The notes beneath the pieces are model-generated. The model worked only from the letters and a program-made list of their open reading frames with translations, was not told the DNA's origin and did not search any database. The translations under genes and the position numbers were made by a program. Shown here piece by piece: positions 1-36,202 of a stretch of 36,202 bases of DNA. The DNA lies in assembly GCA_003168265.1 (NCBI GenBank), contig PMSV01000016.1, forward strand, positions 1 to 36,202, read 5' to 3'. How positions within the stretch are numbered: position 1 is the first letter of the stretch; every line of letters starts with the position of its first letter. Source of the stretch: Chitinophagaceae bacterium. Its GTDB lineage: Bacteria; Bacteroidota; Bacteroidia; Chitinophagales; Chitinophagaceae.

Positions 1-635
1 GGCCTACGAGATTTGAAAAGTTTGACAAAACCGCTCCTATTTATCTGGTTGAAGCTATGAAATATGACGCTCGCCATTCTTCCCTTATGATATTCATTTG
101 GGCCATAGACATTGAAAAATTTCAGGCCGATCCAAAGAGGCGGATGATTTTTCTGATGGAGAACCCATTTGTCAAATTCATTTTTGGAGATCCCGTAAGG
201 GTTCAACGGATGAAGGGAGGGAATAATAGCATGGCTGTCTTCGTAGCCGAGGCCCCCGTCTCCATAGGTGGCTGCTGAAGATGCATAAACCAGTGGAATA
301 TGATGCACGGTACAGTATTCCCAGATCCTTTGAGAATACTCCACATTGAGTCGCTGGTGAACAGAATAATCGAACTCGGCAGTGTCGGTCCGGGCCCCGA
401 TATGAAATATAAAACCGATCCGGGGTTTATTCCTGAACAGCCATTCAAAAAATTTCTCCCGCTCTATTTTTTCAATAAACTTCTTTTGCTCGTAATTCGG
501 TTGCTTATCGGGTCGGCTGAAATCATCCACAAGGACGATCCGGTTATAACCTTTATAATTAAGATAACCAACCAGACAACTTCCAATAAATCCGGCGGCG
601 CCAGTGACGATAATAGTGGAATCCTTATTAAGCAA
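1..635 (-). CDS. hldD: ADP-L-glycero-D-manno-heptose 6-epimerase, 3' part beyond window
   Basis: NAD(P)-dependent short-chain epimerase that makes the L,D-heptose donor for the lipopolysaccharide inner core in the cytoplasm. Translating the minus strand gives an extended-SDR protein: the Rossmann glycine motif GAAGFIG lies near the N-terminus, the catalytic YGISK motif near residue 155, and the segment FFNVYGPNEYHKGRMASV is the hallmark of heptose epimerases, separating them from UDP-glucose epimerases. About 211 codons are visible and the C-terminal third is cut by the window edge. No ATG is available upstream of the Rossmann motif; the best start is TTG at 635, 11 nt after the purL stop, so the two genes are probably co-transcribed. 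The family is clear; the TTG start is inferred. Confidence 0.88.
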   Translation of the reverse strand, partial: MLNKDSTIIVTGAAGFIGSCLVGYLNYKGYNRIVLVDDFSRPDKQPNYEQKKFIEKIEREKFFEWLFRNKPRIGFIFHIGARTDTAEFDYSVHQRLNVEYSQRIWEYCTVHHIPLVYASSAATYGDGGLGYEDSHAIIPSLHPLNPYGISKNEFDKWVLHQKNHPPLWIGLKFFNVYGPNEYHKGRMASVIFHSFNQINRSGFVKLFKSRR

Positions 636-646
636 ATGATGTTTTT

Positions 647-2971
647 TTAAATGGAACCCAATGCGCTCTCTGCATGCGTTTCGCCCAGCAGATTGGCAAT
701 GGCATTATCATAATATTCTCTCCAGACAAGAATCGGCCCCCAGCCCTCGCCATTGACCGCAATGGCCCCTGGAGTCACCCTACCCAGGAATTCGAAAGTC
801 TGATCACCCAGTATTTCCCTAAAAGAGGACTCCAATTCCGGTTTTACGCTGACCACTACCCTGCTCTGGGACTCCCCGAACCAATAGGCATCCGCGCGAA
901 TTGCCTGATCAACTGCCGCTACATCGAAGCCCAATCCATTCTTGAAACCCGACTCGGCCAATGCCACAAATAGGCCCCCCTCACTCACATCATGGGCGGA
1001 AGCCACCAGTTTCAAATCAATCAGTTCAGAAACCTTTTTCTGCAAACTCATTTCTTCCTCAATATCAAAATAGGGCGCAGGGCTAAATTCTATCCCCCTG
1101 ATCTTGTGAAGGTATTCCGATGAATTGATATCATTTCGGCTTTTTCCGACCAAAAAGATCAGGTCGCCCTCTTCTTTAAAATCCAGGGTCATTTTATCAT
1201 TCACGGTTTCCAGCAGTCCAACCATGCCAATGGTTGGGGTTGGATAGACCGCTCCTTCCGGGTTTTGGTTATAAAAACTCACATTCCCGCCGGTTACCGG
1301 CGTATCCAAAGCCCTGCAGGCATCTCCCATTCCTCGGATAGCTTCCACGAACTGATAATAGACTTCCGGGTCATAAGGATTGCCAAAATTGAGACAGTTG
1401 GTTACCCCGAGGGGGCTGCCTCCGCTGCACACTATATTACGTGCGGCTTCTGCTACTGCGATCATTGTTCCGATATAGGGATCCGCATATACATAACGGC
1501 TATTGCAATCTGTAGTAATGGCCAGGGCCTTTTTGGAACTTCGGTCTGAACTTCTGTCGCCAACTCCGTTCGCTCCTCGTTCGTAACCTTCGCTTCGCTC
1601 TGAACTTCGCTCTGAACTTCGGTCGGGCATTTTCACGAGCACGATGGCCGCATCGCTTGGTTCATTGCTGGAGGAATTGGCCGCTCCCACCGTACTGTCG
1701 TATTGAACGGCAACCCATTTCTTAGAAGCAATATTTGGAATCGAAATCAGCTTTTCTGCTGTTTCCCTGAGATCGGAAGCAATGCTTACTGATTCCGGAT
1801 CAAAGGCCCTCAGTTTTTTCAGGTAGGCGGGTTCCTTAAAATCGCGTTCATATTGGGGTGCTCCTCCTCCCAATACCAGTTCATAGGCCGGAATCTCAGC
1901 TTCCAGTTCTCCATGGAGATAAAACCTCAAAATCCTGTCTCCGGTTACTTCCCCGATCCGGGCACAGGGCAGGTCCCATTTGGTAAAGACTTTTTTCACT
2001 TCCTCTTCCCTTCCCTTTGTGACGACCATCAGCATTCTTTCCTGGCTTTCGCTGAGCAGGAGTTCCCAGGCCTTCATATTCTTTTGCCTGGCGGGTACGA
2101 GGTCCAGGTCAATATGCATGCCGACCTCTCCCTTTGCGCTCATTTCCGAAGTGGAGCATATGATTCCCGCCGCACCCATATCCTGCATACCCACCACAGC
2201 TCCCGTCTTTATGACTTCTAAGCAGGCTTCCAATAATTTCTTCTCCTGGAAGGGATCCCCGACCTGCACGGCAGGGAGCTCTTCAGTACTTTCCCTGGTT
2301 ATATTTGCCGAGGCGAAGGATGCTCCGCCCATGCCGTCCTTGCCCGTAGCGCTGCCTACAAATAAGACCGGGTTGCCGATACCCCTGGCCGTGGCCGAGA
2401 TGGTATCCCCGTTCTTCAATATCCCTACGCTCATCGCATTGACCAGGGGATTGGTATGATAACAGTCTTCGAAATAAATTTCTCCTCCCACGGTAGGGAC
2501 TCCAAAGCAATTTCCATAATGCCCGATTCCATGGACAACCCCGGACAACAGGTGCTGGGTCTTGCCCTCTTTCAAATTCCCAAAGCGAAGTGAATTAAGT
2601 GAAGCAATGGGCCGGGCTCCCATGGTAAATATATCGCGGTGGATTCCCCCTACTCCCGTAGCCGCTCCCTGGAAGGGTTCGATAGCAGATGGGTGATTAT
2701 GGGATTCTATTTTAAAAACCACCCCAAAACCATCACCGATATCCATCAGGCCTGCATTTTCCTCTCCGGCCTTCACCAGCATTTTTTCCCCTTCTCTTGG
2801 AAGGGTCTTCAGCCATCTGATCGAATTCTTATAACTGCAATGTTCGCTCCACATCGCACTGAAGGCGCAGAGTTCCGTGAAATTTGGTGTCCGCCCGAGC
2901 TTCTTTTTGATGAGTTCAAATTCTTCCGCAGTGAGCCTTAATTCGGATGCTGTCTGAGCTGTAATTTCCAT
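647..2971 (-). CDS. purL: Phosphoribosylformylglycinamidine synthase subunit PurL, with repeat insertion
   Basis: Catalyses the ATP-dependent FGAR-to-FGAM step of de novo purine synthesis, using ammonia delivered by PurQ with PurS. The length (774 aa from the chosen start) is that of the small PurL type. Conserved landmarks are MWSEHCSYK near the N-terminus, SHNHPSAIEPFQGAATGVGG in the first ATP-binding domain and the second AIRS-type half beginning around DCNSRYVYADP. I start at the ATG at 2971 (MEITAQTASELRL), where family members normally begin. An in-frame extension to 3058 exists, but a perfect -7 box at 3056-3063 would place transcription initiation inside it. About 30 low-complexity Arg/Ser/Glu residues are inserted just before KALAITTDCNSRY (see the separate repeat entry). 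hldD follows 11 nt downstream. Confidence 0.95.
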   Translation of the reverse strand: MEITAQTASELRLTAEEFELIKKKLGRTPNFTELCAFSAMWSEHCSYKNSIRWLKTLPREGEKMLVKAGEENAGLMDIGDGFGVVFKIESHNHPSAIEPFQGAATGVGGIHRDIFTMGARPIASLNSLRFGNLKEGKTQHLLSGVVHGIGHYGNCFGVPTVGGEIYFEDCYHTNPLVNAMSVGILKNGDTISATARGIGNPVLFVGSATGKDGMGGASFASANITRESTEELPAVQVGDPFQEKKLLEACLEVIKTGAVVGMQDMGAAGIICSTSEMSAKGEVGMHIDLDLVPARQKNMKAWELLLSESQERMLMVVTKGREEEVKKVFTKWDLPCARIGEVTGDRILRFYLHGELEAEIPAYELVLGGGAPQYERDFKEPAYLKKLRAFDPESVSIASDLRETAEKLISIPNIASKKWVAVQYDSTVGAANSSSNEPSDAAIVLVKMPDRSSERSSERSEGYERGANGVGDRSSDRSSKKALAITTDCNSRYVYADPYIGTMIAVAEAARNIVCSGGSPLGVTNCLNFGNPYDPEVYYQFVEAIRGMGDACRALDTPVTGGNVSFYNQNPEGAVYPTPTIGMVGLLETVNDKMTLDFKEEGDLIFLVGKSRNDINSSEYLHKIRGIEFSPAPYFDIEEEMSLQKKVSELIDLKLVASAHDVSEGGLFVALAESGFKNGLGFDVAAVDQAIRADAYWFGESQSRVVVSVKPELESSFREILGDQTFEFLGRVTPGAIAVNGEGWGPILVWREYYDNAIANLLGETHAESALGSI
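1534..1630 (-). repeat. In-frame repeat insertion inside purL
   Basis: On the minus strand the unit GAAGTTCAGAnC occurs in two flanking blocks, separated by a segment of different composition, and encodes an Arg/Ser/Glu-rich stretch (DRSSERSSERSEGYERG and then GDRSSDRSSKK). It interrupts PurL between VLVK and KALAITTDCNSRYV, a position where homologues have a short surface loop. The length preserves the reading frame. It resembles dispersed palindromic or REP-like elements that insert within coding sequences, but no second copy is visible in this window. Boundaries are approximate. Confidence 0.6.
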
Positions 2972-3055
2972 GTTTGTTGGGATAGGTATGGTCGGGATTA
3001 AGGGGGCTGGCATGTGCCTTACCCTCATTTTCGGTCCCTTCTCATTTAGAAAGGG

Positions 3056-3063
3056 CAAAATTA
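3056..3063 (-). promoter_or_regulatory. Probable -7 promoter element of purL
   Basis: On the minus strand TAATTTTG matches the Bacteroidota -7 consensus TAnnTTTG exactly. A well-spaced -33 TTTG is not obvious, so support rests on the -7 box and its position 85 nt before the purL ATG at 2971. If used, the transcript starts near 3049 and excludes the longer upstream reading frame. Confidence 0.35.
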
Positions 3064-3125
3064 CAAACAGGTCATCAATCTTATTGATAATTTTATCACC
3101 ACGTAAATCCCAGGAATAGCCTCAA

Positions 3126-4040
3126 ATGAGAATTGTTTTTATTCATCCGCACAAGGCATTTTTGCCGGAGATCGAAGCCTACCGCCGGTTTTTCGAAGGG
3201 CATGGGCTGGAAACTTCGGTTGCCCGTACAGGAGATAATTTAAAAGCAGAGGTAGAATGGCATTTTATGGGTTGGGACCCGGTTCCCAAAAAGAAAGGCA
3301 TCATTAAGATCCATGAATTTGCTTCATCTTCAGTTGCCCCGATGGCTAACTGGAAGAATCTCTCAAAAAGATGGCTGGCATCCAAACCGGATTACCGGAT
3401 TTTCCTGAATGATTATGTAGGTTGCTGCTTTGGTTTTGGCGACGAAATTCCTTTCGGTTATCGGGACATGGGCATTGCCGAAGAGTTTTTTCTCTTTGAA
3501 CAGAAGCAGCAGGAAAAAAATTATGATTTCGTCTACGCAGGCAGCCTTAGCCCCGACCGGAAAATTGAAATGCTCATCAGGAGCTTCGGGCGTCAAGAAC
3601 TTAAAAACCATTCCCTGCTCCTGATCGGAAGGGAGGGGGGAACACTTAGAAAAAAATTTCGCCAATACCATAATGTCATTTTTCAAGGGCCGGTGCAACA
3701 TGCGGATATCCCCGACTTTTTGTCTCAGTGTAGTTTTGCCCTCAATTACGTACCCGACATGGAGCCCTTTAACAGGCAGACCTCCACTAAATTATTGGAA
3801 TATGCGGCGATGGGTATTCCAATAATCACCACCGATTATCCCTGGGTCAGGGAATTCCAAAAAAAATGGGGAGGGAATTATTATTTTCTGGATGGAGGTC
3901 TTAATAATTTTCGTTTCGAACAGATCAGTCAATTTCCCTTTTCCTTTCCCGATATGAAGGATTGGGCCTGGGAAAATCAGATCCGCGGGTCCGGGGTATT
4001 GGAGTATTTAAAATCGTGCCTGCGTGGATTAAATTTTTAA
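3126..4040 (+). CDS. Glycosyltransferase, GT-B fold (group 1 type)
   Basis: Cytoplasmic sugar transferase, probably for surface polysaccharide or LPS. The 304-aa protein has a short N-terminal half and a recognisable group-1 C-terminal domain: YAGSLSPDRKIEMLI near residue 137, a central LLLIGREGG strand, NVIFQGPVQHADIPDFL, and the nucleotide-sugar segment STKLLEYAAMGIPIITTDYPW with the paired acidic residues typical of the family. It is shorter than usual for GT4 (350-400 aa) because the N-terminal domain is reduced. It is divergent from purL and converges with the next glycosyltransferase, the two stop codons overlapping by 4 nt. Donor and acceptor cannot be told from sequence. Confidence 0.8.
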   Translation: MRIVFIHPHKAFLPEIEAYRRFFEGHGLETSVARTGDNLKAEVEWHFMGWDPVPKKKGIIKIHEFASSSVAPMANWKNLSKRWLASKPDYRIFLNDYVGCCFGFGDEIPFGYRDMGIAEEFFLFEQKQQEKNYDFVYAGSLSPDRKIEMLIRSFGRQELKNHSLLLIGREGGTLRKKFRQYHNVIFQGPVQHADIPDFLSQCSFALNYVPDMEPFNRQTSTKLLEYAAMGIPIITTDYPWVREFQKKWGGNYYFLDGGLNNFRFEQISQFPFSFPDMKDWAWENQIRGSGVLEYLKSCLRGLNF

Positions 4041-5182
4041 AAGAGAATCTCCAGACTCTTTTCGTATTCGCGGATAACCGCAGCCACATTGAATTTCTTA
4101 ATGACCAGGGCTCTTCCATTCTTACCCATCCTGTCTCTTTCCTCCTGCGTAAGGTTAAACATTTTTTCCATTTTGTCAGCCAGATCGAAGGGATCGTTGA
4201 GATTACAGATATAGCCATTGGAATTATTCAGCACAACCTCCTTACAGCCTCTGTTAAGGGAAGTGATTATGGGAAGTTCCATACTTGCGGCTTCCATCAG
4301 GCAACGGGGCACACCTTCATTATAGAAAGAGGGGAAAATAAAACATGCCGCTTTTTGCAAAAAGGGGCGTACATCATGGGCAAATCCATGATAATCGATG
4401 AGCCCTTCATCTCTCCAGCTCTTAAGTTCTGCTTCCGTGATGGAATCAGGGTGGCTTTTTTCGAAAAAGCCAATTAATTCGAAGCGGGCCTGATAGCCCT
4501 TATTTCGCAAAATCCTGGCTGCATCCACATATACTTCAACGCCCTTGCTTCTAAGCAGCCGGGTGCTCATCAGAAAGCTGAATATCTCAGCCTTTTCCGG
4601 AACTGGCCTTGGATCCGGAATGAAATGACCGGTATTGACCCCTTCACCAGGAAGTACTTTAATTTTTTTGATATCGACGATCCTTTCTGTGATAAAGGCC
4701 TTGGCATCCTCATTATTCAAAAACCAAACCTCGCAGGAATGACGAAGAGCCCGGCGATAGAGTTCCCGGACAATCTTGTAGAGCCAGTTCTTTTTCGCGA
4801 AACTGTAGCCCAGGCCCGTAATGACGGCAATTGATCGTAACCTGCAGTCTCGGGCAGCGAGGGAGCCGTAAATATTGGGTTTTATCACGAAATGGAAAAG
4901 CAGTGCCGGCTTCTTAGCCGAATAAATCCTTTTCAGTTGTTGATAGAGATTCAGGTCGGTAACCGGGTTTTCGGTACGGTTATTAAAATCAATAGGAATA
5001 TATTCACAGCCCTCTGAAACCAGTCGGGCTGAATATTCGTCATCAGGGGCCACCACCAAAACGCGGTAACCTCTGGAAAGCAAGTGCCTGATCACATCGA
5101 TCCTGAAATTAAATACGGACCAGGCGCTGTTGGAAACAAAGCCGATCAATGGACCCGGAGAAGATAAGTTTTCGTTATTCAT
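4037..5182 (-). CDS. Glycosyltransferase family 4 protein
   Basis: A 381-aa GT4-type retaining glycosyltransferase. The N-terminal domain (GFVSNSAWSVFNFRIDVIRHL, PALLFHFVIKPNIYGSLAA, ITGLGYSF) resembles the PglA/WbpL-associated branch that adds HexNAc-type sugars to lipid-linked oligosaccharides. The C-terminal domain has FLMSTRLLRSKGVEVYVDAA and GVPRCLMEAASMELPIITS, the EX7E-like donor-binding region. I prefer ATG at 5182 (MNNENLSSPG) over the in-frame TTG at 5197. The gene converges with the preceding glycosyltransferase and is divergent from the membrane protein gene at 5239. A polysaccharide-assembly role is inferred from the neighbourhood. Confidence 0.85.
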   Translation of the reverse strand: MNNENLSSPGPLIGFVSNSAWSVFNFRIDVIRHLLSRGYRVLVVAPDDEYSARLVSEGCEYIPIDFNNRTENPVTDLNLYQQLKRIYSAKKPALLFHFVIKPNIYGSLAARDCRLRSIAVITGLGYSFAKKNWLYKIVRELYRRALRHSCEVWFLNNEDAKAFITERIVDIKKIKVLPGEGVNTGHFIPDPRPVPEKAEIFSFLMSTRLLRSKGVEVYVDAARILRNKGYQARFELIGFFEKSHPDSITEAELKSWRDEGLIDYHGFAHDVRPFLQKAACFIFPSFYNEGVPRCLMEAASMELPIITSLNRGCKEVVLNNSNGYICNLNDPFDLADKMEKMFNLTQEERDRMGKNGRALVIKKFNVAAVIREYEKSLEILF

Positions 5183-5238
5183 GCAGATTAGGGTCAAATT
5201 TATAGATTTGACGGATTATTCATCCCATCTCGCTAATT

Positions 5239-6504
5239 ATGATGGCTAGTATTGGCTTTATTGTTTACTTTTTTGTCCTCCTGGCCCTGCTTTGGTCAAT
5301 AAATAAAAAAATTTCTGCAGGCCTTGGTTTTGCTCAGCTTGCCGTTGCCTTCTTCTTTCATATCCTGCTAGGATGCGCCTATGGCTATATTTTCCATGAA
5401 TATTATCGGGGCGATGATACCTGGATGTTTCACCGGGAGTCCCTTGCCCAATACCAACGATTGGTCGGGCAACCCCTTGATTTTTTCCGGGACCTGCTTC
5501 CAATGGCCCATTATAAGAAATCCCATAGTGCTATTCAATATTTTCAATTTTACCTGGAAGACCTTCAATATTACGGCATCACCAAGAGCCTTGCCGTCTT
5601 CGATCTTTTCAGCAGGGGCCACTATTACATCAATATCCTGTTTTTCAATTTTTTGACCCTTAGCGGGTCCTTATTATTGTACAAAAGGCTTCGTACCGCA
5701 TTTGCGGACAGGGGAACAATACTTTATATTTTTATTTTCTTCCTCCCCCTTCCAGCTTTCTGGCTAAGCGGGATCCGAACCGAAGGCCTTTTGTTTTTTT
5801 GGTTTACCCTATTGATCTATGCATTTACTTCGGAAAAGCACATATCTGTCGGAAAATTCATTTTGACGGTCTTTGCTCTGCTTTGTTGTTTCGCCTTAAG
5901 GCTCTGGTTTACTATCCTCCTATTGCCTGCTTTAATGGGCCTGGTAGCAAGTCTTCGCTGGCCTTCCAGATCGCTCCGGATCTTCTCCGGCATTTATATC
6001 ATAAGCGTCGCGCTTTTTTTTCTGGGCATGGTGGTTTCACCGGCATCCAACCTATCCGTCCCCGTCATCAACAGGCAAAAAGAATTTTTTTCCCTTCAGG
6101 GCAATACCAGGTTCCCTCTGGACAGCCTTACCAATAGTCCGGCTAGTTTTCTTAAAGAATTTCCCAAGGCCGCCATGAATGTGGGGATCCGGCCCCTGCC
6201 CTGGCATGCAGCGGGGTTCTTACAGCTTGCAACCTCATTGGATAATCTTTTTCTAGTTGTAACTCTTCTGCTTCTTTTTCAATTTCCTTCCAAAGACTGG
6301 AACAAAAGGATCCGAAATCCAATAATCCTTCTCTTTATCGGATTCGGTTTGAGCCAACTGCTATTTATCGGTTATGTTGTTCCATTTCCCGGTGCCATCG
6401 TTCGTTATAAATCGATTGCAGAACTCATGCTTTTTTTGAGCATTGGCTTACTCGGTGATTTTTGCCAAATTCTGAAGCCTTTTAAGAAAGAGAGGGAAGT
6501 TTAA
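5239..6504 (+). CDS. Polytopic membrane protein, possible polysaccharide polymerase or transferase
   Basis: A 421-aa protein with roughly ten hydrophobic segments spread over its length, beginning with IGFIVYFFVLLALLW. Soluble stretches include HEYYRGDDTWMFHRES between the first membrane segments and a charged C-terminus KPFKKEREV. The pattern of an early acidic/aromatic loop and alternating helices is like inner-membrane glycosyltransferases or O-antigen polymerases (Wzy/GT-C type), but no family signature is certain. Proximity to two glycosyltransferase genes suggests a surface-glycan role. A second ATG follows directly (5242) and could be the start. It lies 166 nt before glnN. Confidence 0.7.
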   Translation: MMASIGFIVYFFVLLALLWSINKKISAGLGFAQLAVAFFFHILLGCAYGYIFHEYYRGDDTWMFHRESLAQYQRLVGQPLDFFRDLLPMAHYKKSHSAIQYFQFYLEDLQYYGITKSLAVFDLFSRGHYYINILFFNFLTLSGSLLLYKRLRTAFADRGTILYIFIFFLPLPAFWLSGIRTEGLLFFWFTLLIYAFTSEKHISVGKFILTVFALLCCFALRLWFTILLLPALMGLVASLRWPSRSLRIFSGIYIISVALFFLGMVVSPASNLSVPVINRQKEFFSLQGNTRFPLDSLTNSPASFLKEFPKAAMNVGIRPLPWHAAGFLQLATSLDNLFLVVTLLLLFQFPSKDWNKRIRNPIILLFIGFGLSQLLFIGYVVPFPGAIVRYKSIAELMLFLSIGLLGDFCQILKPFKKEREV

Positions 6505-6670
6505 ATAAATTAATTTTATAATACATTCAAATCCCGATTTTCTTTTCAAAAAACATTGAATTTCATACCAATAATTTGATTTCTTGGCCCTTTTAATAGC
6601 TAATTCAGGTCACCCATTAGTTTTTTTATTTTAGAATGAAAACGATTAGTTTCGCCTAAAAATAATTAGA

Positions 6671-8863
6671 ATGTCTTCACTAAGATTCAAATCAATTGAT
6701 AACCTAAACACTGCTGCTGAGGGTAAGGTATCCGGATCCGCCAAGATCACGGCAATATTCAATGAAAATGTATTCACCCTGAAAACGGCCAGGGCTTTTT
6801 TAAGCGATGAAGCCTATAAAAGCATGTTGAGTTCCGTTAGAGGGGGCAAAAAAATAGACCGAGCCGTCGCCAACCAAATATCTGCCGGGCTTCGCCAATG
6901 GGCAGAAGCTAAAGGCGTGACTCATTTCACACATTGGTTCCAGCCCCTGACGGGAACCGCTGCTGAAAAACACGATTCTTTTTTTACTTTGAAAGGAGAT
7001 GGCACCCCGATCGAGGAATTTGACGGGGCTGCCCTGATCCAACAAGAGCCGGATGCTTCTAGTTTTCCTAGCGGCGGCCTGCGTGCCACTTTTGAAGCAA
7101 GGGGTTATACCGCCTGGGACCCCTCCTCCCCCATCTTCGTCATGGAGATCGGAGCTGGAAAAACGCTTTGTATCCCTACCATCTTTGTTTCCTATACCGG
7201 CGAATCACTGGACTATAAGGCTCCTTTACTCAAAGCGCTCGGCGCATTGGATAAAGCTGCCGTGGAAGTCTGCCATTATTTCGATAAGAATGTAACCCGT
7301 GTCAGCGCAACACTTGGATGGGAGCAGGAATATTTTGTGATCGACGAAGGCTTCTTTAACATCCGTCCTGACCTGGTAATGAGCGGACGTACGGTATTCG
7401 GCCATTCTCCAGCCAAGGGCCAGCAATTGGAGGATCATTATTTCGGTTCCATTCCGGAAAGGATATATGCTTTCATGCGCGATTTTGAGGAAGAGTCCTA
7501 TAAACTGGGTATTCCCCTGCGTACCCGTCACAATGAAGTGGCTCCTTCTCAATTCGAGTGTGCGCCTATTTTTGAAGAGGTCAGTGTGGGTGTCGACCAT
7601 AACCTGCTCATGATGGATATTATGGACAGGGTGGCCCGTCGCCATAAGCTCCGGGTGCTCCTGCACGAAAAACCTTTTGCAGGAATAAACGGGAACGGTA
7701 AACACAATAACTGGAGCATGTCCACCGATACGGGTGTGAACCTGCTTGCTCCGGGCAAGACCCCGAAGACCAATCTCATGTTCCTGACTTTCTTTGTAAA
7801 TACCATCAAAGCGGTCCATGATTATGCTGATGTATTGAGAGCCTCCATAGCTTCAGCAGGAAACGATTTCCGCCTCGGCGCCAACGAAGCCCCTCCTGCA
7901 ATAATCTCCGTTTTCATCGGCCAGTACCTGACAAAAGTATTGGGTGATATAAAAGAAAGAGTAGGCGATAAATTCGACGAACAGGATGAAGCCATTCTCA
8001 AACTCGACCTACATAAGAGCATTCCCGAACTTCTTCTCGACAATACCGACAGAAACCGGACCTCTCCATTTGCCTTTACGGGAAATAAATTTGAATTCCG
8101 TGCCGTAGGATCTTCCGCTAATTGTGCCAATGCTATGACCGTATTGAATACGATTCTGGCAGAGACCCTGAAAGAATTCAAATCGGAAGTGGATAGTCTG
8201 ATCGACAAAGGTGAAAAAAAAGAAATTGCTATCATGCATGTCATCCGGGAATACATCGTCAGCAGCGAGAAAGTGCTTTTCGAAGGAGATGGATACAGCG
8301 ATGAATGGCATCATGAAGCAGAAAGAAGGGGACTGCCCAATGTTCGTACTACCCCTTTGGCATTGGACGCCATGGTGACCGATAAGGCCAAAAAGCTTTT
8401 TGAGGAAAACGGAGTCTATTCTCATTCTGAATTGGAAGCCCGCCATGAGATCGAGCTTGAAAAATATATTAAGAAGGTTCAGATAGAAGCCAGGATCATG
8501 GGTGAAATGGCAACCAGCCATATTCTCCCTCCGGCGATAAAATACCAAAATACCCTCATTCAGAATATTGTGGGTCTTAAGGAAATCGGCCTGCCGGAAA
8601 GTTCTTATTCCAACCAGAAACAGATACTCGGCAAGATCTCCGATCATATTGGAAAGATCAGTGAGCTGGTGGAAAAACTGATTGAAGCGCGCAAGATTTC
8701 AAATGCAATTACTGATACCAGAACCAAGGCAATCGCTTATAATTCCCAGGTTAAAGAACCCTATTTCGATGAGATCCGGTACCATGCTGATAAGCTGGAA
8801 TTGCTGGTAGATGACAGCGAATGGGTATTGCCAAAATACAGGGAAATGTTATTTCTGAGATAG
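6671..8863 (+). CDS. glnN: Glutamine synthetase type III
   Basis: ATP-dependent ligation of ammonia to glutamate in the cytoplasm, the main ammonium-assimilation enzyme in many Bacteroidota. The 730-aa length and the domain order identify the GSIII family rather than GSI/II (about 450 aa): an N-terminal domain with THWFQPLTG and HDSFF, then FPSGGLRATFEARGYTAWDP, the catalytic barrel with LGWEQEYFVID, HNEVAPSQFECAPIFEE and NGNGKHNNWSM, then GNKFEFRAVGSSANCANAM, and a long helical C-terminal extension specific to GSIII. All expected motifs are intact. It is flanked by a 166-nt upstream region and a strong terminator 22 nt after the stop, so it is probably monocistronic. Confidence 0.97.
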   Translation: MSSLRFKSIDNLNTAAEGKVSGSAKITAIFNENVFTLKTARAFLSDEAYKSMLSSVRGGKKIDRAVANQISAGLRQWAEAKGVTHFTHWFQPLTGTAAEKHDSFFTLKGDGTPIEEFDGAALIQQEPDASSFPSGGLRATFEARGYTAWDPSSPIFVMEIGAGKTLCIPTIFVSYTGESLDYKAPLLKALGALDKAAVEVCHYFDKNVTRVSATLGWEQEYFVIDEGFFNIRPDLVMSGRTVFGHSPAKGQQLEDHYFGSIPERIYAFMRDFEEESYKLGIPLRTRHNEVAPSQFECAPIFEEVSVGVDHNLLMMDIMDRVARRHKLRVLLHEKPFAGINGNGKHNNWSMSTDTGVNLLAPGKTPKTNLMFLTFFVNTIKAVHDYADVLRASIASAGNDFRLGANEAPPAIISVFIGQYLTKVLGDIKERVGDKFDEQDEAILKLDLHKSIPELLLDNTDRNRTSPFAFTGNKFEFRAVGSSANCANAMTVLNTILAETLKEFKSEVDSLIDKGEKKEIAIMHVIREYIVSSEKVLFEGDGYSDEWHHEAERRGLPNVRTTPLALDAMVTDKAKKLFEENGVYSHSELEARHEIELEKYIKKVQIEARIMGEMATSHILPPAIKYQNTLIQNIVGLKEIGLPESSYSNQKQILGKISDHIGKISELVEKLIEARKISNAITDTRTKAIAYNSQVKEPYFDEIRYHADKLELLVDDSEWVLPKYREMLFLR

Positions 8864-8885
8864 GAAAATAGATCGGACTTTCTGG

Positions 8886-8916
8886 CCGCCCATTCTTACG
8901 AATGGGCGGTTTTTTT
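8886..8916 (+). terminator. Rho-independent terminator after glnN
   Basis: A perfect 10-bp stem, CCGCCCATTC with GAATGGGCGG, encloses the loop TTAC and is followed by seven T residues on the plus strand. It terminates glnN. The cmk stop codon on the opposite strand is only a few bases away, but that strand lacks a U tract. Confidence 0.9.
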
Positions 8917-8919
8917 ATT

Positions 8920-9618
8920 TCAGTGCTTTACCCCTTCAATACTTTCGCGGGCCCATTGAAGGGTCAATTCGAACTGTTGCTTTTCAGTCAAATTGGTGTT
9001 GTCCAGGACAATCGCATCCTCGGCCTGGCGAAGAGGAGATATCTCCCTGTGAGAGTCGATAAAATCACGCATTTCAAGATTATCCCGCACTTCTTCAATA
9101 GTGATATTCGGGTTTTTCTCATAGAGCTCGCGAAAGCGACGTTCGATACGCACTTTTTTATCAGCGGTCATGAATATCTTCAACTCGGCTTGGGGAAAGA
9201 CCGTTGTACCGATGTCCCGCCCGTCCATGACGATCCCCTTTTTTGCACCCATTTTTCTTTGTTGCTCCACTGCAAAATGACGCACAGGGCCCAGGGCTGC
9301 AACATCGCTGACTTTTTCTGCAACGACCAGATCGCGGATCACATATTCCACATTCTCATCGTTGAGATGAATCTCACTTTGCCTGCTCTTGCTGTTGTAT
9401 TCGAAGGAGAGTATTATCTGGTCCAGTGCAGAGTCTACCTGCTTTGTCCTGGTCCAATCAATATGGTTGCGCAGAAAGAAAAGTGTAATGGCCCTGTACA
9501 TGGCCCCGCTATCGATATGGACATAGTCCAGTTCCTTAGCAAGCTGTTTAGCCAGCGTACTCTTTCCGCAGGAAGACCAGCCGTCGATCGTTATAATGAT
9601 TTTGCGATTTGCCTTCAT
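8920..9618 (-). CDS. cmk: (d)CMP kinase
   Basis: Phosphorylates CMP and dCMP to the diphosphates in pyrimidine salvage. The 232-aa protein starts with the P-loop GWSSCGKST at residues 13-21, followed by HIDSGAMYRAITLFF, the MDGRDIGTTVFPQAELKIFMTA segment around residue 152, and the lid Arg cluster RIERRFRELYEKNP. The tryptophan and cysteine in the P-loop differ from the textbook GPSGSGKGT but the essential Gly, Lys and Ser/Thr are kept. Start ATG at 9618 gives the expected short N-terminus. It converges with glnN and lies downstream of clpC, separated from it by a terminator hairpin. Confidence 0.95.
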   Translation of the reverse strand: MKANRKIIITIDGWSSCGKSTLAKQLAKELDYVHIDSGAMYRAITLFFLRNHIDWTRTKQVDSALDQIILSFEYNSKSRQSEIHLNDENVEYVIRDLVVAEKVSDVAALGPVRHFAVEQQRKMGAKKGIVMDGRDIGTTVFPQAELKIFMTADKKVRIERRFRELYEKNPNITIEEVRDNLEMRDFIDSHREISPLRQAEDAIVLDNTNLTEKQQFELTLQWARESIEGVKH

Positions 9619-9661
9619 AAGACTTAATCCTGCAAATTTGCGAAAAAATGATCAGAGGATG

Positions 9662-9691
9662 GAAATCAAAATGCCCCAGGGAAGGGGCATT
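9662..9691 (-). terminator. Terminator downstream of clpC
   Basis: On the minus strand AATGCCCC and GGGGCATT form an 8-bp stem around TTCCCT, followed by a short T-rich run (TTGATTT). It lies 20 nt after the clpC stop and separates clpC from cmk. Confidence 0.75.
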
Positions 9692-9711
9692 AAACAATAT
9701 CTGTTAATGAT

Positions 9712-12240
9712 TCAGGCTTCCGACTTTTCAGCTTCTTCCTTTTCCTTCAAAGTGAATTTGATCTTCGAATTTTCCTTGTCCAGGCCGGCTACCAGCACAT
9801 CTCCATTCTTGATATTCATACTCAGGATTTCTTCGGCCAGCGGATCTTCCAGGTATTTCTGTATCGCCCTGTGAAGCGGCCTCGCTCCGAATTGCTGGTC
9901 ATAGCCCTTATCAGCAATGAAATGCTTGGCCTCTTCGGTCAATTCCAGAGTGAATCCCAGCGAGTTTAGCCTTTTCAGGACGCCCTTCATCAATATATCG
10001 ATGATCTGGAAAATATTCTCCTTACTCAATGCATTGAAGATGATCACATCATCAATACGGTTGAGGAATTCCGGGCTGAAAGTGCGCTTTAAAGCTTTTT
10101 CAATGACGGCCTTGTTGTTTTCATCCACATTTTGCGTGCGGGTCGCTGTTGCAAAACCAACCCCGTCACCGAAGTCCTTTAGTTGGCGCGCCCCGATATT
10201 GGAGGTCATGATGATCAGCGTATTCTTAAAGTCGATCTTACGCCCAAGTCCATCCGTCAATTGCCCATCGTCAAGAACCTGCAGTAGAATATTGTAAATA
10301 TCAGGATGCGCTTTTTCGATTTCATCGAGCAGGATGACCGAATAGGGCTTGCGTCTGACTTTCTCGGTCAATTGGCCGCCTTCCTCGTAACCCACATAAC
10401 CCGGAGGAGCGCCGATCAAACGGCTGACTGTAAATTTTTCCATGTATTCGCTCATGTCGATGCGAATCAGGGCATCTTCCGAATCAAACATATACCGGGC
10501 CAGGGAACGCGCCAATTCCGTCTTTCCTACACCTGTGGGGCCCAGGAAAATAAAAGTACCCACCGGTTTCTTTGGGTCTTTAAGGCCCACCCTGTTTCTC
10601 TGTATGGCTTTCACCACTTTTTGTATGGCTTCATCCTGCCCGATCACCATACCCCTCATATCCGTGGCCATATTGCGCAGTTTCTCGCTCTCTGCCTGAA
10701 CCATCCTTTTTACAGGAATCCCCGTCATCATGCTGACTACTTCGGCAATATTTTCCTCATCGATCGGATAGCGCTTGTGTTTGCTTTCTTCTTCCCACTC
10801 GGCCTTTGCCCTCTCCAGTTCCTCCTGAAGCCTCTTTTCGGTATCTCTTAAGGAAGCGGCTTCTTCGAATTTCTGACTCTTAACGACCTTATTTTTCTCG
10901 TTCTTTACGTCTTCAATCTTCTTTTCCAGGTCCACGATATTCTGCGGAACATTGATGTTTTTAAGGTGCACCCTTGCACCCACTTCATCCAAAACGTCAA
11001 TGGCCTTGTCCGGAAGGAGCCTGTCCGTCATATAACGGTCGGAAAGTTTCACACAGGCATCGATAGCTTCGTCCGAATAAATGACATTATGGTAATCCTC
11101 GTATTTGGATTTGATATTATTGAGTATCTGTATGGTCTCATCCACTGTCGGCGGTTCCACGATTACTTTCTGGAAACGGCGATCAAGAGCCCCGTCCTTT
11201 TCAATATACATCCTGTACTCGTCCAGGGTGGATGCGCCAATGCATTGGAGTTCACCTCTTGCCAAAGCAGGTTTGAATATATTGGAAGCGTCCAGGGAAC
11301 CACTCGCTCCTCCTGCACCGACAATCGTATGGATTTCATCGATGAAAAGGATCACATCCCTGTTCTTTTCAAGTTCGTTCATGATAGCCTTCATCCTTTC
11401 TTCGAACTGACCGCGATACTTGGTACCTGCGACCAGGGCGGCCAGATCAAGGGAAATTACCCTTTTATCGAAAAGGACCCGGGAAACCTTTCTTTGTACG
11501 ATTCGCAGGGCCAGTCCTTCAACGATGGCCGTCTTGCCTACTCCAGGCTCTCCTATAAGGATGGGGTTGTTCTTCTTACGTCGGGAAAGTATTTGGGAAA
11601 CCCTCTCGATCTCAATTTCCCTGCCTACGATCGGGTCAAGGGAATTGGTTTCAGCAAGTCTGGTTATATCCCTTCCAAAATTATCAAGTACCGGAGTCTT
11701 GCTCTTGGTATTGCCGGCAGCCTTTGCCTTTTGCTGCGAGAATTTCTTTTCTTCATCGAAATCATCCTCATTTTCATCTGCATAATCACTGCGGATATCG
11801 TTGCTCTTCACAACGCCCAATTCATTTCTGAACAGATCATAATCCACTTCAAACTGGTTGAGGATCTGGGTTGCAACATTTTCCTTGTTTTTCAGAATGG
11901 AAAGCATGAGATGCTCTGTTTCCACAGTGGCGCTTTTGAGTGCCTTTGCCTCCAAAACAGTCACACGGATCACTTTCTCTGCCTGTTTCGTTAAGGGTAG
12001 GCTATTAATGTTTGCAATATTCTTACCGGTTTTGTCCTTAACTGCCAACTCTACTTCTTTACGCAATTCGTACAAGTCAACATTAAAGCTCTTTAAAATA
12101 CGGACCGCTGTATTGTCACCTTCTCTGATCAAGCCAAGCAACAAATGTTCCGTGCCGATAAAATCATTTCCCAGTCTCAAAGCTTCCTCCCTGCTGAACG
12201 ATATGATTTCCTTCACTTGGGCCGAAAAATTATTATCCAT
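9712..12240 (-). CDS. clpC: ATP-dependent Clp protease ATP-binding subunit ClpC
   Basis: Hsp100 unfoldase that feeds substrates to ClpP. The 842-aa protein contains two N-terminal Clp-N repeats (residues about 1-140), AAA domain 1 with Walker A GEPGVGKT (230-237) and Walker [11 protein letters not shown] (297-306), a UVR/coiled middle segment (about 435-480) that distinguishes ClpC from ClpB, and AAA domain 2 with Walker A GPTGVGKT (567-574) and [12 protein letters not shown]. The VGF sequence in the FGDGVGFAT loop is a plausible ClpP-docking tripeptide. It is divergent from the STAS-domain gene and followed by a terminator hairpin. All motifs are intact. Confidence 0.96.
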
Positions 12241-12249
12241 TTTTAGTTA

Positions 12250-12283
12250 ATTGTGCTTTATACAATAATAACGAATATTTTTG
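12250..12283 (+). promoter_or_regulatory. Probable promoter of the STAS-domain gene
   Basis: ATTG at 12250-12253 (-33-like) and TATTTTTG at 12276-12283, an exact TAnnTTTG -7 box, are separated by 22 nt. The start site would fall near 12290, which supports ATG 12334 over a longer in-frame start at 12253. Confidence 0.4.
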
Positions 12284-12333
12284 ATTTCTATTTCTGTCTG
12301 TTTATTAACCATTGTGAATACCAATTGATAAAC

Positions 12334-12705
12334 ATGAGGTTCAAAATTGATACCAGAGAGAAATTCCATGCCATTACCATCCAGGAGCCCGCTCTTGCTG
12401 CTAATATGACAGCCGAATTGAGTAATTACCTTCTAAATAAGCACCAAAATGGCTGTAAAAACGTAGTGCTTAATCTACAAGACATCCAAACCGTTGATAA
12501 CGCTGCTGCCGAATCCCTTGTCAAACTGCAGCAGGAATACTATGAAAAGAATGCTTCATTCGTCATTTGCTGCCTCAACAAGGAAGTTGAGGATTTTCTC
12601 GATAAGGAGGGTTTACTTGAAATGATGAATGTAACAGCTACCGAAACAGAGGCTGGCGATATTGTTCTATTGGAAGAAGTAGAAAGAGAACTCTTAGGAG
12701 ATTAA
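12334..12705 (+). CDS. STAS-domain protein (anti-sigma-factor-antagonist-like)
   Basis: A 123-aa single-domain protein. The alternating pattern KNVVLNLQDIQTVDNAAAESLVKLQQEYYEKNASFVICCLN matches the STAS fold of SpoIIAA-type antagonists and of STAS phospho-sensors. The position usually holding the phosphorylatable Ser (DS-G-x) reads VDNAAAES here, so the phospho-serine is not in its standard place, which suggests a non-canonical or phosphorylation-independent STAS protein. Start at 12334 is chosen because the N-terminus then begins the domain directly and a -7 box lies upstream. It is divergent from clpC and 18 nt before the kinase-like gene, with which it probably forms an operon. Confidence 0.75.
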   Translation: MRFKIDTREKFHAITIQEPALAANMTAELSNYLLNKHQNGCKNVVLNLQDIQTVDNAAAESLVKLQQEYYEKNASFVICCLNKEVEDFLDKEGLLEMMNVTATETEAGDIVLLEEVERELLGD

Positions 12706-12723
12706 GAAGGAATCGAACATTTT

Positions 12724-13614
12724 ATGGCCCGGATTGTTAACTCTCTTAATCCCGATGATTTTTTTTCCCGGCTCTTTGGGTTGACTGCCGGTTCGTTTAA
12801 TTATTCCAGTGTTGGCGGAGGTTCTATCAATTCTTGTTATCGGATCACACTCAATTCAGGCCAGCAGCATTTCTGTAAAATCAATTCGGTTAGACAATTT
12901 CCCCAACTCTTTTTAAAAGAAAAAAATGGCCTGGAAACCCTTTCAAGCGCCAATATAATCAGAACTCCTGCCGTACTCGGTCAGGGTCAATTCGACGATT
13001 CGGACATCCAGTATCTTTTGCTTGAATGGATCGACCAGGGATTGAAATCTGAGACTTTTTGGGGAAATTTTGGGGAACAATTGGCACAAATGCACAATTC
13101 GACCGTTGAATCTCATGGACACATCGAGAAGAATTATATGGGAGCCCTGCCTCAATCCAATCATCAAAAAGCGGATTGGACCTTGTTCTTCATTTCCGAG
13201 CGTCTATGGCCCCAGGTCCGGTTCGGAATGGAAAAAGGCATGCTCGAAGACCGTCATTTAAAGGAGTTTGAAAATCTCTATCCTAAGCTACCTGCCCTGT
13301 TCGGGCAACAGCCACCCTCACTCTTGCATGGGGATCTCTGGAGCGGGAATTTCCTGGCCGATCAAAATGCCCAGCCTGTCCTGATCGACCCAGCAGTATA
13401 TTACGGAAGCCGGCATATGGACCTGGCCATGACCACCCTATTCGGCGGATTCGGCAAGAGATTTTACGCCGCGTACAACTATCATTATCCGATTCCACCT
13501 GATTCCCGGGATATCTGGGCTATCTGTAATCTTTACCCCTTGCTCATCCATTTGAACCTCTTTGGCAAATCCTATTTGCCCCGGATCGAACAAACCATAA
13601 AGGCCTTTCTTTAG
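12724..13614 (+). CDS. Fructosamine kinase family protein
   Basis: Aminoglycoside-phosphotransferase-fold kinase related to fructosamine-3-kinase, which phosphorylates ketosamines on glycated proteins or small molecules and so allows their breakdown. The 296-aa protein shows the nucleotide-binding region near residue 25-60 (GGGSINSCYRI, HFCKIN), the catalytic loop LLHGDLWSGNF around residue 200 (Asp base and Asn metal ligand) and the metal-binding VLIDPAVYYGSRHMDLAM about 20 residues later. WTLFFISERLWPQV is also typical of the family. It follows the STAS gene by 18 nt. Substrate is not determined by sequence. Confidence 0.88.
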   Translation: MARIVNSLNPDDFFSRLFGLTAGSFNYSSVGGGSINSCYRITLNSGQQHFCKINSVRQFPQLFLKEKNGLETLSSANIIRTPAVLGQGQFDDSDIQYLLLEWIDQGLKSETFWGNFGEQLAQMHNSTVESHGHIEKNYMGALPQSNHQKADWTLFFISERLWPQVRFGMEKGMLEDRHLKEFENLYPKLPALFGQQPPSLLHGDLWSGNFLADQNAQPVLIDPAVYYGSRHMDLAMTTLFGGFGKRFYAAYNYHYPIPPDSRDIWAICNLYPLLIHLNLFGKSYLPRIEQTIKAFL

Positions 13615-13727
13615 AATCTCCGGATATTTCAACTTTTACATTGAATGACTATCTTACAAAGGATTTGACTCGTGAAACAGAATGATCTTGCCCTTCGTTT
13701 ATACCTGATCGCACTTAAAAACAATTA

Positions 13728-14630
13728 ATGCTCGCAGTAACCATTCTCGGCAACAACTCCGCGCTTCCCGCTTTTGACCGTCATCCTACGGCGCAGATCA
13801 TCACCATGAATGAGAATCATTTCCTGGTTGATTGCGGAGAGGGAACCCAGTCCCAGATGGCCAAATACAAGATAAGAAGGAGTAAGATCACACATATATT
13901 CATATCCCACCTCCATGGCGATCATTATTTCGGGCTGATCGGGCTATTAACAAGTATGGGCCTGCTCGGCCGCCAACTCGATATTCATCTTTTCGCACCC
14001 GCTCCATTAAAGGAGATGATCGACATGCAGCTCCATGTAGCAGATACAAAACTGCCATTTCCACTGCATTTTCATCCTTTGGGTGAAGAAGGGCTGTTGG
14101 TTAAGGACAATAAATTCGATATCAGTTGCTTTCGGGTGAGGCACCGTATCGAATGCTGGGGATTTAAATTCGATGAGATCAAAGCTCCACGAAAGGTCAA
14201 TCCCGATAAAGCAAGGGAACATGGAGTGCCTGCATCTTTTTTTGAAAGACTCAAATGGGGAGAGGATTACCTAAACAGCGAAAACGAACTGATCAAAAAT
14301 GAATTGGTCACAAATTCAGGAACTATTCCCAAGTCTTATGCCTATTCGGCGGATACGATTTACGAGGAATCGATCGCTGAAAAAGTGAAAAACGTTTCCC
14401 TGCTTTATCATGAAGCAACCTATCTGAAGGATCTCCACCAAAGAGCAGCTTCCCGCTTTCATTGCACGACCATAGAGGCGGCCCAGATCGCAAAACTCGC
14501 CAATGTCCAAAAGCTCATCATTGGACATTTCAGCTCCAAATATGAGCGGCTTGATGATTTTGAAAAAGAAGCCCGTGAGGTTTTTGAAAATACGGAATTG
14601 GCCATTGAAGGGGTGACCTATCGGGTTTGA
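13728..14630 (+). CDS. rnz: Ribonuclease Z
   Basis: Endonuclease of the metallo-beta-lactamase superfamily that trims tRNA 3' trailers. The 300-aa length is that of the short RNase Z form. Motif II HLHGDH lies at residues 61-66, and further zinc ligands appear in YHEATYL (around 222) and IIGHFSSKY (around 265). The start MLAVTILGNNSALPAFDRHPT is characteristic of Bacteroidota RNase Z. It is preceded by 113 nt without a gene and followed by a region shared with the convergent GH2 locus. Confidence 0.95.
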   Translation: MLAVTILGNNSALPAFDRHPTAQIITMNENHFLVDCGEGTQSQMAKYKIRRSKITHIFISHLHGDHYFGLIGLLTSMGLLGRQLDIHLFAPAPLKEMIDMQLHVADTKLPFPLHFHPLGEEGLLVKDNKFDISCFRVRHRIECWGFKFDEIKAPRKVNPDKAREHGVPASFFERLKWGEDYLNSENELIKNELVTNSGTIPKSYAYSADTIYEESIAEKVKNVSLLYHEATYLKDLHQRAASRFHCTTIEAAQIAKLANVQKLIIGHFSSKYERLDDFEKEAREVFENTELAIEGVTYRV

Positions 14631-14735
14631 GCTTCACTGATTAAGTCTTTAATTTCACTAACGGTTTTGGATTATCAAAGATTTTTTTCCACGTTGTTTT
14701 CTTAAGCCTTTTTACTTTTCCGGCAAAAATTTTGA

Positions 14736-14873
14736 TTAGGCCGCCTTACACTCATCCTGTCTCATCTTTGAAAGATCGATCGCCTGCGCCATAAGATCCT
14801 TGATCGGAAAACAGGTCAGCATGAAAATACATACCGTAATGGCTGAAACCGTCTTGCTGTTGAGTGATTTCAT
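14736..14873 (-). CDS. 45-codon secreted-peptide ORF, probable truncated gene remnant
   Basis: Minus-strand ORF of 45 codons beginning 33 nt after the GH2 stop codon. Its start MKSLNSK is followed by a hydrophobic core (TVSAITVCIFMLTCF) and an LMAQ-A type signal-peptidase site, giving a convincing Sec signal peptide, after which only AIDLSKMRQDECKAA remains before TAA. That composition looks like the 5' end of an exported protein gene whose body was deleted, although a short secreted peptide cannot be excluded. Neighbouring sequence to 14,631 shows no continuation in the other frames. Confidence 0.4.
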   Translation of the reverse strand: MKSLNSKTVSAITVCIFMLTCFPIKDLMAQAIDLSKMRQDECKAA

Positions 14874-14905
14874 TTGCCAGGTATAATTTATAATGATTGA
14901 TATAT

Positions 14906-17695
14906 TCATCTAAAGTCAAACCATAGTGTTCCTTTAACAATACTATAGTTAAGCTGGATGCTTTTTTGACTTTCGGGACCAAGCAATGCCGGATATTGAA
15001 ACCGCGTACCCATCGGAGCAATGCTATTTAAAAATCCTATGTCCCCTTCAGGAAAAGCAGCTTTAAGGCTTTCGTGTTCATAGCTGGAATGATCCGGTTT
15101 CAACATTTGGAGGAATATAGACTGATCATCGGTATACACCGTAAATGGCGATTCTTTATTTTCAATGACGACCCAATACAGATCAGCATGGTAACCTTTA
15201 AATTCGGGATAGTCCCAGCTTGCCCCAGTGACGGTATTATTATAGTTCTTGTGCCATACTGCAAGCTGTTGGCCCTTGAGCCTGTTTTTCCATACCCGGT
15301 ATGGTCCCCGGCCCAGCCATTTCATGCCGGTTATCTTGTCCTCCGGGTAATTAAAGGTTATGCCCGCAAAATCGACGCCGGTTTGCTGTGACCAGTGCTT
15401 TTCCAGCGTATATTGATACTGTAGCTCTACCAGCTTGCCAGGGGCGAAAGTCCATTTGACTCTAAAATAAGTATCCCCCTCATACGCCGGTTCTACTACA
15501 AAGTTTGCGCCCTCACTATGACTCTTTAGATCAACAAGTTGGTGATTAAACCCTGCCTCGACAGGGCCCGTTAATGAAATTTCATTTTTGCCATTCATCA
15601 CCTTTTGAAGCTGTCCATTAGCTTTATTAAAAAAATAGGTAATCCCTGACGAATGGACGATCAAGCTGGTTGCTGAATCATCCACAGTAATATTGGAGGC
15701 GGCAGAGTAGATAACCGGCTTCTTAACCTGGTCCGGCAATTCAATGGGCAAGGTCCAGGTAAATAATTCTCTCCCATGCGGGTCGATGGCCGTCAAGTAC
15801 AATGCATCATAACTTATCCAATTTTGAGGAAGGTTTAATTGCAGAAAGCCCTTTTCACCCGGAGCCAGATTGAATTTTGGCAGATCATTTTGTGCTCCTG
15901 TAATGGCCTTTATACCAGTATCGCCGGCTGCCGGAAAACTGACCAATCTCCATTTGAATTGGCATTGGTTGAGATTCGTATAGCTATACCGGTTTTCAAC
16001 GGCTAGTTTGCCGTTAAACTTAGGAGCTATCAATTTTTTGTTGATCACCACCGGTGACCACAATTCCTTAATGGTATAAAAACTGGCTTCTTTTTCCCGG
16101 TGCGGTCCAAGAATACCATCCGGGGCGCTGTCATCGGCAGTATCCATTGTACTGTCCTGGTCTACACGCCTTATACCGCCATCGGCAAAAACCCATATAA
16201 ATCCCCCTGCTCCGTATGGGTGGTTTATTATAGCGTTCCAAAAATCCTCCAGGCCGGCCCCGGCTCCGCCATCGTAATTGCCGTGCATAAATTCTGTAGG
16301 GAAAAATACCTCGTTGCCATATAATGCTGAATTTACTACATAATTGTAATCAGGGTAATGTCGTGTATCTGTTCCGTTGAATTTCTCCCAGGGATGAAGG
16401 ACCACGCGGTTTTGAGGATCATACAATTTAAACTGATCGTCCAGCGCCGTGTTCCAGCCTCCCTCGTTTCCGTTGTCCCAAAAAATAATAGCAGGGTGAT
16501 TGACATCGCGCTCCACCATTTCTTTAACCAGTTTTTTACCGATTACCGTATCGTATTTATTTTGCCAGCCAGTCAATTCATCCAGTACAAACAAGCCGAG
16601 TGAATCACAAACATCCAAAAAATGCTGGTCGGGCGGATAATGGGACATTCTCACTGCATTCATGTTCATGTCCTTCATTAGGTTGACATCCATTATGCTG
16701 ATCGCTTTACTCAGGGTTCGCCCGGATTCAGGCCATTCACTATGGCGGCAAACGCCTTTCAGAATCACCCTTTTCCCGTTCACATATATACCATCATGCA
16801 ACCTTAATTCCATGGTACGAAACCCAAAACGCTGGGTGATCGTATGAATAACACCCCCGTCTTCATTTTTTATGGAAACCACCAGGTTGTACAATTTCGG
16901 AAATTCAGGATTCCATGGTACAATAGTTTTGTAACTGCCTTTCAAAGAAATTGGGAATGCTCCCTTAATCGCCTTTACCATAATTTCCTTACCTATTTTC
17001 ATCCCTTCCAATGTTTGCAATTGCGCCGTTATCAAATTATCGCTCTCAATGTTCGGCGCATATACATCTACCTTGATACTTCCATCTGCTTTAGCATCGA
17101 TTGCCATGTGATCTATGTAATTAGCCGGCACAATCTCCAGATAGACAGGACGATAAATACCGCCGAATTGCCAGAAATCAGCCCTTCGCTCGGCAAGGTT
17201 GATAGACGCATTGGCCGACTTTTTACTTACAGTGACTTCAAACAGGTTATCCCCTGTCTTCAAAAGGTTCGTAATGTCATATTTAAAACGGTAATAACCG
17301 CCCTGGTGTATTGGTCCGGCCAATAGGCCGTTGATCTTTACTTTCGTATCCGTCATTGCGCCTTCAAAAACTATGAATGTCTTTTTTTTGCTCCATGCCG
17401 CGTCAATACTAAAATGATATTTGTACAAGCCTTGCTCTTCGGGGTTTTTGGTATCCTGGAAGTAATTGTAGGTACCAAAGCCTTGCAGTTCCCAGTTGGA
17501 AGGGACAGCTATCCTATTCCATGAACCGCTTTTTTGTCCGGTATTGATAAAAAAATCCCAGTTTACCGTATGATCTTTATCTGTACCGGAGAGATATACG
17601 ATATGAGTAGTCTGAGCATGCAAACCAAGGTGCACACATGATAACAACAGTGAAAAGCCCAAAAAAAAGGCAGCTTGCCATTTGTGTGATTTCAT
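14906..17695 (-). CDS. Secreted glycoside hydrolase family 2 protein (beta-galactosidase-like)
   Basis: A 929-aa retaining beta-glycosidase, exported by a signal peptide (hydrophobic segment from residue 9, cleavage predicted after HAQ near residue 29). Domain order is GH2: an N-terminal jelly-roll sugar-binding domain (WNRIAVPSNWELQGFGTYNYF, GGIYRPVYLE), an immunoglobulin-like domain, a TIM barrel starting near FGFRTMELR with ILKGVCRHSEWPESG, then a beta-galactosidase small-chain-like C-terminal domain (MKWLGRGPYRVWKNR). The presumed acid/base is Glu411 in DNGNEGGWN and the presumed nucleophile is Glu468 in PTEFMHG; the nucleophile context differs from the usual CEYAHAMGN, so the substrate may not be a plain galactoside. 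It is divergent from the DUF1080 lipoprotein gene across a 351-nt region. Confidence 0.9.
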   Translation of the reverse strand: MKSHKWQAAFFLGFSLLLSCVHLGLHAQTTHIVYLSGTDKDHTVNWDFFINTGQKSGSWNRIAVPSNWELQGFGTYNYFQDTKNPEEQGLYKYHFSIDAAWSKKKTFIVFEGAMTDTKVKINGLLAGPIHQGGYYRFKYDITNLLKTGDNLFEVTVSKKSANASINLAERRADFWQFGGIYRPVYLEIVPANYIDHMAIDAKADGSIKVDVYAPNIESDNLITAQLQTLEGMKIGKEIMVKAIKGAFPISLKGSYKTIVPWNPEFPKLYNLVVSIKNEDGGVIHTITQRFGFRTMELRLHDGIYVNGKRVILKGVCRHSEWPESGRTLSKAISIMDVNLMKDMNMNAVRMSHYPPDQHFLDVCDSLGLFVLDELTGWQNKYDTVIGKKLVKEMVERDVNHPAIIFWDNGNEGGWNTALDDQFKLYDPQNRVVLHPWEKFNGTDTRHYPDYNYVVNSALYGNEVFFPTEFMHGNYDGGAGAGLEDFWNAIINHPYGAGGFIWVFADGGIRRVDQDSTMDTADDSAPDGILGPHREKEASFYTIKELWSPVVINKKLIAPKFNGKLAVENRYSYTNLNQCQFKWRLVSFPAAGDTGIKAITGAQNDLPKFNLAPGEKGFLQLNLPQNWISYDALYLTAIDPHGRELFTWTLPIELPDQVKKPVIYSAASNITVDDSATSLIVHSSGITYFFNKANGQLQKVMNGKNEISLTGPVEAGFNHQLVDLKSHSEGANFVVEPAYEGDTYFRVKWTFAPGKLVELQYQYTLEKHWSQQTGVDFAGITFNYPEDKITGMKWLGRGPYRVWKNRLKGQQLAVWHKNYNNTVTGASWDYPEFKGYHADLYWVVIENKESPFTVYTDDQSIFLQMLKPDHSSYEHESLKAAFPEGDIGFLNSIAPMGTRFQYPALLGPESQKSIQLNYSIVKGTLWFDFR

Positions 17696-18046
17696 CTTTC
17701 TCTAATGATGTTTGATTAACCTGATTATGCACAAAACATAATTATGCGCCATTGTTATAGTAGTATTGTAGACTAAATTAACTAAAAGAATAACGCTCTT
17801 CACACTTATTACTATGATATTAGTATTGCGTAAATACGGGGAAAAAGCTTCACCATCTTGTAGTAAATAGTGACAATTTTATTGGTAGTTGCAACTATTG
17901 CAATAAGAACATGCGTCGCTGATCGCGCTCGCTGACCCTCCATACTTTTTGTCGCCCAGAAAATAAGATATTTGCAGTATTATGCCATTTTGCATATTAT
18001 TGCAATGTGCCGGGTTAATTTTTATAAAGTTCAGAACTGCCCAACA
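17696..18046. other. Divergent intergenic region between GH2 and DUF1080 genes
   Basis: These 351 nt hold the control regions of two divergent exported-protein genes. The most structured part is a perfect 12-bp palindrome at 17886-17897 (separate entry). A GC-rich patch near 17912-17935 has repeated CGCTG/CGCTC words. No small gene or RNA is recognised. Confidence 0.5.
17886..17904. promoter_or_regulatory. Palindromic operator-like site
   Basis: TAGTTGCAACTA at 17886-17897 is a perfect palindrome, overlapped by a direct repeat of TTGCAA spaced by CTA. The shape is that of a homodimeric winged-helix repressor site (MarR/DeoR-like). Its placement between the divergent GH2 and DUF1080 genes suggests joint control; the DeoR-family protein encoded at 19604 is the nearest candidate regulator, but the link is inference. 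Confidence 0.35.
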
Positions 18047-19258
18047 ATGAAAAAACATTCGATGGTCGCTGACACACTGGCTTTAGCCGTTTGTATCTTG
18101 TTTTTATCTGGTTGTTCTGGTGACAAAGAACAAAATGTACTCAGCGACCAGGAAAAAAAGGATGGCTGGGTCTTGTTGTTCGATGGAAAGACCTTGAATG
18201 GTTGGCACCTATTCAACAAGGGGAGTATCCCCTCAGCCTGGTCCGTTTACAGTGGCAGACTCGTATGCAATCCCCATGCAAAAGATGTGAAACATGGCGA
18301 CCTGGTCACGGACAAGTCATTTCAGGATTTCGATCTGCAATTCGACTGGAAAATATCAAAAGCTGGTAACAGCGGATTATTCATCAACGTCCTGGAGCGG
18401 CCGGACCTGGGAACAACATTCTACACCGGTGAGGAGTATCAGCTATTAGACGACAGGAATGTACCGTCGGAGTATATCAGTAACCTATCACACAAGGCGG
18501 CTTCCCTCTTCGGCGTGGTTCCAAATACAAGCAATAGCATTCCAAAGTCGGGCGAATGGAACCATTCGCGCATCCTTCAAGAAAATGGAGCGGTAACTTT
18601 TTGGCTCAACGACGTGCTTACCGTCCAGGTCGATCTGAAAAGCGAATTGTGGAAAACTTTGGTGGCTGCCAGCTCGCTGAACAAATATCGCGAGTTCGGG
18701 CTTGCCGTTAACGGACACCTCGCCCTCCAGGACTGGACAAACGGAGTAGCATTCAGGAATATAAAGCTCAAAGAGCTTGGGCAGGGTGCAGGATACCAGG
18801 TCGGTCAACCGGATTCAGCGAAAAGACAGGCGGCTTCAGACAGTATGGAGAGATCTGTTCCTGGTGCAGAAAAGCAGAAATTTACCGATACTATCCATTT
18901 GCAGGCCAACGAGAATATGCGGTTCGATAAAGAACTGTTCAAAGTCCACACAGGAAAGAAGATAACCCTGATCTTTGTAAACACCTCCGTCTCGGCAAAC
19001 ACTTCCATGTCGCATAATGTCGTCATCTTGAAACCTGGCATCGACCTCGCCGACTTTGCCGACGCTGTGCGTAACGCGCAAAACGAGCAGTATCTCCCTT
19101 CCTCGGTGATCTCATTAATTATCGCCCATACAAAATTGGTCGCCGGCGGCCAATCGGACCAGGTAGAATTCACGATCAGCCAACCAGGCATTTATCCTTT
19201 CATCTGCAGTTTCCCGGGTCATTGGGGAACAATGCAGGGGAAGTTAGTGGCCGAATGA
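18047..19258 (+). CDS. DUF1080 domain lipoprotein fused to azurin-like cupredoxin
   Basis: A 403-aa exported lipoprotein: the signal peptide ends in the lipobox LSGC (Cys23). Residues about 38-240 form a DUF1080 (3-keto-disaccharide hydrolase/LamG-like) domain, with GWVLLFDGKTLNGWHLF, DLQFDWKISKAGNSGLFI and the terminal FRNIKLKEL. After a Ser/Ala/Gln linker, residues about 270-403 form a type 1 copper domain with all four ligands in order: His323 in SHNVV, Cys387 and His392 in CSFPGHWGTM, and Met396. Its azurin-like end suggests electron transfer coupled to a sugar-binding or sugar-cleaving module in the periplasm. ATG 18047 is chosen because it starts the signal peptide directly; the in-frame extension to 17972 is unlikely. 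Confidence 0.88.
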   Translation: MKKHSMVADTLALAVCILFLSGCSGDKEQNVLSDQEKKDGWVLLFDGKTLNGWHLFNKGSIPSAWSVYSGRLVCNPHAKDVKHGDLVTDKSFQDFDLQFDWKISKAGNSGLFINVLERPDLGTTFYTGEEYQLLDDRNVPSEYISNLSHKAASLFGVVPNTSNSIPKSGEWNHSRILQENGAVTFWLNDVLTVQVDLKSELWKTLVAASSLNKYREFGLAVNGHLALQDWTNGVAFRNIKLKELGQGAGYQVGQPDSAKRQAASDSMERSVPGAEKQKFTDTIHLQANENMRFDKELFKVHTGKKITLIFVNTSVSANTSMSHNVVILKPGIDLADFADAVRNAQNEQYLPSSVISLIIAHTKLVAGGQSDQVEFTISQPGIYPFICSFPGHWGTMQGKLVAE

Positions 19259-19298
19259 CCCGGCAAAAGGAAAAACCATTATCCACTCAAAACAATCA

Positions 19299-19601
19299 TG
19301 AAAATGCAAATCGAACACCTTGTGCAGTGGGCTCAGGATTTGGAAGCAATTAAGGATCTCTAGCTAAACTACTTCGATGTAGTTTCCGGGCCGAAATATT
19401 CGAATGTCGCAAAACGCTTTGTCTCCCATTTTATCAATTTTGGAGAATGAAGAACCCGATTGGAGACAAGGTCGATGCAATGACGGAGCGGTTGAGAAAA
19501 GATAATTTTGCGATCTTTAGCCTGTGGAGGTTTACGAGCGAAGGCTATTATGAAAGCGTCGTCCTGGACCCCGAAAGAGGTTATGTAGAAATCACGACTC
19601 A
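19299..19601 (+). pseudogene. Decayed VOC/glyoxalase-family gene
   Basis: Reading from ATG 19299 gives MKMQIEHLVQWAQDLEAIKDL, a TAG codon, then LNYFDVVSGPKYSNVAKRFVSHFINFGE and TGA. This is the first half of a glyoxalase/bleomycin-resistance (VOC) protein, including the metal-ligand region IEHL. The second half continues in another frame from about 19462 with GDKVDAMTERLRKDNFAI and TSEGYYESVVLDPERGYVEIT, the classic VOC C-terminal segment. A stop, a frameshift and the loss of roughly 25 residues in the middle show it is broken. It fills the space between the DUF1080 gene and the DeoR regulator start. Confidence 0.8.
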
Positions 19602-19603
19602 AT

Positions 19604-20353
19604 ATGTTAAAAGAAGAACGGTTTACACATATTTTGACCGCCCTAAAAAGGAAGGGTAAAGTCAACCTTGAATCGCTTTCGAGCGCTTTGAACGTTTCCG
19701 AAGATACAGTCAGAAGAGACCTCGACTCGCTTCACAACAACGGCCTGCTCGTTAAGGTCCGGGGCGGCGCTATTTCCCTTTCAAAAAATCCTCTCAGTTT
19801 TCAGGACCGGACCCACCACCTTTCGGAAGAAAAGAATGTCGTTGGCTTAAAGGCACAGCAGCTTATCAAAGATGGCAAAACGATCTTCATGGATGGCGGA
19901 TCCACTATATGCGCCGTGGCATCCCATCTGCCCGCCAACGCCAGATTCCGACTAGTAACCAACAATATGGCGCTCGTGCCGATCCTCTCGAATTACAAGA
20001 ATATTAAGCTTATCGTCCTTGGAGGCCTGTACGATCGGGAAACGGCAGTAAATACCGGTGGTCAGACCAGCAGCGAAGCCGGCAAATACAATGCAGACCT
20101 TTATCTCATGGGCACATGTGCGCTTCACCCGGATCTTGGTATTTCCTCCGTCTTCCAGGCCGATGGTGAAGTAAAACAAAGCATGCTAAAAAACGCTGTT
20201 AAGACCTACGCATTAGGCAATCACAGCAACCTCAACTGCACAGAGTATTATAAAGTCTGTACCATAAAAGAGATATGCGGCTTGATCACGGACCTGTCTC
20301 CCGACGATCCACAGTTGGATGGCTTCAGAAATCTCAGGATCCGATTGATTTAA
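19604..20353 (+). CDS. DeoR/GlpR family transcriptional regulator
   Basis: A 249-aa DNA-binding repressor. The N-terminal DeoR helix-turn-helix (residues about 6-57) reads ERFTHILTALKRKGKVNLE followed by LNVSEDTVRRDLDSL. The sensor domain from about residue 75 contains FMDGGSTICAVASHLP and the DLYLMGTCALHPDLG segment usual for sugar-phosphate-binding DeoRC domains. Such proteins normally respond to a phosphorylated sugar. Its neighbours are the carbohydrate-related exported genes, which may be its targets. The start at 19604 is supported by the standard MLKEERF beginning of the family. Confidence 0.92.
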   Translation: MLKEERFTHILTALKRKGKVNLESLSSALNVSEDTVRRDLDSLHNNGLLVKVRGGAISLSKNPLSFQDRTHHLSEEKNVVGLKAQQLIKDGKTIFMDGGSTICAVASHLPANARFRLVTNNMALVPILSNYKNIKLIVLGGLYDRETAVNTGGQTSSEAGKYNADLYLMGTCALHPDLGISSVFQADGEVKQSMLKNAVKTYALGNHSNLNCTEYYKVCTIKEICGLITDLSPDDPQLDGFRNLRIRLI

Positions 20354-20726
20354 TCGCTTTTCTTCTGGACGGGGCAGGTTGCCTTAAACGAAAAATTCAA
20401 AAATCTCTTAACAGAGAACCGCTCAGCCCCGCGCTCCTCAATCATTCTTAAATTCCCGTCTTTAGTTTGGGGTGAATCATAGTAATTTTGGACGATCCGG
20501 CGAGATATTTATAATGTGTGCCTTTCAGATTTAATTCTATTACATGAAAAAAATTGAATAATATGGGAATGACTAATACCCATATTGTTACCCATAAATA
20601 TCCATTTAGCATTGCGATTCGCAGATGCTATCGCTAAAGTTCGAGTCCATGCTGATCCCAAAATTTGGTCATATTGAATCTCGTATAGGTATATATGCCT
20701 TTAAATTTTTTCTGAATAATCTTCCT
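20354..20726. other. Intergenic region between deoR-type gene and NHL lipoprotein gene
   Basis: These 373 nt are AT-rich with no convincing gene. The two flanking genes converge here. A 12-nt GTTCGAGTCCAT at 20639-20650 (plus strand) matches a tRNA T-loop and recurs inverted at 22100-22111 (see findings). No strong terminator hairpin is obvious. Confidence 0.4.
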
Positions 20727-21809
20727 CTAGTCTAAAGTAATTTTTCGAATGCGATTATTACCCGAATCTGCAACGTATAAATTGCCATTAGAATCAATTG
20801 TAACTCCAATGGGGTAATTGAATTCTGCACTTGTGCCTTTGCCATCTATATGTCCCGCAGTACCATTCCCCGCAATTGTACTAACCATTCCACTAGTTGT
20901 AATTTTTCGGATTGCGTTATTTGAATAATCCCCGACATAAATATTACCTTGCGTGTCAACAGCTAACCCTCTAGCATCTCCAAATTCAGCATTTAAAGCG
21001 GTCCCATCAGCAAAACCAGAAATGCCATTACCTGCTACAGTATAAACGTTTCCTGACGTTGTAACTATACGAATTCGATTATTGCCATCATCTGCTACAT
21101 ATAAATTGCCTTGCCCATCAAGTGCTACCCCGGCAATATTATTAAATTCCGCTGTTGATGCAGCACCATCAACGTATCCTGCCGTCCCGTTACCTGCCAA
21201 AACTGTCACAGAACCTGTTGAAGTAACTTTTCGTATGCAATTATTATATTCATCACCAACATATAAATTTCCTTCTCCATCTATAGTAATACCTCTAGGA
21301 TAATTAAACTCTGCATTTGGCCCTATCCCGTTAACTAAACCAGGGATGCCATTACCTGCCAGCGTTGTAACTACATCCATGGAGTTGATCTCACGTATAG
21401 CGCAATTTACCTGATCTGATAAAAAAACATTTAGATTACTATCTACGCATATACCAACATCCGGGGAGTGGAATTCTGCTGCTGCACCTGTTCCATTAAG
21501 ATACCCAGGTTCACCATTTCCTGCAAGTGTAGAAACTACCCCTAGAGTATTAATAAGGCGAACGCAATTATTATTACGATCAGTCACGTAAATATTTCCT
21601 TGTGCATCCAGAACTATCCCTGTAGGTGCATCAAATTCTGCATTTAAGGAATCACCATTTGTAAAACCCGCTGTGCCACTTCCGGCAATCGTTGTTACAT
21701 TGACGTTAGACGAAGTCGTTGGGGGGCCTCCTCCATAACTCTTAGAACATGCCTGCAAAAAGCTAATAAATATTGCGGCTGTAAACAGTACATTGATGAA
21801 CGTTTTCAT
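20727..21809 (-). CDS. NHL-repeat lipoprotein, six-bladed propeller
   Basis: A 360-aa exported lipoprotein (signal peptide then FLQAC, Cys21). It consists almost entirely of six tandem NHL units of about 53 residues, each with the pattern V-x-T-x-AGNG, a glycine-rich turn, AEF, G-ϕ-ϕ-D, GN-ϕ-YV-x-D, NN-x-IRK. Six units match a complete six-bladed beta-propeller. Such proteins bind ligands, or serve as scaffold or lyase-like surface proteins; the substrate cannot be told. ATG 21809 starts the signal peptide directly. It lies just downstream (in its own direction) of the putative tRNA terminator at 21832-21863. The DNA is more AT-rich than the housekeeping region. Confidence 0.87.
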   Translation of the reverse strand: MKTFINVLFTAAIFISFLQACSKSYGGGPPTTSSNVNVTTIAGSGTAGFTNGDSLNAEFDAPTGIVLDAQGNIYVTDRNNNCVRLINTLGVVSTLAGNGEPGYLNGTGAAAEFHSPDVGICVDSNLNVFLSDQVNCAIREINSMDVVTTLAGNGIPGLVNGIGPNAEFNYPRGITIDGEGNLYVGDEYNNCIRKVTSTGSVTVLAGNGTAGYVDGAASTAEFNNIAGVALDGQGNLYVADDGNNRIRIVTTSGNVYTVAGNGISGFADGTALNAEFGDARGLAVDTQGNIYVGDYSNNAIRKITTSGMVSTIAGNGTAGHIDGKGTSAEFNYPIGVTIDSNGNLYVADSGNNRIRKITLD

Positions 21810-21831
21810 AAATATTACTTTTAATGAACTT

Positions 21832-21863
21832 AATAAAACAAAAACCCCTGACAATCAGGGGTT
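21832..21863 (-). terminator. Terminator on minus strand (likely of a lost tRNA gene)
   Basis: A 9-bp stem, AACCCCTGA with TCAGGGGTT and a 3-nt loop, is followed on the minus strand by TTTGTTTT. No protein gene ends here on that strand. The only candidate template is the tRNA 3' remnant 34 nt upstream, consistent with a former tRNA transcription unit. Confidence 0.75.
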
Positions 21864-21896
21864 GTGAAGTAAGCAGGTTTTCTGGAGATGAACTTT

Positions 21897-21910
21897 GCGG
21901 ACCGGACGGG
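21897..21910 (-). other. tRNA 3'-end remnant, putative att site of a genomic island
   Basis: On the minus strand this reads CCCGTCCGGTCCGC. It matches the 3' T-stem strand, acceptor stem and discriminator G of tRNA-Asp-type genes. The normal T-loop sequence is absent just upstream, where the match stops abruptly. A terminator follows downstream. This is the pattern left at the distal end of an element integrated in a tRNA gene; the intact tRNA would lie at the other end of the element, to the right of the window. Assignment to tRNA-Asp rests on the G73-type end and CCCGTCCGG and is tentative. Confidence 0.5.
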
Positions 21911-22069
21911 TCCGATTAACTTTGATACAAAACATTATAATTCAATATCTTACAAAGGTACCTTTTTTACTTACTCACCTATTCGCTCACCTTTTTCAGA
22001 ATTGCAAATCTCTTGTAAAGGTAAGAAAATCAACGTTAAGACTAATCTTTTGCGCCGCTTTTTTAGGAG

Positions 22070-22119
22070 GGACTCGAACCTCGGTCCTATTCTTACGAAA
22101 TGGACTCGAACCGCGGTCC
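22070..22119 (-). repeat. Two tandem tRNA T-arm-like repeats
   Basis: On the minus strand the 18-mers GGACCGCGGTTCGAGTCC (22119-22102) and GGACCGAGGTTCGAGTCC (22087-22070) differ at one base and are 32 nt apart from start to start. Each contains the T-loop core GGTTCGAGTCC, but flanking bases do not close complete 5-bp T stems and no tRNA body lies upstream. They may be decayed tRNA 3' ends, recombinase arm sites or leftovers of earlier integrations. Confidence 0.5.
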
Positions 22120-22226
22120 CATACCGGTAAAAGGAATATAAACTTCGGAGCTGATTATTCTGCCGAATATTGTAAAGTCTCCGGAGGTACATGCCAGGAT
22201 AACCAAGACTAATAACAATAAAAGAT

Positions 22227-22254
22227 ACACGCCGTTCTACGACGTGTTCTTTTT
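22227..22254 (+). terminator. Terminator-like hairpin at island edge
   Basis: ACACG-C-CGT and ACG-A-CGTGT pair around the loop TCT (eight pairs, one internal mismatch), followed by TTCTTTTT on the plus strand. It lies 75 nt before the first island gene and could block read-through from outside, or end a small RNA transcribed from 22,130-22,226. Confidence 0.45.
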
Positions 22255-22329
22255 ATGAACTGAAACTTCTTGAAAATAGGTTATAAGACCCCTTCTTCAA
22301 CCTGAATAATATCCTAAATTCCACAAAAA

Positions 22330-24021
22330 ATGCCCGTTTTTTATTCCGTCAGTCTTGCTTACAATGATATATATGGTGATTATACAACCATAAACCCCAA
22401 AACCCTGATAGACGATATCCCGATGAGAATGTCCCTCGCTCTTGTTTGCCATTACACAGCACAGTTGCATACCGCTGAAACAAAGCCTTTAAAACAACTT
22501 GAAATTATAGATGCCTGGAGCGCAAGATTTCCCCCAGCGATCAAATCCAAAATAAACGCTAAAATAAAAGACTTCACAAATAAAGGGTTTTCCAACTTCA
22601 ATTTTTTTAATAATGTATCAAGCCTCTATTGCATCGAGTTTCTACTGGAAAACAGCAATACCCTTCCACTTTCCTCTGGCTTAACATCTGAGCAAGAAGA
22701 AAACCTTTTCAAATTGTACATCTATTTTTCTGCGAAATGGACGAAAGAGCAAGAAGCTTTTATGAATACACAAAACAATAACGGAATTCCTGTTTTTGAC
22801 TGGACCTTAGCTTTAATGCTACCATTTTCGGAACTAGTTGAATTCAAAGATTTTCGCCTCCAATTTATCAAAGCCATCTACTTCTTTAAATTTTGTAAAA
22901 GCAATACAGAATTTAAAGAATTTCTGGATATCTTTCTTCAAACCTTATCTATTTCAACATGGCAGGAATATCTAATAAATGTTGTCAGCGTGTATGTAGA
23001 AGCATTAGAAACAGAATCAGTAAAGACCATTGTTCAATTTAAGCCCAATGACATGCACATATTTCATGCTCTTGAAAATTTCTTTGTCGAAATTTCAACA
23101 TTTAAGGCCAAACAAGATTTTTTAGAATTACGACAAACACCCTTGTATAAATATTCTGGAAATGAATTTTTAATATTAAACACAAACTTCTTTGTTGATA
23201 AGATCTATCAGGGGATTTTATTCGACTTTGCTTCGGTCCTTATCAAAGCAAAAGCTAAATACAGAGGAAACGTCCTAACAAAACTCACCGAATTTATAGG
23301 AATATTTGGGAATGATTTTGTGGAGCAGAATCTATTTTACAAAATTATGGAATCGACTTTTAAAAGAAAAGGATATCAACATTATAACGGCGATAAACTC
23401 AAAGAAATGTTTGGGGACGGTGCACCGGATTATATTGTCATTGATAAGCACAAGGCATATATATTTGAATTCAAGAATACGCTCTTTAGCGCCAAGGCGA
23501 AGTATTCTTACGATCCCAAGTCGGTAAAAGATGAAATTTATAAAAAATTTGTAGAAAACACCTCTGGTCGACCGAAAGGAGTAACCCAATTGGTCAACTT
23601 TTTTGAAGACGTCACCAAGGATAGATATTTAAGAATTATGAATAGGCAATCCGCCAAATTTACCTTCTACCCAATTATAGTAACCACAGATTTCAGCTTT
23701 AATCTTCCAACAATTAATAAAGTTCTAACCGATGAGTTTGCTGCCCAGATTCATGCCGCCAAAATCACTGACATTCTCGAAATCATGACGCTAACATTAA
23801 TTGATGTTGATTTACTAATTAAATTTCAAGATTTATTTAAAACAATGCGATTAACACTCCACAGAGAATTGAACGAATTTCAAAAATACCTGCAGAAAGG
23901 GACCAATTCAATCGACCGAGCATTGTCCTTTCACCGTTACCTCCATGACAAAACTGCCAAAATGAAATACTCCACGCCGCAAATATTTTTTACAGAAATA
24001 GCTCCGCTATTGCAATCATAA
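22330..24021 (+). CDS. PD-(D/E)XK nuclease-like protein of unknown family
   Basis: A 563-aa soluble protein. Residues about 1-320 are helical and unrecognised. Residues about 325-500 resemble a PD-(D/E)XK nuclease core: a helix with Glu332 (GNDFVEQNLFYKIMESTF), then GAPDYIV with Asp367, and IFEFKNT with Glu380 and Lys382, giving the order E...D...ExK. These catalytic positions are intact. The C-terminus is helical. It is the first gene of a plus-strand operon, 7 nt before the Ntn-hydrolase-like gene, which suggests translational coupling. Function is unknown; a nuclease effector in an anti-phage module is the leading idea, based on fold and setting in a nuclease-rich island. Base composition is clearly more AT-rich than the left part of the window. 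Confidence 0.7.
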   Translation: MPVFYSVSLAYNDIYGDYTTINPKTLIDDIPMRMSLALVCHYTAQLHTAETKPLKQLEIIDAWSARFPPAIKSKINAKIKDFTNKGFSNFNFFNNVSSLYCIEFLLENSNTLPLSSGLTSEQEENLFKLYIYFSAKWTKEQEAFMNTQNNNGIPVFDWTLALMLPFSELVEFKDFRLQFIKAIYFFKFCKSNTEFKEFLDIFLQTLSISTWQEYLINVVSVYVEALETESVKTIVQFKPNDMHIFHALENFFVEISTFKAKQDFLELRQTPLYKYSGNEFLILNTNFFVDKIYQGILFDFASVLIKAKAKYRGNVLTKLTEFIGIFGNDFVEQNLFYKIMESTFKRKGYQHYNGDKLKEMFGDGAPDYIVIDKHKAYIFEFKNTLFSAKAKYSYDPKSVKDEIYKKFVENTSGRPKGVTQLVNFFEDVTKDRYLRIMNRQSAKFTFYPIIVTTDFSFNLPTINKVLTDEFAAQIHAAKITDILEIMTLTLIDVDLLIKFQDLFKTMRLTLHRELNEFQKYLQKGTNSIDRALSFHRYLHDKTAKMKYSTPQIFFTEIAPLLQS

Positions 24022-24028
24022 ATAAAGT

Positions 24029-25231
24029 ATGACATTAATCGCTTCGACGCTGAATTTTAAAAAGCCATTCCTAATGAGCGACCTTGTATGGTCTTCCTCA
24101 AAAATTGACGGGGCCATTATTATGCCAACGAATAGCTTTGATCTCCGCCCTCACCTTTCTGTTGAACAAGAAGAAAAACCCGTCCGCCTTTACCAAAAAA
24201 TGTACTGTATCAAAGAAAAAACCTGCATTGTCTTTGCCGGCTTTAGTGATGAAATAAAAGTGTTCTTAACGGTAATCAAACACATTTTCCGGAACCACGA
24301 TGCAATTTCCATGGACGAAATGCACGAATTTCTGAATGGTTATAACCTGCAAACCAAGTTTCTAGATTCAGCCTTCTTTATTATGAACGTTGAGAATTTG
24401 CCGCAAGGCTCGATCAATGTTGGCCAGTTCAATTGTCCGAGCAAAACCAATGTCGTGGATCTCACTGAGTTTATTGTATCTGAAGAGGATTGGAACGAGA
24501 TGTATCATCCAATTTTTGATAAAGTTTCAGCTTGCGGAAGTGGTGCCAAAGGATATTTGAACATTGTCAATCAAGAAGCCATTTTTTACTCAAAATTCGA
24601 GGATGGGGATTTCATGAAAGCCGTACAAACTAATGCAACGCTTATAGCCAAGATATTAGCATTGGAAAGAGTGTCCCTTTACACCTTAAAGAATAATTGG
24701 GGTGGAGGCTTTGAGACCGCCTATTTCAACGGAATGAAATTTGAGAAAATTGCGAACATAGCATACATTATCTGTCACAACCAATTTGACAGTTTAGGAG
24801 ACATTGGATTGCCGCTTTCCATATTGGTCATGTACTATAAGTACATGAATGACATTCTATATATCATCACGGTAGAGATACATAAATACGAAACTCATGA
24901 AACGGATTGTCATATTATCTACATTGCGTATAGTGGCAACTACCGAACGGCAATTTTCGAGATAGAGGGTTTGGATGTGGACAATATTGAGCAATACGAC
25001 CTACCTTCAGATTGTTCGTTTTCAACTGATAAAATCGCAATAGGCTACTCCATAGTTACTAAGGCAAACACGATCTTCAATCCTGCTCTCTTTAATTTTG
25101 GGCCTGAAATCGAAGTTCATTTTCAGCAAGGCAGTAGTATCGAGCTTAAAATTGATAAGAAAATAGAATCGGACATACGGGAGATGTCCAGAGAAAAGTA
25201 TCCGGCGTTAGACGGATCCATTATTTATTAA
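24029..25231 (+). CDS. Possible Ntn-hydrolase (proteasome/HslV-like) fold protein
   Basis: A 400-aa protein with no family I can name. Its N-terminal 180 residues follow the plan of HslV/proteasome-beta proteins: MTLIAST puts Thr2 at the N-terminus after Met removal, LMSDL supplies an Asp at about 18, KMYCI a Lys at about 57, then IVFAGFSDEIKVFLTVI resembles the strand-and-helix containing the conserved AGF, and ACGSGAKGYLNIV near 168-180 resembles the conserved GSG segment. The C-terminal half (about 200-400) is different and predicted beta-rich. If right, it is a threonine protease or amidase paired with a nuclease. The fold call is by eye and moderate. It is 7 nt from the upstream gene and 45 nt before the next. 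Confidence 0.55.
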   Translation: MTLIASTLNFKKPFLMSDLVWSSSKIDGAIIMPTNSFDLRPHLSVEQEEKPVRLYQKMYCIKEKTCIVFAGFSDEIKVFLTVIKHIFRNHDAISMDEMHEFLNGYNLQTKFLDSAFFIMNVENLPQGSINVGQFNCPSKTNVVDLTEFIVSEEDWNEMYHPIFDKVSACGSGAKGYLNIVNQEAIFYSKFEDGDFMKAVQTNATLIAKILALERVSLYTLKNNWGGGFETAYFNGMKFEKIANIAYIICHNQFDSLGDIGLPLSILVMYYKYMNDILYIITVEIHKYETHETDCHIIYIAYSGNYRTAIFEIEGLDVDNIEQYDLPSDCSFSTDKIAIGYSIVTKANTIFNPALFNFGPEIEVHFQQGSSIELKIDKKIESDIREMSREKYPALDGSIIY

Positions 25232-25276
25232 CCTATTCAATACCGGCAGGCACACAAATTAACAAAGATCTAATCC

Positions 25277-25768
25277 ATGCAACATGACTCCCGACAAGAC
25301 CCAAAAGGAGAGATCAATTTCGCAAGGGAAAATGTTGCCTTATTTCTGCCCGCACTCATTTACTTCACCGATCATCCCGATTTCCCCTGGAAAAGGATCA
25401 ACAAACTTTTTAGTGCGAAAATCCAAGAGCGGAAGGCAAAAGCGAACGGCGAAACAATCACTATTGAAGCGAGTGTGTTTGATATAATTATTGCAGCTAA
25501 AACCGGAAACAATACGGCAAAAGGCCTTCTACTATTTCTGAATCGTCTCATTCACGACCTATCTAGAATCCTATCCATCGGTGAACGACAAATGGTCTTT
25601 ACCAATATCAAGAGTATGCTTATGACGTTAGATTGGCGGTTTTACAATTTCGTGGGGGAAATAGGTATCCTGAAAAACATCCTATCAACAAACAAATATC
25701 GCCTTTTACACATAGAAGAATCATTACCTAATAATAGAACGATTGACTTTACTATTCAAGAACTTTAA
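25277..25768 (+). CDS. Hypothetical protein; N-terminal part of an apparently split gene
   Basis: A 163-codon reading frame ending at TAA 25766-25768. The N-terminal 120 residues are helical (LFLPALIYFTDH, RINKLFSAKIQ, LLLFLNRLIHDL). The end, with Glu128 in GEIGILKN and Asp157 in RTIDFTI, looks like the first half of a PD-(D/E)XK-like core. The same frame continues after TAA without frameshift into TLVEVVNIHVD and the 105-codon frame starting at GTG 25808, and the codons between look coding. I infer that one gene of about 281 codons has been broken by a nonsense change (for example CAA to TAA). It lies 45 nt after the Ntn-like gene in the same direction. Confidence 0.6.
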   Translation: MQHDSRQDPKGEINFARENVALFLPALIYFTDHPDFPWKRINKLFSAKIQERKAKANGETITIEASVFDIIIAAKTGNNTAKGLLLFLNRLIHDLSRILSIGERQMVFTNIKSMLMTLDWRFYNFVGEIGILKNILSTNKYRLLHIEESLPNNRTIDFTIQEL

Positions 25769-25807
25769 TCATCACACATAACGCTTGTCGAAGTCGTCAA
25801 CATCCAT

Positions 25808-26125
25808 GTGGACAGCGACAAGATAGACGCCAATCCAGAAGCTATCAAAAAATTCCTAACTGACCGTTTAACCGACAAAATTTTGGATAAACAAAAAAAA
25901 CTTGCGTCACCAATTGAATTTACTCTAGTCCCGGTTATATGGGGAGGAAAGGAAGACCTTAAAGTATATGGTGAATATTTCCAGGAGCATCAACTCGATT
26001 TAAAAAACGTTCACGAGCCTTTTGGATGGCTCCAGTTTTCAGATGGTAAAGATTATTATGCCCATCGCTTTTCTAGGCTGAAAAACCTCTTTAACGATTT
26101 TGATCCAGTTACAAAAGGTGAATAA
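25808..26125 (+). CDS. Hypothetical protein; C-terminal part of the split gene
   Basis: A 105-codon frame from GTG 25808 in the same frame as the upstream 163-codon ORF, from which it is separated by TAA and 13 sense codons. Those 13 codons (SSHITLVEVVNIHV type) contain no normal start codon yet read as a beta strand that would carry the E-x-x of a nuclease-like core; the usual lysine is Val, so activity is doubtful even if read through. The rest holds FTLVPVIWGGKEDLKVYGEY and FGWLQFSDGKDYYAHRFSRL, not recognised. Initiation at GTG without a ribosome site is weakly supported, so this is best regarded as the 3' piece of a pseudogene. Confidence 0.45.
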   Translation: MDSDKIDANPEAIKKFLTDRLTDKILDKQKKLASPIEFTLVPVIWGGKEDLKVYGEYFQEHQLDLKNVHEPFGWLQFSDGKDYYAHRFSRLKNLFNDFDPVTKGE

Positions 26126-26133
26126 GGGCATAG

Positions 26134-26568
26134 GTGGTAGACATAGATAATGTGCTAGTTGATTTTGTAACGGGTATTAAAAAAACAGCTAAGCAAGACC
26201 TATAGTTTTATGAGGGCAGATTAGATGAGGTGCCGCATATTTTTTCAAGAATGGTGCCAGTTAAAGATGCCGTTGATCCTTATAAATTATTGACTGAATA
26301 TTTTGACTTCTATATCCTTTCGATTACACCTTGGAATAATCATACTGCCTGGGTCGGTAAATTGAATTGGGTAAAAAAATATTTGGGCGAACATGCTTAT
26401 AAACGGTTGATACTTTCCCATCATAAGAATCTCAACGGCAGAGATTTTTTAGTAGACAACCGAACAAAAAATAGTGCTGATCGATTTAATGGAGAACTTA
26501 TTCTTTTTGGTAGTAACACTTTTCCTGATTTGAATACTGTTACAAGGTATCTACTGACAAAGGTTTAA
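26134..26568 (+). pseudogene. 5'(3')-deoxyribonucleotidase (NT5C type) with in-frame TAG
   Basis: HAD-family nucleotidase removing phosphate from (deoxy)pyrimidine monophosphates. The frame from GTG 26134 gives VDIDNVLVDFVTGIKK, containing the DxD nucleophile motif, then a TAG at 26203-26205, then FYEGRLDEVPHIFSRMVP continuing in the same frame to AYKRLILSHHKNLNGRDFLVDNRTKNSADRF and the end at 26568. The downstream part keeps SITPWNNHTAW and the Lys and Asp motifs. One stop in an otherwise intact frame and loss of the usual first residues point to a recent pseudogene. A 112-codon frame from GTG 26230 could still be translated but would lack the nucleophile. Confidence 0.82.
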
Positions 26569-26599
26569 AGTTTTTGTCTGGATAGAGAATAAAGTGTAT

Positions 26600-27484
26600 C
26601 TAATTTGGCGGACTATTGAAGCCATCGATAATTCCAGTTAAACGTCTCTGTATATTCCAAGTGGCACAGTTTAGTACGCCTCCAAGTTTAGCCAGTTCCT
26701 GGCAGTCGATATCTATCAATTCCCGATTCGGAAACGCACTTCTCAAAGCTATTTCGGCGATTTGATCGCCGAGCTGAGCATAAACAGGGTAAATGATATA
26801 ATTCCCCACTTCCAGAAAGTTAATATAGCATCCCGTGGCGTCGTTTGAATCATTATTTTGCCAGGATGTATAAGGCAAATCAATAATCCGGAGACCAGCA
26901 TTCATGAGACTACATCGTAAAGCATAGCCAAATTCCAAGTATACCTTGTTTTTAGGATACCGGTTAACCAAAACTGTATTTTCATTCACAAAGCGAACCA
27001 TACCGTCAGCATGTCCGACCAAATCCCTGGGCTCGTGGGGTATGACAATTACCTGTTTTACCCTAAGCTGGTTCTTAATTTCAACAATCAAATTGCGTTC
27101 AGGGAAATCAGGGTTTTCCTTAAATACCTTGGAGGTAATGATCACCTTGGTCTTTGATTTTACTATGTTGCCGCCATCCAAAACAATACCTACTCTATTA
27201 GGTAAGATTCCCAATGTTTTTAACAGCACTTCAGGATCAGATTTTGTATTTTGATATTTCTTAATCTTCAAGTAGTCTGGGTCGTACTTGTATTGTACAA
27301 AAAAGTGATTGGTTACCTGAATCGGCATAAAATCTCTTACCCACAGATCTTTTGTCCCACTCAGGATTTCATATTTAATCCTGAATTTATCAAATCTCTG
27401 GATCAACTGATCATAGAACTCAGGACATTTCATTTCCAGAAGATCGGACAGGTAAACAATATTAGATTCCTGATCGCAAATCAT
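26600..27484 (-). CDS. Agmatine/peptidylarginine deiminase family protein
   Basis: Guanidine-group modifying enzyme fold (Porphyromonas-type PAD, agmatine deiminase) that hydrolyses a guanidinium to a ureido group. The 294-aa protein retains the expected active-site set: Trp48-Val-Arg-Asp51 (WVRDF), Asp103 in LDGGN, His158 and Asp160 in GHADGMVRF, and the nucleophile Cys273 in GGVLNCATW. It lacks a signal peptide, so it is cytoplasmic. I start at ATG 27484, which overlaps the HNH gene stop as ATGA; the in-frame ATG at 27505 is less likely. The substrate could be agmatine, but its length and coupling to a nuclease differ from ordinary metabolic agmatine deiminases (about 340-370 aa). Confidence 0.85.
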   Translation of the reverse strand: MICDQESNIVYLSDLLEMKCPEFYDQLIQRFDKFRIKYEILSGTKDLWVRDFMPIQVTNHFFVQYKYDPDYLKIKKYQNTKSDPEVLLKTLGILPNRVGIVLDGGNIVKSKTKVIITSKVFKENPDFPERNLIVEIKNQLRVKQVIVIPHEPRDLVGHADGMVRFVNENTVLVNRYPKNKVYLEFGYALRCSLMNAGLRIIDLPYTSWQNNDSNDATGCYINFLEVGNYIIYPVYAQLGDQIAEIALRSAFPNRELIDIDCQELAKLGGVLNCATWNIQRRLTGIIDGFNSPPN

Positions 27485-27984
27485 TTTCCAAGTCTTTTTT
27501 TCCAAACCAGACCGATTGCTTTTCCTATAATCATAAATTCATCCTCTTTGAATGTATCAGTCTTCGCATTGTTGCACCAGTAACATGAAAGTGTTAGGTT
27601 TTCCAAATTACTATATTTTTCTTCTGACTTTTTCCGATCGATTTCCAAATTTCGGCCCCTCGTAGATCTCTTGTTCACTATTCCTATTGTATGTAAATGG
27701 TCCAGCTCTTCTTGCGTAATGCCACAATAGTGACAACTCTTTTCTGTATTTGAATACCAATAATAGAAGTCCCAAAAATTCCCTTCAATGCCTTTGTTTT
27801 TCCATTTATCTCTAATGGTTGTGATGGGTCTCCATCTAGATTCCAAACTGAGATTTAGTTGACTTATTGTTTTTCTGTCAACATTCAATAAATTGGCGGC
27901 TTCCTGAAATGTTTTCAGTTCCACATAGACCGAATTAATAAATTCTTGCTGAACCCTATCGAGATCATGTAATGTCCTGTGCAT
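27481..27984 (-). CDS. HNH endonuclease with N-terminal helix-turn-helix
   Basis: A 167-aa protein. Residues about 20-50 (FQEAANLLNVDRKTISQLNL) form a helix-turn-helix. Residues about 80-150 form a zinc-supported HNH/treble-clef nuclease: Cys84-x2-Cys87 (SCHYCG), LEIDRK with Asp116, NLTLSCYWCNNAKTD with Cys134-x2-Cys137 and Asn139, then DEF. Catalytic residues appear intact, though the first His of a classic HNH is replaced by the EID context common in this subfamily. The stop overlaps the deiminase start as ATGA, so the two are translationally coupled. A 260-nt gene-free region lies upstream. Confidence 0.82.
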   Translation of the reverse strand: MHRTLHDLDRVQQEFINSVYVELKTFQEAANLLNVDRKTISQLNLSLESRWRPITTIRDKWKNKGIEGNFWDFYYWYSNTEKSCHYCGITQEELDHLHTIGIVNKRSTRGRNLEIDRKKSEEKYSNLENLTLSCYWCNNAKTDTFKEDEFMIIGKAIGLVWKKRLGK

Positions 27985-28244
27985 GGATTGTATATTTTAT
28001 TGCTTCCCTACGTGAAGGTATATACGAATGCGGAACATCTTGTCCTAACAATGAAATTTGACCGCTATACAACTAATATTATTATCATTGCAATCATTGC
28101 AAATAATAAATATATAATTGAATATTATATTGCTGAACAAATAAATAATATGCATGGGAATAACTAAATCTCAAATCTACCAATAGCAAATTCGGAAATC
28201 ATAAATGTTTTTTATAGTCCTGTTCAAATACAGACTATTATAAT

Positions 28245-29174
28245 TTAAGACACTTTTTTTAATATCCAATCCACCAGTCCGGCAGCAATCGACAGTTCGG
28301 TAATCTTTTCAACATAGTAAAGATTGATGATGCCTTCTTCTTTATAATTTAATAAATCTTCTGTAGGACTGTGAACAATATAAAAGTATTTTTGATATCC
28401 TTCATGTTGCGCAAATTCGCTAAGATATTTTTTGTATTCTGCTAAATTGGACTGGGACTTAATTTGAACCATGGCTCGTTCATTTGTTACAGGTGCAAAT
28501 AAGTCTAGGTCAAGGGTTTTTTGCACTTTACCGCGTTCGCTAAGTCTTTGCCAGCCGCCTTGTCTAAATATTAAATCTATTAGTACTTCAAAATCTTGCC
28601 AAGTAAGATGTTTTATTACTTCTGATAGTTTGAGATTTAGATTATGCATTGCGACTTCCACATCAATAACTACAGTAAGTTGTTCGCCATTTATTTTTGT
28701 AATTGCATATTTTTGTTCAAGCACTGAACAGATGGTACCTCTATAACCTTGAACCTTTGAAAGTTTTCCGCTTATAGTATTCATTTCTAGTATTTTCCCA
28801 TTTATATCTGCATCTGACCAATTACCTATAACGGGTCTCGTTTTTGTATTATCTGCCAGAAGAGTTATCGTTGGTTCTGAAAAGCACCACCACATTTTCT
28901 GGGCGTAAAAGGTTATCCATAAAGTATCTGCTCCAGCTTCGTAAAATTGTTTGATTTGATTGCAATGATTGGTGGCGGTAGAGGGAGTCTTATGTTCAAC
29001 ATTAAGATAATAATCGTTTACAAATTGCCAATTTCCATGGAGGCATTCCTGATGATCTATTTGGCCGTACCCTAAACGCAGAGTTTGGGACTTTGTAATG
29101 CAATCTTCTTCGAATTCTCCACCGCCGCCTAATTTAATAAAAAGTATTTTCTTGGGAGCTATCCTATTATTCAT
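28245..29174 (-). CDS. Mrr-like (type IV-like) restriction endonuclease
   Basis: A 309-aa protein. The N-terminal half (KILFIKLGGGGEFEEDCI, TLRLGYGQID, DTLWITFYAQKMWWCF) looks like a modified-base or PUA/EVE-type recognition domain. The C-terminal half from about 188 is an Mrr catalytic domain: LTWQDFEVLIDLIFRQGGW with Glu196, LDLDLFAP with Asp222/224 and MVQIKSQ with Gln237-x-Lys239. These match the E, D and QxK pattern of Mrr nucleases that cut modified DNA. It is 78 nt downstream of the DUF2779 gene on the same strand. No methyltransferase is next to it, consistent with type IV restriction. Confidence 0.78.
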   Translation of the reverse strand: MNNRIAPKKILFIKLGGGGEFEEDCITKSQTLRLGYGQIDHQECLHGNWQFVNDYYLNVEHKTPSTATNHCNQIKQFYEAGADTLWITFYAQKMWWCFSEPTITLLADNTKTRPVIGNWSDADINGKILEMNTISGKLSKVQGYRGTICSVLEQKYAITKINGEQLTVVIDVEVAMHNLNLKLSEVIKHLTWQDFEVLIDLIFRQGGWQRLSERGKVQKTLDLDLFAPVTNERAMVQIKSQSNLAEYKKYLSEFAQHEGYQKYFYIVHSPTEDLLNYKEEGIINLYYVEKITELSIAAGLVDWILKKVS

Positions 29175-29252
29175 CTCAGTATCTATTTTATGGTTAACGA
29201 ATAAATATAATTCAGTTTCTATCTTTATTGGTGAAAAATGAATTGGGTTCTG

Positions 29253-30746
29253 TCAAATGCATTTTTGTAGTTTTCCTAATATTCGAACCATCGCCAAAGT
29301 ATCAAGTTTGCAATATTCTAGCAAGGCATTTCTTATTTTAATCTTTGCAGCTGTGTCTGGCATATTTATTAATCCTTCAAAAGCCGCCATTGCCACTCCG
29401 CCGTTACCAATTTCCATGTTTTTGTAACTAAGCTCAGGTATTAATGCAGGCAAGACGTATTTAATAGAGTAAGAGCCATTCATTTCCGGAGTATAGTACC
29501 ATTTATTCTGAAAAGGCTCCATTAAGTCCACTAGGCGATCCAATATAAGATCTATTTTAACTGCAAACTCAGGAAAATCGGTTTGTAGTTCTTTGAGCCT
29601 ACTGGCTTCAAATCCTTTGTTATAAGCTAACACAGTTCCCTTACCACCAATTATCTGAATTAATTGCATTATAAATTCCGATCGGGGGTCGTGCTCAGGT
29701 TCACCCAAATAAAAATAGTGCTGAAGTTCGGATTCTGGGCTTTCTTTGATATGTATCGAGAATTGGAAAGGAATCTGTTGGTAGGGGTGGCTGTTGTCAT
29801 ATAAGGGAACTGCTGGCATGAAAGTTTCAAAATCCATAAAATAGATTGGGTATTCCAACTGTTGCAGCCATTGTTTGATTTGGGAGATGTCAATATGGGT
29901 ATAGTTGTCCTTTTGTGCTCTTACCTGGAGTTCCTGAGCATTGGATAAAACAAAATCACCCGGCAATTGCCTGAATTCAATAATACCTTTATAATAGAGA
30001 TCAAACTTCTTAGTTGACCACAGGCGGGTTAGATTAAAGACAGATAATTCAGGAATATGTTTCCAGCAATGTCCCTTGAATTCGCATTCGTAGGGTTCAT
30101 CACAGTGTGGGCCGATATCCTTCACCGGTTCTTCCGTAAGCTCCAATACTTGTTTGTATTCTTCATTCTGGCTCAGGATAATATCCTGTAATTTCAGCAC
30201 CATTTCTTTTACAGAAACAATCGAAAATAGCTGGTTTAGATCCAGCTCGCCGGCCCGGGCATATGTCGTATTTATATGGACGATGTAAATATCATCAATC
30301 TCAAGACCAGCCCCTGTCATTACAAAGTACTGCAAGGCAGCGTCCATAATATATTGATCTTTTACTTCGGTACTACTTTTGACTTCATAAGCATACCATT
30401 TACCGTCTTTTTGAACTAGTATATCTAAGGCGGCCATTACCCCACCATATTGAAAAGCAGCCTCATAAAAAACCGGTTCAGCCGCTTCTATCCAATCAAA
30501 GGTTTGTTGCACGGATTCCCTGTAATGGAAGCTGTTAATGGGAGAAGCATCTTTGCCGCCAGGGAATAACTGTCTTGCAAACTTGCCAACGTTAGTACCT
30601 CTCGCAAAGATCATTTCCTGACCTGCAGAGATCTCTGGTTTTAAATCCGGCCTATTCTTGTGCAGCCATAAACGCTTTGGGCATTGCTGCCCCATCATGA
30701 AGGTAGATTTAGAAAGAAGATAGCGGTCGTTCGGGGGAATATTCAT
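29253..30746 (-). CDS. DUF2779 protein: Cas4-like nuclease fused to DEDD exonuclease
   Basis: A 497-aa two-domain protein. Residues about 10-230 form a Cas4/AddB-like PD-(D/E)XK domain with an iron-sulfur cluster: Cys22 (QQCPKRLW) and Cys215, Cys221, Cys227 (HCDEPYECEFKGHCW) bracket Asp108 and Glu121-x-Lys123 (YEVKSS). Residues about 300-497 form a DEDD 3'-5' exonuclease of the RNase H-like fold: YFMDFETF with Asp305/Glu307, AYNKGFEASRL, and LEYCKLDTLAMV near the C-terminus. Such fusions probably process DNA or RNA ends in repair or defence. It is divergent from the AAA ATPase gene and may share an operon with the Mrr-like gene. Confidence 0.85.
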   Translation of the reverse strand: MNIPPNDRYLLSKSTFMMGQQCPKRLWLHKNRPDLKPEISAGQEMIFARGTNVGKFARQLFPGGKDASPINSFHYRESVQQTFDWIEAAEPVFYEAAFQYGGVMAALDILVQKDGKWYAYEVKSSTEVKDQYIMDAALQYFVMTGAGLEIDDIYIVHINTTYARAGELDLNQLFSIVSVKEMVLKLQDIILSQNEEYKQVLELTEEPVKDIGPHCDEPYECEFKGHCWKHIPELSVFNLTRLWSTKKFDLYYKGIIEFRQLPGDFVLSNAQELQVRAQKDNYTHIDISQIKQWLQQLEYPIYFMDFETFMPAVPLYDNSHPYQQIPFQFSIHIKESPESELQHYFYLGEPEHDPRSEFIMQLIQIIGGKGTVLAYNKGFEASRLKELQTDFPEFAVKIDLILDRLVDLMEPFQNKWYYTPEMNGSYSIKYVLPALIPELSYKNMEIGNGGVAMAAFEGLINMPDTAAKIKIRNALLEYCKLDTLAMVRILGKLQKCI

Positions 30747-31013
30747 CTCAATCCTGGTATGGCAAAAAAGGAATAGTATTCAATTTAACGATTAAGCGGC
30801 TAACCTATACGTTCTTGCTCCTTTATATACCTGTTTTTTCAAAATTAAACAAGCAGCACGTCATATCATGTCGTCGTACTACCTAGTTTGGTAGCCGAAT
30901 TTCTCTTTTCACCAAATCTTTCAAAGAAATTTTCAATCCGGAAAGAGAAACGACATGTCTTGTCGCCGCACTTTTTTACTTTTGGACATCAACTTGGCAC
31001 GAAATAAAATACC
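30747..31013. promoter_or_regulatory. Divergent control region with inverted repeats
   Basis: Region between the DUF2779 gene (minus) and the AAA ATPase gene (plus). It contains ATGTCGTCGTAC and CGACATGTCTTGTCG-type words, related sequences repeated about 90 nt apart, the second being a hairpin with arms CGACA and TGTCG. These may bind the WYL regulator encoded at 32117. Confidence 0.3.
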
Positions 31014-32087
31014 ATGGAAATAACGGACTTAAAAATGAATGAATCAGTGCTGTTTTCAGAATTCAGTACCTATGTGGATCCCATACGGTTATATTTTGCA
31101 TATTTCAAGAAAATACCTTCTGTAAAGACCATAGATGGAATCGATTCAATTCGGTTTAAAAAATGGATAAATAGTGAACGGACTGAAAAAATTGTTGATA
31201 AAAATTCAAAGCAACTGTATAAAAGAAAGTTGAGGAAGTGGCAGGATTCGGAAGGTTATTTTTTGCTGGATAATAACGTGCTCATATACTTTGAAATAGG
31301 CAAAGTGAGTGTTTTGTATGAATATGACCAGGAATTACTGGCTCTTGAATATATGCGTCAGATTGGCCGGTCTCGCGCCTCAGAAGGAAAAGGTCAGGAA
31401 ATCTCTTTGGTAGTAGATGGTCAAAACGGAATTGATACCAATAGTCTGAAGATAAAAAAACCAAAACTGGATCTGGCAATTCATTATAATGATGACCTGC
31501 TCTCTTTTCACGATAAAATAGTTTCATCATTGAAGACTAAGAATAAAAGTGGGCTGTACTTACTTTACGGAATTCCTGGTACTGGCAAGTCAACGTACAT
31601 TCGGTATTTAGTTTGTTCCACGAAAAAGAAGGTGATCTTTATGCCGCCCGGACTTGCTGGTCACCTGGATTCAACCCAAATCGCTAAGATGCTATTGGAA
31701 AATGAAAATGCCATTTTCGTTATTGAAGATGCTGAGGAATTGATCAACTCCCGGGATTTGGGGAAAAACTCTGCGATGTCGATGCTGCTTAACTTAACCG
31801 ACGGCCTCCTAGGAGACGCGCTTGGTATTCAGATTATAATAACATTCAACACCAATCCGGCTAACCTGGACAAGGCACTTATGCGTAAAGGAAGGCTGAT
31901 CGCATTATATGAATTCAAGCCTTTGTCCGTCTCCAAAGCTAGATTACTATTGAACAAAACGGGTGCTTGTGATTACACCGTAATTGAGCCTATGACGCTT
32001 GCTGATCTTTTCCATGTGAGAGGGAGAGATTATCAATTTAAAAATAATATCCGGAATCCGATTGGTTTTTTGGTCGGTGCTGTTTGA
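31014..32087 (+). CDS. BCS1-like AAA family ATPase
   Basis: A 357-aa soluble ATPase. Residues about 1-150 are unrecognised. The AAA core starts near 175: Walker A GIPGTGKST (186-194), Walker B AIFVIEDAEEL (233-243), sensor 1 IIITFNTN (274-281) and the RKGR arginine-finger region (291-294). The closest domain type is the BCS1-like AAA, but no transmembrane segment is visible. It is the first gene of a plus-strand group with a WYL regulator 29 nt downstream and a Cys-rich protein after it. A role in defence or in stress-controlled remodelling is plausible; the substrate is unknown. A second ATG (codon 8) could also be the start. Confidence 0.82.
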   Translation: MEITDLKMNESVLFSEFSTYVDPIRLYFAYFKKIPSVKTIDGIDSIRFKKWINSERTEKIVDKNSKQLYKRKLRKWQDSEGYFLLDNNVLIYFEIGKVSVLYEYDQELLALEYMRQIGRSRASEGKGQEISLVVDGQNGIDTNSLKIKKPKLDLAIHYNDDLLSFHDKIVSSLKTKNKSGLYLLYGIPGTGKSTYIRYLVCSTKKKVIFMPPGLAGHLDSTQIAKMLLENENAIFVIEDAEELINSRDLGKNSAMSMLLNLTDGLLGDALGIQIIITFNTNPANLDKALMRKGRLIALYEFKPLSVSKARLLLNKTGACDYTVIEPMTLADLFHVRGRDYQFKNNIRNPIGFLVGAV

Positions 32088-32116
32088 TTTGTTTAATGAT
32101 TATAAAAAGTAGATAA

Positions 32117-33022
32117 ATGCCCAAAGAGACTTTTATTGCCCGATTTTCCCTGATCATAAAGCGATTGGAAAAAGGTCCTGCTACCTACGAGCAAATTGCA
32201 AAATATCTGGAAGATGAGTCAGCTATTCAGGACAGGGACTTTATCATTTCCAGGCGGACTCTTCAAAGGGATATCAGGGATATTTATTCACAGCTCAACA
32301 TTGAAATTTCCAACGAGAAGAGGGGAGATAAAAGGTACTTTATTAAAACCCAGCCTGAGACTCAGGAACACAGTCAGCGCTTGCTGGAGTCCTACCAGAT
32401 TGTCAATGCCATTCATGCAGCCCATGACTTTTCAGAATATGTCTTTTTAGAAACCAGAAAACCCAAGGGCCTAGAACATTTTTACGGCCTGTTATATTCT
32501 ATTCGTAATAAAAGAGTCTTACATTTTACATATTTCAAATACCCAGACGAAGACTTTACTAACAGAATCGTACACCCTTTGGGCCTCAAAGAATCACAAG
32601 GCCGCTGGTACCTGATTGGTATAGATGCGAAAGATAAAAAGTTAAAAACATTTGGCCTTGACAGGATGAAAGACATCGATATCAGTAAATCGAAGTTCCG
32701 CGAGTCCTATGACTACAATTTGAATGCATTATTTAGTCATTCATTTGGCATCATCAATACCGGGAAGGAAAAACTTCAAACTCTACTTTTGAAATTTTCA
32801 TATAATCAGGCGCAGTATATTAAAACCTATCCGCTACACGCATCCCAAAAGGTGATTGAAGAAAATAGAAATGGGCTACTCATAGAGATAGTCGTGTTTA
32901 TTACCTACGATTTAATAAAAGAGCTCATTTCTTTTGGTGAAGACCTAGTTGTTATGAATCCCCTTAAACTGCGCGGCGAAATAAAAAAGACATTGACGAA
33001 TACCTTAAAACTTTACAAATAG
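32117..33022 (+). CDS. WYL-domain transcriptional regulator
   Basis: A 301-aa regulator. The N-terminal winged-helix (residues about 1-60) contains YEQIAKYLEDE and SRRTLQRDIRDIYSQL. The WYL domain follows with YGLLYSIRNKRVLHFTY, HPLGLKESQGRWYLIGID and KTFGLDRM; a C-terminal WCX-like extension covers the last 80 residues. WYL proteins bind nucleic-acid or nucleotide ligands and commonly control phage-defence genes. Here it sits between an AAA ATPase and a Cys4 protein, so it probably regulates this operon, perhaps through the inverted repeats at 30,860-30,980. Confidence 0.9.
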   Translation: MPKETFIARFSLIIKRLEKGPATYEQIAKYLEDESAIQDRDFIISRRTLQRDIRDIYSQLNIEISNEKRGDKRYFIKTQPETQEHSQRLLESYQIVNAIHAAHDFSEYVFLETRKPKGLEHFYGLLYSIRNKRVLHFTYFKYPDEDFTNRIVHPLGLKESQGRWYLIGIDAKDKKLKTFGLDRMKDIDISKSKFRESYDYNLNALFSHSFGIINTGKEKLQTLLLKFSYNQAQYIKTYPLHASQKVIEENRNGLLIEIVVFITYDLIKELISFGEDLVVMNPLKLRGEIKKTLTNTLKLYK

Positions 33023-33071
33023 GGAAAATATCCAATTGAAATAGGTCACTTGCAAAGGTTAGAGCAAAAAA

Positions 33072-33692
33072 ATGAAATTTATGAATGCCATCTTTACAAC
33101 CTGTGATAAATGTGGGAGAGACATTCCTTATGGTAGCGCATACGTAGCTATTGCCAGGAATATAGAACAGACCGAGTATTCAGAATCGAGTAAGGATTAT
33201 GATATTCAAATTATCGATTCAGAGGTTATTCTCATGCTATGTGGAAAATGCGGTAACGGTTTTCACTACGACCGCATAAAAGAATTAATAGAAGAGCCTT
33301 CAAAGAAAACAAAAATTGTAGATGATCTGTTAGATGATGCCCTCAATGCATTGGCATTGAATGTCTCAGCGAAGTCAGTTAATTTTAAGTGTGTTGGAAC
33401 CAGTTATATGCTTCATTTATTGATAAAGTCTGGCAATGATACGAGTGTCATGCAACCTGGGATCGTAATTGATTTTGAGTTAAAGCATTCAAGACCCTTT
33501 GTTCAGTCCAAATATAGACACGTAGGGACTGCAATCGCTTTCTGCAGCCCGTTTGAAATATTATCAGATTCGGAAAGTGAACTGATGACTGATAAGCTAT
33601 TACAGAAGCTGACATATAAGCAGGTTGATGAAATTCAAGCTTTTTTCAACCTAAGAAATGATGAATTAGAAAATAGAAAAGATATTTACTAA
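33072..33692 (+). CDS. Hypothetical protein with four-cysteine zinc-binding N-terminus
   Basis: A 206-aa protein. Cys11-x2-Cys14 (TTCDKCGRD) and Cys57-x2-Cys60 (MLCGKCGNG) make a likely zinc ribbon or knuckle. A charged linker follows (EEPSKKTKIVDDLLDDALN). The remainder, about residues 90-206, is mixed alpha/beta and unrecognised. It follows the WYL gene by 49 nt in the same direction and may be the third member of the AAA-WYL operon. No catalytic motif is seen. Confidence 0.65.
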   Translation: MKFMNAIFTTCDKCGRDIPYGSAYVAIARNIEQTEYSESSKDYDIQIIDSEVILMLCGKCGNGFHYDRIKELIEEPSKKTKIVDDLLDDALNALALNVSAKSVNFKCVGTSYMLHLLIKSGNDTSVMQPGIVIDFELKHSRPFVQSKYRHVGTAIAFCSPFEILSDSESELMTDKLLQKLTYKQVDEIQAFFNLRNDELENRKDIY

Positions 33693-34317
33693 ATCAGGTT
33701 CATTTAATCCAGCAAACCTCCTTGCAAATAGGTCAATAATTGACTACAGTGTTTTATATTTGAACCCCAAACTTCCTACGTTCCACCGAGCGCCTGAGAA
33801 AATTTGCTTGTAGGGTTTACCAATACAAACAAAGACTACGGGCGTTTTTCTATTAAAGAGATTTGATTTTTAGTTTGGAAGCTTTTCCGGTACGTGCAGC
33901 CATCTTACAGATTTTAGATAGAAAATACTTTAAAATCTATCAAATTCGACCTCATTCCATATTCCCATCATCTAAGTAAATACCCTTAGACAAAATCAAT
34001 GAAACCACTTTTTCCAGGGGTAACTGTCATGGAGAATAAGAATATTTGATATGGTTATTAGAACAAAATCAGTCTTTTCAAGCAAATTTTCAGATAGTAT
34101 TTGAGCACATAAAATCTGTTAAAATATCAATAAAATAAATATTTGTATTAATTATTTTATTTTAATATAGGTTCTTTGACTTGTGATTAAAAATAATATC
34201 CTATGAAAGCAGTACTTACATTTTGATTTGTACTCGGTAAAAGTACCCGCATATTTTTAAAATATCAATGGCCTTTGCGCTTTATAATATGCTTGCAACT
34301 TTCTAAAGCCTATCAAA
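33693..34317. other. AT-rich gene-free stretch
   Basis: About 625 nt without a convincing reading frame on either strand. An 8-bp inverted repeat lies at 33909-33938 (AGATTTTA and TAAAATCT). A short protein-like patch near 33785-33860 (STERLRKFACRVYQYKQR) ends at a stop and matches nothing I know; it may be a remnant. The stretch 34,120-34,180 is almost pure A/T. A promoter for the exported-protein gene at 34318 probably lies within its last 100 nt. Confidence 0.4.
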
Positions 34318-34815
34318 ATGAAAAAATCACTGTCATTTCTTTGTATACTCTCCATATTTTTTCAGCCAAATGTTGGCGATGCACAATCACAAAATCTCAA
34401 AAGTCAAGCAATCGCTATTTCAAATTCAAACCTGAAGATTAAGGAATCTGGATTTGAGATTTATATTTGTGTACTAAGATACAGGGATAGCATCATATTG
34501 GATATGGCCCCATTGCCACGGCAAAGTCAATATGCTTCCGTTAATAACTATCGTTATGTGGGTTATGATTTTGGTAAGCCGGTTATGATGAAGATCTCTC
34601 AGGATAAAATTTCAAAAGATGACTTGCTGAACCTTGTTTCCAATTTTAAGTTCGAGTTTTCGAACGGGTTCCTATATAAAGAATTTTATATACCTGCTGA
34701 TCAGAAGAATGCGAACAAGGATCATAATTTCCATTTGATCAATCCGCAGTCTGAAAAGTTAATCTGTCCGTCATTCTTGTCATTTAGAGTTGAAAAAATT
34801 ATTCTCAGCGATTAG
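34318..34815 (+). CDS. Exported hypothetical protein
   Basis: A 165-aa protein with a clear Sec signal peptide (MKKSLSFLCILSIFF, cleavage expected after GDAQ near residue 23). The mature part is beta-rich (IYICVLRYRDSIILDMAP, YVGYDFGKPVMMKIS) and not recognised. It is followed after 90 nt by a small cytosolic-type gene (34906), and the same order, an exported protein then a member of that small family, recurs at 35454-36202. Low GC and lack of recognisable relatives are like other island genes. Confidence 0.6.
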   Translation: MKKSLSFLCILSIFFQPNVGDAQSQNLKSQAIAISNSNLKIKESGFEIYICVLRYRDSIILDMAPLPRQSQYASVNNYRYVGYDFGKPVMMKISQDKISKDDLLNLVSNFKFEFSNGFLYKEFYIPADQKNANKDHNFHLINPQSEKLICPSFLSFRVEKIILSD

Positions 34816-34905
34816 AGGTAATTAGCCGTTCTATCCCATTAATTCTTCCTTCCAATATCAGAGAAAATTTGTTTCTATTTTCATAACGAGGACAAATTTA
34901 ATTTT

Positions 34906-35283
34906 ATGCTTGATGTGCATGACCTAAGGGTTGGCAATATTCTTGCGCTTATTGGTGAAGAATTGATTGCTTCTTCTCCAATTGTGGCAATAGACGAAAT
35001 TGGGCTTGTCCATCTGGAAGGAATGGAATATCCGGAAAATATAGACAATATGGTTGGCGTCCCTTTTCAATCCGGTTTCTTTCTTGAGAAAGCAGACGTT
35101 GTCAATTCCGCACGAAAATTGGGTATGCTTATTTTGCCATTTCTGAAAAGTGGGGATATAATCTATTCCGTTAATATAGAATTTCATGGCACTTTTATCA
35201 AAGCATGCTTTTTTGTACATGAATTACAGAATACCATGATCGATTTGATAGGTATTGATCCATATGCATTATCCTCCTTATAA
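34906..35283 (+). CDS. Hypothetical protein, first copy of a tandem paralogue family
   Basis: A 125-aa protein without signal peptide. It begins MLDVHDLRVGNILALIGEE and continues with AIDEIGLVHLEGMEYPENID and GVPFQSGFFLEKADVVN. This resembles the small Bacteroidota proteins of the pattern 'LRIGN...PL..EWLEKLGF' often found near phage and toxin-related genes, though I cannot name the family. A second copy starts at 35949. About half of the aligned residues are identical by eye over the first 84 positions. Confidence 0.6.
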   Translation: MLDVHDLRVGNILALIGEELIASSPIVAIDEIGLVHLEGMEYPENIDNMVGVPFQSGFFLEKADVVNSARKLGMLILPFLKSGDIIYSVNIEFHGTFIKACFFVHELQNTMIDLIGIDPYALSSL

Positions 35284-35427
35284 ATCTTTGGAAAATCAGT
35301 CGCTAAAGGAAAACGGCGTTAGTTCATCATATTGGACATGAACTAAGGCGGGAGAGCAACAAAAAAACGCTTTTTTACGGTTTAAGTAGGGGTGTTTTTA
35401 CTCTTCACGGATATCCTTATCCGGGTA

Positions 35428-35449
35428 GCTTTATTTTCTAAAATAAAGC
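35428..35449. repeat. Perfect inverted repeat just before the lipoprotein start codon
   Basis: GCTTTATTTT and AAAATAAAGC form a 10-bp perfect inverted repeat separated by 2 nt, ending 4 nt before ATG 35454. In RNA it could mask the translation start; in DNA it could be an operator. Another 9-bp inverted repeat (TTAGTTCAT with ATGAACTAA) lies at 35319-35346. Confidence 0.45.
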
Positions 35450-35453
35450 GATT

Positions 35454-35885
35454 ATGAAAACATACAGAGTCTTATTACTCGTCTTTCTTCCTGGATTCAT
35501 AACATTAATTTACTTGTCTTGCAACGAAGCTAATGTTTCCAAGGAACAGCTGACTTATCCGATTTTAAATTCCAGGATCGCCGGAACAGAAGACTATTTA
35601 AAACAAGAAGGTCAAAGATTGATTCCCAAATCGGATCTAATCATCGCCTGTCAGATTAGAATACTTAGATCTGGAAATCATACTATTGATACCGCTTCAA
35701 ACATTTTTTATGGCGTCAATATCCTAGATTTAAATCTAATAATTGGTTCAAAAACATTTAATGAAGAAATATTTATTTCAAATGACTTTGCCACAAAAAA
35801 GAGAAATCTGAATCGCTTTTCCCGAATTGTTGTTTGTAAAGACAGTTCAGGCAATTGGAAGTATAAGGTTCAATTTTCATTTTAA
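35454..35885 (+). CDS. Putative lipoprotein, hypothetical
   Basis: A 143-aa protein with an N-terminal hydrophobic segment and a lipobox-like end, IYLSC, giving Cys23 as the likely lipidated residue. The mature part (SDLIIACQIRILRSGNH, IFYGVNILDLNLIIG) has no known domain. It occupies the same place relative to the second paralogue (35949) as the exported 165-aa protein does relative to the first (34906). A perfect inverted repeat stands directly before its ATG. Confidence 0.6.
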   Translation: MKTYRVLLLVFLPGFITLIYLSCNEANVSKEQLTYPILNSRIAGTEDYLKQEGQRLIPKSDLIIACQIRILRSGNHTIDTASNIFYGVNILDLNLIIGSKTFNEEIFISNDFATKKRNLNRFSRIVVCKDSSGNWKYKVQFSF

Positions 35886-35948
35886 TTATTCCATACAGTT
35901 ATTTTGAAAATCTAAAAGGATTGATTTTATCACAACATACAAAAATTT

Positions 35949-36202
35949 ATGATCGAAGTACACGATATACGAATCGGCAATATCCTTTCTCTTATCGATG
36001 AAGAAGAAATAGATCCATCAAAAGTAGTTTCTATTGATGAAATCGGTTTGGTTCAATTGGAAAGTACTGAATACCCGGAAAATATCGAGAATATAGTTGG
36101 TGTTAGAATTCCGTCAGACTTCTTTGCCAAGAAAGAAAAACTGCTAGGTCAACTTCGAACGTTGGGTTTCATTATCTCACCATTTCAAATTGGTGAGAAT
36201 AG
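35949..36202 (+). CDS. Second copy of the tandem paralogue family, cut by window end
   Basis: An open frame from ATG 35949 runs 84 codons to the window edge. MIEVHDIRIGNILSLIDEE and SIDEIGLVQLESTEYPENIE align residue for residue with the protein at 34906, with spacing preserved. It is therefore a paralogue from local duplication; the C-terminal third is outside the window. No signal peptide. Confidence 0.65.
   Translation, partial: MIEVHDIRIGNILSLIDEEEIDPSKVVSIDEIGLVQLESTEYPENIENIVGVRIPSDFFAKKEKLLGQLRTLGFIISPFQIGEN

Follow-up and report, generated by a model that had tools for sequence, protein, structure and literature searches.

Genes and genomic setting

Three loci lie close together on one strand of the window, by which the whole stretch of 36,202 nucleotides analysed here is meant. 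The first (22330..24021, +) is an open reading frame for a 563-aa protein carrying E332, D367 and E380-x-K382. The second (24029..25231, +) encodes a putatively proteasome-like protein of 400 aa with an N-terminal threonine (Ntn), which starts MTLIAST and is characterized by the invariance of T2, D18, K57 and G71, and the third (25277..26125, +) is a gene interrupted by a TAA codon. The stop of the nuclease gene and the start of the Ntn gene are separated by 7 nt (24022..24028, +) without a terminator-like site, and the Ntn gene is followed by the third gene after 45 nt (25232-25276); the arrangement and gaps given in the first-pass annotation are thus confirmed by the ORF coordinates.

The same annotation placed these genes at the edge of an integrated island, and the base composition agrees. 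Calculated in 2-kb intervals, the GC fraction is 0.42-0.50 before 20 kb; the 20-22 kb interval has 0.40, and values beyond 21 kb, as far as the window end, range over 0.33-0.40. Adjoining this drop, at the left edge of the island, lie two tandem 21-nt repeats (22070..22122, no strand assigned), with GGACTCGAACC occurring at 22070 and again at 22102. These repeats resemble tRNA 3' ends; ARAGORN called no RNA on the window, and a search of positions 21000-27000 with Rfam gave no match.

The nuclease-like protein and the interrupted third gene

The order E-D-ExK, expected of a nuclease and claimed for the first protein, was found to be invariant at E332, D367, E380 and K382 in 31/31 aligned sequences, comprising the window's own and 30 relatives. 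This invariance supports a PD-(D/E)XK-type identity for a protein that falls below every HMM cut-off, its best Pfam match being PDDEXK_9 (E 0.062; 13.7 bits against a cut-off of 25.5). The protein had no match in PADLOC or in the PDB, and viral contigs contained no confirmed relative of its family.

The third gene is split by a TAA at 25766-25768 into pieces of 163 aa (25277-25768) and 105 aa (25808-26125), both in one frame that is open to 26122. Since relatives lacking the stop exist (253-312 aa; P0145-P0151, P0153 and P0154) and the profile search of the window copy encountered one internal, in-frame TAA, the gene is read as nonsense-interrupted in this assembly. One of these relatives (P0148) gave a weak AbiEi match in PADLOC 2.0 (E 0.0047), and no confirmed relative of the family was found in viral contigs.

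A proteasome-like N-terminal threonine protein

All the elements attributed beforehand to the MTLIAST protein, namely Thr2, D18, K57, an AGF segment (A70-G71-F72) and GSGAKG (residues 170-175), are present. In an alignment of 38 Ntn sequences including the window's, T2, D18 and K57 are each conserved in 37/37 (one row starts later) and G71 in 38/38; conservation of Thr2 and D18 had been set in advance as a check, and the reading survives it. Within GSGAKG, G172 is found in 38/38 and G170 in 37/38, and S171 in 22/38, with Thr in a further 10/38. In the proteasome, GSG occupies positions 128-130 and is followed by Asp166 and Ser169; in the Ntn alignment no invariant Asp stands just before WGGGFE.

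The spacing points in the same direction. T2 and D18 are 16 residues apart and K57 and G71 are 14 apart, both equal to the spacing of the proteasome family, for which the family survey gives Thr1-Asp17 and Lys33-Gly47 as reference positions (PMC8665760), whereas the distance from D to K is longer by about 23 residues. This insertion is shared by the window protein and most aligned relatives and is shorter in P0015; a plasmid relative without it (L055) has its Lys at position 33 and its Gly at position 47 when numbering begins with the start codon as 1. Residues and spacing together support the proteasome/HslV-type identity first suggested, and by sequence the 400-aa protein would belong to a proteasome-like family.

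General-purpose models recognise this family faintly. The window protein has no Proteasome match in Pfam (PF00227), and one relative, L031, just reaches the cut-off (22.4 bits against 22.4, and 23.6 in the genome search). Among weak NCBIfam matches of 24 members, DUF2002, an unrelated family, was hit by 7/24 as against 6/24 for an archaeal proteasome model, and no HslV model appeared; one member matched Pfam Peptidase_C14 (E 0.034). When profile A6 was run against the PDB, the ten best rows (E 0.12-0.15) comprised proteasome subunits together with an HslV, and most of the weak rows after them were caspase-3 chains, as judged from the best 60 of 93 matches, all with E 0.12 or more. With L031 as query, six of the seven weak PDB rows were proteasome subunits, of which the strongest had E 0.39, and the top row was an antibody (E 0.29); A1, A2, A5 and L055 gave no PDB match. 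Profile-profile comparison of HslV with the Ntn family was likewise weak (for A6, E 0.0026 and probability 11.6%; for A4, E 0.052), and in hmmsearch the Ntn proteins scored at most 1.5 bits against small HslV and Anbu profiles, the best shuffled protein scoring 6.1. Profile-profile proof of kinship with HslV or Anbu was therefore set aside as weak, the positive control, HslV against Anbu, having failed too with such thin profiles.

Distribution of the three families

The proposal that nuclease, Ntn protein and third gene form a recurrent system was not supported, in contrast with the Ntn and PD-(D/E)XK identities, which were. The 8 full Ntn loci tested (the fragment L006, residues 1-70, being excluded) showed neither a nuclease nor a third-gene relative next to the Ntn gene, and no Ntn relative occurred in 16 nuclease loci or in 7 third-gene loci. 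The third-gene profile search covered the 8 full loci; among the later Ntn loci (L054, L055, L065-L067, L083 and L102), the nuclease profile was applied to L083, where it found none. A recurrent nuclease-Ntn pair was accordingly rejected for the loci tested. Across 394 genomes of the family, the Ntn gene is present in 5 and the third gene in 9, and both are present only in the window's own. One probable exception, uniting Ntn and third gene, is given by P0002 and P0145, which each share 84% identity with the corresponding protein of the window and are each reported from a contig of 5,075 bp, with one source common to both. PADLOC 2.0 assigned 0 families to the Ntn protein, the nuclease and both third-gene pieces of the window.

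The Ntn gene beside other defence operons

What recurs is the Ntn gene adjoining other DNA-targeting defence genes. At 4 of 13 independent sites it lies inside or directly behind such an operon, the systems being type I restriction, Gabija, Lamassu and a PD-Lambda-5_A-like one. In the type I RM operon of an Oscillatoria plasmid it lies 1 bp behind hsdS and overlaps hsdR by 20 bp; it follows GajA-GajB after 248 bp and LmuA-LmuB after 126 bp, with no terminator-like site in between in either case; and in two genomes of one genus it comes after the PD-Lambda-5_A-like gene at 24 and 18 bp. No adjoining defence gene was seen at 7 of the 13 sites. Independent sites were obtained by merging L066 with L065 and L102 with L008, and for the genes flanking L002 and L030, as for the one upstream of L004, listed translations alone were the basis of judgement.

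Upstream neighbours of two control families gave strong matches in 0/10. Compared with 4/9 for the Ntn gene, this corresponds to a one-sided Fisher value of 0.033, obtained from a small sample and with a 300-bp limit that was chosen post hoc, when the gaps were known. PADLOC was run on the upstream genes of 10/11 eligible loci per group, with L066 and L096 left out; L066 is a non-hit in the count of 5/11.

Searches with the window's Ntn protein gave no match among plasmids or among 50,697 phage records, and viral contigs yielded no confirmed relative of it. In plasmids, the Ntn proteins of L008 and L005 had none, that of L007 had two matches, and that of L054 found itself and one of L007's two; L054 had none in phages. 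On these searches, spread of the Ntn gene by phages or plasmids was considered and rejected. By eye, the genes around the Ntn copy of L083 look like phage recombination genes, and one resembling an integrase is close by.

Proposed role and alternative explanations

We judge it evenly balanced that a proteasome-like hydrolase, the 400-aa protein, has been taken up as a free-standing accessory gene of DNA-cutting or DNA-sensing defence, probably with a controlling function. Removal of Met would expose Thr2 and yield an N-terminal threonine hydrolase without a propeptide. Its gene appears to have been placed repeatedly in or directly behind such operons as a free-standing accessory, and in the window it is probably co-transcribed with the uncharacterised PD-(D/E)XK nuclease of the low-GC island. 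Most likely the Ntn protein would act on its partner system by cutting protein, and we infer that control would be directed at the nuclease, either by switching it off or by removing stalled complexes, as ClpXP does with HsdR. Such proteolytic control is favoured over a killer effector. More tentatively, and falling somewhat short of an even judgement, the family may represent a plug-in protease, controlling immunity or executing it, that four or more unrelated bacterial DNA-immune systems and at least one uncharacterised PD-(D/E)XK nuclease have each acquired independently; it would then be a proteasome-family component of prokaryotic defence. If its position in DNA-defence operons is indeed recurrent, a proteasome-like family of this kind would gain a testable role, proteasome-type hydrolases would be tied to bacterial immunity, and the question of what restrains restriction and other nuclease-based defences would be touched as well.

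A substantial possibility, which we nevertheless sooner doubt than accept, is that the locus holds three unrelated, separately mobile genes brought together by chance in a defence island, the proteasome-like enzyme serving another function and its neighbours reflecting the clustering of island genes. The separation of the three families in other genomes, including the counts from the 394 genomes, the broken third gene of the window and the seven sites without a visible defence neighbour all agree with this explanation, while the operon-tight spacing in unrelated systems (in type I RM, a 1-bp gap and an overlap of 20 bp; in two genomes of one genus, gaps of 18-24 bp) and the absence of strong matches upstream of the control families argue against it. 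It is unlikely that the protein is connectase-like, ligating or processing peptides with high specificity and so modifying one partner protein rather than degrading proteins, a reading with which the roughly 23 extra residues between the D17 and K33 equivalents, a putative match to the S3/S4 insertion region, are consistent. Very improbable, finally, is a role in counter-defence, with the protein carried by a phage or other element and degrading immune proteins of the host: the survey describes two families borne by phages, PPH and AAH (PMC8665760), and the L083 surroundings would fit, yet the negative phage and viral-contig searches and the four sites inside or behind host defence operons speak against it.

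Comparison with known systems

The accessory-hydrolase reading, preferred here, can be set beside several known families. The 563-aa protein resembles the PD-(D/E)XK superfamily in its invariant E-D-ExK and differs in having no Pfam match over the cut-off. The 400-aa protein shares with HslV the order N-terminal Thr, D, K, AG and GSG, and this pair gave the best profile-profile score among those tried; however, HslV has 176 aa as against about 400, the Ntn protein having the insertion and a C-terminal extension. Anbu, a bacterial proteasome homologue, likewise carries Thr directly after Met, although no significant profile similarity to the Ntn protein was found with two comparison proteins that we take to be Anbu from their length and start.

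ClpXP is an ATP-dependent house-keeping protease. Its control of HsdR is published (PMC4231737), and such restriction alleviation parallels the role proposed here, proteolysis restraining a defence nuclease. The Ntn protein differs in being operon-encoded and proteasome-like.

The 400-aa protein is perhaps a member of subfamily PMI-6, judging from the published description of that subfamily (representative WP_103790100.1). The two have in common the T1/D17/K33/G47 pattern, the lack of a propeptide and occurrence in Bacteroidetes and Proteobacteria, and S3/S4 insertions are reported in connectase, PMI-5 and PMI-6; the extra residues between D17 and K33 would putatively lie where such an insertion is expected (PMC8665760). 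In that survey, Fuchs, Alva and Lupas (2021) report no genomic context or co-occurrence suggesting a specific function for 22 new subfamilies, whereas among the Ntn relatives described here defence operons recur (PMC8665760).

Probable Ntn-type identity of the 400-aa protein

The 400-aa protein encoded at 24029-25231 (+), here Ntn, is very probably a proteasome-like N-terminal threonine protein, a reading based mainly on its residues and their spacing. A protein search with it returned 24 rows, its own entry (P0001) and 23 relatives, which together form alignment A1, and T2 and D18 are conserved in all rows of A1 reaching those positions. Once the set was widened to 38 sequences, with members from Cyanobacteria and from Alpha- and Gammaproteobacteria, each of T2, D18 and K57 was present in 37/37 that reach these positions and G71 in 38/38; conservation of Thr2 and D18 had been set beforehand as a test of the Ntn reading, and it held. 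The family is divergent, with the Ntn proteins of loci L005, L007, L008, L030 and L031 just 18-30% identical to that of the window.

The spacings T2-D18 (16) and K57-G71 (14) are the same as those of Thr1-Asp17 and Lys33-Gly47 in the proteasome, by the catalytic numbering given in excerpts of PMC8665760, whereas the proteasome's D-K distance is 23 residues shorter than D18-K57. According to the same paper, connectase, PMI-5 and PMI-6 have their S3/S4 insertion in that D17-K33 region, and the 23 extra residues may correspond to it. The relative at L055, on a Candidatus Tenderia plasmid, is without the insertion and has its Lys and Gly at positions 33 and 47.

Profile matches were weak. Model arc_protsome_B matched 6/24 A1 members (best 0.0034), Pfam Proteasome, the Pfam family matched by the most A1 members, 5/24 (best 0.0064), and the unrelated model DUF2002 7/24 (best 0.0065); a Pfam search with the window protein alone found no proteasome match. 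Within alignment A6, Pfam Proteasome matched 3/19 members, one exactly at the curated cut-off (23.6 bits in the genome search). In profile-profile comparison, A6 against five HslV gave the best of all pairs tried (E 0.0026, probability 11.6%), above the HslV-Anbu pair, and alignment A4 against HslV gave E 0.052.

Defence genes beside Ntn relatives

The 15 Ntn loci besides the window represent 13 independent sites, fragment L006 being left out, and at 4/13 the same-strand gene directly upstream has a strong PADLOC match. By PADLOC, LmuA-LmuB stands directly upstream, on the same strand, in L005 (Pedobacter; gap 126), as does GajA-GajB in L031 (gap 248) and a PD-Lambda-5_A-like gene in both L008 (Mesorhizobium amorphae; gap 24) and L102, of the same genus (gap 18), while in L054, on plasmid pOSC7112.01, Ntn lies within a type I restriction operon. 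That operon runs from the methylase through a second methylase part to the specificity subunit; Ntn follows 1 bp later and overlaps HsdR by 20 bp. Just upstream of this operon (669-3292), the record annotates Multiubiquitin, E2-like, ThiF and DUF6527 genes. Decay is reciprocal between L008 (8658-9976), where the upstream gene is split and Ntn whole, and its mirror image L102 (7119-8161), where Ntn is frameshifted and the upstream gene whole.

At a fifth site, L003, a 444-aa protein encoded 21 bp upstream of Ntn is PD-(D/E)XK-like by eye; it gave nothing in PADLOC and an insignificant DUF6540 alone in Pfam. A convergent gene 13 bp behind this Ntn relative (11196-13130) matches PADLOC SoFic (E 1.3e-20). 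At the sixth, L067, a TmtA-like gene begins 1.1 kb downstream. No defence gene was seen directly adjoining Ntn at the other 7/13 sites: the upstream gene has no PADLOC match in L007, L055, L065/L066 (L065 standing for L066) and L083, and the neighbours of L002, L004 and L030 were judged from listed translations, the downstream gene of L004 having no PADLOC match.

The control comprised genes that lie on the same strand and no more than 300 bp upstream of a nuclease or third-gene relative. Strong PADLOC matches were found in 0/10 scanned (11 eligible), with one marginal (E 5e-4); for Ntn they were found in 5/10 scanned (11 eligible). Comparing independent sites (4/9 vs 0/10) gave a one-sided Fisher value of 0.033, and comparing all loci (5/11 vs 0/10) gave 0.023, on small counts, with the 300-bp limit fixed after the gaps were known and the families lying in partly different genomes.

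Rarity and recurrence of the three genes

The Ntn family is rare. Profile A1 found it in 2/298 genomes of the order (the window's and G168), and profile A4 in 1/395 of the phylum (the window's own), 5/394 of the family, and 4/79, 2/61 and 1/55 (the seed itself) in the genera of genomes G168, G684 and G682, respectively; these counts include seed genomes, and in the larger searches few first-look candidates were scored per genome. The third gene occurs in 9 of the 394 family genomes, the window's own counted, and both genes only in the latter. A nuclease member is present in 16/298 order genomes, again counting the window's own, and among them G168, where it lies on a separate contig from Ntn.

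The first-pass annotation had proposed a nuclease-Ntn-third system, for which no recurrence was found in the loci covered: eight other Ntn loci (L002-L005, L007, L008, L030, L031) have no adjoining nuclease or third gene, and no Ntn gene lies near the 16 nuclease or 7 third-gene loci. Ntn and the third gene probably stay together in one close relative, since P0002 and P0145, each 84% identical to the window's proteins, are each reported on a 5,075-bp contig from one source. The neighbourhoods of an Ntn relative in L003 (13314-17924) and of a nuclease relative in L038 (155-4922) have four similar genes, which by eye look conjugation-like.

In the 563-aa putative PD-(D/E)XK nuclease, the residues E332, D367 and E380-x-K382, already named from the sequence, proved invariant in 31/31 aligned proteins (the window's and 30 relatives chosen among 120 listed of 125 found). 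Pfam PDDEXK_9 matched it below cut-off (E 0.062), and no PDB chain matched. The third gene, described earlier as split, is indeed interrupted by an in-frame TAA at 25766-25768; in the family search an internal stop was also found in one of the eight other genomes. Nine relatives (P0145-P0151, P0153, P0154; 253-312 aa) are without it. P0146 matched neither Pfam nor PADLOC, P0148 weakly matched AbiEi (E 0.0047), and the family profile had no PDB match. A 576-aa ORF containing a third-gene relative (L097, 6816-8546) is possibly a fusion.

Layout of the island edge

The genome holding the window comprises 4.30 Mb in 24 contigs. GC content, in 2-kb windows, is 0.42-0.50 in the first 20 kb and drops to 0.33-0.40 for the stretch that begins at about 21 kb and reaches the window end; the drop is marked by two tandem 21-nt repeats with GGACTCGAACC, at 22070 and 22102, likely an integration edge (22070-22122). 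These resemble tRNA 3' ends; no RNA was called there by ARAGORN (on the window) or Rfam (on 21000-27000). On their 3' side follow the nuclease gene (22330-24021, +), 7 nt, Ntn, 45 nt and the third gene (25277-26125, +). No terminator-like site was found between nuclease and Ntn genes, and one lies close to the Ntn gene end (25200-25217, +).

Further along, a 112-aa ORF (26230-26568) matches positions 60-154 of the 180 in the 5' nucleotidase NT5C profile (E 9.7e-9) and, as it lacks the profile's start, is likely a remnant. Further defence-like or island genes occupy 26600-30746 (-). They encode a PAD_porph deiminase, an HNH protein with weak similarity to PtuB, another protein that resembles Mrr_cat weakly and below cut-off, and a DUF2779 protein that also gave a Cas4-like match. 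An AAA ATPase and then a WYL-domain protein are encoded at 31014-33022.

Possible role and comparison with known systems

Methionine removal before threonine is ordinary, so Thr2 would be exposed and the predicted hydrolase would be active without a propeptide. The partner systems of Ntn have DNA cutting or sensing in common, not sequence. An accessory of this putative kind, with proteins as its targets and a place beside several different DNA-cutting systems, would most simply be a controller of the partner's nuclease complex. Alternatively, Ntn may degrade phage proteins, may perform specific processing or ligation, or may activate its partner by cleavage.

Literature joining gabija, lamassu and proteasome was not found in a search outside which most subscription journals and preprints lay. 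On proteasome-like proteins, Ntn hydrolases and anti-phage defence, the only papers retrieved were the family survey of 2021 (PMC8665760) and one on the 20S proteasome, and for a proteasome-like defence protein in the wider literature no title besides that survey appeared among the matches listed. PD-lambda-5 is described in PMC9519451, in whose main text the word proteasome is absent. For control of a nuclease complex by Ntn, type I restriction offers a published precedent of proteolytic control, in that ClpXP acts on HsdR in restriction alleviation, as stated in excerpts of PMC4231737 and PMC11109961.
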